Position numbers and translations under genes: made by a program
From: Corynespora cassiicola
Lineage: Eukaryota > Ascomycota > Dothideomycetes > Pleosporales > Corynesporascaceae
NCBI GenBank assembly: GCA_022059125.1
Contig: JAEUWY010000001.1
Coordinates: 1,302,001 to 1,366,000 of the forward strand
Length of the DNA stretch: 64,000 nt
Direction of reading: 5' to 3'
The notes under the pieces: model-generated
Told to the model about the DNA's origin: nothing
The model's input: only the letters and a program-made list of their open reading frames with translations
Databases searched by the model: none
In this document: positions 1 through 64,000 of the stretch, in pieces
Layout: the number at the start of each line of letters is the position of its first letter
How positions within the stretch are numbered: position 1 is the stretch's first letter

Positions 1-147
1 GTTGTTGCGTCGGTGGTGCGGGTGGTGAGGGTGGTGCGAGAGGTGTTGGGCGGGCGACTGGGCGGGAGACTTGGCCGCCAGCGCGGGCGACAGGTTGCGG
101 CCGCTCCCCAGCACGCGGCCGCCGCCCAGGGACCTGCCCGAGGTCAT
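1..147 (-). CDS. N-terminus of an unidentified protein, cut by the window edge
   Basis: An open frame runs from an ATG at 147 on the minus strand to the window edge without a stop (49 codons). The visible N-terminus is rich in Gly, Ser, Pro, Ala and His (GRVLGSG near residue 10, then Pro/Ala and His/Pro runs), a low-complexity style common at the start of large fungal trafficking or scaffold proteins. It is divergent from the siroheme synthase gene, sharing its upstream region. I do not recognise the family; the rest lies outside the window. The frame is GC-rich, so a chance open frame is possible. Confidence 0.4.
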   Translation of the reverse strand, partial: MTSGRSLGGGRVLGSGRNLSPALAAKSPAQSPAQHLSHHPHHPHHRRNN

Positions 148-571
148 GATTGCAGATGTGGTGGGAGGGCGATGGGCGTGAGGCGGAGGCGGAGCGAGAT
201 GCGTGGGTCCCTGGAAGCGTTAAATCGTCGGACCAGGGCCGCGCTAGGGCCGGCCACCGTGCCAGGAGGAGCCCAGGCGTCCAAGGTAGGCGTGGGAGCA
301 GTGCGACGGGGCAGGGCCGGGCAGGGCTCACGACGCCGAGGGCGGGCGTGTCTCCGGCCTGGCATCTTACATGGCATCCATCGAGGCAGCTCGAGGCAGC
401 CAGGCGGCCAGTCAGCCAGGCGGCCAGGTCTGCCTTGCCAGGTGCGTTATCGATAGCCAGGGCGGACACCCTGCCTGTCAATCGTGGCGGGACTCTTGGC
501 GTGCTTTTTGGTTGAAACAAGTCCGCGCAGCATGCCCGCCCCTCCGCCCTCTCTCCACCATTGTTTCCGCC
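148..571. promoter_or_regulatory. GC-rich divergent intergenic region
   Basis: About 420 bases between the partial minus-strand gene and MET8. It is GC-rich, with short direct repeats such as tandem gaggcagct around 382-400 and several ccaggcggcca-like blocks at 400-430. Open frames here overlap on both strands and look like by-products of composition. I see no clear TATA box. Confidence 0.35.
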
Positions 572-1437
572 ATGAAGGGCCCGTATCCTGAGATCCAAGG
601 GGGCGGCTCGCTGATTCTGGCCTGGCAGGTCCGGAATAAGCGGGTCCTGGTTGTCGGCGGCGGCGAGGTGAGTCTTTCTGCTCTGCTGCCCTGCGGCGTC
701 CCCCCGCCAAAAATGTATTGACCATTGACCAAAGAATATAGGTCGCCGCTGGCCGCATCGTCAACGTCCTCAATGCCGACGCCAAGGTCACCGTCGTGTC
801 CCCCCGCGATGGCCTCAATGACGAGGTCGCCTACCGCATAGAGCAGAAGCAGGTCGACTATGTGGACCGCAAGTTTGAGCCCTCGGATCTCGATGGCGTC
901 GACATGGTCCTGACCGCCGTCGACGACCCCGAGGCCTCGTCGCAAGTCTACAAGCTGTGCCAGGAGAAACGCATCCCCGCAAACATCGCAGACGTGCCGC
1001 CAGAGTGCGACTTTTACTTTGGCAGCGTCCACCGCGATGGCCCGCTGCAGATCATGGTCAGCACAAACGGCAATGGCCCCAAGCTGGCCAACATTGTCCG
1101 CCGCCAGATTGCTGGCTTTTTGCCTAGCAACATTGGTGCGGCCGTCCAGAGGGTGGGCATACTGAGGAAGAAGCTCCGCAAAGTAGCTCCGAATCAGGAC
1201 GAGGGCCCCAAGAGAATGCAATGGTGAGTGCGCATTGTCCGACTTCGGGCATGGTGAACTGACCATCAAAGGATGTCCAAGGTCTGCGAACAATGGACCC
1301 TCAACGAGCTGTGCGACATGACAGAAGAAGACATGGAGGTACTCCTCGGCTTCTACAAGCCAGGCGACGTCCCCAGCCTTGCGGAGGTCCGACTTCGCGA
1401 AGACGATGGCGCATACGACGGTCCCTTTTTGATATAG
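572..1437 (+). CDS. MET8: Siroheme synthase (precorrin-2 dehydrogenase / sirohydrochlorin ferrochelatase)
   Basis: Bifunctional enzyme of siroheme synthesis: NAD-dependent oxidation of precorrin-2 and iron insertion, supplying the cofactor of sulfite (and nitrite) reductase in sulfate assimilation. Exons 572-667, 742-1223 and 1272-1437 give 247 aa, close to the size of yeast Met8p. The N-terminus has the Rossmann start VLVVGGGEVAAGR, followed by VTVVSP and the conserved NIADVPPECDFYFGS region and NGNGPKLANIVRRQI, the signature of this family. Both introns are GT-AG (74 and 48 nt). The start is the first ATG in frame with the Rossmann segment. Family assignment is firm; exact exon ends are by eye but the frame closes. 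Confidence 0.93.
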
Positions 1438-1739
1438 ACGTTACGTATTCATGGCTGGAGTCTGGGTGCACACAAGGATTGGGATCTAGAGGGTTGCATA
1501 GCATTGGAGAATTTGTACAAGGCCAAGTCAAGTCAGCGCTCATTCATCGCAATTCAATACGCTTGTATCCTGAATTCCATGTCGTCAGAGCTCCTGTACC
1601 CTACCGTCGGCCAAAATCAGCGCCGACGTGGTCCAAGCTCCAGTTAGTCTCGTCTGTTGCTATACTGCTCGCCCTTTGCCTTTACTGTCGCAGCACTTGT
1701 TCATTACCTTTCAAGCAGCTCTTGCTGCCAGCAAGAAAA
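1438..1739. promoter_or_regulatory. Intergenic promoter of the METTL16-type gene
   Basis: About 300 bases downstream of MET8 holding its terminator and the promoter/5' leader of the next gene. Pyrimidine-rich stretches precede the ATG at 1740. No other gene is seen. Confidence 0.3.
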
Positions 1740-3190
1740 ATGGACCATCTCGCCGAAGCTCAAGCCTACACCAGATCCAACCTCGAGAGCTTGGCCCAGA
1801 ACGATGCCGAGTTCAAGAAATTGTGGGACAGCGGAAAAGGCCATCTGAACTTCCAGGATCCAGAGGTTGTTCAGACTGTCACTAAAGCGAGTCTAAGAGT
1901 TGAGTTTGGGCTGAAGCTCGAGGTGCCCCCAAATCGGCTTTGCCCGCCCGTCCCCAATCGCTGGAATTATGTCGCCTGGATTCATCGACTTCTCGACAGC
2001 ACTGCCACAGGCTATACCGAAGGATACGATCCCGATCGCAAGGTAGTCGGCTTGGACATTGGAACCGGTGCCTCGGCCATTTATACTTTGCTCTGCCTCC
2101 GGTCGCGCCCAAATTGGACCATGTGTGCCACCGACATTGACAAGGAGAGCTTCGATTCTGCTGCGCGCAACATCGCCCTCAATAACATGATGACGCGAGT
2201 GAGGCTGCTACAGACTACTCATCTCAGTCCCCTCATCCCCATGCAGGCTTTCGCCGTTGACAAGATTGACTTTGTCATGTGCAACCCCCCATTCTTCACT
2301 GGCGAAAGCGAAATGATGTCGAGTATGAGCGGCGAATTCAAGAACCGGAAGCCGCATGCCATATGCACGGGCTCTCCCAACGAGATGGTATATCCTGGAG
2401 GGGACTCTGCATTTGTGGCACGCATTGTAAATGAGAGTTTGGTGCTCAAAGACAAGGTTACTTGGTACTCGAGCCTGTTCGGCAAGATGTCAGGCGCCAA
2501 ATCCACCATCGACATGCTTCGCCATCACGGCATCGACAATTATGCCGTCGGATCTATTGATGTGGGACAAACGACGCGATGGATAGTGGCCTGGAGCTTT
2601 GGAGACTTCCGTCCCGACAATGTATGTAAATTTTGCATTGCCCAAGTGCCGGAATACTGCCATTCGAGCACAGCATTCAAGTCCAATATCCTTCCCCCCC
2701 TTGACACGAAGACAGTGATTCTGCGGAAGGTGAAGAGCTGACAAGTCAGAACATTGTCCGCATCGAGAGAATCGCCGACAAATATCTCGCCTTCCCCACT
2801 GGGTACGTGGTCAAGGTTCCAGTGGGAAACAATATCTCGACCGTCACATCCGCCATCAACGACAAGTTTTCTTCCCTTGACATGAAATGGAACTGGAATG
2901 AACCAAAGCGGGTCGGTGTAGGCGAGGCAACCCAAGGCGTGTGGCAGCGCTGGTACCGACGCGAGCGGGAGCGGAAGAAGCGAGAACTAGAGGCTCAAGA
3001 TCTCACTGAGAACCTCATGATTGAGAATGAGACGGTTGCCATTGCTTTCAGGATCAAGGTGTCCGCAGATCCTGTAGCTGAGGGGATCGAGATTCAGTGG
3101 TTACGGGGCAAAGACCGGAAACTTTGGGAGAGCCTCTATGGAATGGTTGCAAAAGTCTTCCAAAAGCCCACCCAGTCAGGTGAAGAGTGA
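1740..3190 (+). CDS. METTL16-type RNA N6-adenosine methyltransferase
   Basis: Exons 1740-2621 and 2750-3190 give 440 aa. The Methyltransf_10 (METTL16/RlmF) fold is visible: SAM-binding VVGLDIGTGASAIY around residue 105, an acidic loop (CATDIDKES), and the catalytic NPPF tetrad at residues 182-185 in FVMCNPPFF. Human METTL16 methylates adenosine in U6 snRNA and MAT2A hairpins; U6 modification is the conserved role and is inferred here. The C-terminal exon is rich in Arg/Lys/Glu (RWYRRERERKKRE), plausibly for RNA binding. The upstream reading frame is open but the ATG at 1740 begins the conserved N-terminus. The gene is codirectional with MET8, 300 bases downstream. Confidence 0.88.
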
Positions 3191-3625
3191 GGCATAGACC
3201 ATGTGGCGTGATGGGTCTCAGGTTGTATTCCTCCAAATTCCAATCAAGCCTTGACAATGTTCAACGATTCGCTTACGCCAGACATGCAGTTCACTATCGA
3301 CTCAAACTTCCACGGGATATCCTAGACATGACTGTCGAGCCTTGAATATAAGAAAAGACAATTGCTGAATTGCCTCACATCGAAATTCTCGGTGGTTGAA
3401 ACATGTTTACATTCGCCTACACCTGCTAGGCTACTTGTTGATACAACATCCGCATCATGGTTCGTAGCATGGCTCGAGAACCGCAATTCTTGCTAGACAT
3501 GTCGCCATCATAATACACAGTCGGATATCTCGAATAGATACAAAATTCAAGGTCAAACCCCGATGGAGCCATTCGAGAAACTCGCCTTTCATTAAGATCT
3601 TGCATTCAATCCAATCATAGTAATA
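3191..3625. other. Gene-free spacer
   Basis: AT-richer 435-base stretch between the METTL16-type gene and the next plus-strand ORF. It presumably holds the 3' UTR of the former and the promoter of the latter. I see no RNA gene or repeat. Confidence 0.3.
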
Positions 3626-5026
3626 ATGCTTCGGACATCACATATCTTGTCACTGACAGAGCATTCCCGCATCCCCGCCATATATTCTATCCTACTTCAC
3701 CTCTCCCATTCCCACCACGCTCTATTTACCCTCCCTCAAACCCACCATCATGCCTCCCCAAGCACTTACGGAAATACATCCACACCTCCCACCACCAATA
3801 CCCACAGAGCCATGGTAACAACCCGCACCCAATCCTACACCCCTCCCCCCCACCCCCAAGACCCCCTAACCCACCGCCTAACAACCTACGCTCTCCACCT
3901 CTCCACCTCCACCTTCGCCCCCCTACTCCATTCCCTCATAAACCACTCCCTCCCCCGCCATGCCCCACACCCGCTCTTCCAACCCCAAAACCGCGCCCAC
4001 CTGCTCCGAGAATCCCTCTTGATCCTGTGCTCCACATCCCCCGTCGTGCATGCCGCCGTCGCCGGGACACTCACAGCCCAGCTGTTGACACGCACGCCCA
4101 CGCCCGCAGACCTGGCGCTGCGGCAAGACTACGCAGTGCTGCAGGAGCGCGCGGCGGCGGGCCAGCCGTGCATCTACGTGAATATGCTTACAGATGAAAG
4201 GGGTTGTGCGCCGAGTCCGGAGGACATGCTGGTCCTCGCCGAAGCGCTGGCGAGGTACACGGCGCCGGCCACGACTGCGGATGAGGGGTTGGTGGAGCGC
4301 GTTGATGCTCTGGGACCGCCGCCGCCGCCGCTGCCGCCGTCTGCTGGACGCGGACATGACGGGAGGAGGGTGGGGAAGTACCTCCTCACAGCGCGCGGAT
4401 CCACAAGTCATGCGTCTTGTAGCCGCGTCTCCGCCGTGCGGTCCCTCATCTCGGGGATACGCGCGCGCTTTGCCTCGCTGCCGGCGTCGCAGCGGAGCGT
4501 GCCGTTGGCGCATCCGCCGGCGGAGGCTGGATACACGGCGTGTGCGCCGACGCGCATACTGCAGCATCGGGCGAGGCAGTCGAGTAATCCGGTCATGAAT
4601 CTTGTCGAGGATATGTGTGCTGTGCTGTACTCCCACCCCAGCCATGCCCTCCGCAGAAGATACACGATGCACGCACACATCCTGCTCCTCCTCACTCGCC
4701 CCCCGCCCCAAGCCAGCCTTGCGGAGATCCTGGTCTCGACACTGATGGGTGTATGGACAGAGGACGGCGGGGGGTTCAATGCGTATGCCGCGGGACGGAG
4801 CGTGGAGAGTGCTGCTAGAGTGAGTGCGGAGCGGTGGGAAAAATATGCCGTGTGGGCGGATGCGGAGATGGGGGTTCGGGAGCGGATGCGTGAGCAAAGG
4901 AGCAGGGGTTTGGGATTAGAGATAGGAGAGTGGGATGAGGGGTGGGAGAAGGCCTGGTGGGAGGCGGTGGGAGGGAGTGAGGAGGAATTTGGTTGTGATG
5001 AGGAGGAAAATGGGGAGATAGATTGA
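3626..5026 (+). CDS. Hypothetical protein, Pro-rich N-terminus
   Basis: Single-exon open frame of 466 aa from 3626; a second in-frame ATG at 3812 would give 404 aa and lies just before the better-composed part, so I consider it at least as likely. The N-terminal 90 residues are His/Pro/Thr/Ser-rich. The middle has helical, Leu/Ala-rich segments and a poly-Pro stretch near residue 230; the C-terminus is Trp- and Glu-rich and strongly acidic (EEEFGCDEEENGEID). No catalytic motif or membrane segment is visible. A small undetected intron near 4350-4430 is possible because the composition changes there. I do not recognise the family. It converges with the glutaminyl-tRNA synthetase gene. Confidence 0.6.
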   Translation: MLRTSHILSLTEHSRIPAIYSILLHLSHSHHALFTLPQTHHHASPSTYGNTSTPPTTNTHRAMVTTRTQSYTPPPHPQDPLTHRLTTYALHLSTSTFAPLLHSLINHSLPRHAPHPLFQPQNRAHLLRESLLILCSTSPVVHAAVAGTLTAQLLTRTPTPADLALRQDYAVLQERAAAGQPCIYVNMLTDERGCAPSPEDMLVLAEALARYTAPATTADEGLVERVDALGPPPPPLPPSAGRGHDGRRVGKYLLTARGSTSHASCSRVSAVRSLISGIRARFASLPASQRSVPLAHPPAEAGYTACAPTRILQHRARQSSNPVMNLVEDMCAVLYSHPSHALRRRYTMHAHILLLLTRPPPQASLAEILVSTLMGVWTEDGGGFNAYAAGRSVESAARVSAERWEKYAVWADAEMGVRERMREQRSRGLGLEIGEWDEGWEKAWWEAVGGSEEEFGCDEEENGEID

Positions 5027-5192
5027 GGGGCTATGAAAGCCAGTGTTGCTTATCGACGTAGATTGAACCGACCGTGTAGCTGAGCCTTGGGGAATTGTCT
5101 ATATTTTCTATGCACACTGGTTCTGATATCATCTCCTGTCCGTCCTGGTACTAACCCAAACGCCTTTCGCCAACCCTTTTTTTCATTCTAGC

Positions 5193-7197
5193 TTATTTCG
5201 CCTTGTCCTCTCTCAGAGTGACGATCTGGTTGAGGACAATCTTGTCGGGCGTCGAATCCACATCGACACAAAAGTAGGCCGTGCGCAGCGCCTGGAACCG
5301 GACGAGATTATCCGAAGAGTCGCTAGGGTTGAGCTCGCGCTCGTTGATCAACTTGTTGATGCCCTGCTCAACCACAGCCTTGTCGAAGAGGACTTCGGAG
5401 TTGGCATTGAGGTCGTCGGCGTAACCGCCCGTCTTCCAGTCGAGAGCGTTGGGCGAATCAGACTTGAACAGTGTGTTGTACTGACGGGCTGTGACAGGGA
5501 CGGCAGTGGCCACGTCAACCCACTGAATAAAAGTCTTTGGCTTCTCGTCCGGAGCCTTGACGGCCTTGATCTCGGTCACGTTGCCATTCTCGTCCTTGGA
5601 GTAGGACGTGGCGCGGATCGGGAAGGGCACATTGTAGAGACCGACGGCCTTGTTGGGTGCGAGACGGAAGTATTCGGGGCTATCCTCTTCCCTGAAATCG
5701 GTACGGTCAATGTAGACTTCTTTGCCAACCTTGACCTTACGCTCTCCAGGAATGGTTCCTTTGGGATCGTAGGGCACGGTGAGCTCTTGCTCGTCCTCGG
5801 CGGCGAAGTCCTCAATTACAACCTTGATTGGGTCAAGGACCAACATTTGACGAGGAACAGTGCGCTCGAGGTGCTTTCGGATCGAAGCCTCGAGACGCGG
5901 TGGCTGAATCTCGGTAAGAGCGTCAGTCACACCGAGCTCCTCGACAAAGTTGAGCAAAGCCTTTGACGGGATGCCGCGGCGGCGAAGAGCGACCAGAGTA
6001 TAGAGGCGAGGGTCGTCCCATCCACGGACTGCAGGAGGAATGGTCTTCTTCTCCACTGTTCCGTCCTCGTTCTTCTTCTCTACCGTGGCTCCCTCGACGA
6101 GCATGAGGATTCGGCGCTTGGAAAGGATCGTACCGCCAACGTTGAGACGGCCATACCTATAGCGGTCAGTTTTGTTTGTAAAAAAAGCAAAAACTCATCA
6201 CGCGTACTCCCTCTGCATAGGTCCCTTCTCATCACTTCCCGGGATCTTCATGTCCAGCTGCTCAAGGAGCCAGTCATATGACACACGCGACTGCTGGAAC
6301 TCGGTGGTGCACATGGAGTGGGTGATTCCCTCGAGAGCATCGCAGATGCAGTGTGTGAAGTCGTAGGTTGGGTAGATTCTCCACTTGTCTCCGGTCCTGT
6401 GGTGGTGGTTCTTCTCGACGACACGGTAGGCGGGCAGATCCCACATCTGAGGGTTGCCCTCGGTGGGGTCCGTGAGCTTCTGCTTCATGCGCAAGTAGGC
6501 CTCTCCGGCCTTGTATTTGCCATCGCGCATGGCCCGGAACTCGGTGATGGACTCTTCGATGGGTCGCGTGCGGTGCTCGCAGGCATAGCGAGCGCCACGG
6601 TTGTCGGGGCCACCACGCTGGCGGTTGACCTCCTCTCCTTTTGAGCTGTTAGAAGTACCGAGGGAATTGGGTTTGGGGTGACGTGCTTGAACAGTGGCAG
6701 ACGTAGGCACCGTCCTTGCGGATCAGCTCCTCGGCCAGCTCATACAGGCGATCAAAGTTGTCGCTACTGTAGGTAATCTTCCACGGCTCGAAACCCAACC
6801 ACTTGATGATGTCTAGAATGCTGGTAAAGTATTTTTCTTCCTCCTTCTCGGGGTTGGTGTCGTCGTATCGCAGGTAGCATACGCCCTTGTGGTGCTTGGC
6901 GAAGCCGAAATTGACAGCAATTGCCTTGCAGTGGCCAATGTGCAGGTAGCCATTGGGCTCGGGCGGGAATCGCGAGCGGACCTCAGAGACTGGCTTCTGG
7001 TCATAGACGCGCTTCAGCCAGCCTTCGGAGAAGATGCTCACGGGCCCAGCAGCAGCCTTTGCGGGCTCCTTGGGCCGGAGGGCATGCTCGGCCTTTTTCG
7101 CTTTGGCAGCAGCCTTCTTTGCGGCTTTCTCGAGGGCGCGCTTGGAGGGGCCCTTCTCCTCCGCGGGCGCGGCGGCGGGAGGTGCTGGATCAGCCAT
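5193..7197 (-). CDS. GLN4: Glutaminyl-tRNA synthetase, cytosolic
   Basis: Class I aminoacyl-tRNA synthetase charging tRNA-Gln. Exons (minus) 7197-6687, 6637-6202 and 6156-5193 give 636 aa. A Lys/Ala-rich N-terminal extension (residues 15-50) is followed by [15 protein letters not shown] carrying the HIGH motif, the YDDTNPEKE loop, [15 protein letters not shown], and the KMSKS equivalent LSKRR; the C-terminal part is the two beta-barrel anticodon-binding domain. It lacks the long N-terminal domain of yeast Gln4p, as is usual in filamentous fungi. The first intron (6638-6686, 49 nt) only fits the frame as a GC-AG intron with a good CTAAC branch point; the second (6157-6201) is GT-AG. The start ATG at 7197 begins MADPAPP. 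Confidence 0.93.
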
Positions 7198-9007
7198 TAT
7201 CTTTGTGGCGTGTTAGCAGATTGCTGTGATGGCGGGGATGTGGTGGGGTGGGGCCGAAGCAATGGGCAAAGTCGAGCTCGTAAACAAAGTCATGCGGTCT
7301 AGAAATGGAAGGGTGCTCACCTGCAGCAGCGCCAGAGGATTTTTCGCTCTCTTGAATTTGCCCTTGTTGGTGTTGTGCAGCTTGACGGCGAGAGTTTGGT
7401 GGGGGGGGCTCTGCCTGCCCGCGTCTCGCGTTTGAGTCATGGGCGGCGGCGCCACATCCGCACGAGCCACAACCGACCCCTGTGGCGGCCTATTGCTCCC
7501 CCTTCGACGCCCTTCTACGTTGGCTGTCCACAGCGCCAGAAGGCGTGTCAATTGCCTGTCGGCCCCAGCCAATGTCATACCAGACATCATCTCTTCCGGG
7601 AACCAAGCTTTTTGCGCCGCCCGAGGATCCGCCACTGGATCCGCCACCACGACACCAACCACGCGCTACTCCTACCCCTACCATACCAGGTTCAACAATC
7701 TGCACTCGAAATGCTTTTGCAACTTTGATGCTCAGCCAGCCTGAGATCAATAGCCTGTGGTAAAGTCTTTTTTTTGTTCTTTCCATCTTCATGTACTACC
7801 ATGGATGTCGCCATCTGCAGAGTACCACCCCCGTGCCCTGGCCATATGCTGTGTAATGGAAGATGCATGCAGATTCTCGGCAGTCATTAAAGCAAACGGA
7901 ACCATTCAGTACTGTATTTTTGTGCAAAGAGCTGGGGTTTTGGGGCTACCGGATCCAATGCATGGCATGGCATGAATCTCAGATGGAAAGGACCCATGGT
8001 CGCCGATACAACGCCCCTAAAAGACCTGGCCATTGGTGCTTGGCTTGTCCTGATATTCTCATTTCCAATTTCTGAAGTCATCAAGCAGAAATCTGATATA
8101 GGTAGGGGCTTCATATGAATCATTTGAGGTGCGCTTTTCTTTACCCTCAGTCCGGAGTACTTTGAAGATGTAGACCGCAGTGCGCCTTCCAGCTCGTACT
8201 TATACTCCATTTCTGGACTTTAGCGTTAAAAACTTCCCATAAAGACCCATGCTTTGCTTCCTGTTCGTTGCAGTTATCTGCTCCCCGCTTAAAGCTGCTG
8301 ACCCTTGCTTACACAACACGACGGGGGAAAGGAATGTGCGGCACCTTACCCGTAACATGGAGAGCCTCATTCCTGGCTGCCAATGACACATCATGAAATT
8401 GCTCGACTGCAGCTGAGCCTCGGATATATGCTGGTTAGGTCGCGGTCGATGCATTGGAGCTTAGTTCCTTCGAGTTCGATGTCATCCTGTTCTTCTGCTG
8501 ACGGTCTATGGCAGAGCTGACAAGTGCAATTAAATGGGACTCTTCAGGCCATCATTTCAAAAGAGGCGATAGCTTCTAGCGCCGGTTGGCTGGTCGCCCA
8601 GTGTTTCGGTAAAGCAAAAATTCCCCAATACGCATACGCGCAGCCGCCCTCTTCTCCAATCGCACCCGGGGTAGGGCGCCTCACCCCGCCGCTGAAATCG
8701 CAGCACAAATTATATAATGCAATGCGCCACAAAGGGATACATGGAACGTCTCCGCATCGAGTCTGCCTTGTTTTTGCTCATGAGCGCACATATACTGAGC
8801 GAGCGCACACGGAAGCTGGACAGCGCCGCCGGTGGCGACGGTGAGCACACTTCAGTAATCAACAATCCAACTTCGCCTTCACTGTCTCTCGGCATCTTGC
8901 ATGTCGATTTTGCATCGTTGGAGTGGCACCAACCGAACCTTTGAAATACAGCGTCGCATCAGTCACACCGCACAGCACAACGTTCATGGGTGCAGCGGCC
9001 TTTTGCC
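7198..9007. other. 1.8-kb gene-free interval
   Basis: Upstream of GLN4 (minus) and of the regulator-like gene (plus), so it holds both promoters. Short overlapping open frames on both strands have no conserved motif, and many start at non-ATG codons. A TATATAA-like stretch occurs near 8709-8717. I cannot support a gene here. Confidence 0.4.
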
Positions 9008-11043
9008 ATGGACCGCGAATATGAGTTTTTCGTCACTACCGAGGAGCCACATCATCTTGAGGGACAAGAACGGGGGCTTATCAGACGTTTGGTTATGAAG
9101 AACTTTTTCGAAAATAAATGGTCAAGCCCCGCGAAACCCGCCTCGGAAACCAGCTCAGCATCCACCGTCCAAGCCAGGACCAGGCTCAAGTCCAGATTCA
9201 GACTGCCAAAATCTGACCAAAGCAAGAGCCATTCAAAAAAGGCTTCCAGGTCCAAGGCTCGTTGCGCTTCCAAGGAAGACCATGTGGGTAGTAAAAAAAG
9301 ACCCAAGGGCGAGCAACAACCCTCAGACTCGTCAGAGACCTCGACATCTCCCGACAGCCAAGCCTCCAACCAACTAGTCTTGCCAATAGCCAGATACGAA
9401 ATTCATGGTACCAAATCTTTTGTAGCAAACGGTTTCGTGATACGATTCAATCCGGGCGCATATCGCTTAGATCCGTTCGACGTGCTCCCGTTGCCGGGTT
9501 CACCAGAGCTCGACACTTTACTCAGGCTATGTAGGTACCCGTGTTTGTACCCAGATGACACCACTTTCTGGTAGATGATAGCCACACGGTCAGCTAACAG
9601 GTACTTTAGACAAAACTGGCACGCATATCAATTCTATAGCTGCCAACCCTGACAACACGTGGTGGCCTTTTATCAGAGATGACGTAGGGCTCTTGCATGC
9701 GACGCTAGCCACTTGGGCTCTGTTCGGAAAGTTGTTTTGCAACATGAAAGAAATGAGGGTCGAGAAAATCAAACACAAAACTGAGGCTATCAGGGATATC
9801 CGCACCAAAATCGACGGTCCAGATGGGATTTCAGATCAACTCATCGGTATAGTGATGATCCTGGGTCACTTTGAAGTAAAGAATCCCGCTGTTCCAACAC
9901 AGGATTGGGCTCATATGCGACAGAATCTCATTGGCGAATACGAAGCCGCCCAGGTACATATTGGGGCCCTGAAAAGCATGGTGACTGCTCGTGGAGGCTT
10001 GCACGCTTTCAGCCACAACCCTGGGCTACAAAAGGGGATAACATTGTATGAAGATGCAAGTTGTATCGTCCTCAGTTCTCTGACTGCCCTGCAGGCTTGA
10101 CTTCCATGCGGCAACTGTCTTCCGAACACCGCCCTGCTTTCCTCGCATTCATCCCGACGTTGATACTCTTGACCACGTTGGGCTTATCTTCCAGAATGAT
10201 TTAGAAACTGAGGCTGCTGCAACGTCATCGCTAACGTCGCTTTTCTGTCTCTCTCAAGCCAGTGTCGACTGCTTCAACATCTTCCATCTTTTACATCGCC
10301 TTGCCACCGCCGTCTCGCCGCGATGGATACACACAGTGGACAAGGTTCTTCTCAGCAACCTTGTTTATATCCTCGAGCACATGGTGCTCTCTATCTCCGA
10401 CTGCTCTGGCAATTTTATTTCCTTCGACCTAGGACCTGCGGATGGAAAAGATCATGCCTACTCAATGCGAGCCATAGCAGCAGATTCTGCAAGCATTACC
10501 GAAGCCATCCTGGCTGCGGTCCAAATTTTTGTTTATGCGGCTCTACGCAGGATGCCTCTCCAAACCAAGATATTCAACGTGCTCCTCGACCGACTCTGCA
10601 CAGCCTTGAATCGACCCAACATTTCAATCATATGTTGTTGGTCGTCGCAAAAGAACCTCAACACGCTTCTGTGGGTTATTGTGACTGCTGTTTCGGTTGC
10701 TTCTGTTTCATCTAGTTCTGAATGGTTGCTCCTCACTTTGGTAGAAGTCATTCAAGAGATGGGCATCTCAGACAAGAGTGAACTGGAAGAGAGCTTGCGA
10801 AAAATAGCATGGGCAGATGTTCTCTTCGCGGAGGCGGTCGATGAGATTTGGGACAGGAACTGTGAATATCAAGGCACGATGACGCAGGACGCTCATGACA
10901 CTGTAGTCACCAGTGATGGAGGAGGCAATATAACCATTGGTGGGAGGTCGCTGGCTGATGGCGATATAGAATGCTTCAACAACCCCATCGTATTTGAGAC
11001 TGTGAGCTGGAAGATGAGCAAGTTGCCCGCAGGTATGGTGTAG
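9008..11043 (+). CDS. Fungal transcription-factor-domain protein (Fungal_trans_2 / 'tachykinin family' type)
   Basis: Exons 9008-9530, 9601-10045 and 10095-11043 give 638 aa. The N-terminus (FVTTEEPHHLEGQERGLIRR... then a Lys/Ser-rich basic segment at residues 40-120) matches the type of fungal proteins that start with a short conserved peptide and a basic stretch but have no Zn2Cys6 cluster. The middle and C-terminal parts are the helical regulatory domain: WWPFIRDDVGLLHATLATWAL, a GGLHAFSHNPGLQ turn, then TVFRTPPCFP and WADVLFAE. Probably a nuclear regulator; DNA binding is not shown. The second intron (49 nt, GTATGA...CTGAC...CAG) is needed to rejoin the frame. The acceptor of intron 1 could also be 9609. 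Confidence 0.75.
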
Positions 11044-11405
11044 GACAACTGTATGCAGGGCCCAAGGTTGTGATGCGGGGATGACTAGGTACCCATATGT
11101 GGGCCAGCAGGTGCCTAAGGATCGAGTTATGGGGACAATATGTCAATGTTGAGATGTGGAATGTGATGAAGATGCCTGACTTAGTTCTGTACAGACTTAG
11201 TTCTGTACAGACTAATACTATCTTGTCCTATGGATCGAAACGTGTCAAGACGGAGCGGTGATATCGGCTAGCCGCTTCCAAGCTTGCTAGTGAATCAGCG
11301 TCCGTGCATGGAGACCGGATAAACGTGAAGCCGGCGGATGGCAAAGGGTGGCAGCATTATATTTCCTTTCTGACGTCCAGCTGCATTCGACTTTCAACCG
11401 CCAAA
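11044..11405. promoter_or_regulatory. SPF1 promoter region
   Basis: About 360 bases between two codirectional genes. It contains the 16-bp tandem duplication and, close to the SPF1 ATG, a pyrimidine-rich leader. No further element is clear. Confidence 0.3.
11178..11209. repeat. Perfect 16-bp tandem duplication
   Basis: The unit gacttagttctgtaca occurs twice head-to-tail (11178-11193, 11194-11209) in the spacer between the regulator-like gene and SPF1, and a third copy starts (gacta). No function is evident. Confidence 0.8.
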
Positions 11406-14400
11406 ATGCCGCCGCCGCTCGTCGATAACGACTCGATCAAGTCTGCGAGCCTGCATAACCCGCTGCCGCTGCAGCTGCACGCATACGTTTGGCCATTCCT
11501 GATCATCTGGCCGGCCTTCCTCTCCTTCTACCTCTCCCCCGAGCGCTACGAGAAGCACATCCAGTCGCAAGAATGGACGTTTGTCTGGGTCGGCAGCATT
11601 ATTACTGTCCAGTCGCTCATTTGGCTCAGCACATTTTGGAACGTTAACCTTAGGAGCCTGTTTACCACCGTCGGCGCCCGCGACATTAGCACCGCCCAAC
11701 TCATCAAAGTAATTCCTGTCACGAACGCCGGCGCGCCCGATATCTGTCCTCTGAAGCGCGACAATGTCGGCGGAAAGCCCAACGTCTCGTTCCTGTTCCA
11801 GAAGCGCCGGTTCCTCTACCACCCCGAGAAGGGCTCGTTTGCCCCGCTCGCCTACCCCCTCGATGCCGAACCGAAGCCGCAGCTCAAGACCTTCCAGCAG
11901 ACGCTGGGTCTTACCTCGCCCACCGAAATCGAGCGCATTCAGCAACACTATGGAGACAATAGTTTCGACATCCCCGTCCCGACCTTTACGGAGCTGTTCA
12001 AGGAGCACGCCGTCGCGCCCTTCTTCGTGTTCCAGGTCTTCTGCGTGGGTCTATGGATGTTGGACGACTACTGGTACTACTCGTTGTTCACCCTGTTCAT
12101 GTTGGTCGCTTTCGAGAGCACCGTCGTGTGGCAGAGGCAGAGGACATTGAACGAGTTCCGCGGCATGAGCATCAAGCCCTACGATCTGCTCGTATACAGG
12201 CAGAAGAAGTGGCAGGAGATCCAGAGCGACAAGCTTCTTCCCGGTGACGTGGTCAGTGTCGGTCGTACAAAGGAGGACTCCGGTGTGGCATGCGACATGG
12301 TCCTCCTCGAGGGATCTGCCATTGTCAACGAAGCTATGCTTTCCGGAGAGAGCACACCAGTGCTCAAGGAGTCTATTCAGCTACGACCCGGCGATGCTCC
12401 GATTGAGCCCGAGGGCCTGGACAAAAACTCTTTCCTGTACGGTGGAACCAAGGTTCTTCAGGTTTCTCACGGCATCTCTGCAGAGGACGATATTGGCTCA
12501 GTCCAGAAGCTATCTTCTGGACTTCCCCCACCTCCGGATAAGGGTGCTGTTGCTGTTGTCATCAAGACCGGTTTCGAGACCAGCCAGGGAAGTCTCGTCA
12601 GGACCATGATCTACTCTACCGAGCGCGTCTCTGCCAACAACGTCGAAGCGCTCCTCTTCATTCTCTTCCTCTGCGTCTTCGCCATCGCCGCTTCGTGGTA
12701 CGTCTGGCAGGAGGGTGTCAAGAAGGACCGTCAGCGATCCAAGCTCATGCTTGACTGCGTCTTGATTGTCACCAGCGTCGTTCCCCCGGAACTGCCCATG
12801 GAACTCTCACTTGCCGTCAACACGAGTTTGGCAGCGCTCAGCCGCTATGCCATCTTTTGTACCGAGCCTTTCCGCATTCCTTTTGCTGGACGCGTCGATG
12901 TTGCCTGCTTTGATAAGACTGGTACTCTGACTGGCGAAGACTTGGTCGTTGATGGAATTGCCGGTCTTACGCTTGGCAAGGAGGGCGTCAAGGCGGAAGC
13001 AGATGGTTCCCACAGCGGACTAACCAAGATCACCGAAACGGGAACTGCCACCACTTTGGTTTTGGCTACGGCCCACGCTCTCGTAAAGTTGGACGAAGGC
13101 GAAGTTGTTGGTGAACCCATGGAGAAGGCTACTTTGACCTCGCTCGGATGGACCCTCGGCAAACACGACACCCTTACTACCAAGGCTGGATCTACTACGT
13201 CGAACGCAGAACTTGTCCAGATCAAGAGGCGCTTCCAGTTTTCGTCCGCTCTTAAGCGACAGAGCTCCGTGGCTACTGTCATTGTCAACGACAAGAAGGC
13301 CAAACGCAAGGTTAAGAGCACCTTTGTTGGTGTCAAGGGGGCCCCTGAGACGATTCGCAAGATGTTGGTAGACACCCCTCCCAACTACGAGGAGACCTTC
13401 AAGCATTTTACCAGAAACGGTGGTCGTGTTCTTGCGCTTGCCTACAAGTTCCTCGCTGAGGACGCCGAGCTGGGAATGAACCGGATCAACGACCTTAAAC
13501 GTGAACAAGTCGAGTCTGACCTTCACTTTGCCGGTTTCTTGGTTCTCCAGTGCCCGCTCAAGGATGACGCAGTTCAGGCTGTTCGCATGTTGAATGAATC
13601 TAGCCACCGTGTGGTCATGATTACTGGTGACAACCCTCTTACTGCTGTACACGTCGCTAAGCAGGTCGAGATTGTCGATCGCGAGTGTTTGATCCTTGAT
13701 GCGCCTGAGCATGACGATTCGGGCGAGAGGCTGGTCTGGCGCAGTGTCGATGACAAGCTCAACGTTGAAGTCGACCCCACTAAGCCCATTGATACCGAAA
13801 TCATTAACAACAAGGACATTTGCGTTACTGGGTACGCTCTGGCCAAGTTCAAGGACCAACAAGGCTGGAAGCAGCTTCTGCGACACACCTGGGTCTATGC
13901 TCGTGTCTCGCCCAAGCAAAAAGAGGAGATTCTTCTTGGTCTCAAGGAATGTGGCTACACTACGCTCATGTGCGGTGACGGCACCAACGATGTCGGCGCT
14001 CTCAAGCAAGCCCATATCGGTGTTGCCCTACTCAACGGTACCCGCGACGACTTGGACAAGATTGGCGAGCACTTCCGCAACACCAAGATGAAGGAGGTTT
14101 ACGAGAAGCAAGTCGGCCTGATGCAGAGGTTCAACCAGCCTGCGCCCCCAGTCCCTGTCATGATCGCTCATCTCTACCCACCTGGCCCTACCAACCCGCA
14201 TTACGAGAAGGCTATGCAACGTGAGGCTGCGAAGAAGGGCATCGCCGTGCCCAACGGTACGGAAGCCACCACCAACGGAACCGTTGCAAGGAACCAACCC
14301 AAGGATCCCCGTCAAGCTGCTGCTGGTCTCGCCGACTCACTTACTTCCAAGATGATGGAGCAGGAGCTGGCTGATCTCGACAGCGAGCCCCCTACTATCA

Positions 14401-15329
14401 AGCTCGGTGATGCCTCCGTTGCCGCCCCCTTCACCTCAAAGCTAGCCAACGTCATCGCCATTCCGAACATCATCCGCCAGGGTCGTTGCACTCTCGTCGC
14501 CACCATCCAGATGTACAAGATTCTTGCTCTCAATTGCTTAATCTCTGCGTACAGCTTGTCGGTTTTGTATCTCGATGGCATCAAGTTTGGCGACGGCCAA
14601 GTTACTATCTCGGGTATGATGATGAGCGTTTGCTTCTTGTCCATCTCCCGTGCCAAGGTATGTCGTGTCTCTAGGTTTTTGTGTGCATATACTGAATTAC
14701 TATAGCCCGTTGAAGCGCTTTCCAAGGAACGCCCTCAACACAACATCTTCAACTTCTACATCATCGGCTCCGTTCTTGGCCAGTTCGCTATCCACATCGT
14801 TACTCTGATCTACGTATCTCAGTACGTGCAGCGCACTGATCCCAAAGAAGAGAACATCGATTTGGAGAAGGAATTTGAGCCATCCCTCCTTAACTCTGCC
14901 ATCTACCTCCTTCAGCTCATCCAGCAAATTTCCACCTTTGCCATCAATTATCAAGGCCGTCCTTTCCGCGAGTCCATCCGCGAGAACCGCGGCATGTACT
15001 GGGGTCTCGTCCTCGTCTCTGGTGTCGCCTTCTCCTGCGCCACCGAGTTCATCCCCGAGATCAACGAGAAGCTCAAGCTCGTTCCCTTCACCAGCGAATT
15101 CAAAGTCATGATCACTTCGATCATGATCATCGACTATGCTGGCTGCTGGCTCATCGAGAACGGCCTCAAATGGGCGTTCTCGGACTACAAGCCAAAGGAC
15201 ATTGCCATTAGGCGGCCTGATCAGCTCAAGCGCGAGCAGGAGCGCAAGGTGGAGGAGGAGCGCGAGGCGCAGAGGAAGAAGAACGAGGAGGAAGAGGAGA
15301 AGGCCAGGAAGGCAGGATTGGTGAGGTAA
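11406..15329 (+). CDS. SPF1: P5A-type ATPase, ER transmembrane-helix dislocase
   Basis: Exons 11406-14657 and 14706-15329 give 1,291 aa, the size of fungal Spf1/Cta4. P5A ATPases reside in the ER and remove mis-inserted transmembrane helices; loss disturbs ER protein quality control. Visible P-type landmarks in order: two N-terminal membrane segments typical of P5, the actuator motif LSGESTP, the M4 motif PPELPMELSLAVN (the P5A PPELP signature), the phosphorylation motif DKTGTLTGEDL, GVKGAPE, MITGDNPLTAVH, and the hinge MCGDGTNDVGALK. The C-terminal exon supplies the last membrane segments and a Lys/Glu coiled tail. The start is the ATG at 11406, after which homologous sequence begins; the frame upstream is open but non-ATG. 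Confidence 0.96.
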
Positions 15330-18265
15330 TTGGAGTTCTAGAAGGAGGGATTGCTCTCTTTTTTTGTGGGTGCATAGCGCGGTAGATTTGGGTTGTAATA
15401 TCATGCTGGGTAGACCGGCACTCTCTTCGCTTTTCACTAAACAGATTTTGCAGGTGTGATGTGTGATGACTGCGTGTTAGTTTGGCTCAAAGATGTGTCT
15501 ATGGGCGTTTTGTGATGAAATGTGATGATTACATGCGCACATGAAGCTTTTCGCGTCTTGATGGCGGTCTTCACCGGAGAAAAGGACATGGCGTTTCAAA
15601 GATGAGGTTTTGAAGGCTTAAGGCGAGGATGGGTCTCGTGATCCGAGGGGCTGGGGGTGTATAGAAAGACCCCTTCCCGCCCGGATTTTGGATCTGCGCG
15701 CTCACGGCAGGTTTCTTGGGGTCTAAAATTCAATTAAAAATGTCTGATGTTGGAATTGGCAGAGGGGTACTAAAACCGCACGGCAATTAGCTTATGGGGT
15801 AAAGAAACAGTCGAGTGTCTAGATATGGACCTTTTGCTGGGTGTGGAGTTTTGGTAGGTTGAGAGGGGAGAGTTAAAAGACTTGGAGAAACTTGCAGAAA
15901 CGAGTACAGATGAGGTTTAAAAATCCAAGAAATGATCAAAGAAGAGTTTTTAAAAAGAAGCCTACTGGTACAATGTGCAAGTCCAGGGTGAGGGGGAGAA
16001 GCGGCTAAAACAGAATCAATAATGGCGCATTCCCTGTCCAGGGCGTGCTAGTGGGGTCCTAAAGCTATTACATGCTTGAAGCATGTTGGAAGTCAGTTCG
16101 AAGTACTAAAACACAAGGTGGAGTGTCGAATGGATTGGAACAAAAAATGGACAGGTCTCATATGATGAGCGGTTTTGCTGGCGGAGATCAAACATCTCAA
16201 AATTCTGGCTTTCTACCGATGCGGCAGTACGAGGTTTCCGGGAGACTAAAATAGGATTGACGAACATGCATGAGGGGAGAGAGCCGACCAAGACTAAAGA
16301 AAACGCATCAATAATGGATGTATTTCAAATGGGCCATTGCTGGATAAATGGGAGCTTCTGGCCACCCTGTGCTTGAGATTCTAAGATTTTTCCATCATGG
16401 TAACATACCAACCAGAGGCATTCAAAATGTCATCCGTGCAGGCAGGTTTACATGAGTCTCTCCGATACTAAAACGAATGCGATCTTATGGAAATGTTCAA
16501 ATAGTCTGCCGAGGCAATAAACACGACCATGGAACAAACTATGAAAAAGGATCCAGTCCAAGATTTATATATTGACCCGGAAGATTGCGAGTGGGAACAA
16601 AAACAGCGCATTATTTGTCTGATGCTGGTGACGGCTTAGGATCCTAAAAGATGACGGCTAACTGGCACTTGCTGGCTGCGTACCACTCAAAGCTCATGAA
16701 TTCCTTCTATATGAACTGACTTCTTTCTTTTGTGCCGAAAGATGGATATGGACTCTCTATGGGTCTTTGCAAGCAGCAAAAAGCCATTATGCAGCGTAAA
16801 ATAACACTATCGCGCCTTTCAGCAACATCATCTTAAATGAAATAAATGTTCTCTCTAAGAATGGGACCATAATGTTAGAAGATAAGTTCGTGTAGACTTA
16901 AAAACAACAATATAATCTGTCTTTGTTTTTGTGTAAGGGGTATAAAAGTCTACAAAAGAACAGCTCCCGCCTCTACACTTATGACACATAAGATACTCCA
17001 AGCTCTAAGAAACTATCGATCAACTATCTACATGTAGCGACTTCTGAGAGATATTAAAAAGATAAGTTCCCACCTATATGGCTGTTCTCTAGCAAAAATT
17101 CAAGGACGAGAAGTCAACGAGTGTTCTGAGAATGGTATAAATATTTCTGAAAAAGAATCGAATGCGGTGTTTGGAAATGCTGGATTTTCCCTCCACTGGT
17201 AATAAAAACATCCGAAACTTCCTGAATGCTTTCGAATGAGATAATGACTCTTAAGCTACCGAGATAATCACACAGTACGACATGCTTGCGAATTTGGCAA
17301 ATTAAACAATAGCTTGGTATAACGAAAAACGTATATCTACCAGGCCAACTATGTCATCTGTTCAACTTCAGCGACATAAAATGGCAAGAAAGCTGACATA
17401 TGTTTCTTGTTTGTGTGGAGTTGCGGCAGTACAGAAATTGGAATACAACGAGAGGAACTCATTAATATGTCTCCAGAGAAGCGCAACGCGCTTTGACAGT
17501 CACCATAAGATACTCTTATGTGTAGACAGGGCTGGCCAGGAAATGTGATTGTATTGAAAAAAGCGTCTTCAGGAGTGCATGCGTACCTCATAAATTTCAG
17601 AGCCTACTCAATATGCTCGAGTAGTCCCAACAATCTGGTAGCAGCCAAATAAGTTATCCAGAATCTCATCAAACCCAGTAACAGATTTAGATGTAAACAG
17701 TCTTGAACTAATACATTATTTTTAGGGTATGCGCTTCAAAACCTACCCAGGCCTTTGGAATCCAAAAGCAGAGAAGATATCCTTTGTACGATTTCAACTA
17801 CTCCAGGAAGAACTTATCCCGAGGTCCCTGTATTCGCCCTGTGCATCGGATCTTTTCCGAAGCCGGTGCATGATCGAATCCCCCGCACCGCCAAGTGCCA
17901 CTATAACTCGCTTCGTGACCTCGTTCGTGCCCACAAAGTTATTTTCCCCAGCATTGCCGAAAGCTGGGGAACATCGATAGTGTAATGGGCCAACGTTGGG
18001 CTCTTGGCACAAACTCTTTCCCACTATCCCACGAGTCATCAACAATGAAATTACGAAGCAGCGAGCTTGAGTGCTACTGCCAAGGCGATCGGCCTAAATC
18101 ATACTGTTTATGGTCGCGATGGGTTGCTTGGTTTTGGCAGCGGCACCCCTCTTTTCGCCCATCTCCGAGGGTTTTCCGCGCGTCTGTTGATTTAAAGACA
18201 TCAAGGTGTCTCCCTTGAGTCATATCATCTCACAGAATCCTCCTCATGAGATATCAGACATCGAA
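15330..18265. other. 2.9-kb gene-poor AT-richer interval
   Basis: Only short unsupported open frames, no RNA gene and no clear transposon ends. Composition falls from the GC-rich SPF1 coding region to A/T-rich sequence. Open frames at 17729-17985 on the plus strand and 17794-18045 on the minus strand are GC-richer than their surroundings and might be decayed coding sequence, but no family is recognisable. The final part holds the promoter of the MFS transporter. Confidence 0.4.
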
Positions 18266-19864
18266 ATGGATCCAGAATCGCGACAAGTGAAGTTTGATGA
18301 CGTTGAGAGGGTGGAGAAAGTCTCGACAACGGGGACAGATTTTATTTCCGAAACACCTGAAGAGAAGGCATTGGTTCGCAAGATTGATTGCTATTTGATG
18401 CCATCAATATGGTTTCTATACCTGCTTGCTGTACGTATTATGGAAATAACTGCTACTGCAAATATAAAGGCTGACTGGGTATTTAAATGCCAGTATATGG
18501 ATCGATCGAACATCGGCAATGCAAAAATAGCAGGCATGGAAGAGGCATTGAATCTCTCGGATACGCAGTATTCGCTTGCGATCAACTTGTTCCAGGTATC
18601 ATATATCGTGTTCAGTGTCCCCTCCAACATGATACTTGCTAGGATGCGACCAAGTGTCTACATTCCCACCATTGTATGTCATATCTCAATCAATCATGCA
18701 CGTCTTTCCAAACAGATCATTGACGATTGATATCAACAAACATTAATCAGTCAATTTAGATGTTCCTGTGGGGTATCGTCGTAGCAGCTCTTGCAGCCAT
18801 TCGCGCGCCGGCGCATCTATGGGGACTTCGTTTCGCGCTTGGTGCTCTCGAAGCCGGTTTTTCACCGGCTGTGTTCCACATGTTCTCCATGTGGTACAAA
18901 AGAAATGAACAAAGCAAGCGTTTCATGGTATTCTGGATCGCAGGGATTCTAGGTAGCGCTTTTGGCGGTCTTCTTGCAGGAGCAATAGCGAGTGGACTTG
19001 ATGGCGCTCACGGAATTCCAGGCTGGAGGTAATCTCTCCGTATTGATTTGAGCTAGTTGGAGACTGATCACTACCAGATGGTTGTTTCTTGTCGAGGGCG
19101 TGATAACCTGCGGCTGCGCGCTCCTAGCCCCCTTGGTGCTTCTCGACTATCCAGCCACATGCTCAAAGTTCACAACCGAAGAACGGACATTGGCGGTGGC
19201 ACGCCAGGAAGCTGACGGACTCAATATCAACATCGAAAACGAAAGAAGAATGGGCATCTGGAAAGCTGTTTTATATGCAATACTCACACCATCCCACTGG
19301 ATCATCTTTGTCGCGTTTATGATGGTTGATGGTAGTTTTTCCATCGCCTACTTCTACCCTACCCTCGTCCAAGGCTTGGGATACAACTCGACAACCGCTC
19401 AGTTTATGACAGCCCCCCTGTACTTTGTCGCAGTTCCCGTCGCTATATTGCTTTCCTTCCTTGCAGACAAACGGCCGAGCTGGCGAGCCTATTATCTCAG
19501 CGGGATGATGCTTATGGGTTCCGTATTTGCAGCTCTGACTGCTGGTATCACAGCTTTCAAGGCGCGGTACGTGCTACTTTGCTTTCTCAACATAGGCCTC
19601 TATTCGACCATTCCGCTCGCCTTATCGTTCTCTACAACACAAATGGGGGCTGTGGAGCCAGAGGTAAGAGCTATTGCGCTAGCCTGGATGAGCGCTTTGG
19701 GAAATCTGGCCCAAGTCTACAACAGCTATGTATGGCCGGATAAAGACGCGCCACGTTATCTCACAGGATTCTGCACCTACGCTGGGCTTTTGTTCTTCGG
19801 TGCATCGTTATATTTTTGTGGCGACCTGTTCTTTAGGCGCAAGCCACTCAAGGCTAGGACATGA
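18266..19864 (+). CDS. MFS transporter, anion:cation symporter (Dal5/Tna1-like) family
   Basis: Exons 18266-18430, 18494-18673, 18760-19028 and 19078-19864 give 466 aa. The signature MDRSNIGNAKIAGM after the first membrane segment, LSLAINLFQVSYI-type TM2 and GALEAGFSPAVFHMFSMWYKR place it in the ACS branch, whose members carry allantoate, nicotinate, pantothenate or biotin across the plasma membrane; the substrate cannot be read from sequence. Intron 1 is 63 nt and has no stop, so the genomic frame reads through, but the family alignment requires its removal. The upstream frame is open but begins at a non-ATG codon; 18266 is the first ATG. Confidence 0.88.
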
Positions 19865-20004
19865 TAGTCAAAGGTGGCGAACGATCTATTTGAATAAATC
19901 AAGGCTAAAATATATGATTCTCATACAAAAGAGGAGGATTATATTAAGTTGAAGCCCATCAGGCTCTCGTACCTATTAAGTTATGAGATTCAAAACTCAA
20001 AATA

Positions 20005-20873
20005 CTATGCACAGGGCAACTCGACTGGCTCTGTGCAAATTTCATGAGCTGAAACGGTATTATCCTGATCTTCTGACCTGACCTCATTGTTCGCATCCTT
20101 GGCGGTATCCTTTCTGCGACGCTTTCTTCTATAAAGTAGTGTCGCTCCTATAACTGCTGCAATCATCGTTACACTGAGCCCTACTGATAAACCAATGACT
20201 GCACCTCTACTAGCTGCATTCTGGCTCACTGTCTTAATGGGCTCATGGGACAAACGAGGATCGGCCTGATAAGATGATGAAATAGGTGCTTCGGTATATG
20301 ATATTGACGACGAATATGATGTAAATGGCGAAGTTATTATAGAATCCGTAATCAAAAGTGTTGTTTCAGACGAGCTGTTGGTTGGAGGAGTGATCGCTCG
20401 ATCGGATCCAGGCTGTGTAAGAGACGGTACCGGTTCCTCCTCCCTGATAATAAAATAGCGAACACTCCAGAAGCCACCACCTAACGCATCTGCGCTGTCT
20501 GCATATGCATTTACTGCACGAAATACGAAAGGCACTGTTAGATTGTTTTCCTTGGTAGTAACTTCCCATTGGTACCAGTTCGCGGCCAGATTTGCTTATC
20601 AGAGTTAACAAATGGAAGGCATATATCGCGCCTGGCTAGCTTACTGGTGATTTGGACAGAGTTCGCTACCTTCCCTATCTGATAGAAATATAAGTTGACA
20701 GCGTCAAATTGCGTATTCCAGGAGACATTGATGGTGGATCCTTCCCGAAAACGTAGAGGATATGCTCTTGGGAAGACGAAAAAGCCATACTGGCTATCGA
20801 CAGGCCGATTGAGGTACCCAATTGGATCATCCAGATTAGGCCGATAAGTTACTAAAGGGCTTTCGCTGGGCAT
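20005..20873 (-). CDS. Single-pass membrane protein with N-terminal extracellular domain
   Basis: Exons 20873-20645 and 20594-20005 give 272 aa (intron 50 nt, GTAAGC...CTGAT..AAG). The N-terminal ~130 residues resemble a beta-sandwich with SWNTQFDAVNLYFYQ and, after the intron, NWYQWEVTT, NLTVPFVFRAVNAY and GGGFWSVRYFII; this pattern recurs in dothideomycete surface proteins and is reminiscent of Kre9/Ser-Thr glycoprotein domains. A Ser/Thr-rich stalk follows, one membrane helix near residues 208-230 (GAVIGLSVGLSVTMIAAVIG), then a basic stop-transfer (RRKRRRK) and an acidic tail. No classical signal peptide is visible at the N-terminus, so an upstream exon may be missing. Function unknown. 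Confidence 0.72.
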
Positions 20874-21821
20874 TTGAAAAAATGACTTCTACTCAGGATA
20901 TAGAAGATGAGTTCCTTTGAAATATATCTTCGACTTCTTTGACAGTAATACTGCGCCGCACCTTCAAGGTAATTCTTTCAACACCTGGGCAACCGTCAGG
21001 ATGGGAAAAAGTCACGTGTCGTCCATATCAAAGCTTGAAGAATGAAACAGTAATACAAGCGCCGATGTAGAATGCTGACCATGAAATTATACAGGAGTGC
21101 CCCTTGGATAAGATTGCTTCAAATTAAGATTTGTAAGAGCGCATTATATGTGTAGTTGTTGCTAGATTTGCGGTTTCCCTCTAGAAGAATAAGCAGTGCT
21201 ATATCTCACGCAAGAGTCTAGGTACAACCATTTCTTCGAATATCTCACTATGAGCGACTATTCAGACCTTTGTCTAGAACCATCGTGCCACTAACCTAAA
21301 GCGATCTAGCTCATCTCCATTTTGCCGGAGGGTGTTGAACACGGGCAACCGGGGTACTTTTTGCACACAAGACATCGGACAATTAGATGATATGGCTCTA
21401 GACTCGTAAAGCGGCTTGAAAAGGATCGTCTCCCTGTCAGCAAATAGTTGTGACGGGGCCCCTAAGGTCGAGATACCACGTGCGCAAGCGGCTAGTATCT
21501 CGGCAGTACCCGGCCCTTTGATATCGCATACCAGGTCGTTGTTATATTAAGTCAACGCTACCAATTTCCCTCAAATTTCCTGAGCGATGCATACCACGAT
21601 GAGCACCAGATCTGGTCCTCCAAAATTTTTGTTCGCGACAGTTCGTCCATTTCCTCCGTAGCATCGCATCTCGGCCCTGTAGTTCCGTTAGTTTAGCCTA
21701 ATCCGTCCATCCCAAGCCTTTACGGCCATTGCGAGGCGCTATATCACTCCTTCGACTCTCGTTGTTTCTCCGCACCGTTGCCCCAGACTCTCCCCGGTTT
21801 TTCCATCTCCGTGAAACCACA
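20874..21821. other. Divergent intergenic region
   Basis: About 950 bases between the minus-strand surface protein and the plus-strand sulfotransferase-like gene. It presumably holds both promoters. The last 250 bases become pyrimidine-rich before the ATG at 21822. I see no gene or repeat. Confidence 0.35.
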
Positions 21822-22742
21822 ATGGCGACGCCTACACCAGCTCCCCGAAAACCAACCGGACCCCGCCAGATCGATGCCGATGGACGCGAGCGCACAAAGC
21901 CCATGCGCGTGCTCGTGCTGGGAATGTGCCGCACCGGAACTTCCACCATAGCCTACGCGCTGCGGAGATTGGGCTACACGCCGCACTCGATGCGCGAGCT
22001 GCTCGTCAAGCCCAACGAGATCAAGCTTTGGCATGAAGGGGCACAGCTCACCCTCCTCCCGCCGTCGGAACGCTCCGCAAAGCAGCAACGTCTGAAACCC
22101 TACGGACGAGAAGAGTTCGACAAGCTACTCGGCGACTTCGACGCCGTGACTGACCTCCCCGGGTGCGTGTTCTACGAGCAGCTGATCGAGGCGTATCCGG
22201 ATGCGAAGGTCATTTTGACCAATCGGCCCTACGAGGATTGGGAGGAGAGCATGCAAGCGAGTATCTGGAATTTGTTTACCTGGAAATTGTTTGCGCTGTG
22301 CCGCATTCTCTACCTAACGCAAATGTCCTCTTTGATGCGCTTCCTGCACACCATCTTCCGCTTTCATAACGGAAATACGTATGGTGGACCCAAGGCCAAG
22401 GAGGCATACGAGGAACATTATTTCAACGTCCGAAAACTTGTCCCGAAAGGTCAGCTGCTTGAGATTGGGATGGATGATGGATGGGAGCCGCTGTGCAATT
22501 TCCTTGGGCACGAGGTTCCGAAAGAGCAATATCCCTTCGTGGATGAGAGCAAGACAATGAGTACGCAATTGGGAAAGGCATGGTGGGGGATTGTAACTTA
22601 TTTCTTGTACATGTTTGTGGTTCCGGGGGCTGTGGCTGCCTTGGGTGCATTGCTATATGTCAACCAAGATGCGGTCGTTGGTTATTACGAAGAGTTTTCA
22701 GAAAAGGCGATTGCATTGCTGGATTACTATCTTAAAGACTAG
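21822..22742 (+). CDS. Sulfotransferase-like P-loop protein with C-terminal membrane segment
   Basis: Single exon, 306 aa. VLVLGMCRTGTSTIAYALRRLGY near residue 30 is the 5'-PSB (P-loop-like) motif of the Sulfotransfer_4 family common in ascomycetes, and DLPGCVFYEQLIEAYPDAKVILTNRPYEDWEESM is the 3'-PB/RxxxxW region. These proteins are often labelled NAD-dependent epimerase/dehydratase in databases, although the fold is sulfotransferase-like and the substrate is unknown. A hydrophobic stretch (VTYFLYMFVVPGAVAALGALLYV, positions about 22596-22664) anchors the C-terminus to a membrane. The start is the ATG in AACCACAATGGCG. Confidence 0.85.
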   Translation: MATPTPAPRKPTGPRQIDADGRERTKPMRVLVLGMCRTGTSTIAYALRRLGYTPHSMRELLVKPNEIKLWHEGAQLTLLPPSERSAKQQRLKPYGREEFDKLLGDFDAVTDLPGCVFYEQLIEAYPDAKVILTNRPYEDWEESMQASIWNLFTWKLFALCRILYLTQMSSLMRFLHTIFRFHNGNTYGGPKAKEAYEEHYFNVRKLVPKGQLLEIGMDDGWEPLCNFLGHEVPKEQYPFVDESKTMSTQLGKAWWGIVTYFLYMFVVPGAVAALGALLYVNQDAVVGYYEEFSEKAIALLDYYLKD

Positions 22743-22917
22743 AAGGATTAGTAGCAATGCGCAAGGTTTTTTCAATGCTAGGTCACGTTGATTGGTACTA
22801 CGTATTCGTATCGTGCAGAAGATTTGTCACAACACTATAGTTACATAATAAGATGGGAAATCTACATTCTTTCTAAGGATTAATCCTATTCTATTTCACA
22901 TTCCAGGTTGTATTCTT

Positions 22918-23388
22918 TTAAACATCCACGAATCTCCCATCATATGGCCGATTTAGCTGTTCAAATGACTTATCGGACTTGGAACTAAGACTATGGAAAT
23001 CGACGTCGGCGGAAAACAATTCCTCTGGAAAAGTTGGTGAGCTCTCTTTCGTCTTCTGGTTTTTACGGCCAAAGAACTTGATCAGTTTCCTATCAAACCA
23101 CGATATCTGTTGCCTACCATATATGCGCCGATACATTTCAAAGATATTTACGGCGGCAAACATAACACCAAGGGTGACACAGATTACCATTGTAAGGACA
23201 TGGGAGTTGTCTGGATGGTTTTTAGAAGACTTGGACTCTTCACCACCTGCGTCCCTTGCTTGCGCAATTTGGATGGGAGGGTCAATGGTCTTCTTGTCCG
23301 CTAGGTTTTTATCAATTATTCGATGAGAAGCTATCAACTCCACGAAGCTTGCCATGAGGCAATACAGAATTAACTTGATTGATATCAT
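22918..23388 (-). CDS. Small membrane protein with signal-like N-terminus
   Basis: ORF of 156 aa starting at ATG 23388. It has an N-terminal hydrophobic stretch (ISIKLILYCLMASFVELIAS) that could be a signal peptide, a Lys/Ser/Glu linker, a single membrane helix near residues 65-85 (VLTMVICVTLGVMFAAVNIF), then a basic cytoplasmic tail (YRRIYGRQQ, KFFGRKNQK). It converges with the sulfotransferase-like gene. No known domain. One of four small membrane-protein ORFs in 22.9-25.2 kb. Hydrophobic ORFs arise by chance in AT-rich DNA, so confidence is moderate. Confidence 0.45.
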   Translation of the reverse strand: MISIKLILYCLMASFVELIASHRIIDKNLADKKTIDPPIQIAQARDAGGEESKSSKNHPDNSHVLTMVICVTLGVMFAAVNIFEMYRRIYGRQQISWFDRKLIKFFGRKNQKTKESSPTFPEELFSADVDFHSLSSKSDKSFEQLNRPYDGRFVDV

Positions 23389-23822
23389 CCTAGTTTCGCA
23401 CGGCAGCTCTTGTCAGATGTCTTGTGCAAGTCGTTTTTTTCTAGATTAGGCTTTTGAGCAGTTAAACACCGTTTACTGAAAGGAAATATATGGAACAGAT
23501 CAATTAGATGATTGAGGCTTTAATACTATTGATATCGTTGTATTGGCTGAGTAACATTGTAACCTCATGATATTGACGCTATCAACAATGCTGTGTTATT
23601 GTCACTGAGCCATGAATGCATGCATTTTTTAACAAAAAGACTCAATAGCAAAGCAAATTTGTGTAGGGGAACCATTATAGTATAGAAAATGAATTGATTC
23701 ATCGGCAGGGCTGGGAGCTTGCGGTTCTATCTCCACTCCATGAGCCCTTTTTCATCACACTATTGTAGCTCCCGATGTTGAGATAATCATCGTGCCATTG
23801 GCTTTTCAGAAAGTTACTCCGT
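23389..23822. other. AT-rich spacer
   Basis: About 430 bases between two small minus-strand ORFs, AT-rich. It presumably contains the promoter of the 156-aa ORF. Nothing else seen. Confidence 0.3.
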
Positions 23823-24098
23823 TCATTGGTGGAACTTTTCTTGTACATGGCGTTCAGTAATCCTCGTCACTGGTGGATATGCGCCACTTATGCGAGCGGC
23901 ATTGCGGAAGCCACAGTATATGAGGATACTCGAGGCCAATATGAAGTAGCCCACAAGGCAACTGATGAAGATCTTTTCCTCCCGCAAAAGTCCCCTGGGA
24001 TAGTCTTCCGGGATTCGCTTGTTCCAGGAGGTCTCCTCCATGGCGTTGGCGACGAGTGCGAAGATGAAGTGCGTGATCAGAGTCGCGGCCCCACGCAT
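23823..24098 (-). CDS. Small secreted/membrane protein ORF
   Basis: ORF of 91 aa from ATG 24098. The N-terminus (GAATLITHFIFALVANAMEE) resembles a signal peptide; a second hydrophobic helix (FISCLVGYFILASSILIYCGF) lies at residues 44-64, followed by a polar/basic tail. The architecture matches the neighbouring small ORFs. Overlapping frames on the plus strand have no such organisation. No family recognised. Confidence 0.42.
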   Translation of the reverse strand: MRGAATLITHFIFALVANAMEETSWNKRIPEDYPRGLLREEKIFISCLVGYFILASSILIYCGFRNAARISGAYPPVTRITERHVQEKFHQ

Positions 24099-24448
24099 CT
24101 TGGCATTTATGCGAAAAATGATAGCGTTTACTTATTGTATGAGAAGATAGTGACTGGGAGATACGTCCGATGTAAAGATTGACTTTGCCAAATGTTGGTA
24201 AGCTTGTCGAAGAGGGGGCAACAGGGTAAACGCGGTCAAATGCCACCACGTCACGTCAAATGTTTACCCGTTTGTATTTCTAGGCAAACGTATGAAAAGT
24301 GAAGGCAGAGGATGTAAGAGCTTCTTAACAAAAAAATCACATGTTAAAAGCCTAGCTGGTCTACGCGCATGCTACTCAAATACAATGAAACTTGTGACTG
24401 AAAGTATTCTCTTGCAAAGTTTCCGGTACGCATTATGCGTAGCTTTAT
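24099..24448. other. AT-rich spacer
   Basis: About 350 bases without a supported gene between two small minus-strand ORFs. Confidence 0.3.
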
Positions 24449-24646
24449 TCAACCACAAAAGAATTTACAAATACAAAGACAGATAGCAACAACGACTAGT
24501 GCGGAAAGGCTTGCAGCAATAGCGATAACACCATTTTGAGATAATCCACCATCGCGTGCGGCTAAGTCCACGTGAGGAAGCGGGCTTGCTGCTGCAATCA
24601 ATGCATTTGCAAGCAATAAAGAGTGAAATCTGAAAATTCTGTTCAT
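24449..24646 (-). CDS. Small membrane protein ORF, Cys-rich C-terminus
   Basis: ORF of 65 aa from ATG 24646. It has a likely signal peptide (hydrophobic LLLANALIAAAS, residues 9-20), a short Pro/Asp linker, a membrane helix (VIAIAASLSALVVVAI) and a short Cys-rich end (CLCICKFFCG). A TATAAGT box is found about 60 bases upstream on the minus strand (plus 24704-24710). No known family. Confidence 0.42.
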   Translation of the reverse strand: MNRIFRFHSLLLANALIAAASPLPHVDLAARDGGLSQNGVIAIAASLSALVVVAICLCICKFFCG

Positions 24647-25054
24647 GATGCAGGATGTTCTGATAATTTTTAATGAGTAATTGCGATAGAGGACGAGGAG
24701 CTACTTATAGAAGCTGCATGCTCTAGTCTCCACATCAAGTGTATTTTGCTTCGGAGTCCTCATGTCACACTTAAATATCTAACCTAAAGGTGAATTAATT
24801 TCTTAGTTTTTTTTTTTTTTTTTAGTTAGGTATCTAGATATATACATTGATGCAGCTCTATGGTTGGGGGAGAGGGTGTGCAGTGAATTGGCACAACATT
24901 TTTGTTGGATGCTTTGCACAGTTGTTTCGCATCGTGGTGCGCCAACCAGCTCATTTGTGACGTGTCATGATATTTAAAGCACACTGTCGATTACTGAAAG
25001 AAGCTTTTGAGAGGTATGTTGGTTTTTATCGATGAATGCCTTGCCAACCATCCA
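24647..25054. other. AT-rich spacer with a poly-T tract
   Basis: Contains a 17-base T run at about 24808-24824. Holds the upstream region of the 65-aa ORF. No gene supported. Confidence 0.3.
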
Positions 25055-25189
25055 CTAGTCTTTGCACCAACTCTTGTCGCGCCTCAGAAACCAAGTAACA
25101 TGAACGAGACATAGAGCAAAAGAAACCACCAGGAAAACAACGATAGCCGCAAAAATTGTACCGAAATTTTCAGAGAAGTCTTCTTGCAT
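25055..25189 (-). CDS. Micro-ORF: 44-residue single-pass membrane protein
   Basis: A short minus-strand frame from ATG 25189 to TAG at 25057-25055. After an acidic N-terminus (MQEDFSENFG) comes one long hydrophobic helix (residues 11-30), then TWFLRRDKSWCKD, a positively charged stop-transfer end. Size and plan are very like the 44-residue ORF at 58298-58432. No homology is recognised; it could be a chance ORF. Confidence 0.33.
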   Translation of the reverse strand: MQEDFSENFGTIFAAIVVFLVVSFALCLVHVTWFLRRDKSWCKD

Positions 25190-26257
25190 ATTAGACACTA
25201 TAGAGTCTCTGTCTGAAAGCAGTATTTGATAGCCATTTTGGTATCATGTCGGATACTGTGACGCTTCCGGTTCACGATGAGTAATGTCCTAAATCTGATA
25301 CGTTATAATGAAGAAGAGAGTGCCTAGAAGTAAATTTATTGCAGCAGCCCTACGGGGCATGTCTTCCGTATAGCGTTTCAGTGGTTGCAGATCCGGTGAT
25401 GCTTTCTAGTGGGAAATGTTTGGGGACTCTCACTCGGGTCATGATAGATACTGAGCTGCTGAGTTCTGATTTCACAACCTTTTCTATTTTAGTATCTTAC
25501 TTGATTCACGAATCTCGTCATTGGGGGATGCTAGAAGTTTCACTCTATATAATAACGACAACGAGGCGTTATTTCGCTCGCCTAATTTTTATCGTAGTTA
25601 CTGGCTTCTTTGCAGTCTCGACTTCAATTTATAGTGGTAGAACTGGCAACAGCATATCTTCCATCGCCTCACGCGGATAATAGGAATATTCTTGTGCGAT
25701 AACGAGAACCAGGATAAGACTAGTCGCATGTCGCCTGCTATGAACACATCGTGCATTTGGATAACGACCCTTCGAATGACATTGACCGAACTGCTCAAGG
25801 GTCTACGCGTATTGGTTTCATGCTGAAGAACCGAGCATAAGGCTGTTATATCTTTCAGCCGAAGTCAACGTATGCGGGCGCAAGATTCGGGTCCGCGGGC
25901 AAATTCTGCCGGGATAGTCAGTCAGCACTTCGGTCAGCATAGCCTGCATCAGCCCCACGGAGATAGGTTAGGTCCTAGGCGTTAAGTCCCGCGCACATTG
26001 GTACGCCTGCGCCACCACAAGCAACTGCTAAGATACCAAGAGAGGTAAACGAGCTCGTCTCAACGTTTCTCAAGCGGCCTGGTGGGACTTGAGCACTCCT
26101 AAAAAAAACCTTTTAGAGAAGTATATATCCTTCTCGTCTGCAATGGAATCTCAATCATCAGTACGATCGTCTAATCCTCTCGAATCCCCCCTGTTTCAAG
26201 CCCTCGTCTTCATTCCCCAAATTTTGGCCCCCAAACTCCGCATCCATCCCTGTCAAT
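25190..26257. other. 1.07-kb gene-free interval upstream of the SDR gene
   Basis: Open frames here start at non-ATG codons and show no domain. A TATATAT box at 26122-26128 lies about 130 bases before the SDR start codon and is the probable core promoter. Confidence 0.35.
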
Positions 26258-27196
26258 ATGGTCCACTGCAAGAAAACGCCCCAATTCGACGCTAAGCGCG
26301 ACATCCCGCAACTGGATGGAAAAGTCATCCTCGTGACAGGCGGCAACGTCGGCCTCGGAAAACAAGCCATCCTCGACTACGCCCAACACAACCCAGCCCA
26401 GATATGGCTCGCAGCGCGCAACTTGGACAAAGCCGCCGCGGCCGTCAAAGAAATTCAAGAAGAACTCCCCAACACCGCCCTGCCACCCATCCACCTCCTC
26501 CAGCTCGATCTCTCCTCGCTGGAGTCGGTCAAGAATGCGGCCCGCACATTCATGGCGCAGACCGACCGCCTTGACATCCTAATGCTCAACGCCGGAATCA
26601 TGGCTGCGCCCCCAGCCCTCACAAAAGACGGCTATGAAGTGCAGTTCGCGACCAATTATCTCGGACACGCGCTCTTCACGAAGTTGCTCCTCCCCGTGCT
26701 CGGCAAGACAGCCGCACGCCCCGACGCCGATGTTCGCATCGTGACTGTGTCTTCAGACCTGCACACCAATGCGCCGAAGGAGGGGATCCGCTTCGACGCG
26801 ATCAAGTCGCAATGCGAGGACATGTCCGCGTACGAGCGGTACGGGCAGAGCAAGCTCGCGCAGATCCTGTGGGCGAGGCAGATGGCGAAACTGTATCCGC
26901 AGTTTACGGTCGCTTCGATCCATCCTGGCGTTGTGAGGACGAATTTGCAGGCGGGTGCGACGGGGCAGCCGCGTGTGTTGCAGTTCGCGATGAATGCTAT
27001 GCACTTTATGCTCACGCCTGTTGAGCAGGGTGTCAGGAATCAGCTTTGGGCGACGGTTTCGAAGGATGTGCAGAGTGGAGAGTACTACCATCCGGTTGGT
27101 GTTGGGGGTGAGGGGTCGAAGCTGGCGAGGGATGGTGAGCTTGCGAATAAGCTGTGGGAGTGGTCAGAGAAGAATCTTGCAAATCACACCATTTAG
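26258..27196 (+). CDS. Short-chain dehydrogenase/reductase (retinol dehydrogenase-like)
   Basis: Single exon, 312 aa. Classical SDR features: VILVTGGNVGLGKQA (TGxxxGxG cofactor site) near residue 25, LDLSSLESV, LMLNAGIM (NAG), IVTVSSDLH (catalytic Ser), YGQSKLAQ (YxxxK), and HPGVVRTNL after it. NAD(P)-dependent oxidoreductase of unknown substrate. It borders the RiPP-like cluster; it could be a tailoring enzyme or simply a neighbour. Its coding sequence is clearly GC-richer than the surrounding AT-rich DNA. Confidence 0.88.
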   Translation: MVHCKKTPQFDAKRDIPQLDGKVILVTGGNVGLGKQAILDYAQHNPAQIWLAARNLDKAAAAVKEIQEELPNTALPPIHLLQLDLSSLESVKNAARTFMAQTDRLDILMLNAGIMAAPPALTKDGYEVQFATNYLGHALFTKLLLPVLGKTAARPDADVRIVTVSSDLHTNAPKEGIRFDAIKSQCEDMSAYERYGQSKLAQILWARQMAKLYPQFTVASIHPGVVRTNLQAGATGQPRVLQFAMNAMHFMLTPVEQGVRNQLWATVSKDVQSGEYYHPVGVGGEGSKLARDGELANKLWEWSEKNLANHTI

Positions 27197-27303
27197 TTAT
27201 TATATTTTTCTCACTCTTGTTACTTTTATTCTCTACGCTTAGTATACATTTTTAAAGAAAATGAATTTATAAGGTATAGCTTATTCCTTTTCTACTAGTT
27301 ACA

Positions 27304-28644
27304 TTACAAAGTTCTATTCTCTAATTCTACTACTAACAGTGATAGTGCGCTACCCTCTGGTGTTCTTACTTCTTTTAGTACGAGTCTTGGGTCTGCAAGC
27401 TGCAAGACTCTGTTCCAGTCTTCTCTGTCTCGTTCCCTTCCATTCTGAATTTCTCGCATGGTGATACTAGTTGCACGCAGGAATCGTTGATCATACAGGC
27501 TCATGGTTCCCCAATCCGGTAAACAAGCATCGTTGATCAGAATCCTCTTTCCGCCATTTTGATTACTTTCCAGTGCCGGTACTAGTCGGTTTAGTACTTT
27601 CGCCGCGTAAGCGTCGCTCCAGTCATGTAGCACAAATCGTAGCAGGTAGATGTCTGCATCCAGGATAGGCTGCTCACAGAACATATCATGAGCCATCATT
27701 TTGACCCTGTTTGTAACATTGTGTGGGACGTTTGCAGCCTTTATAGCGTGAGGATGGTCTTGAACAACGAATTGGATTTCCTCAAATTCCATGGCAAGCG
27801 CAGTTGCAATAGAGCCACTACTTCCGCCAATATCAACCACTTTTTTCACATGACTCCATTCATAGCCACGAATTAGATGCTGTGGAGAAAAGGGTGGTGA
27901 CTCTAAAAAGATATTCATGGAGCCGGCGAATTCAGTTGCGCGATCAGAATCTCTGTTCATGACAACAAACATGGGTTCCGAAGTTCCTTTGGCCAGATTG
28001 AACCCTGCTTCATTCGGCTCCTGAGAATTTGGCCATTTCTGCATTGCATCAACCAGGCGCGTTGCAGAAGGTAACAGTTCATCTAATGCGATCCCGATGA
28101 AATTGACAAGGTTTGGAGAAGTCACAAGAAGACGAGACGCTGCCGTGTGTGCAACAACACCAGGCGATGGCTCACTGAAAATGCGATAGGTCATAGCGTG
28201 TCGAAGTATTTGTGTCAAGTCGTGTTCCATTAGCCCGGTAGATTTCGCTAACTCTGTGAAAGTCGTGGTAGATAGGAGGGGGACTGCAAATGCAATTTTG
28301 AAGCGTATGATAACATGTAGAGAAGTGGTTTTATTATGCTACATTCAAATTAGCTCAATACAGGAGATGATGAGATGTTGGCTTACCTCTTGTGCAAAGG
28401 TAGAAAGATGCTGTTTGGGCCCTTGTACGAGCGCAACTAGTTCGTCAGCAGCCTCGAGAAGTTCGTGCTGTTTGTCGTCCAGCTCGGGGGGGAGGCTTTC
28501 GGATGCCCCAATATCAAAAGATGGGTACGGTAGGTTTTGCTCTTTGAGATAGCTTTCGATTTCATTCGCATTGACATGAAGAATCTCGGCAAGCTCATGC
28601 AGCCGACCGTGAGCATTTGATTGTGGGGCTCTGATTTCCACCAT
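27304..28644 (-). CDS. O-methyltransferase 1 (plant/fungal Methyltransf_2 type)
   Basis: Exons 28644-28387 and 28338-27304 give 430 aa, typical of sterigmatocystin-type fungal O-methyltransferases. After an N-terminal helical dimerisation/winged-helix part (FTELAKSTGL, HAMTYRIFSEPSPGVVAHTAASRLL) comes the SAM site VVDIGGSSGSIA, QDHPHAI, and the conserved LRFVLHDWSDAYAAKVL with the catalytic His, then ILINDACLP. The 48-nt intron restores phase 0 and reads into a conserved-looking FKIAFAVPLL segment. Placed between the SDR gene (convergent) and a divergent UstYa-like gene; likely tailors the cluster product. Confidence 0.88.
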
Positions 28645-29015
28645 TTTGGGTAACAAACTTTGCAATATTGGAGATTTATTCCAACTGTCTACACAATCAT
28701 ATCTGAGTAGATGTGTCTTATACATTTTCAGTAGATGGTTTCCCTGAACATGAAAGTCGTATTGATGAGTCGACCAGGATGTGAATAAATGCAGCTTACG
28801 TTCTTGGTCCCCGAGCTGAGTGCTGCATAACCTTGCAAACACTTGGCGTTGGTACTGGGGCAGTCTGCAAGGATTAAACCCGGCGCAATGGCAAGTCATC
28901 TGCAGCCAGCTAATACTGTCGTGTAACATTAATTGATGCATCAATGCACATGACGGTTATTGAGGCTTTGTTTTCACTTGCCTCTCAAGTATCCCAAATT
29001 TTGTAAAGGCTCCTC
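28645..29015. promoter_or_regulatory. Bidirectional promoter, OMT1 / UstYa-like 1
   Basis: 370-base divergent region between methyltransferase 1 (minus) and the first UstYa-like gene (plus), suggesting shared control. A minus-strand open frame extends OMT1 upstream, but the ATG at 28644 is the natural start. No clear palindromic operator seen. Confidence 0.45.
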
Positions 29016-29797
29016 ATGTTCAATCGAATTCACAACATGTACTCCTTGAATCAATATCGGTACAAGATCCTTCCGAATGGCTTTACCAGAAAGGCCAGTG
29101 AGCATAAGATTTATCATTCTGTATTGGCTATTCTATTGATATTCTTCGGAATTTTGTGTTTCAACTTAGGTCGGGTGTCAAAAGGCTACTCTCTGGCCAA
29201 AACAGAGCCTTCCTGTAAGCCAGAAAATCATTAATATGCTGGGTAGATGACTGACTCTTCGAAGTACGTCTAGTAGAAATAACCTTTCAATATGAACGTC
29301 TGTTTGGTTCTCGGCCATCTCCTGAATCTGATTACGCTTGGCTACATCTTTTCCCTTCAGGAGCAGGGTTTTTCAATCATCCTACGCTAGCAACCAAACG
29401 ATCTGCATTCTCAACATTTCATCAACTCCACTGTCTAGATGGCCTCAGACATGGTTACTGGGAGTTATACGATGCAAACACATCGGGGAAGAAGCTAAAT
29501 GAAACCGAAATACCGTCAATGGCCCGTCCACCGCACATTAGGCATTGTATAGACCTCTTACGACAGGCTCTTATGTGCCGTCCTGATTTAACTATTGAGG
29601 AGAAGGACGAGGAGTTAGGTGGAGTGTCAGGTTTTGGTACAACGCATAAATGTCATGATTGGGATCAGTTGGTCTCGTGGACGAGGAAATGGCAAGATTG
29701 GGGAGTTGATAAAAATCAAGATAGTGAACAGGTAGTCCAGGGCCATAGTCATCATCATGATCAGAGTCATCAGATTATATCTGAGGAGTCTGAATAA
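29016..29797 (+). CDS. UstYa/DUF3328 family oxidase-like protein 1
   Basis: Exons 29016-29214 and 29265-29797 give 243 aa. Single membrane anchor near residues 33-54, then the two diagnostic motifs of DUF3328: HQLHC at residues 119-123 (in STFHQLHCLDGLR) and HIRHC at 157-161 (in HIRHCIDLLRQALMC). UstYa-type proteins are thought to be metal-dependent and carry out oxidative cyclisation of RiPP core peptides (ustiloxin, asperipin, phomopsin pathways) and of some other natural products. The C-terminus has HKCHDWDQLVSW, then a His/Ser/Glu tail. Divergent from methyltransferase 1. Confidence 0.9.
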
Positions 29798-30173
29798 ATC
29801 AACTGCTATAGCTATTCTATTTCTCCAGCTTCAATATGTTAATAAAACTCACATTATTTCATCAGATTCGGCATCCAGCTGTTGTAAATCAGATGGGACG
29901 AATAATTGAGACTGATACTTACGACCTATAATCTCTAGAACCCATAAATACGGGTTTCGCAATTAAATTTTCGCCCGGAAAATTCTATTGAGGATATACC
30001 TACGATAGAGCCTTCTTCATCTGCTTTAAAAACATGCTGAGCAGTTCATGTGCATCAAGGTCAATATATATCAGATAGTGCTATGTTTTATCCAGGCTAT
30101 CAAACATCATAGTGACCACGTTTTATAAGACTATTTCCCATTCCTGAAACCTGTACTGATTCAGATACAGTAT
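29798..30173. other. AT-rich convergent spacer
   Basis: About 375 bases between the 3' ends of UstYa-like genes 1 and 2. No gene supported. Confidence 0.35.
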
Positions 30174-30964
30174 CTAGTTACTGGGAGGAAAATCCGTATT
30201 CCTCTTATCTACCCAGTCAACTAGTTGCCACCAGTTCTTACATTGATACTCCACACCAAAAGCCATTATACCCTGGTGATACTCTGCCTCAAGCTGTACG
30301 GTAGTATCCGCATGACACATAACACTCTGTCTCAAAAACTCAATGCAATGAAGCATATGGGTCTCATCAACTTCGTGTTCGAAGTCTGGTTTTGCATGGT
30401 GGTTCGAAAGAGCCTCAATAGTGTCTTCCCGCTGGTAGTAGCCTCGTCGAAGAGCGTCCTGTATTCTTCATCAGCCATAAGCCTTGAGTGATAAACCAGA
30501 AATGAAACTTACAACACAGTGCAGCTGATGGAATGCAGCAAAACCAGCTCTTTCAGGATTATCGCCCCATTCGAAAAGCCCATGTGTATCCTTAGGGTAC
30601 AGAGTTTTCCATAGCTCTTCCGTCTCATTATCTGGATGCTGTAAAAACCTTCGATTGGAGGTGAATTTGACAACCACATCACTCACTGTTTTTCTTGATC
30701 AATTTGAATACAACTTAGTTGATACTGTTGAAGCCACTTACATTGCAAAGGTTCTTTAAAGCTCGGACGAAATGATTTAATGCCACATGTGGTATACATG
30801 TTTCCAGTAAAATAGCCACTAATGAAGGTAGCAATGAAAACAATCAAGGTGCCGATGACAGTGACTATCTTAGTTCGAAAGGGTTCTCGGATATAAACGA
30901 TGTGAGGGGACATTTCACCCTCCTCCTCCATGACTGGCTTGTACATGTGTTTGGGAGAGAGCAT
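30174..30964 (-). CDS. UstYa/DUF3328 family oxidase-like protein 2
   Basis: Exons 30964-30742, 30685-30513 and 30458-30174 give 226 aa; both introns (56 and 54 nt) are GT-AG with phases 1 and 0. Membrane anchor around residues 33-54 (VIGTLIVFIATFISGYF), then HQLHC at residues 127-131 (AAFHQLHCV, just before intron 2) and HMLHC at 166-170 (HMLHCIEFLRQSVMC). The ending CKNWWQLVDWV is typical of the family. Clearly divergent from proteins 1 and 3, so not a recent duplicate. Expected role: oxidation/cyclisation of the precursor core in the secretory pathway. Confidence 0.9.
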
Positions 30965-32434
30965 GGTGAAAGGTTAGATGAGTTTGAGCTCTTGGTGAAG
31001 AAGGGGAGAATCTGAATTGGAACTTGGTATTATTCGAAGAAAAACGACATGCAGCCTATGGACCGTTTCCATCTGACTAAGTCTAGACAGGTCTTTGAAT
31101 TGACTCAACAATCCTGTCGGTCATCAATAAGGAACATGCATAACCAGGAAGCTAGAACACATGGATATGCGCCTTCATAATGATTGGATCTCCTGCCCGG
31201 GTCAAGTTCTGAGAAGTATTCTAAGACCAATATGTGGGCTGATAGAGAACAGCAGTAATCATAAACAGGGATTTTTATTTGAAGGATCCCATCTCAGCCC
31301 CCACACGCCTCTGACACTCGTCGGGTAATCAGATTAACATTCGTATCTCGTGTTTTAAGCTAGGTAGTAACTTATAAGCTTGTGCTTTGTCATGCTTCTT
31401 ACTCGTATAACCTAAGCTCGAAAAGACTTAAAGGATCTGGCATAGAGGGGGTTTCAATCTATACGATGGGTGTGCTTCTCGATTTGAAACACGTTTATGC
31501 AGTTGTTCGCCCTCTCAAAGGACTTCGATAAGTACAGCATGGATTGCACTGGGATCGTTCCAAGGTTTTTGGTAACCCGATAGTATTAACCGACCTTGGC
31601 ATTGTTATACGAATATCTGACCCATGAAGAGTGCAGCATGCATCGGGTTGGTTCAGTCCCAATGCTTTGGTAACCCGATGATATTTGCCGCCCTTGGCAA
31701 CACCCCACAAGCGGGGAACTCTGCGAGGCAATCTGGGGTTGCATCAACGATTGTTAGCATGCCTAGGGTTGGTTCAGTCCCAATCCTTTGGTAACCTGGC
31801 GATGTTTCCCGTCCTTAGCAACACTCCCCAAGCGGGTAACTCTGAAAGACGATCTTAAGTCACATCAAAGATTGTTGGCAAAGTTCAGTCTGACCGAGGA
31901 CTGTACGGATTGTATTGGTCACTTCTCTTTCCGATTGAACTCTACATCTCTGCTGCATAAAACAATGCTTTGGAAATTGAACCTACTACGTTGACAGGTA
32001 CTAGATGATTTGGGGAGATAGTGGACAGATTGTTTGGCTAGGTATTCTATTCCCAAAATTTAAGAGAGTAAAATGCTGTGCCATGGACTCAGATGGATCC
32101 TGGCGAGCTAGCTTTTCCATTCCATTATATACCATTTTGTAACTATATCTAATAAGCCCTACTGCGTATCTACCTTTTACTATAACAAAAAGCTATCCAG
32201 TATTGAAAAACTAATTGTTTGAAATATCTAGGAAAATAAATTTAAATATGAGAGATAGGGTTAGTGATTTGTTAAGAAAATCAGAATGTCTTCGCAGTTA
32301 GACATATATGATGTATTGGGAATATTCTAGAGCCATGCAGACTCAGTTACATATAGTCTATCTAGATACAAGGAGCAAAACCCTATAAGCTAGCCATGAC
32401 ATTTCTCCAACTATCTCTTGTTGGAAACTTATAC
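30965..32434. other. 1.5-kb interval with degenerate tandem repeats
   Basis: Gene-free region between UstYa-like gene 2 (minus; promoter here) and the 3' end of the precursor gene (minus). A TGACTCA heptamer lies near 31103 upstream of UstYa-like 2. The middle (31536-31880) holds a degenerate tandem repeat. The rest is AT-rich, and open frames inside the repeat are not credible genes. Confidence 0.4.
31536..31880. repeat. Degenerate ~121-bp tandem repeat, 2 full and 1 partial copy
   Basis: Two copies start at gcatg (31636 and 31757; period 121) and share ggttggttcagtcccaat, ctttggtaaccygryga, ccttrgcaacac and caagcggg blocks with many point differences. A third, shorter and more diverged copy begins near 31537 (ggtttttggtaacccgata, ccgaccttggca). 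It lies just downstream of the precursor gene. Could be an old minisatellite or the remnant of a transposon tail. Confidence 0.7.
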
Positions 32435-32812
32435 TCAGTATTCCTCAGCATAGAGCTTTTCGTCGGGGTAGGCGACATTCTCGTCAAGACCAGAGCGTTT
32501 GTACTCCTCCGCGTAAAGCTTCTCATCAGGATACGCTACTTGTTCATCCGAATCTCCAGGTTCACGTTTGTATTCTTCGGCATAGAGTTTTTCGTCAGGA
32601 TATGCGATCTTATCGTCGAAACTGGCTGTTTCGCGCTTGTATTCCTCTGCATATAGTTTCTCATCCGGATATGCTACGACCTCATCCGAATCGCCTGTAG
32701 CAGTTAGCCGGTTCACGTTATCGTTAAGATATATCGTACGTTGAAGAGGCTTGGTTGGCGCTGCCATAGCCATAACGCTGAGGGTAATAGCTAGAGTAAC
32801 GGAGAGCTTCAT
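32435..32812 (-). CDS. Putative RiPP precursor with four Kex2-bounded core repeats
   Basis: Single exon, 125 aa from ATG 32812. Residues 1-18 form a signal peptide; a short leader follows to about residue 45. Then come four copies of the identical 12-residue segment AYPDEKLYAEEY (47-58, 70-81, 93-104, 114-125; the last ends the protein). Copies 1-3 are each followed by Lys-Arg (59-60, 82-83, 105-106), a Kex2 cleavage site, and an acidic, variable 9-11-residue spacer. This is the layout of fungal dikaritin precursors: secreted, repeat-bearing, Kex2-cut, with Tyr-containing cores oxidised by UstYa proteins. The 36-nt core copies differ at most third codon positions yet encode identical residues, so the peptide is under selection. 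Flanked by UstYa-like genes on both sides. Product structure and activity are unknown. Confidence 0.88.
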   Translation of the reverse strand: MKLSVTLAITLSVMAMAAPTKPLQRTIYLNDNVNRLTATGDSDEVVAYPDEKLYAEEYKRETASFDDKIAYPDEKLYAEEYKREPGDSDEQVAYPDEKLYAEEYKRSGLDENVAYPDEKLYAEEY

Positions 32813-33456
32813 CTTATGTTGCGTTTCTTGAATGAATCTTTGCAGATCAGATATTTAGGAGATAGCCAAGACAGCGACTGCACAAAGAACTTTTAGCATG
32901 AAAATTCATGTCTACATAGCTGGCTTTTATGGAAAAGAAAAGGACGGAACCTCTTTGGGCTGTATCTGAGTCTGTTAACTCAATGTGAATAAGACTACCT
33001 CCTGAAAACGAACAAGACATTTCTGCGTTACATCCGGCGCTTAACGGGAAAGAAAATCCTTCCAAGAATATTTTATCTTGGATATTGTTCTAGTTCTCAG
33101 ATTTCGGATTCCGAAATATATTGCTTGCATGAAGATGGCAAAACTGCATGCAGTATTGCGTTCACCAACAAGTTTGCTGTGACACACCCACAATCTCGGG
33201 TATAATCAGGGTACAGCCATGATTACCTCAAGCAGGGATATAGCTAGCTGAATGGATGTCGTATAATCCTTCGCTGACAAAATCCTGGTACCGTTTTCTA
33301 ATCGAGAGACAGAATCCCGGAAGTGGTAGCAAGATGCAGTAAGACCGGAGTAACATTATTGCCTTCAGTACGGTATGGGGTTCTGCCATTCAATTCGAAA
33401 ATCAACGTCTCTCAACCCACGCAGAAATCATCACAAATTCAATATACAACGCAAAA
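32813..33456. promoter_or_regulatory. Divergent promoter, precursor / UstYa-like 3
   Basis: A 644-base divergent region serving the precursor (minus) and the third UstYa-like gene (plus), AT-rich, with the perfect palindrome at 33101-33117. Small open frames here are not supported as genes. Confidence 0.55.
33101..33117. promoter_or_regulatory. Perfect 17-bp palindrome, candidate regulator site
   Basis: atttcggattccgaaat: arms of 8 bases around a central t. It contains CGG-N3-CCG, the layout bound by some Zn2Cys6 dimers, and sits mid-way in the divergent promoter between precursor and UstYa-like 3. A partial match (cggattcc) occurs near 42391 upstream of the bZIP gene. Binding protein unknown. 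Confidence 0.45.
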
Positions 33457-34273
33457 ATGGCTGACATGGACGCTTTTATTGAAAATAGTGATGAACGTCT
33501 GCCATTTCTGGTCCGCGAATCAATCGATGACGGGTTAGATAAATCTCGATTCAGTGGCATAAAAGATTTTTTCTTCAATAAGAAAATATACTTGCATGTT
33601 CTTTTAATAATCGGCTACACGTTGATAAGTTTCGTCGTCATCCTTTCATTCCACCAGCCTATATCACAGCGGCGGCATAATGGTGAGTTTCTTGCAGCTT
33701 AAACCAACTATGACATAAATCTTACACTCATAAGCACTCCAGGATATCAACATTTACTATGAGCCTCGCAAATATTCTCTCATGCGGGATAGTCCCTATA
33801 TTGGACCACCTAGCAATGACGTAGACGCTGCATGGAACAAACTTTTCAACAGCATGTCTGTCCGCGTTTCCGTTTCTGAACTATCCTACAACAACCAAGA
33901 ATCAGTTCCACTCCCTAAAGGCGGACATCTTGCCTGGCTTGGCGTGTACCACGAGCTTCATTGCGTCAAAGTCCTTCGACAAGCTAATTACCGTGACTTC
34001 TATCACCCCAATATCACAGTCGAAGAATTAAGAGACCTACAAGTTCATGCAGATCACTGTGTGGATCTTTTACGCGAGGCTTTAATGTGCCATGGAGATA
34101 CTGAGAGTCTGACCACGTTCATCTGGAGTGAGAAATGGACGAAACCACTGTTGAGCCCTCAAAGATCATATCATAGATGCATGAATTGGGATATACTTGT
34201 TGAAAGTTTGAAAGGTCGAATTGTTGATGAGGAAGAGATGGATGGCTTAAAGAACCCAAGGCTTACTGTATAG
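33457..34273 (+). CDS. UstYa/DUF3328 family oxidase-like protein 3
   Basis: Exons 33457-33682 and 33735-34273 give 254 aa (intron 52 nt, GTGAGT ... taag; the acceptor at 33734 is the one that keeps frame). Acidic N-terminus, membrane helix at about residues 43-63, then the fuller DUF3328 pattern: RDSPYIGPPSNDVDAAWNKL, HELHC at residues 148-152 (VYHELHCVKVLRQ) and HADHC at 180-184 (HADHCVDLLREALMC). This longer form resembles UstYa proper, while proteins 1 and 2 are shorter variants. Divergently transcribed from the precursor. Confidence 0.92.
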
Positions 34274-34587
34274 AACTTGCATAGCAAATCAATGTATCAG
34301 AATATAAGATTTGACATCTTTTTGTTGATTACATATGTGGGCCGTAGATATGACGTGCTTCTCTTTTGGGAGAAAAACACAACAAATCAACATTGTGAAT
34401 TCTCACAAGCGTCATATGTGAAAGAGTTAGATTATATAGGGCGCAAATTAGTCACTGGATACAGTCCACTTTCTAGTCCGGATTGACGATTGCTAGCTAC
34501 GAATACAGAAAACACCTCAAAAACCTCCATCAAGAACAGCTATCTTATCCATATCTAGACACCACATGATCATATAGCCTTGACTTC
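34274..34587. other. AT-rich convergent spacer
   Basis: About 310 bases between the 3' ends of UstYa-like 3 and the rhodopsin-domain gene; only a short unsupported open frame. Confidence 0.3.
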
Positions 34588-35779
34588 CTAAACGACATGA
34601 TAGGTACCGTTTTGGGTGTTGGGGGGAATCGGGACAGAAACAGACGACTTTACCGATGACTTTGACGTGATTTCAAAGACATTTTCTTTTTGGCTTTCGA
34701 TCAATCCCCTATCACGATTCCGAGTCCCATGACTAAAATGAAGTGATTTGAGAGGGTTACCAGAAGCCATAAGCTTGTCCCAAAGCGGTTTGAGAGGGGG
34801 AATACAACCGCAAAACAAGACAACAAAGTTCTCCGTTCCGGCCCAAATTACCAGCTCATACATTTCCCAAGTAAGGTCTTCACGTTTTCCAAGGTTAGCG
34901 AGTAAACTGGTTTTTATACTCCCGGCTACCGCAGCACTGAGAAGAGTAAAAATTAGCCTAAGCAAAGCTACGAGTGAGTGAATACTTACAAGAGTCCAAG
35001 ACCCAGAAGGATACACAAACAAATCTTTTGCTTGATGGGCATCTGCAGTTTCCATAGGAGCGTAGCAGGAATCACGGCAAGTACACCGTCCACAAACACG
35101 TTGTACGCTGGCTAGGATTAGCAAAAGTGTGTTCAAGGTGAAAGATACTCACCAGCTTGTGCTATTGATATATTGGTCTGGATACTGGGATGCCAACACT
35201 TAGCATCCGTTATTGTCTTATCCCACAGTGCTTTCGGCGGATCGCATTGGACGTATGTAAAGATGCTGTCCAAGGTGTTTATGATGATCATCAAGGTGAT
35301 GGATACCACAATAACCCAGAAGCGCCATCCGCGAAAAGGCCTCATGATGCGGTTAATGAGCAAAGCCACTGATAATTTTGCAGGAGTGCAGGCAAAAATG
35401 CCCCAGCATTGGAAAGCGTAACTCCATTTTAAAACCTCGAACATGTCATTTGGCTTCAGATAGTAAAGATGTCTCGTTCCACCAGCCATTGCATAGGTGG
35501 TTACAAAAGCTGCGAGAACGATTTGAAAAAACTTTGAAAATTTAGCGTCATGATCGGATCTCTTGCAGTAGCACATACTAGGGTAATGGCCATCGTCCAA
35601 TCATCCCAGCCATAATTTTTGGTCAAGTAGCGTGCATACATCCGAAGGGATACTATCGTTATGGCTAGAAATCCTTCTACCCAATAGATGGCGATCAGAG
35701 AAGCGGCACGGTTCTCATCCCCCCCATCGGGAACTGCAAGGGGGGGAGGCGGAGGTGGCGCAGTGCTCTTGTCACTCAT
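34588..35779 (-). CDS. Fungal rhodopsin-domain integral membrane protein (PTH11/SAT4-like)
   Basis: Exons 35779-35579, 35531-35153, 35107-34990 and 34936-34588 give 348 aa. After a Pro-rich N-terminus come about seven hydrophobic helices with family features: LRMYARYLTKNYGWDDWTM in the first loop, the GGTRHLYYL turn, KLSVALLINRI, CDPPKALWDKTITDAKCW and VFVDGVLAVIPATLLWKLQM, then NLGKREDLTWEMYELVIWAGTENFVVLFCGCIPPLKPLW. Such Fung_rhodopsin-domain proteins are 7-TM, suspected receptors or cluster-associated membrane proteins; role unproven. All three introns (47, 45, 53 nt) close the frame. Confidence 0.87.
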
Positions 35780-36366
35780 GTTTATGAGCGTGAAAAAGTA
35801 AGTTCCAAAGAGGGGAAACCGTTGTTAGATATCGCAATACTGTCGTGGAATGCGTTGATGACGACTCGTAAGCTCACTCAGATCGAGCGGCGGGGGAAAA
35901 TAATAAGTTAACTGGGTCTGCAGCGGAACAGATTGGCCAGTCGAGCTGGAAGGTGGTACAAACTTCTGAACCCCGGATACGATGTGCATTCGGGTACTAC
36001 CAACTTTTCACGGCCTTCCTGGAGCTGTTGTGGCGTTAGAGTTTTGAAGCCCATTTATCCAGACCCTGTCGGCATGGCCAAGTAATATCGCAGCCCGAGA
36101 CACGCCAGCTTGGCGCAGATGCAGCTACATCCTCTACAAGGGCTGCCGTCTTGCTTAAGCCATGCTAGCGCCGTGATAAGTCCAATACTTCACAATGCAA
36201 CATCTTTGCTTGATGCTTTTGTTTGTCATACGCGCACGTGCGAAGAAGCTGAAACGTGCATATAAATCCTTTGATCTTACATCATCCCTTCTACCAGCAA
36301 CCCAACTCTTCTAACCCCTCTAACGCTTAACTCGTCAAAATTTAGAACATAGCTGAAGGCATAGAT
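35780..36366. promoter_or_regulatory. Divergent promoter, rhodopsin-domain gene / OMT2
   Basis: 587-base divergent region. A TATAAAT box at 36261-36267 lies about 100 bases before the OMT2 start codon. No operator identified. Confidence 0.45.
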
Positions 36367-37747
36367 ATGGATGAGCTTCTGAAAAAGGTAGCGCAGGAGG
36401 TGGAGAAGGTTGCAGGGTCAGCCGATGAGCAGGCTCGTCGAAAGACGATCGATGCTTTGCGGGACCTTCAATACGCCTTAGAGACACCAGAAGAGACGAT
36501 GCAACGTCTTTTGTATACGGTAAATCACTTTTGTTTCCTGATAGAAAAATGAATCGTCGCGCTAAGTGGGCTAGAATTTGACGGCAGCCTCAATCAGAGT
36601 CAGCCTAGACCTTGGGATTTTCAACATTTTGACTCAAAGAGATGAGCCGCTGCCGCTTTCTGAACTTGCAGCAAAGACAAACGCGGACCCAGTTCTTTTA
36701 GGTTTGTTAACAGATTGAAAATCTGCTAGGAACCTATCTGATCGATCTTTAGGGCGTTTTCTTCGTCACCAAGCTTCGCTCGGTTACATTCGAGAAACCA
36801 GCAAGGACGAGTTCGCTGCTTGTAAAACAACAAAAAACCTCTCTGTTCCAGATATCCAGTCGGGACTGATATTCTGGTGAGTTCTTTGGTGCCCAAGTCT
36901 CTGGAGGTGGCTCTCGCTTAAGTAATGATAAATGCTCTAGTAACGATGTCTTGGGCCCTTCTTTCCAAGCCATCCCGGATTTCCTGAAGGAGAACAAATA
37001 CCAAAACCCTACAGAACTACTCAATACCCCCTTTCACAAAGCATGGAAGACTGATGTGCCATTGTGGACATGGCTGCATCAGCATCCCGAACAGACTACT
37101 CACTTCAATCGCTTCATGTATGCTCAGCGGTCAAGCTTGAAGAATTGCTTTTCGTTCTTAGCCATCGATGAAGATACTATCGGCTGGCCAAATGAAAAGC
37201 CCGTTTTTGTCGATATTGGTGGAGGCACAGGCCAACAATGCGTTGCTATTAAGGAAAAGTTCCCAGGAATGCCTGGGAAGGTGATACTCCAGGACCTGCC
37301 AGCTGTCATCGCGGAGGCTACATTACCGTCTGGAATCGAGGCACAGGCGTACGATTTCTTCAATTCGCAGCCTGTGAAAGGTAAGAAATACTTGTTAGTA
37401 TGAAAGGTCATACGAAGCTTATCGTGATTTCAGGCGCCAAGTACTATTACCTTCGGGCTATCCTGCATGACCATGCCGACGACAAATGTCTCGAAATCCT
37501 CAAAAACGTTGTGGATGCCATGTCAGACGAATCTTTCCTTCTACTCGACGAGATTGTGGTCCCCAATGAGAATGTCGAATGGTACGTGACGCAAACAGAT
37601 CTTGCAATGATGGTTCAGTTCTCATCTATGGAGCGTACTGAACATCATTGGCGAGAGCTTCTGGCTAAAGCGGGGCTGGTGGTTCAGAGTATCACCACGT
37701 ATACATACGGGTTTCGGCTTAGTATTATTAGAGCTGTCAAGAAGTAG
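36367..37747 (+). CDS. O-methyltransferase 2 (Methyltransf_2 type)
   Basis: Exons 36367-36519, 36575-36701, 36753-36876, 36941-37380 and 37434-37747 give 385 aa; all phases agree. N-terminal helices (LRDLQYALETPEETMQRLLY) resemble fungal natural-product O-methyltransferases. The winged-helix region has LSELAAKTNADPVLLGRFLRH, the SAM site is FVDIGGGTGQQC, and the C-terminal part has LQDLPAVI, YYYLRAILHDHADDKCLEIL (catalytic His in LHDHAD) and LLLDEIVVP. Distinct subtype from OMT1, so two different methylations, or one used elsewhere, are possible. Confidence 0.9.
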
Positions 37748-38391
37748 TGAAAAGGAATATAATTAGTGGTAAATCAAGTCAATGGAAGGTTTTTGCATAA
37801 AATTCCGAAAGATCGCCTTCTCTTGTCGTGAGATGACAGTGCCAATCTGTTCTTTCGCATTTTCGGCAGTACTTGTCCAATTTAATCCACTATTATTTTA
37901 TCCATTGCAGTGGATGAGAAAAGTACTGTACGCTTCGATTGATTGGGAGCTTTTTGGTCGGCTATGTTCTACCTATAAGTAGCATGGGCTAACAGGGTCG
38001 CGCTACTGCAAGGTCATGTAGGGTCTCGCGAAACTAGCCCCGAAACTAACGGCGCAGCAAAACTGGACTGGAACAACTGCAAAAAAATGTTCAACAAATT
38101 ATTTCAAAGATTATCAGAAAAGAGAGAATAGCTCTGACGGGATACTGACAGAGTCTATCGCGTTGTGCGGGAAGAAGCGGAGCAAAGCCGAGGAAGTTGT
38201 TTGAGACATTATTTCCCTGCGGGGATATCTAGTTCCCGCAGTCTTGTGATCGCAAATCCCAAAGTCCGAGATCGCACCGATAAGCAGCAAGTCCCACCTC
38301 TTCTCAAGGCGGGCGACAGATTTGAGCACTGCTCAAACAAATCAAGCTGGATAGGCACACCCAGGACTGTTTCCGGTAACACTGGGTCAAC
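37748..38391. other. Spacer upstream of the MFS exporter gene
   Basis: About 640 bases holding the 3' end of OMT2 and the promoter of the transporter; no gene supported. Confidence 0.3.
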
Positions 38392-40378
38392 ATGCCAGGT
38401 CATCAGCACAAGACAACAAAAATGGGAGCTAGCGCCACGACAATCGTGGCAGAGGTGGATGAAATAACGCCGTTGTTGCCAGGAAACGCCGCCGAAGACC
38501 AGGTAAGACTGAAATACTCTAGCCAAATCTTTCGCTAATAGCCTCGAGACATTCAGGAACGGATACCGAGACCCTGGAAGCCCCGAGATCGAGGCATGCT
38601 CTACGAACAATGCAGCCCAGGATAAGCCTGTCAAGTCTCTCATGGGGACAATCTCTGTGCTCTTGATAGGGGTCTTCATTTCGCAAGCCGATACGTCGTT
38701 AGTAATGGCGACATATGGCAAGATCTCCTCAGAGTTCCATGAACTCGAAAGTGGTTCGTGGCTGCTGTCGAGCTACATGCTTGCCATGTGCGTTTCGCAA
38801 CCTTTCTTTGGGAAGCTTTCCGACATCTATGGACGGAAAAGATGTTTACAGACAGCATACATATTGTTCGGTATTGGTACTGCTGGTTCAGGTTTAGGAT
38901 TGACAATGTCGCAGGTGAGCTCCATTTCAGATAAGAAAGCGTTGAAGCTGACTCGCAAAAGGTCATCATTGCCCGTGCTATTCAGGGTGCAGGCGGAGCG
39001 GGAATGGTATGCATGGTATCCATCTTGCTTACTGACCTTGTCCCAATTCACGAAGTAGCGGCTTATCGCAGCTATGTAAACATTGTCCAAACAGTCGGGC
39101 GGAGCTGTGGTGGAGCCTTTGGCGGGCTTTTAGCCTCTACTATTGGCTGGAGATGGGCTTTCTTGATCCAGTGCCCGCCGACGCTCCTTTCAATCATCCT
39201 CGTAGAATGGAAGTTGAAGTTGCCTCAGAAGAATCTGGAGGAAACCAAAAGCGAGACCAATTGGGACAAGCTTAGGCGTATTGACTTTGTCGGTGCCTTC
39301 TTCATGAGCTTAACTATCCTGGCTGCACTTTTGGTGCTCGACACTGGCGGACAGAAGTATGCGTGGACACACCCAGTCATCCTCTCTTCCTTTTGCTTGA
39401 CCATAGTCAGTGGCATATCATTTGCTCTGATCGAGAGATACTGGGCAAGAGAGCCAATCTTCCCGTTGCAGCTACTGACTCGATATGTCGTGGTTACTTC
39501 TTATACAAGCCTGTTGCTACAAAACTTTGCACAGTCAGCTGTAAGTCTTACTTTATTACTTAAAATGCTCCCACTAAAAGCTTGCAGTTGTTCTTTGTCA
39601 TTCCGATGTATTTTCAGGTTACCGTGAATGCTTCGCCTGGTGTTGCAGGCGCACATCTAGTTCCCTCGATCGCTGGTAATACAGTAGCTGGGCTGCTGAC
39701 CGGGGTCTGGGTCAAGCGGTAGGTTATGTGATAATTTCGGCGAAAATATACTAACAGAGCCCAGAACCGGAAGATACAAGGTTCTGGTCGTTCTAGCTGG
39801 AATCAGTACTGCTCTCGCATACACTTTGCTTCTTACTCTCTGGTGGGGTCATACCACACCTCTAGAATCCTTCGTCATATTTCCCGCGGGATTTGGAACG
39901 GGCCTAGTTCAATCTTGTGTCTTCATAGGACTGACTGCAAGTGTTGCCGACAAAGAGGTGGCCATTGCAGGATCAGGCCTGTATCTTAGCGGGAATATCG
40001 GGGCTGTCGCCGGTATCAGCGGAGCTAGTGCAATCTACCAGATTGGCCTAAAGGCAGGCCTAGAGTCTGCTTTGATAGGAAGAGAGGATTCAATCAGAGT
40101 AAGCCCCACTGTTGATGAGAACATTAAAATGATTCGAAAGTTGATTTGAGACAGATAATTTCTCAAGCCGTATCTGACATCAACTATGTTCAAAATGTGG
40201 GGAATAGCTTGCGACAGATGATGCTCCCTGCGTACATATCAGCGTTTCACTACGTGTTCAGTAAGTCAGTTTCTGCCGTAATTATACTAAACTGACCAAT
40301 ATAGTCCTCTGTCTTGTGCTAGCCACTATTAACTTTCTCGTGGCACTTATCACCAAGGAGAAAATATTATTGCGTTAA
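38392..40378 (+). CDS. MFS transporter, drug:H+ antiporter / vacuolar basic amino acid transporter-like
   Basis: Seven exons, 38392-38502, 38549-38914, 38962-39540, 39588-39718, 39765-40098, 40155-40260 and 40305-40378, give 566 aa (start could be the second ATG, 38422). About 14 membrane helices are expected: GVFISQADTSLVMATYGKI in TM1, the motif-A loop GKLSDIYGRKR, IIARAIQGAGGAGM (TM4), GAFGGLLASTIGWRWAFLIQCP, and C-terminal helices to LLR. This plan is the VBA/DHA2-like group, typical of exporters in secondary-metabolite clusters; it probably exports the cluster product. Intron 5 (40099-40154) removes an in-frame stop. The first intron's acceptor (38548) is the least certain junction. Confidence 0.88.
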
Positions 40379-40449
40379 AGACAAGTTCATGTGGCAAAAA
40401 CAGGAAGTCATTGGAAAACGCCTAAGTGGTATCTAGGGGAATGAGAACT

Positions 40450-41945
40450 TCAAACGGTCACTACCTCTGGCTCATCATTGGAATGTTGTTCGTGGATTAC
40501 AGCCGTTGGTATGCATTTCATGAACGGGAAACGGTCGGAGACAGTTGAACCCAAGGTCCAGTATTTGATTTGGCGAATATGGTTCTCGAAGACGGGATTC
40601 AACCGGAGTTCTGTTGGAGAAAGAGCAGAAAATATATTGGACTGTCCATAGGGCCAGTTGATCGAATTCGCTTTATTTGCGAGCTCTCTGAGGAGAGGGA
40701 ATTCAGACCAGTCCATGTGGCGGATCATTTGCTCGCGCGCTTCTGGCCTGATTGAGTTAGAATGAATAGAAACATGATATATAATAATGATACGTACCAT
40801 GCCCATACATCAATCCAGATTGGGTGCGGAACGGTCAGCTGTATTTCACGGGGTCTTAGATACTCCGGCAAGGCTTCGTAGTTTCGTTTTGTTGGAGATA
40901 TCAGCCATCTCAATAGGACACACATGTTATACATCATGCCAATCTTGGCAGGTAAACTAGGGATTTCCATGGTGATACGACCATGTTGACCGATTGCATT
41001 CGATATTGGACTCTGTTCGCTTTGGGTTTCCGGATTCAACAGCGATCGTATGCTCGGGAATGCCGGCTGTGAGAACTCAGCAATCGGGCCGGAAGATTGA
41101 ATGTGTTGACGACTCGATTCAAGAAGGCCCAACAGCACTTCGTCAAGTCGGCACATTGGCCCTATATGGAGTGGCAGTCGCTCCCATTGTGGAATCGGCT
41201 TAGGATCTTCAAGACTTGGCATCTCCAAATCAGTAGGGGACCATGTATCACCGATGGGGTTCAAGAGATCCATGAATGACAGAGAAAATGCATCGGTAGT
41301 TGTCATGTCCAAAGCTATACGTTAACATCAGTAAAAGTGTTATAGTTCGACCATCGTAGACCTACGGAAGCTCTCGTTCCAAAAATTATCAAAGTCTGTG
41401 GGTAGCGGTAAACCTAAAGTGAGCCCGGTATTCTCATCTCTTAAGGACAGCGACCTGACGCCATCGTTGGGGGAACCAGCCAGGGAGTCGGGACTGAGCC
41501 CGGGGGCCAGAGCAGAAGCCGGGCTTAGTGCAGAATCTAGATTTACAGACGGCGACGCTGTAGCTTGTGTGGTGGATGCGAACTCATCACTGACCGATGT
41601 GGCAGCAGGGGTCGATACCGGAGGTGAGGGTATCGGGGGTTGGGTCGACGCTGCACCTATCGTTTGCAGCGAAGAGCATGCGGAACTGATAACATCTCGC
41701 AGCGCTGTTTCATTCTTTTGTAAACGCTTGACCAGGTCTTCTGATTGCACGAGTCGTCGCTTGAGATCAGCGACCTCCTCTTCGAGCTCTGAGATGCGGC
41801 TCTTCTTGCGTGCCCTACAGATTGGTGAGCTATGTCATTGCGCCGCGCATCAAACAACCTACCTTGATGCCCGCTGATTTGCCCTGTCAAAAGCTCTCTT
41901 ACGGTATAACTGCTCTGTAGTCAAGTTTGCTACCGACCTGTCCAT
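40450..41945 (-). CDS. bZIP transcription factor with C-terminal DUF3425 domain
   Basis: Exons 41945-41863, 41814-41366, 41314-40798 and 40747-40450 give 448 aa with matching phases. The N-terminus holds the basic region (LYRKRAFDRANQRA, continuing RARKKSRISELEEEV across intron 1) leading into a leucine-zipper-like helix (LEEEVADLKRRLVQSEDLVKRL). A Ser/Pro/Thr-rich linker follows, then the DUF3425 domain, with PIWIDVWAW before intron 3 and EAREQMIRHMDWSEFP after it. This architecture is common in fungal bZIP regulators; it is the likely pathway-specific activator. Start chosen at the ATG just before the basic region; the upstream frame is open but starts at non-ATG codons. Confidence 0.88.
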
Positions 41946-44900
41946 TATGACACTGCCGAGGGAGCCCCGTAGACTATGTTCATTGGCCGCAAACGAGCCT
42001 GGTGGACGTGTTATGGAAGGAGAAATGTGCATTTCCCATCCTTCGCAGGCGGGCAATGCGTGCCATGGCCGCTGAATTGCGCAAGGCTCTGGCGTCCCTG
42101 GTCTGTGGAGTGGAGTGGACGGGGGCTGGGCAGATAACAAAAGGCGTTCCGTCATGGGTCTTTGGCCCTCAATGGTTTCGCTGATTGGTCCAAAACTACA
42201 TGACCGTGCATACGCTAGTCCACTTTCGTCTTTAGTCAGTATCGCGACATCGTCCCCAACCGTTACATCATCGTGAAAGTCGTTTGAGACAGAGAGTGGT
42301 GACTTAAAACCCTTCACAATAGTGCTTTAATGAGCTATTCATGTTCCTTGAATTGGTATTTCTGGTGATTTGACAAAATTCAGTTCGACTCGGATTCCTC
42401 GTTCGAAGAGGTGCAAGAACCTCCACCCCTCAGACTTTCTGACCTGCACATAAGTAGTTAGAGGAGATAGAGAAACAAGTGAAAACTATGACTAGAGAAT
42501 TAGATATGTGTTGCTGTCATCTGTCTTCTAGAACTGGACATTAACCGTAAGCTTCGATAAATCTTGTATCAGGATTTTCATGGCCGTCATTTCAAATCCA
42601 TCGAGTGGTCAATGACTGGATCTCTCTAGGTAATTTGAAGAAATCGATCAGAAATACTTTTAACAAGGTGGCCAATGAACCTGTCGCGGCGATGATCCAG
42701 ATCTATTTAAAACTAACAGTTGATGCGTGTTTCTAATTTGTGGAGTTCGTTAATGACAAGCCTCCATACTAAAGTGCTTCTTTTAGAGTGACAACAGGCG
42801 ATCTATACACTTGATGATGGGTAGAAAGGATACAACATGATGCTGAGACGTGATTAGTGTACAAAAGCATGAAAAAAAAACAGACCTTTGTCCCACAATG
42901 AAGCGAATGGAAGGGCCATCGGCATACCAGGGACTCACATTGCATGAAAAGGCGACTTCGCCATCCCTATTGACACTTTACTCGCCCTTTAAGGACTGTG
43001 AAGTATAGGATGCCTATACAACTTAGAGGGCCATGTGACGTAACTATTTCTGCCTAAATTGAGTCAGCTTACAGATTACGCCAGATTTTAAACTATATTG
43101 TAATTTCCCTACAGCCTTTTATGCTTACGGGGCAGTGTAGTGATACGGCCGATAAGAACATACGAACACCGAAAAACGAAACATGGCAATCCCCGAGGGG
43201 AATTTCCGGGGTAATGGATAGCGGCGGCAAATACGAGTCTTCCCAGGACTCAAGCGGCTACCCTCATTCTGCGCCCAGGAACTGCGACCAAGCTTTTACT
43301 GATCAGTGAAGGTTCAAGCTCGTACACCGTACTACTCAATTCAGTGCATGACCGATTGCGGATACTACGTGTGGCTAGATCCGGGACAGCCGGAGAATGG
43401 CAACAATATTGAGGCTGTACCTTTGCGCAGAAATATTGACACAGCTCGTCGATCTTTCAGAGCGAACAGTCTCGTGCCTCGATACGCTGCTGATGTGCAC
43501 GGTGGAGCAGTGCAAAGGCCGCGCACGCATCCATCCTCCATTCCACGCGCAGAAAGAGTTCTAGAACGTGCAGGATGCGCCCGCCCCCAAATACGATGCT
43601 TTTTTACGAACAGCAATCAAAAGACGATCCTGTATTCCCGCGAGCCCGGATAGATCGGAGTAGTCGAGGAGCCGCAAGCACACGACACCGGCCACGGCTA
43701 CGAGGGCGAGTGCATCGACCCGCCCAGGGCGCTCGACTTCCGGCACCAAGCGCTCTGGCCCTTTTGCACGCGACATCGCAGAAGCATCTCGACTCAGCTG
43801 TATAGGCAGGCTTAGCGTACCTAACACAGTACCCACCATCGCATGCACCCATCACGCATGATCTCGCACGCAGGCGTTGCCCCGACACCCTCGCCTGCCC
43901 CAGTCGAGGAAGAACCTTCCAGAGCCAATACATGCCTTACACGCGCGCGTTTCGCGTGCATCCGGGCCAACGCAGACATATGTCGCGCACGCCGTCCATA
44001 GTATACCAGAAACGTAGCATTGAACGGATGCCTTGCAACCCTCAATCGGTGCGACGCCGGTGGTACGGCGCAGTGGCGTATCGATCCGCAAGAACAAAGC
44101 GGGAAGAAGGGGGGTACCGGCAAAAGGGATACCCACAAACATCTCTCTCCCCGCTGAATAGACTTTGTACCTTGCATCAATCCTCCTCCAGTCCGCTCAC
44201 GAAAAGCAAAACAAACAAAACCTCGCCAAAAATCTCGAAAGCATCGCACAGAACTCGCGCTTTTCGCAGCATCTGCGCAGAAAGGACGTCCACGGCTATC
44301 CATCCCATCACCGCTGAGCTGGCGCGCCGCACTACGCCGGATCCGTGTTAGCGCACATGTACCCCACAATTTCTCCTTCCCTAGCGCCGCAAGCGTGAAG
44401 CGCAAAAACAGACGTCCGAGGAGACGAGACCTCAGCATGACATCATAGGCCGCGTCAGCGAATGTGTTTCGAGAAACGAAATGGGCTCGCCCAGTATTCC
44501 TGCAAGAAAAGTATTGCCTATAATGCGAGCGTGGGTCTGAAACTGGGGGCGGCGTGTTGCCTGGGCCATTGCTGCGGGTGAGGGAGGGATTGCGCGAGCG
44601 CGGGTCCCGCGTGTCGGGGCGAAAAAGACGGGTGTACGGCAACTGGGGAGGCCTTGTAAGAGAATGGTTATTGGGAGCGCGGCCTAAGAGCAAGGTTGAT
44701 GGGCTTGGGGGATGAGGCTTGGTGTTGGTGATTGGGCTCGGCGAATATTGTGAGATGACAGGGGGTTGGTCATGGGGAAATGTTGACGTGACGTGGTATG
44801 GCATGAAAGAGGACAGTGCGAGATTGGCAGGCAACAAAATTGATTGGGAGTATCTTAACACAAGCTTGATTGAAAGCTGCATATTACAACTAGGATAATG

Positions 44901-45089
44901 GAAAACCTCAGCCCTCATGAAAAAAACACCACTTGCGTGCTAGTTGACCTCCAAAATGCCATGTCTCGAGTGAGACGAAGCGGGATCAGTTCGGAACTGA
45001 TGGAGCGATCGAATCGTAGAACCGTCGGTGAAACATTTCAGACTTTTAGGTTTCGTGTGAAGTCAAAAAATAAAAGGGGTATATCCCGT
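41946..45089. other. 3.1-kb gene-free interval
   Basis: From the bZIP promoter to the Ser/Gly-rich protein's 3' end. 41946-43300 is AT-rich with a TGAGTCA heptamer near 43065; from about 43300 on it becomes GC-richer, and overlapping open frames on both strands show Arg/Ser/Pro bias without any motif. I found no tRNA or repeat. Confidence 0.4.
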
Positions 45090-45578
45090 TTACAAAAGGT
45101 TGGCGACAACGAGGAGACCACCGGCGATGGCGCCCATGGCAGGGATAGCGTTGGGCGCAGCAGCACCAGTGTCCTGAGGAGCACCAGTACCAGATGCGTC
45201 AGTGCCGGACGCACCAGTCTCGCTGGCACCGGTGCCAGATGCTGCGGAGCCAGAGCCAGTAACCTCGCCGGCAACGGAGCTGGCGACGGAAGAAGCGAGG
45301 CTGGAGAGGCCACCGGAGCCGGTGGGAGTAGGGATGGCGTCAGAAGCCTCGCTGCCGACCGAGGAGGCGATCGAAGAGATGTCACCAGCGATGGAGCTGG
45401 CAAGAGACTCGGCACCAGAGGGAAGGTTGGTGGCAGAGCCGACGATAGAGCTGAGGATGGAGGAGGCGTCGCCGCCGATGGAGGTGACCTCACCCGCAAT
45501 GGAGGTGGCAATGGAGTCGAGCTGGGCCTGGGCGACAGAGGCACCGACGGCAGCGACGAAAGCAGTGGAGAAACGCAT
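45090..45578 (-). CDS. Ser/Gly/Ala-rich secreted, probably GPI-anchored cell-surface protein
   Basis: Single exon, 162 aa. Signal peptide MRFSTAFVAAVGASVAQA, then repeated short units such as SSIAGDISSIASSVGSEA with regular hydrophobic/Ser spacing, then a GTGASETGASGTDASGTGAP tandem-like stretch. The C-terminus is a short hydrophobic tail (AIPAMGAIAGGLLVVANLL) preceded by small residues, a GPI-attachment signal. Likely a structural or adhesion protein of the cell wall; no enzyme motif. A minus-strand TATAAG-like element lies about 200 bases upstream (plus ~45778). Complementary plus-strand frames are mirror artefacts. Confidence 0.82.
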   Translation of the reverse strand: MRFSTAFVAAVGASVAQAQLDSIATSIAGEVTSIGGDASSILSSIVGSATNLPSGAESLASSIAGDISSIASSVGSEASDAIPTPTGSGGLSSLASSVASSVAGEVTGSGSAASGTGASETGASGTDASGTGAPQDTGAAAPNAIPAMGAIAGGLLVVANLL

Positions 45579-48385
45579 CTTGATTTTTTGATTTGTTTTG
45601 GTAAAAAGGGATTTGAGAGAGCTAGAGAGGTGGTTAGGAAATATGCGTGAAATGGGGAGTCAGGTATCAGGGTAGGCACCTACAGTGATTGGTATGGAAG
45701 TGATTAAGATTCCGTGAACTACAACTGGTGGATGAGTGTGGGATGGAGAGAAGAGACCACAGGCTGGCAAAGGGTGTTCTTATACCTGCTGCACAACGCA
45801 ATCCCGGCCCCAGGAGCCCCCATGCCGGGCATTGCAACCAAGCTCCCAAGCTCCGCAGCAACAAACAAACGGGGAACACGGCGTCCTCCCTTGCTCGCAC
45901 CAAATGCACCGCCTCACTCATTTCTGTTACGTACCGCCTGGCACCCTTACTGGCCAGCAGCGCCACAGTACGCCACTCTCGCCCTCGACCATGCCGGTTG
46001 CGGCAACTTTGGGCCAGTCGGTGGTGGTGTCATTGGCTGCGTGCCTTGCTTATCCGCATCGTCTTCTGTGGGGCTCTGCGTTACATAGGCAAAGCTTGGC
46101 CTGGGGGATCGGCTCAGCGCCAGGACGCCGTTGTCATTGCAATGACGAAATCTGCTACTAAATTTGCTAAGCAGCGGCGAGCACCTGGCCGTGATGTGAT
46201 GAGAAGTGGCGGATGCCTGACTTCGGCCGCAAGCTTGGCCACTGGAGGCCCTGAAAGCACTCCGCTCAGCCAAAAGCTTCGACCGGAGCTCCTCTTGCCT
46301 GCGCCCAGGACTGCATACGCGTTGCCATGCCCCGTGGGATTCAGTGGTTGAGCTGATCACAATTCGTTCATGCTAATGGCGAGAAATAGCAATAACTCAG
46401 CCAACCAGTACGGATCGGCGGCCGCTCACAGGCGATCGGGCCTGAAACCGTGAGCGTTTGTCCCTGGGCATTTCCCATTGCGCTCGTCGATCGGCCTCAT
46501 GTTGCAAGACTAAGCCACGGCCGTGTGAGACGCGCATGCCTCGATGATGCGAGATGTGAAGCGTGAGGTCACCGGAGGGCATGGCTCTGGCGACGGAAGA
46601 ATTGACTGAAACGGTTCCTCGGATGCGCCTGAATGCAGTCCGAGGTTGATGGGAAGCCATTGGCAATGGGCCGGGAACAGGGGTCTCATCGACGATGAGT
46701 GGTGCGGGCACAAGCGTGCAGCGCTGCAGGTGGAGGACAAAGGCGGTCCTGATGGTGTGGCGTCCGGATCGGGAACTCAGCCTTGCGCGGCTCCAGGGCT
46801 TGCGGGTGCGACGGGTCTTTGCCAAGGTCACGCTTGCCGCTTCTAATTTAGGCTCCTTTGGCCGAAGTACTGCCATCTCCAGCATCCTGCCATCATCGTC
46901 ATTCTCGGACCACGTCCCCCATCTCCTATCTGACGGAGTTCCCGGTTTCCCATGGCCATGAGCCCGCAAGCGACATGAGCGACCCCCCGATGCGATATAT
47001 CGTCCCGCGTATGACGTGAAGCAAGCAGGCAGGCAATCAATGAATGCCCGGTCGCTAATCTTAGCAGCCCGCCCGCAGCTCATTGCCTTTCTTTTCACCA
47101 CTTGTCTGGGAATATCCCGCGAGATTGTTTGTTTCCTGCAGCCTCCCACTTTTCTGCCCGCCGTGGGTTTCGGTCCTGACCCTCTGCGAACGCCACCCCT
47201 GGAGCCATTTGTTTTCCGAGACCCACGGCTCGGTCAGTTGCGTTAATATCTCAAGGCCAGAACCCGCCCCGTCATGTTCTGTAACCACCATTTCTTGCAC
47301 GCGTCTCCTGGATGCCCCTTCTCCCAACACTGCCCCCTCGCCAGCTTGCCCCTTCGCACTGCGAGGCTGCCTCATGACCTTTCGGACACTCGGACTTAAG
47401 CGCGACTACCTCGATGCGTTGGGTCCGCCTGCTATTGCCGCACACGCTATATGCTACAGACACTTACCTCTAGCATCTCACAAGTGATTTTTCCTTCCTT
47501 GATCCGCCTCTTCCACTCCAATCTTCGTCAAATCACTCTCATTCGCTTCGGACTTTGTCGTTTTCCGCATATCCACACGCCGTTCTCATTGTCCGAGAAT
47601 GGCCCTGTGTCAAGAGCCTAGTGTCGGCCCTAAGTTTGCTTCGAATCTCGAGTCCGTTTGCCATCACAGTGCACGTGGGATTCCAAGCAAGTTTAGAACT
47701 GACAGTAGGCTCGATATCCCAACTCCTATCTTTTTAATAAACGGTTCAAGAAAGTAATGCTTATAATATCTACTATGATGCTTTATTTCACTACTATTTT
47801 CTTTTTTTAAAGAATTTAGCTTATTCCATCTTATCATCTATTTGTTAGCAATAAATGGCTGTGTCCATGAGTAGCTGACGATTAGGCAAATACTATTCAA
47901 TCCAGTAGAAGAGCACTGGACTGCTGCAAGGCCAACCTCGATTCACAATCTTTGAAACCACCGTGGCTTTCTACTTCTGGGCCGCATCGTTCTTTGCGAA
48001 GGTTTAAGGAGGCGAGTTGGACCTGACGTGGCGCGCCTATAGCCGCCGAGGCTCCGCCTACTGCATGCAGACCAACGCATCTGCCCATTCGACCAAATGA
48101 AGGCCTTGAAATTGGCCCCAGCCGCTCTCTGTAAAAACGCCCCGCTGCTCACTTTTCCGAATGCTGTAAGGCTCTGTACCATGTTTCAGCCATCTTCTAC
48201 ACCGGTTGTCCTGGAGGAATTCACATAATTCTCGGCATGGTGGCACCTCGCTCAAATCATTTTACTTGCGGAACTCCACGAATGGAATGTCCACCTACTG
48301 CTAGCGGGAAGCCGTAGGATGCGTCTCGCTGGCCGCAGCTTATTTTGCACTTTATGGCTTTGCACTAGCGCTAAAGCAAGGCAAT
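45579..48385. other. 2.8-kb gene-free interval
   Basis: Between the divergent surface protein and the lectin-like gene. Open frames overlap on both strands with no motif; composition is GC-rich to about 47.7 kb, then a short AT-rich patch at 47730-47870. No RNA gene or transposon ends seen. Confidence 0.4.
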
Positions 48386-49555
48386 ATGAATACTGAATTC
48401 AACGCAGACGTAATGACTCTGACTTTTCTCTCCTTGATCCCCGTGGACGGCGCTTTCGTAAGCATATATGCAGGCTTCAGCCAGATGGATCTTGACCCAA
48501 ATATCTGGTACCGCGTTACAACAGCGGCTGCTATGGAATTCCAGCTTTCCATGGCTGCAAGAGCCCCTCAAATCGATCAGTCAGGACGCACAATCTTCTT
48601 CGAAGGCTCTGATAACAACTTGCGAGATCAGCAATGGCAGTTCTCCCCCGTCAACTCCTTTACCTTCCTGCTCCGCACAAAAGCTTCGGGACGCTATGGG
48701 TTCATGACAGCGGACACTGAGAACGTCTGCGATGAGATCGTGATCCGGTCTTACAAGGACACACCAACGAATACTGCAGCCTTGTGGATGATCCTCCCGT
48801 GGGGCGACGGTACGTTCTATCTGAGCAACCAGATGTGTGGCGAGGCGATACATCTCGATTTCAAAGCCACCGGAGGAATATCGTTGAGCAGGAACATAAC
48901 CCAGCCACAGCCAGGACAGGCATTCTCCTTTGTCAAAGTTGGGGAGATCAACGATCCTATCTTCTCCACGAAAAGCCCGCCATCAGCGGTTTCCATCGTA
49001 CAGACAGCATCTCCATGGCAAACATTGGCATCCGATATACCCATCTCTGTTCGTGTAATCTCGACGAAATCACTTTTGGTCACGCCAAGCGGCAGATGGT
49101 CCAGTAGCCGGTATATACAATCTTCACCTACTGCTCAGGCCCACACAAGGTCGCATGAGTTATCGCCTTCGACTGCAATGGGGGTCGGTGTTACAATAGG
49201 TGTTATAGGCCTAATCACGCTGGTGGTTAGCGGTCTCCTTCTCTACCATCAGTGGCGTACGCGCCTATCTCCGCAAGCCAAGCGTTATCGCAAAGCAAAG
49301 ATGTGGAAAGGGTTTACTCCAGTGACGAGCGCCAGAAGTACCGTGGTCCAGACCAAGTCGGAGGACGATCTTTACGTTGCGGAGTTGCCTGTTCCCGAAA
49401 GCCCAGCTATGATATTCAGCCCGCCGCCCTCAGCGGGCCAAATTAGTTGGCACGGCCGAGACAGCTGGCACACGTTCCCGGGGAGCCCCATCGTTCCGAA
49501 TACGCCCGGACTGCCCGTTACGCCCACGACTTCACCCAGTGAGCTCCCGGTGTGA
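48386..49555 (+). CDS. Single-pass membrane protein with ricin-B-lectin-like extracellular part
   Basis: Single open frame of 389 aa from ATG 48386. The N-terminus has a possible signal/hydrophobic stretch (residues 8-28). Residues 40-190 carry QW-type repeats of beta-trefoil lectins (QQWQFSPVN, LWMILPWGDGTFYLSNQMCG, then LSRNI), suggesting a carbohydrate-binding surface. A Ser/Thr-rich stem leads to one membrane helix at residues 264-287, then a basic stop-transfer (HQWRTRLSPQAKRYRKAK) and a ~100-residue Pro/Ser-rich cytoplasmic tail. Possible receptor or wall sensor. The start could lie in a small upstream exon. Confidence 0.72.
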   Translation: MNTEFNADVMTLTFLSLIPVDGAFVSIYAGFSQMDLDPNIWYRVTTAAAMEFQLSMAARAPQIDQSGRTIFFEGSDNNLRDQQWQFSPVNSFTFLLRTKASGRYGFMTADTENVCDEIVIRSYKDTPTNTAALWMILPWGDGTFYLSNQMCGEAIHLDFKATGGISLSRNITQPQPGQAFSFVKVGEINDPIFSTKSPPSAVSIVQTASPWQTLASDIPISVRVISTKSLLVTPSGRWSSSRYIQSSPTAQAHTRSHELSPSTAMGVGVTIGVIGLITLVVSGLLLYHQWRTRLSPQAKRYRKAKMWKGFTPVTSARSTVVQTKSEDDLYVAELPVPESPAMIFSPPPSAGQISWHGRDSWHTFPGSPIVPNTPGLPVTPTTSPSELPV

Positions 49556-50214
49556 TGCGGCCGGGAATGGCTGATGGAAGAAGATAATTGCGATATTCTA
49601 TCCGAAAACCATGGCAAGGAGCGCTTGAGAGAATTTGCTCGAGCTTCGTTCCTATTGCGCCTTGACGAAGAAATCGCGCAATCACCAAGGGTGCCGCTAC
49701 ATGATGGCGATGGCTGGATGTGCATCGCCTACAGAGGGCACTTCGTCTGGAGATCTGGAGCGGGTTTGGTGTTGATGTAGATATGCTTGCCTTTCGTCCG
49801 GAGTTGAAGGTTTTTCCTGGTACTAATCTACTAATGTGCTTCATCCGAGGTTGTTCGCGAGCTGGCGGGCTGGTGTGGCCGCGCACTGCAGCGATGGGTT
49901 GCGGTGCATCTGTATATCATCTGAACGGGCTTCGAAGACTCGTCCAGCATGGCCCATAGACATGTATATCCAGCGCTGTAGCATCGCAGAGTACCACGAA
50001 GAAAATTTTACGGCTCGCAGGCGGTGCATGTGATGTAGGGGCGCCAAGACGTTAGGTCATGGCGTTTGCCGGAGCTTGAGCGCTTGCTTTTTCCATTCTA
50101 CTACCGGCCGCTGGACAGAACACCTCCACACCTCCGCCACCCGCCCTCTTTCCAAAGCTACGACCCTGCGCGTAGCTGCAATTGCGCCGTAGCATCTCGT
50201 CCCGGTCACTGAAA
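49556..50214. other. Spacer upstream of IDH1
   Basis: About 660 bases; open frames are unsupported. It contains the promoter of the isocitrate dehydrogenase gene. Confidence 0.3.
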
Positions 50215-51745
50215 ATGCTGGCCGCACGTTCTTTCGCAGCTCCCGCGCGGCAATGCCTGCGGCGGGTCAACGGTACCTCGTCTTGGGCGCCCGCGCTTGC
50301 GCAGGTTAGTCTCTGCCCCGGCCGGCAGCTCTCCACGCGCCCTCGTGGCCTGCCAATTGCTCTGCAGACGACGACATGGCTAACATGAGGCATTTGCACA
50401 GTCCCAGTCGCGCTCCTACGCCGCCGTCAACCCCGACGAAAGGGTTGCCAAGTTCAAGGGCCAGAAGGGCAACGATGTAAGCTCCCGACAGCACTTCCCG
50501 CGACTCCAGCCGCCATGCGACCATAACAACACATCGGATGTACGCACTGCTGCTGGCCACCCCCGCTGACATGAGTATGCACACAGGGCAAGTACACCGT
50601 TACCTTCATTGAGGGCGACGGTATCGGACCGGAAATCGCGCAGTCGGTCAAGGACATCTACTCTGCCGCCAATGTATGAGCGCATCCTCCCAATCAAGGC
50701 CCGTGGTTCGGTACTGATAGCTCCACAGGTTCCCATCAAGTGGGAGTCCGTTGACGTGACCCCACGTCTGAAGGATGGTAAGACTGTCATTCCTGACGAG
50801 GCCATTGACAGCGTCACCAAGAACTACGTCGCGCTCAAGGGCCCTCTCGCCGTACGTCTTGCTCCCCCACCTCTCCCTGACTAGGCTAATCGCAGCAGAC
50901 GCCCATCGGCAAGGGTCACGTTTCCCTCAACTTGACTCTCCGTCGTACTTTCAACCTCTTCGCCAACCTGCGACCCTGCAAGTCGGTGGCTGGTTACAAG
51001 ACTCCCTACGACAACGTCGACACCGTCCTGATCCGTGAGAACACCGAGGGCGAGTACTCTGGCATTGAGCACGTTGTTGTTGACGGTGTTGTCCAGAGCA
51101 TCAAGCTCATCACCCGCGAGGCCTCTGAGCGCGTCCTGCGCTTCGCCTTCCAGCACGCCCAGGAGATTGGCCGCAAGAAGGTCCGCGCCGTGCACAAGGC
51201 CACCATCATGAAGATGTCCGACGGTCTCTTCCTGAGCACTGCCCGCGAGGTCGCCAAGGACTTCCCCGACATCGAGTTCGACGCCGAGTTGCTGGACAAC
51301 ACCTGCTTGAAGATGGTCACCGACCCGCTCCCCTACAACGACAAGGTCTTGGTCATGCCCAACCTGTACGGTGACATTCTGTCCGATATGTGCGCTGGTT
51401 TGATTGGTGGTCTTGGACTTACCCCCTCCGGCAACATTGGTGACGAGTGCTCCATTTTCGAGGCCGTCCACGGCTCTGCTCCCGATATTGCTGGCCAGCA
51501 GCTCGCCAACCCCACTGCGCTTCTTTTCAGCTCCATCATGATGTTGCAGCACATGGGTCTCCACGAGCACGCCAACAACATCCAGTCCGCCATTTTCAAG
51601 GTTCTCGCCGAGGGCAAGGTAAGCATATGAAACGCTGTATCACGACGACGGCTGGCTAACATGCAAATAGCACATTACTGGCGATCTTGGTGGCAAGGCT
51701 AAGACTTATGAGTATGCTGATGCGGTTATCAAGGCATTGAAGTAG
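50215..51745 (+). CDS. IDH1: NAD-dependent isocitrate dehydrogenase, subunit 1, mitochondrial
   Basis: Regulatory-type subunit of the TCA-cycle enzyme that oxidises isocitrate to 2-oxoglutarate. Exons 50215-50304, 50402-50476, 50587-50673, 50729-50851, 50899-51618 and 51671-51745 give 389 aa. The N-terminal exon is an Arg/Ala-rich mitochondrial targeting sequence; then [47 protein letters not shown], and the C-terminal [27 protein letters not shown] and [13 protein letters not shown] motifs of the IDH/IMDH fold. Yeast Idh1-like by comparison of [13 protein letters not shown] with Idh2. Exons are short in the 5' half, as is usual for this gene. Confidence 0.95.
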
Positions 51746-52036
51746 ATTTTTATTCCCCAACGTGAATGAGCATGAACGAAGGGATGGCAGCGCTGGATTC
51801 TGTCTATATGTACTAGCCGTATTTGTACCATATGCCTTGCAGTTTACCGAATAGACATTGACCTCCGTTGAGCCCTGTAACTTTCTCCGCATCTTATCAG
51901 ATCATCTCCTTGATCGAGCGCACGTGACTGAGATATGATCGGCGGATCCGAGCTTCTTCCGCGGACCTCATCTGGGCAGCAGCCTACATCAGTCTGTCCA
52001 CGTCCATTGCGGTAGCCGTGTGGACCAATTGCAGCT

Positions 52037-52823
52037 ATGCCGCCCAAACCAAATATCCGATTACCTCGCAAGCCCCCAATACCGGCAAAGCCGCGACCAA
52101 GCCTGCAGCCCTCCAATCCCTCTCCAGCACAACCGCGCCTTCAAGCCAGCTCCAATGCCTTTCCTCCTCCCCCTCAGCCGCCGCCACGACGCAACCCCCT
52201 CCTCCGCACCGTCACCAAAACCGCCGGAACCGCCTTCTTAACTCTGTGTACCGTGATCGCGATCCGCGACCACCTCTTCACGCTCGACACAGTGCGCGGC
52301 TCCTCCATGTCGCCCACGCTCTCCCCGCTCGCCCACGAAACAGGCCAAAACGACCGCATCCTCATAAAGCGGTACCACCCCACCATGCCCATCCAGCGCG
52401 GCGACGTGGTCACGTTCTGGAAGCCGCATCGGCCAGAGGAGATTAGCATCAAGCGGGTCGTTGCTGTGCAGGGCGACACGGTGTTCCCGCGACGGGGGTA
52501 TGCGGTGGATGAGCGGGTGGCGGGGGTTAAGCGGTTTGGGTTTGCGGATGGGTTGAGTGTGTTGGGGGAGGATGAGGAGGGGAGGGGGGGGAGGGAGGGT
52601 GGAGGTGCCGCATGGGCATGTGTGGGTGGAGGGGGATAATTGGAGGAAGAGCTATGATAGTTGTGATTTTGGGCCTGTGAGTTTGGGGTTGGTGGATGGG
52701 GTTGCGGTGAAGGTTTGGAGGGGGTGGTTGGATTGGAGGGGGATTGGGGATGGGAGGGAGAAGAGGGGGAGGAGTAGGGTTGTGGAGGGGGTGAGTCGGT
52801 TGCCGGAGGCGTTGGTTAGGTAG
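52037..52823 (+). pseudogene. IMP2: Mitochondrial inner membrane protease subunit 2, with apparent frameshift
   Basis: Signal-peptidase-like serine protease (S26) that matures inner-membrane proteins. The frame from ATG 52037 has a Pro-rich N-terminus, a membrane anchor (TAGTAFLTLCTVIAI), the catalytic Ser motif RGSSMSPTLSP and the catalytic Lys region ISIKRVVAVQGDTV. After a poly-G/Gly-Glu-rich stretch (52566-52600) the family sequence continues in a different frame, with HVWVEGDNW..SYDSCDFGPVSLGLVDG to a stop at 52823. The frame offset sits at an eight-G run at about 52583-52590. It may be a homopolymer assembly error, a real frameshift, or an unusual small intron; typed as pseudogene only because the frame is broken as written. 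Confidence 0.7.
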
Positions 52824-52927
52824 GGGGAGAGGAGGGGAGGTGTGTATGATATCCCACTGGTCGAGGTGGGTTGTATTATATGGTGGTTGAGCTATGGCTG
52901 CTGCTGCCACTACGGCTACGACTTCGA

Positions 52928-54092
52928 CTACGAGCTGCCAAACAGCTTCTCAATCTCCCTGCACACGGCGTCGGTCACGCCCTTTGTGTTTTCGCTACCG
53001 CCCAGGTCCTTGGTCTTTATGCCGGCGGCCGTCACGTTCTCGATGGCCTTCATGAGGCCATCGGCGGCTTTCTCTTCACCCAGCCAACGCACCATTTCAG
53101 CAGCGCTCCAGAAGGCTCCTACGGGGTTGGCAATGCCTTTGCCGGCGATATCAGGGGCAGAGCCGTGGATGGGCTCGAACATGGATGGGTTCTGAGTGGG
53201 TTAGAAATTGGCCGGTCTTCGAAGTTTATTCGCAACTCCATGTCCAACTTACCTTCCTTGTGGGATCCAAGTTGCTGCTCGGCGCAATGCCGATGCTTCC
53301 ACTCAATGCAGCAGCCAGGTCACTCAGAATATCAGCATGCAAGTTTGTGGCCACGATGGTGTCCATGCTCTTCGGATCCAGCACCATGCGCACCGTCATG
53401 GCATCCACGAGCATCTTGTCAATCTCCACGTCCGGATACTCCTTGGCTACCTCGTAAAACACCCTGTCCCACAGCACCATACCATGGCGCTGAGCGTTGC
53501 TCTTAGTCACCATGGTGAGCTTCTTGCGCGGCCTCGACTTCGCCGTCTCGAATGCGAAACGCATGATGCGCTCAATGCCCACTTGGGTGAAGATGGCCAC
53601 CTCGGTCGCGGTGGCATGCGGCGAGTGTTCGTGCGAAATGCCGCCCTGGCCAGAGTACTCGCCCTCGCTATTCTCGCGCACAATCACCCAGTCCAGATCC
53701 GCCCTCTGGCACTCGGCCAACGGGCTCTTGGTGCCCTCGAGGATGCGCGTGGGCCGCACGTTGACGTACTGGTTCAGGGCCTTGCGGATGGGCAGGATCA
53801 AGCTCCAGAGGGAGATGTGGTCGGGGACGGAGGGCCAGCCCACTGCGCCGAAGTAGATGGCATCGTGCTTCTTGAGCTGCTCGAGGCCGTCCGGGGGCAT
53901 GTACCATCCCCGCTCCAGGTAGGCTTTGCTGCTCCAATCAAAGGTGGTGAAGTCGAACTCAAAGCCGCCGAGGGTTTTGGAGAGGGTGGTGAGGACCTGC
54001 ACGGCGGCTTCTGTGATGTCGACGCCAATGCCATCGCCCGGTATGGATGCAATGCTATACAGCTTGGAGGTTTCGCGTATGTTGGACGGCAT
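52928..54092 (-). CDS. Tartrate dehydrogenase / D-malate dehydrogenase-like enzyme (TtuC/DmlA type)
   Basis: Exons 54092-53253 and 53191-52928 give 367 aa. Isocitrate/isopropylmalate dehydrogenase-fold enzyme: SIASIPGDGIGVDIT, AIYFGAVGWPSVPDH, LPIRKALNQYVNVRPTR, IVRENSEGEYSGQGG, and [36 protein letters not shown]; the wording around VGWPS and NVRP fits tartrate/D-malate dehydrogenases rather than leucine-pathway IMDH. NAD-dependent oxidative decarboxylation of D-malate or tartrate is inferred. Start at ATG 54092; the frame upstream begins with a non-ATG codon. Lies 1.2 kb from IDH1, a distant relative with the same fold. Confidence 0.9.
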
Positions 54093-54624
54093 GGTTGCTG
54101 TACTTGTGCTATTGGGCCCTGGCAGGGGTGGAGGTGGAGAAGTGGGATGGAGGGGTAGACTGGAGGAGCGATGCAACAACCCAAGGCATCGACATGTCTA
54201 CTGCTGCAGTTCGCAGGCGCTATATACAGTACTCACCGGAGCTTCAATGTCCGCTACACAACGACCAAGTAGTTCGTCCCGTACCGCACTCGACGACAGC
54301 CTTGGGACCGGGACGAAGACCGAGCATGTCGGAAGCGCATCCCAGGCCCGATCTCGCCCGCGAGCTTCCCACGGGCAGCTGTCGTAGCTCCCCCGAAGCG
54401 GCCTAGCGCGGTCCCTGCCGCGTCCAACTCGCCCCGCCCCGCTCTGGCCGCGGGCGGCTCCCTTGCCAAGGGGGGCAACCCCACCACCTACGACGCTTCA
54501 CACCATCCACTACCCACACCGCCTCCGAGCTTTAGAACGCCTTCCGGACACCTGTCTCTCCATTTTGCTCTCTCTTCACACTCTCTTCCTCTGACCCTTC
54601 ACCCAATTACACACCACTGCAATC
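54093..54624. promoter_or_regulatory. Divergent promoter, tartrate dehydrogenase-like / GLTP
   Basis: 530-base divergent region with GC-rich middle and pyrimidine-rich leader before the GLTP start codon. No operator recognised. Confidence 0.35.
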
Positions 54625-55428
54625 ATGTCTACCTTCTTCGACACCATCAAGAAGAGCTTCGTTGACGTGCCCGTCGACGAGGCCGCCGGCGGCAAGATCC
54701 CCACGACCGAGTTCCTCGAGGCCTCCGAGAGCTTGCTCACGCTCTTTGGTGCGTATCCCGCTCCTTTCCAGAGCTTCCCCTGGGCGATTCCGAAGAAACA
54801 CGGCTGACGGCGAATTATAACAGATGTTCTGGGCTCCGCCGCCTTCAGCCCCGTCAAGAGCGACATGGCCGGCAACATCAAGGTACGACGACGAAGCGAG
54901 GGCCCTGAATACTACATGCAAGGAACCTGGGCTAATAACCCCAACAGAAAATCCGTGACAGGCAGCTCGCTGCCCCTACCCTCTCCGAGACCCTCCAAGA
55001 CCTCGTCATCAACGAGCTTAAGGAGAAGAAGCACGTCGCCACCGAGGGTCTCCTCTGGCTCGTCCGGTATGTTCTTACTCAGCACCACGCTATTCCCCTA
55101 AGCATCCGCTGACAACACATCCCTCGTATACAGTGGCCTCGACTTCACCGCCCAGGCTCTCCGTGAGAACGTCAACAACCCCAGCCAGGAGCTCTCCGAC
55201 TCGTTCCGCACCGCCTACACGGGCACGCTCAAGCCCCACCACTCCATGTTCATCAAGCCCATTTTCAGTGCCGCCATGAGCGCGACGCCCTACCGCAAGG
55301 TCTTTTACGAGAAACTGGGTGACGACCAGGCCAAGGTACAGCAGCAGCTCGGGGAGTGGCTGGCCGCTCTCGAGAAGGTGCTTGTTGTGCTCAAGGCTTT
55401 TACCACCAGCAAGGAGGCCAAGTGGTAG
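54625..55428 (+). CDS. Glycolipid transfer protein (HET-C2 family)
   Basis: Exons 54625-54748, 54824-54882, 54948-55066 and 55134-55428 give 198 aa. GLTP fold: FLEASESLLTLFDVLGS (the D of the sugar-recognition centre), FSPVKSDMAGNIKKIRDR, LLWLVRGLDFTAQAL with the conserved Trp/Arg, and HHSMFIKPIFSAAM. It moves glycosphingolipids between membranes. In Podospora anserina the orthologue HET-C controls vegetative incompatibility through partners HET-D/E; whether this copy does is unknown. Divergent from the tartrate-dehydrogenase-like gene. Confidence 0.93.
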
Positions 55429-55849
55429 ATGCTTGTAGTTTTGTGGGAGATGAAAATATACATGACATTATGATTAACATACAACGCAATGGACTGCTTT
55501 CTGTGTGATTCGGGAGTTGGGTCTAGATGTGCTGATGTATTGTGTCGTGGTGTTGGTGGCAGTTCATGGAGCTCACTCACTCGCAATGCAGGGAATTATG
55601 TGGTAGGTTGACCTTGTAGTCTAATAAACTAACATGGATATGTTCCAACTGCAAGCTTGTGGGGGCACAATTCACGATTTCGCCTCATATGGAAACACTA
55701 CGCAACGACCCCATCCCATATATAAACTCCCTCTCGGTTCAAATTGAATTCTTTTTCTCCACTACAAACATCTCCGAACACTTGAGCTGTACAATCTGGA
55801 CTCGAACTCAAACTCGGACTCATACTTTGATTTGTTCTAACAACCCAGT
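55429..55849. promoter_or_regulatory. Spacer with TATA box of the repeat-protein gene
   Basis: A TATAAAC box at 55721-55727 lies about 125 bases before the start codon at 55850. Rest is the GLTP 3' UTR and promoter; no gene. Confidence 0.4.
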
Positions 55850-56809
55850 ATGTCGGACCGTCCTCAATCCCCCAAGCGAAAGCATTTCTTCCCACGAATG
55901 GGTGGACCTGGCAATGTACATCACAATGGAGAGGACTTGCCATCTCGGGTCCTGAACGACTCTAACCCGGTAAAGACCACAAAGACACGGTCTGGACCAA
56001 ACGCGCAGTCTCACAATGACGCCACGGCTGAGGAGTTCGACCCGGGAGAGTACGAGTCCCCATTTCCACAGTACGCGCATGACGCCAACAGCTGCACAGA
56101 TCCGAGCGTCTGCCCCCTCTACTCGCCCCTAGGCTTCCGTTTCGGAGGTATGCCCACACAACCCCAACTTGGACGCATGCATCAAGCTCATTGCCTTGGA
56201 GACATGTATTCACCCCCCTACTTTGGGGGCATGGGCCCACCCCCCTACCTTGGAAGCATGGGCCCGTCCCCGTATCTTCGAGGCATGGGCCCGTATTTTC
56301 AGGGCATGGATCAACCCCCCCTCTTTAGAGACATGCCCCCGCGTTCCTATCCTAGGGACGGCCCCTTCACTCCCCCCTCCCTCAACCTCAACCGCCCCTC
56401 CAACCCCGACATGCCCCCCTCCGCCCGCGCCCTGCGCGCCCGAGCCCGAGCCCGACGCACCGTCCTCAAGTCCTTCATCTGCGACCCCGGCCGCGAAGAC
56501 ATCGTGCTGATGCTGACCGTGTGCGTCATGGCCTGGCTGTGGGGTTCCCCGCCGTCGGTCCCATCTTCGGAGCCCATGGCTAACATGGCGCTTTGGATGG
56601 CGGTGTGGTGTGTCGGATTGCAGGTTTTGCTGGATGGCGTGGCATTGTGGGAGGAGCGGCGGTTGGAGCGGAATCTGGTGGAGATGGAGCGTAGGTATAA
56701 GGAGCAGATTAAGGAGAAGACGCGGAAGGAGGGTAGGGATGGAGCTGCGGCTAGCGGCGCTTCTGGCTCTGCGAAGACGGAGGGCGAGGCCGAGTGGGAG
56801 ATGGCGTAG
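55850..56809 (+). CDS. Hypothetical protein with Pro/Tyr/Gly/Met repeats and two membrane segments
   Basis: Single exon, 319 aa. The N-terminus is polar; residues ~110-155 contain four or five imperfect units of the form PPYLGSMGP (PPYFGGMGP, PPYLGSMGP, SPYLRGMGP, YFQGMDQPP), a probable extracellular/intrinsically disordered repeat. A basic ARARARRTVLK segment precedes two hydrophobic helices (VLMLTVCVMAWLWG and MALWMAVWCVGLQVLLDGVAL), and the C-terminus is a charged coiled helix (ERRLERNLVEMERRYKEQIKEK). No family recognised. Confidence 0.6.
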   Translation: MSDRPQSPKRKHFFPRMGGPGNVHHNGEDLPSRVLNDSNPVKTTKTRSGPNAQSHNDATAEEFDPGEYESPFPQYAHDANSCTDPSVCPLYSPLGFRFGGMPTQPQLGRMHQAHCLGDMYSPPYFGGMGPPPYLGSMGPSPYLRGMGPYFQGMDQPPLFRDMPPRSYPRDGPFTPPSLNLNRPSNPDMPPSARALRARARARRTVLKSFICDPGREDIVLMLTVCVMAWLWGSPPSVPSSEPMANMALWMAVWCVGLQVLLDGVALWEERRLERNLVEMERRYKEQIKEKTRKEGRDGAAASGASGSAKTEGEAEWEMA

Positions 56810-57126
56810 ATTTTAGTTATCCAAGAGCTGCTCTTTTGGAGATTGAGAGGCTGGAAGGCGTGGTCCTCCCCTTTGCGGGAGGGGTGCGGTTTCATGGCTT
56901 CTGAGGCGGGTTTAGGACCTGCGTGAAAGAAATTTGAGAACTACTATGACTTTGTGCCCAGAATAGCGCTTTACAATGATGTGTTTGCATGCAATAAATG
57001 CAATGAATTTGATACAATGTCAACTTGGGTTTATATCTTGGCTGTAATTTTACACTTCCACGTCTTTGCTGGAGCTTTTTGGATTCCCCAGTCTGGTGTG
57101 ATTATTAGATCTCTGAAGCTTTCACT
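56810..57126. other. Spacer
   Basis: About 320 bases, AT-rich toward its end; 3' UTR of the repeat protein and leader of the next small ORF. Confidence 0.3.
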
Positions 57127-57366
57127 ATGACTCTTACTCTGAAGGTTCATTTTGTGATACGTAAAAGCGTCTCAGACACTCTTTCCCCTCAAATCAGGAT
57201 GCCCGAGTACAAGCCTAAAGCATGGGAAATCATCGTGGGGACTATTGGCGTTGCCGCCTTCTGCGCTCTCACGATATGGTGTGTGATAATCGTCAAAAAG
57301 GACATTCAGGGACGGAGACGCACTGCCGTTGAGAAAGCCGATTTGAAATGTGGCCACTCTCAATAA
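57127..57366 (+). CDS. Small single-pass membrane protein ORF
   Basis: 79 aa from ATG 57127, or 55 aa from the in-frame ATG 57199, where the sequence becomes better organised: MPEYKPKAWE, one helix (IIVGTIGVAAFCALTIWCVII), then a basic end (VKKDIQGRRRTAVEK). A potential acceptor (ctcaaatcag) directly precedes the second ATG, so the upper part may be UTR with an intron. No family recognised. Confidence 0.42.
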   Translation: MTLTLKVHFVIRKSVSDTLSPQIRMPEYKPKAWEIIVGTIGVAAFCALTIWCVIIVKKDIQGRRRTAVEKADLKCGHSQ

Positions 57367-57765
57367 ACTTGTGAAGTCGTGCAAATTGGTGGATGGCGTG
57401 CAGATGACGGGTTGTGGGATCAGTGCAGGGATGTGAGTCACGGCACCGTGACTCGTCGCCGCGAGTACGTCGACACAATCTATTTGACCAGCTGACTAGC
57501 TCTGACACCATGTTGAGTATCTTTTCTGACTGTTGACTGCTTTTGTTGTAATGCAATGCTCATGAGAGTACCATAAATTCACAGCTATATCCACCCACGT
57601 GCCTGCACAATGGGTGGATGTGTTCAGGATACACCGGAGAGCTAGATAGCCATATATTAACTGAGTTTTATTACCTATGATTTTCCACCTTCTGCCGGCC
57701 AAGTAGCATAGAAGTTTTCCTCAGTCCCCCAATCACCGCCCAACAGCCAACACACCCTACCTAAC
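57367..57765. other. Spacer with inverted TGAGTCA/TGACTC pair
   Basis: About 400 bases between two small ORFs, with the inverted repeat at 57435-57454 (gagtcacgg-ca-ccgtgactc) about 310 bases before the next start codon. Confidence 0.45.
57435..57454. promoter_or_regulatory. Inverted repeat with AP-1/Gcn4-like half-sites
   Basis: Nine-base arms gagtcacgg and ccgtgactc around ca; each arm contains GAGTCA/TGACTC. Candidate bZIP site in the micro-ORF block; not experimentally known. Confidence 0.45.
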
Positions 57766-57993
57766 ATGGCCAACTTGACCCCACAACAATGGATCCAATT
57801 CCGTAACGAGCTGCTTGCGTTCATTTGTGAAACCCTATGGATTGCACCCTGGATTCATGTTTACATGCACCGCAAGAATCTCCGGTTACAAGCCGATCTA
57901 GAAGCTTGCCGTGCGAGATACCCAGAATTGAGCGCTGACCAACGCAGGGTCAGCATGATACACGTGCCTCGTGAGAGGCATCAAGCTGCATGA
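57766..57993 (+). CDS. Small ORF with one amphipathic/hydrophobic helix
   Basis: 75 aa from ATG 57766. Hydrophobic helix (ELLAFICETLWIAPWIHVYM, residues ~14-33), then a basic/polar C-terminus (HRKNLRLQADLEACRARYPELS...RRV). Coding composition is GC-richer than the surrounding spacers. No family recognised. Confidence 0.45.
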   Translation: MANLTPQQWIQFRNELLAFICETLWIAPWIHVYMHRKNLRLQADLEACRARYPELSADQRRVSMIHVPRERHQAA

Positions 57994-58297
57994 CTGGCTT
58001 AAGTGACTATGTTAAGTTGATTCATTGATCTATGCTTGGAGGGTTATGGGTCTTATTTTGTGACTCGGCCGTCTGCCGTATGACTGTGTGCTCACTATAT
58101 AAAGCCCCAGCAGAACAATATCATTTGTTCATTCTACACCACAGAAACTCTTTCTACGGCCAATAATAAACAATAATCTTGCCTATTCATTATATAAAGT
58201 CATCTCTTATCCTTTCTTGATCTACCTTCCAACCCCGAAACTCGAACTACTACGCCCCTTCTATCACCCACGTTTGCGTCATCTATTATACCTCGCC
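57994..58297. promoter_or_regulatory. Promoter of the 44-residue ORF (TGACTC + TATA)
   Basis: TGACTCG at 58061-58067 is followed about 28 bases later by TATATAA at 58096-58102, and the ORF start lies at 58298 after a ~190-base leader. The same arrangement recurs before two further micro-ORFs. Confidence 0.5.
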
Positions 58298-58432
58298 ATG
58301 ATATCCAGGGAAGATACTGTCTTGGCAGTTTTTTGCTCTATAATCTTCGTCCTTTTATGTATTTTTGCTTATTCAGTCTATTCCTATTACAGGAAACGCG
58401 CCATGTTAAGGCGAATGTTAGATAGTGAATAA
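58298..58432 (+). CDS. Micro-ORF: 44-residue single-pass membrane protein
   Basis: Acidic start (MISREDT), one hydrophobic helix (VLAVFCSIIFVLLCIFAYSV) and a basic end (YYRKRAMLRRMLDSE). Same length (44 aa) and plan as the micro-ORF at 25055-25189. The promoter element pair upstream supports transcription. Confidence 0.45.
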   Translation: MISREDTVLAVFCSIIFVLLCIFAYSVYSYYRKRAMLRRMLDSE

Positions 58433-58569
58433 TATATATCAATTTCTTAAGTACTAAAAAGATAAAACAGTGGATTGAAGTTAGAGCATCACTGCACTCA
58501 AACTATTAAAACATATATTTTATTTGTAATTAAGAAAGCTACAAAAGTCTTTCTTTAGCTGTGCTCTCC

Positions 58570-59090
58570 TGGTCTTAGAAGCGCAAATTCTGGTCATTCC
58601 GAATTTCAGAGCCCCTGTAGCCTCGGACACCAATGAAATTATCTTTTTCAGCTTTTATAAGCCCTAATATTGGCCCCCTGCATGCTCTCACATAATTTTA
58701 GACATCTGAGAGAGCATATTTGTGTGCTTAAGGATTAATTGAACTTACCTGCCCATCAGGCCATGGAGTGTTGCCTCTAACCACAGCATGCACTTAGGAC
58801 CTTTTATCCCCACAGATGATGATCCCACTTTCTTTATGTATTTTGGTAATGTAATATCAAAGCAAGATACCAAGCTAGTAGACATATCTTGTATGCAGCA
58901 AAAGTGCCCCTTTCTTAGATACCTGTATCCGACAAAGAAATATATGGCCCGACTGATGAAGAACGTCACTGGATACAGGACCTGTGCATGGAAGTCATAT
59001 TTGGTCCACGTGGATGATATTGTGACTTCGCTCAATTCTTATGACATCTTCTAATACTTGATCGGAGAGGGGGCGATGTCTGACTGCTTG
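58570..59090 (-). pseudogene. Possible degenerate coding sequence
   Basis: On the minus strand, a frame from about 59035 to 58745 (starts at a non-ATG codon) ends at a donor-like GTAAGT, and another frame near 58690-58570 continues with coding-like composition (for example VRGYRGSEIRNDQ). The plus strand also has an 88-codon frame here. No family recognised; it could be a decayed gene with introns, or chance. Confidence 0.2.
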
Positions 59091-60272
59091 TAAACCCATT
59101 CTGATGTATTAAGACTAATCGCGGGTGGCCTAGTGCACCATTCTACCATTACGGCTTGTTTCCCTATAGGTATAGTTTCAAATTTTCCCATATTCCCTTA
59201 CATAAATTAATTGTCCAAATCCATCCCTTTGCACAACGAACAGAAGCTCATAATAGTAACCTCCAAACCCACTCACTCACCTGTCATGATTGCGTGTTTT
59301 CATAGTCAACCTTGGCAGCATCAGTCTTAGATATATGATCATAGACTTGGTTGGAGCGTTTTTAGCCTCTCCTTAATTGTCGTTTGTGGTTTTCGGGTCA
59401 GCTTCGCCTTGACCAATAAAAAGGACTTGGAAGTATTAAGTAATGTTAGCTTCTATCATAATTGCTGTCCTGCAAGGAATTAACTCGACAGGTTCTCATG
59501 TCAAAGACTTTCTAGTTACTCAACCGTACGCCTACTGATCTCTCTCTTATATGCCTATGTTAGGCTTTAGGATCTGTATTCTGATAATAGCGCTATAAAT
59601 CAAAAGTGTATTAGGCGAAAACAGGTACTAAAACCAATGTTATCTTTTAAAAGGTGACTTTTGACTTGTGATTTATCGTGTAACATTCTCCCTCATTCAC
59701 CACGTGGATGAAACCAACGTGTTTGATGGAAATATTTATGTCTAAACACCTCAAGTGCGTTCTTAGGTTTGGCTCCACTGCAGTATTTGTCACCATGGCG
59801 ATATTTTGATATAGCAATTCATTTCTTCCATGGTCCCTACAAGATAGTTATATGAAAATTTAAACAAAGCATGTGCAGAGCTGGGGATATGCCCCAAAAC
59901 AAGACTTTTTAAAGTGTTCTGGCTACTTTTGCTCGAGACTTCTTTAGATAAAGATTAGAGGATAACTTTAAGAGCGGGTCAGTGCTTTAAATGAGTCACA
60001 GGGGCGCCTGGAAGAAAATAACTCTGCTTTGGTATAGCACGCTTGACACAAAGAGATACAGCACGGGATTACTACTTTTATTACATATGGAACGAATCTT
60101 ACCAAAAATGGCAGTCTTAATCTTTAAAGTAGTCTGTTAATGTTTAACAGCCAGTACTATTAAAATAACGTGACTTATATTTTTCCTTGCGTAACTATTA
60201 TTATGACGAGTTGTTAAGTAGCAGTTAGGTAAAATACAGTCAGAAAATAATGACGAGCCGGGCCATTTCTAC

Positions 60273-60299
60273 TGACTCAGTCGCTTAGCTAGTATAAAA
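60273..60299 (+). promoter_or_regulatory. TGACTCA + TATAAAA core promoter of the 80-residue ORF
   Basis: TGACTCA at 60273-60279, then 13 bases, then TATAAAA at 60293-60299, followed by atctct. The same TATAAAATCTCT string occurs before the 61410 ORF. Confidence 0.5.
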
Positions 60300-60485
60300 T
60301 CTCTACCAATGCATACAGAACTTCTAGACTTATACAACGAACCGAACCTCCAGAACTTAATATTACTTTTATTTTCTAGCAAAGCATACCTGAAGCAACA
60401 CAATCAAACTACTACTATCACAAATTCTATTGTCAGTCTTATACCTCAGCCCTGTTAAATTCTACTATATTAACCACTAATAGCG

Positions 60486-60728
60486 ATGGCACACAGTCAA
60501 CAAAAACACAATAGAAGTGGAACTTTTAACTTCAAAACTGTTACTGGGATTATTATTGTGTCAATTATTCTAATAATGCTTGGGTTTTGTCTCTGTGTAT
60601 ATTATATGAAAAAAAGGTGCAAGATGGAAGCAGGAACTCGATTAGACACCTTTTCTAGGAACAGCAATGAGTCCCGAATTAGAGTGGAAGGAGATCAAAG
60701 TTGGCCCAACGGGCATGATCGGGTATAA
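60486..60728 (+). CDS. Small single-pass membrane protein ORF
   Basis: 80 aa from ATG 60486: polar/basic N-terminus, one helix (VTGIIIVSIILIMLGFCLCVYY, residues ~19-40), then MKKRCKMEAG and a polar tail. An AT-rich leader with a TATA box precedes it. No family recognised. Confidence 0.45.
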   Translation: MAHSQQKHNRSGTFNFKTVTGIIIVSIILIMLGFCLCVYYMKKRCKMEAGTRLDTFSRNSNESRIRVEGDQSWPNGHDRV

Positions 60729-61409
60729 TCAAGCATTCATATGCATGGATGGCTGCTTTGGAAATTTTCGAGTTATTTTGATTAGCTTATAACTATAGAT
60801 GGTTACATATTCCCTTAGCTTAATGTCAAACTTGTTCTTCAGAATATTTGTTTTATTACTTACTTTTAATTATTTTTAAGTATATATATATGCGTATGTA
60901 TTTTTAGTAATAGTACACTGTTTTACAGCTCTAAAGGCTATTTCTATTATAAATGTTATGCTAAGCTAAACCAGTTGCCCAGTTTTGAGTTTTAGAGAAC
61001 TAGAACCTTTATGGAGATTTTATTAAGAACTATAGCAGTCCTTGGAGCGTATACGAGCTACTAATGGGATTATTCTGCATGAGTCAGAAAACAAGTACGT
61101 GTGATTTATTGCAAGATCGCGAGCACCTCCAAGTCAGATACCAATGACTACTTCTAGTCAAATGACTCATTTTATCTTCGGAGACTTAATGTCAATCTCC
61201 ATTGACTCGGCTTTTTTAAACAATATAAAATCTCTGTGGCGGCTCATTCTACCTTCTTCGCAGAAACACCACAGATTTCCACCTACTACAATTTATCCCC
61301 TTTACAGACAAATTTCACAGACAACAAATTCCATTACCCTACAGCTAGTCTTTGGTTCAAAGCTTATCATTAAATATCTTTTATAATCTACATTTTTCAA
61401 AACATTAAT
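60729..61409. promoter_or_regulatory. AT-rich spacer with TGACTC/TATA promoter of the next ORF
   Basis: TGACTCA at 61163-61169 and TGACTCG at 61203-61209, TATAAAA at 61224-61230, then a ~180-base leader to the ATG at 61410. An open frame at 61144-61386 covers this promoter and is not credible as a gene. Confidence 0.45.
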
Positions 61410-61736
61410 ATGGGTTCCAACGAATGCGCCGGACATATTATGGTGGACCAGTGTGGAGATTATGGATACATTATGCGGTCGAATTGTCCAGATGCCACAT
61501 ATGGCTCTATTACAAGCGACCGATGTAACCGATTTAGCGATCTTTCATATAGGCGGGGTGTTGGAGTCGGCAGTATGATCGGCGTTTCCAGTCTGGCTCT
61601 TCTCATATACTTGTCCGGACTAGGTGTATATTTAGGCTCCAAAATAAGGAGCAGAAAGAGTCACACGTCGAATTCACAGAACCCAGATGAGGCTCATGAA
61701 GGTTCTTGCATGAGAAATGGTGTCGGTCAAGCTTGA
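61410..61736 (+). CDS. Small membrane protein ORF with Cys-containing extracellular part
   Basis: 108 aa from ATG 61410. Residues 1-45 are polar with five Cys (SNECAG, VDQCGDYG, NCPDATY, DRCNRF), suggestive of a disulfide-bearing external part, although no signal peptide is present. One helix follows (VGSMIGVSSLALLIYLSGLGVYLG), then a basic stop-transfer (KIRSRKSHTS). No family recognised. Confidence 0.45.
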   Translation: MGSNECAGHIMVDQCGDYGYIMRSNCPDATYGSITSDRCNRFSDLSYRRGVGVGSMIGVSSLALLIYLSGLGVYLGSKIRSRKSHTSNSQNPDEAHEGSCMRNGVGQA

Positions 61737-62705
61737 ACGAATGGCATGAATGACCGCGCGGGAAGTGTTTGGGTCCATATTTCTATCACTCATATAACGG
61801 AGGTCTATCATTGAATGTAGCTTAACATTAAATGAAGTTTATATTTCAATGGCAGATGTGATTTATGCCAAAAAAGAACCATTAATTTCTTAGCCATTTT
61901 GTGTTAGACGGTACAGGAGCCGAATTTAGGTTAAATCTTATTTCCTAGGACACCTGTGTCTATACATGAGCCCCAGTATTTTTTTAAACAAAACAAATGT
62001 TCTAATTTCTTTTCTATTATGGCTAAAACAGACCGGGCCTTCGGGTGGGGGCTGCATGCTCGCAGCAATATGCCAATCTGTTCTGGATTTTGGCGGGTGA
62101 AAGATCGACTATTCCGTCAAATAAAAACAAGAATCTCGAAAAGTAACTGTTCGATAATGATGTTTGCAGGCTGAGATTTTATTTTAATCACCATGATCAA
62201 CGTATGTTCAACGAACTCAAAGGTTAAGAACGAACAGAATACGTTGTCTTTGACAGCATATCATGAGCTTCAAAGTTCCCATATATATTATTGTTTACTC
62301 CTGGGCCGTACATTTTGCCTCCTTATGGATATTGAATCACGACAATATTAGTCGTAACGTAAACCACAAGCGAGCGACGCACACAAGCGAGCGACGCACC
62401 TCCTGACTGCTCCAGCAAACACTATCTATACATATAATGTCTCTACTAAAAGTCTTTTAATTATTAAATAACGAGCGATCCGTAATTCTTGCTTTTTTAA
62501 TTATTAAAAATAAATTAGTTTAAAGCGTATAATATACTACTACTATTTATAATATTTTAGAAGCTATAATTTATTACTAACGCTTTAAATAATTTATATA
62601 ATAAGCTCGGCTACAAGGGTTCCGCCCACCCCCTGGTTCCGCCCACCCTCAACAAACTTGCCCCTCCGCGTCAACCTCGATCACTTTCAACACCAGCCAT
62701 CCACA
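61737..62705. other. AT-rich interval and transposon left end
   Basis: Very AT-rich to about 62608, then abruptly GC-rich, where the transposon begins. Contains the 17-bp tandem repeat (62366-62399) and the ggttccgcccaccc direct repeat (62618-62648). No gene supported. Confidence 0.4.
62366..62399. repeat. 17-bp perfect tandem repeat
   Basis: Unit acaagcgagcgacgcac at 62366-62382 and 62383-62399, a GC-rich island in AT-rich DNA about 220 bases before the transposon end. Confidence 0.8.
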
Positions 62706-64000
62706 ATGGACGCCAGAGAACTAGCCATACAAAGCGCTATCGCTGATTTCAATGCAGGCCGTTATAACAGCCAGCGAGCGGCTGCTAAGGCGTACGGCCT
62801 CCCTCGATCAACGCTACGGGGCCGTATGAAGGGCCAGGTACGCAAGGCCGTCAGCAACCAACACCAGCAACGGCTGAGCCCTCAGCAAGAAGAGTTTCTC
62901 GTAGGGTGGATCCTCGAAGAAGAGGCCCGTGGCTACCCTCCCTCACATGCTCGGGCCCGTGAAATGGCCATCCGAATCCTCCGCATGAACGGTGATCAGG
63001 CCCCTCTCGGCAAGCGCTGGGTCCTCCACTTCATCAATCGCAACCCAAGGATAGCCTCGATAGTGGGCAGGAAGCTTGAGGCTCCGAGGGCTGAGGCCGC
63101 TACTCCAGCCCAGGTGCGGGCCTTCCTGGAGCTGTTTGAGCGTACAAGACTGAGGCTAAACATCCGGCTTGAAGATATATACAATATGGATGAGAGTGGG
63201 CTAGGCCTCGGGGTATGTACGAACAGCCGGGTCCTTGCCAGCTCACAGAGGAAGAAGGCTTACATTAAAAGCCCAGAGAATCGTGAGTGGGTCACTGTAC
63301 TTGAGTGTATCTCAGCCGTGGGAGCCAAGCTGAGCCCAGTGGTGGTTTTCAAAGGCAAAGCGCTTCAAACAACGTGGTTTCCGGCCGAAACAATTCCTCA
63401 GTGGTATTATACAACCTCGGAGAACGGATGGACGTCGAACGAGATCGGCTGTGAGTGGCTACGCCGTGTGTTTATACCGGAAACGGCTCACGGCCAGCCT
63501 CGGCCTCGGATGCTTATACTGGATGGCCATGGCAGCCATGTTAGCCTGGATTTCCTCTGGTTGTGCAAACAGAATCAGATTTTCCCTCTCTTCTTACCTC
63601 CGCATGCCACACACCTCCTCCAGCCTCTTGATCTTACTGGATTCTCCGTTGTTAAATCAAAATATCGTCAAGCTATTCTAGCCCTGGCTACGATTGACGA
63701 TGCGGCCCCTGTCAAAAAGGAACGCTTTATCACTTGCTATAGCCAGGCTAGGGAGCAAGGCCTTACCGAGCGTGTGATTCGGGCTGGCTGGAAGGCAGCT
63801 GGCTTATCACCATTCAACATCGATCACGTGCTGAGGTCTTCCCAAATGATGACTCGGCCAGCCACTCCGCCGGCCCAGAGAGAGGCTGTATCACCAACAG
63901 AGGGCTTCATAGCCACTCCTCAGAAGCCTTAAGACCTTTACCGGGCTCAGCAGAGACTTCAGATGGATGAGGGACTTAGCCGTAGGACCCGGCTGTTGCT
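62610..64000 (+). mobile_element. Fot1/pogo-type Tc1-mariner DNA transposon, cut by the window edge
   Basis: The left end is marked by an abrupt switch from AT-rich to GC-rich sequence near 62608-62612 and by two direct copies of ggttccgcccaccc (62618-62631, 62635-62648). The transposase starts about 95 bases inside. The right end and target duplication lie outside the window. Elements of this type in ascomycetes are frequent targets of repeat-induced point mutation. Confidence 0.8.
62706..64000 (+). pseudogene. Pogo-type transposase, interrupted by an in-frame TAA
   Basis: From ATG 62706 to TAA at 63930-63932 the frame gives 408 aa. N-terminal HTH_psq-like helix (AIADFNAGRYNSQRAAAKAYGLPRSTLRGR), then a CENP-B/Tc5-type HTH (QEEFLVGWILEEEARGYPPSH), then the DDE domain with D162 (NMDESG), D273 (LILDGHGSH) and D309 (PLDLTG), i.e. 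DD35D. The TAA is CCT-TAA-GAC, a CAA-to-TAA-like change; the same frame stays open for the next 22 codons to the window end (DLYRAQQRLQ...). So it is probably an inactivated copy, truncated by one RIP-like mutation. Confidence 0.82.

Follow-up and report, generated by a model that had tools for sequence, protein, structure and literature searches.

A biosynthetic cluster for a fungal RiPP of the UstYa/DUF3328-dependent dikaritin type appears to be present in the window, the whole stretch of 64,000 nucleotides of Corynespora cassiicola DNA that was analysed, with a probability put at roughly 80%. Such clusters are a common and known kind, and the accumulation of DUF3328 genes beside Kex2-repeat genes across fungi is described in passages of PMC7329392. 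The precursor gene (32435..32812, minus strand) is a single-exon ORF of 125 aa in which AYPDEKLYAEEY occurs in four identical copies, on the same strand, at 32639..32674, 32570..32605, 32501..32536 and 32438..32473. Units 1 to 3 are each followed by KR, and unit 4 forms the C-terminus with no KR after it. The N-terminus, MKLSVTLAITLSVMAMAA, is hydrophobic and, judged by eye, signal-peptide-like. The Kex2-punctuated repeat precursor of the preliminary description is confirmed, and its secretion is putative. It was the only one of 622 window ORFs (stop-to-stop, at least 50 aa) to pass a scan for repeats before KR or RR, and its protein matched only its own locus in the 44.35-Mb genome.

The precursor is accompanied by three UstYa genes at distances of up to 4 kb, although UstYa matches occur at only 26 places in the 44.35-Mb genome. 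UstYa1 (29037..29797, plus strand; exons 29037-29214 and 29265-29797) encodes 236 aa and matches PF11807 at E=1.1e-24, UstYa2 (30174..30964, minus strand; exons 30964-30742, 30685-30513 and 30458-30174) encodes 226 aa (E=7.7e-24), and UstYa3 (33457..34273, plus strand; exons 33457-33682 and 33735-34273) encodes 254 aa (E=4e-40) and is divergent from the precursor, with which it has a common intergenic region of 644 bp. UstYa1 and UstYa2 are assigned to the cluster by adjacency and family. All three proteins carry HxxHC(x)nHxxHC with both motifs intact (six of six): HQLHC and HIRHC in UstYa1, HQLHC and HMLHC in UstYa2, and HELHC and HADHC in UstYa3, which by eye has one transmembrane helix. According to passages of PMC12435403, such a motif pair makes up the binuclear copper centre of CctR, a DUF3328 enzyme. 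In a structure model of UstYa3 (mean pLDDT 73, pTM 0.48) the motifs fall in two separate helices (71-84 and 95-117), as the same passages describe for CctR, whose substrate there is, unlike the putative one here, a non-ribosomal cyclic peptide; copper binding by the UstYa proteins here is predicted from their sequences. In a fold search of the PDB with the UstYa3 model, none of the 76 matches reached E<=0.001, and comparison of its sequence with PDB chains gave nothing meaningful.

Domains were called by Pfam in ten proteins between 26 and 42 kb. OMT1 (27304..28644, minus strand; exons 28644-28387 and 28338-27304; 430 aa) is a Methyltransf_2 protein (PF00891, E=4.2e-25), as is OMT2 (36367..37747, plus strand; five exons; 385 aa; PF00891, E=8.1e-27), which also has a dimerisation domain. 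A database OMT1 with 98% identity agrees with an origin of the DNA in or near Corynespora cassiicola. A membrane protein with a fungal rhodopsin domain (34588..35779, minus strand; four exons; 348 aa; Fung_rhodopsin PF20684, E=3.1e-45), an MFS transporter (38392..40378, plus strand; seven exons; 566 aa; MFS_1 PF07690, E=5.5e-45) and a bZIP-like/DUF3425 regulator (40450..41945, minus strand; four exons; 448 aa; PF11905, E=8.6e-22) are, like OMT2, assigned by adjacency only. Pfam matches thus uphold the two methyltransferases, three UstYa proteins, transporter and rhodopsin-domain protein of the preliminary description; its bZIP regulator has the DUF3425 match, but the bZIP part is a basic region, NQRASRARKKSR, seen by eye and without a Pfam match. 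That description had also placed a short-chain dehydrogenase/reductase (SDR; 26258..27196, plus strand; 312 aa; adh_short PF00106, E=8.5e-23) in the pathway, which is not supported by linkage; the SDR lies in a bin of higher G+C (0.568, against 0.40-0.47 for 27-36 kb) and is probably outside the cluster. A fused OMT homologue of Hymenoscyphus contains an SDR part, but this is just 29% identical to the window SDR, and cluster membership of the window SDR was dropped. The cluster would therefore be called at about 27304-41945, which keeps the range first proposed (26258..42000) except for the SDR at its left end. The absence of a tyrosinase and a dedicated peptidase stands: among the best-scoring candidates, 0 of 47 tyrosinase places and 0 of 8 S41 peptidase places in the genome fall in the window. 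Six intergenic regions of the cluster showed no clear excess of common k-mers (for 6-mers present in four regions, 68 against an expected 53.5; for 7-mers, 3 against 2.6) and none of four bZIP palindrome patterns. A 121-bp tandem repeat at 31635-31876 matches itself alone in the genome.

Of the eight precursor homologues found at E<=1, six have E-values below 1e-15 and two are weak (E 0.09 and 0.1). In the alignment of the nine sequences, from which conservation was read, YPDEK, Tyr7, Glu9 and KR never vary within the first-unit block, which the Ciborinia protein enters with its second unit. The residue preceding YPDEKLYAEEY varies, and the homologues point to this 11-mer as the putative conserved unit; the 12-residue core first described is right in its four identical copies, with Ala1 falling outside the conserved unit. 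Two of the three tyrosines per unit, Tyr1 and Tyr7, are invariant in the block, and Tyr11 is replaced by Phe in one homologue (P0004). The core is nearly unchanged between two fungal classes, Dothideomycetes and Leotiomycetes. The Ciborinia precursor contains the exact 11-mer in 0 of 4 core copies, its units 1, 3 and 4 departing from the consensus with YPDEN, YRDEK and DEKPY. A further listing of units was made with a preset pattern and therefore says nothing about conservation at the positions which that pattern prescribes. Scans of viral contigs with the precursor and UstYa3 alignments gave 22 pattern matches each, of which none was confirmed. The claim that the core is undescribed is consistent with the absence of core-derived peptide strings from the open-access library (main texts, without supplementary tables). 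The main text of a survey of 250 secretomes (PMC6339444) contains no YPDE string, Corynespora or Periconia, and passages of a paper on a Sclerotinia cluster (PMC6941272) give no core sequence.

Homologues of the precursor, UstYa3 and OMT1 appear to stay linked across species, common contigs being recognised indirectly by their identical size in bp. Precursor and UstYa3 homologues occur together on contigs of 9,648, 24,333 and 3,027,279 bp, joined on the 24,333-bp contig by an OMT1 homologue. A different UstYa3 homologue shares its 13,018-bp contig with an OMT1 homologue, and in Ciborinia the precursor (NHQ30_007738) and OMT1 (NHQ30_007736) are two locus tags apart. Every precursor homologue on a contig longer than 9 kb (four of four) is accompanied there by a homologue of UstYa3, OMT1 or both; the four remaining contigs measure 603-5,470 bp. 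On the 3.03-Mb contig, from Periconia, a common contig says little about gene distance. UstYa loci without a repeat precursor were named in the preliminary description as evidence that would refute its reading, and on this point the results go partly against that reading: set beside the three common contigs are 13 of the 16 foreign UstYa3 homologues, on contigs without a found precursor, five of these contigs being under 6 kb and eight of at least 10 kb. In Cudoniella, where UstYa3 is g4255, a precursor is missing from the matches listed and the OMT match lies elsewhere (g4613). For Ciborinia, the matches listed at E<=1e-10 include no UstYa3, and in Botrytis elliptica an OMT1 homologue (49%) is present but a precursor was not found. 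In the OMT profile search, 7,996 candidates sharing most words were scored, and among the best 120 of 144 matches none was nearer OMT2 than OMT1, none came from Periconia and none lay on the 9,648-bp contig.

From this anatomy we infer a route in which the 125-aa precursor would enter the secretory pathway and be cut after each KR by Kex2, as the sites suggest. Four fragments would result, a longer N-terminal one and three that measure 19-21 residues before the KR ends are trimmed, and every fragment would contain a single YPDEKLYAEEY unit. The UstYa enzymes, bound to the membrane, facing the lumen and with binuclear copper, would then oxidise the peptide. Crosslinking by these enzymes is somewhat favoured on balance, and, judging from their family, tyrosine phenols would most likely be joined through ether or similar bonds; Tyr1 and Tyr7 would be the likelier acceptors, because Tyr11 is Phe in one homologue. 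OMT1 may methylate a phenol or a carboxyl group, the N-terminal acidic spacer may be trimmed by exopeptidases and, going by adjacency, the product could be exported by the MFS protein and the cluster regulated by the bZIP-like/DUF3425 protein. Within the RiPP reading, it is also possible, though less likely than not, that the UstYa enzymes carry out hydroxylation or another C-H oxidation that is followed by O-methylation, leaving a linear methylated peptide with no macrocycle. Methyltransf_2 enzymes often act on phenols, and OMT1 homologues are co-located with precursor homologues, both of which fit such a product. DUF3328 enzymes are also described as hydroxylating and halogenating in passages of PMC12435403, whereas, in passages of PMC7329392, DUF3328 proteins beside Tyr-containing Kex2-repeat precursors are called indispensable for cyclisation, namely that of ustiloxins, asperipin-2a and phomopsins. 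Linear methylated and macrocyclic products are not mutually exclusive.

An unmodified secreted peptide, similar to a signal or pheromone released from a Kex2 repeat, with the neighbouring UstYa and OMT genes serving another metabolite, is improbable. Such a peptide would be in numerous company, as Kex2-repeat proteins without nearby DUF3328 form the majority (6,120 of 7,878) in the figures given in passages of PMC7329392, and the strong conservation of the core between two fungal classes would be expected of a ligand whose receptor does not change. Against this reading, the precursor homologues share their contigs with UstYa3 and/or OMT1 in every informative case, the three nearby UstYa genes stand out against their genome-wide number, and the scan of ten proteins revealed no backbone gene besides the precursor. 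The core-unit sequence is under selection: pairwise, its copies differ at 6-9 of 36 nucleotides, all 45 of 45 differences being synonymous and at third positions, and at least 16 substitutions include none that is non-synonymous (~2.5e-10 under a simple neutral single-change model). A reading in which recent tandem duplication produced four copies without functional weight, in an ORF that is no real gene, may be dismissed on this divergence and on the recurrence of the unit in the six strong and two weaker homologues, even though the ORF is known from sequence alone and its protein has no Pfam domain match.

The RiPP reading can be compared with systems already described. The core is unrelated to YAIG/YVIG and YVIPID of the ustiloxin B and phomopsin pathways (dikaritins) and to the reported asperipin core FYYTGY. 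The asperipin-2a pathway reportedly includes a transporter, as here, and reportedly has no methyltransferase. As presented in passages of PMC12048977, the asperipin-2a pathway resembles the present case in its Kex2 repeat precursor, Tyr-rich core, UstYa oxidase and lack of a tyrosinase, but has one UstYa and a reductase, compared with three UstYa proteins and two O-methyltransferases here; the reductase has no supported counterpart, the window SDR being probably outside the cluster. Ustiloxin B and phomopsin clusters, as presented in passages of PMC6941272, share a KR-punctuated multi-copy precursor, several UstYa proteins, a methyltransferase and an exporter, but have a tyrosinase and an S41 peptidase, neither found in the window, and both methyltransferases here are of the Methyltransf_2 family. 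The cluster thus belongs to neither the asperipin-2a nor the ustiloxin/phomopsin subgroup. It has repeats with dibasic sites, adjoining UstYa genes with intact motifs, indirect linkage and core tyrosines, as dikaritin-type clusters do, and the ustiloxin-type logic first proposed gains support from its anatomy and from linkage in other fungi. Among the Kex2-processed repeat proteins (KEPs) of Umemura 2020 (838 types), 1,758 of 7,878 similarly have DUF3328 neighbours in passages of PMC7329392, the main text of which lacks the present core strings. Lichen RiPP Clan R1 also has UstYa genes with an O-methyltransferase nearby, but with tyrosinase and sulfatase genes and no recognised repeat precursor (passages of PMC12048977).

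O-methyltransferases are called never reported in dikaritin clusters in passages of that 2025 lichen RiPP survey (PMC12048977), and the present cluster combines a linked O-methyltransferase with a core whose conservation spans two fungal classes. High repeat diversity among Kex2-repeat precursors is described in PMC7329392, and the near-fixed core contrasts with the highly diverse cores usual for the class. It might tentatively be speculated that an O-methylated, UstYa-oxidised peptide, its core near-fixed from Dothideomycetes to Leotiomycetes, has a single, invariable molecular target, for instance a signalling receptor, and is not a fast-changing toxin. The locus provides a defined peptide with predicted masses, together with three separate candidates for copper oxidases, which makes the role of each UstYa directly testable. 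For YPDEKLYAEEY the calculated [M+H]+ is 1419.6314 without modification, 1417.6158 for -2H, 1415.6001 for -4H and 1431.6314 for -2H+CH2; adding the preceding Ala gives 1490.6685, to which equal shifts apply. In the repeat scan of the same genome, one match (L022) was dropped as arginine-rich low complexity, and three of four matches at L019 were dropped as overlapping-frame or low-complexity. Four further candidate clusters of the UstYa/Kex2-repeat kind were found in this genome.

The precursor of the candidate cluster is encoded by an open reading frame of 125 amino acids on the minus strand (32812-32435), whose product starts with a hydrophobic stretch and contains AYPDEKLYAEEY four times. 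KR follows copies 1-3 and copy 4 forms the C-terminus, confirming the four identical KR-punctuated copies of the preliminary description. The precursor matched no Pfam family in a Pfam scan. The core copies encode the same protein and differ from each other at 6-9 of 36 nucleotides per pair, and third codon positions hold all 45 of the nucleotide differences. A minimum of 16 substitutions is needed among the copies; in a simple model of neutral change that gives transitions double weight, all of them would be synonymous with a probability of approximately 2.5e-10. Since the copies differ only synonymously and the spacers between them vary in protein sequence, purifying selection acts on the core and not on the spacer. 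The conservation of the core is the most unusual feature of the cluster.

A search of 5.8 billion proteins (cut-off E<=1) returned eight precursor homologues, six with E<1e-15 and two weak (E 0.09 and 0.1). The strong homologues include a protein with 99% identity from a contig of 603 bp, the proteins of Periconia digitata (Pleosporales, 54% identity) and Ciborinia camelliae (Leotiomycetes, 38% identity) and three others. When the nine sequences are aligned, the block of first units, in which C. camelliae is represented by its second unit (its other units diverge), shows no variation in YPDEK, the second Tyr, Glu9 or KR; the position immediately before the first Tyr is occupied by A, E, I, V or M. 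The conserved unit is therefore the 11-mer YPDEKLYAEEY, rather than the 12-residue core originally proposed. In the homologue P0004, Phe replaces the third Tyr in all three units, suggesting at the sequence level that the third-Tyr phenol is dispensable in this protein. All four core copies of the C. camelliae protein (P0003) differ from the 11-mer, with decay or a different product being possible, and no UstYa3 of this fungus is present among matches at E<=1e-10.

Spliced gene models were built around the precursor and ten proteins were scanned against Pfam, comprising a short-chain dehydrogenase (SDR), the O-methyltransferases OMT1 and OMT2, UstYa1, UstYa2 and UstYa3, a fungal rhodopsin, an MFS protein, a DUF3425 regulator and the precursor itself. 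The scan bore out the neighbours read earlier from the sequence; the supposed bZIP regulator is DUF3425 by Pfam, with a basic region that is bZIP-like by eye. Both HxxHC motifs are present in all three UstYa proteins, and identities to UstYa1 of 33% (UstYa2) and 30% (UstYa3) indicate that these are not recent copies of it. Divergent pairs share intergenic regions of 392 bp (OMT1/UstYa1), 644 bp (precursor/UstYa3) and 587 bp (rhodopsin/OMT2). Between UstYa2 and the precursor lies a 121-bp tandem repeat (31635-31876; two copies, 81% identical) with no match elsewhere in the genome, although a 34-bp part occurs again at 31568. A Sulfotransfer_4 gene (21822-22742) lies ~3.5 kb left of the SDR; speculatively, sulfation might be favoured by the acidic context in which the core tyrosines lie. 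A transposase open frame with DDE_1 and HTH_Tnp_Tc5 domains occupies 62589-63932.

Linkage in other fungi was assessed by pairing UstYa3 and OMT homologues with precursor homologues through equal contig size in bp and locus tag. There are 17 UstYa3 homologues at E<=1e-10, 16 of them foreign. Precursor and UstYa3 homologues occur together on contigs of 9,648, 24,333 and 3,027,279 bp, the last being from Periconia, where linkage is loose owing to size. Among the matches listed, OMT1 homologues are also found on the 24,333-bp contig (53% identity), on a 13,018-bp contig carrying another UstYa3 homologue (52%) and in Ciborinia, where OMT1 (50%) is NHQ30_007736 and the precursor NHQ30_007738; the matches listed also include a 98% identical OMT1 in Corynespora cassiicola Philippines. 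The proposed comparison across fungal genomes thus gave partial support: all four precursor homologues on contigs >9 kb have UstYa3 and/or OMT1 on the same contig, and the remaining four lie on contigs of 603 to 5,470 bp, too short to show linkage, but for 13 of the 16 foreign UstYa3 homologues no precursor was found on the contig, and 8 of these contigs are at least 10 kb. Short, intron-split precursor genes may escape detection. Cudoniella has UstYa3 and Botrytis elliptica an OMT1 homologue, neither fungus having a precursor among matches at E<=1, and Periconia has no OMT1 among the best 120 of 144 matches. An OMT1 homologue of Hymenoscyphus fraxineus (P0043, HYFRA_00009464) is annotated as an SDR fusion, its SDR part being only 29% identical to the SDR of the window.

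The cluster design is the same as that of dikaritins, as described in PMC7329392. Ustiloxin and phomopsin clusters have a tyrosinase and an S41 peptidase, according to PMC6941272, whereas the window has neither (0 of 47 tyrosinase and 0 of 8 S41 match places in the genome), as had been noted from the sequence. The present cluster, having three UstYa genes and two methyltransferases, also differs from that of asperipin. A 2025 lichen survey (PMC12048977) states that no dikaritin cluster had been reported to contain an O-methyltransferase. Nine core-derived strings were absent from the open-access papers searched, so that "undescribed" holds for the main texts of these papers, and supplementary tables of repeat-protein surveys may already contain the repeat. 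What is observed comprises the anatomy of the cluster, selection, intact motifs and linkage; the steps of processing and chemistry are inferred. Kex2 cleavage would release four fragments, the N-terminal one being the longest and the other three 19-21 residues in length (KR not counted), UstYa enzymes would oxidise the conserved tyrosines, OMT1 would O-methylate the peptide, and N-terminal trimming and export would follow. The example of CctR shows that DUF3328 proteins are membrane-associated binuclear copper enzymes with an HxxHC(x)nHxxHC motif (PMC12435403); in a moderate-confidence model of UstYa3 (second exon, membrane helix excluded), the two motifs fall within a pair of helices (71-84 and 95-117).

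In the 44.35-Mb genome, UstYa matches fall at 26 places when exons are counted separately. A scan for repeat units before KR or RR covered 10 kb around each of 14 other UstYa loci, with the 64-kb window alone as background, in which only the precursor passed among 622 ORFs. Plausible Kex2-repeat open frames were found at four of the 14 loci. Locus L019 encodes ten QHEY(G/A)(L/V)DADE units (L019:6911-7624; C20:43911-44624), seven ending in SANE-KR, within 10 kb of UstYa (C20:41900) and tyrosinase (C20:40814) matches, a layout that is ustiloxin-like. At L014, close to the contig end and between UstYa matches, a 111-residue frame (L014:7849-8181) opens with a signal-like sequence and contains four VDVSDGF units with KR between them. 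The frames seen at the other two loci are missing the N-terminal start: an exon adjoining a UstYa gene, with four VGNLWHAK units and KR between (L025:2761-3006), and a Gly-rich, KR/RR-punctuated repeat with HHKGKGKGG motifs (L016:7129-7866; C1:1379829-1380566), ~14 kb right of the window and adjoining another UstYa gene.
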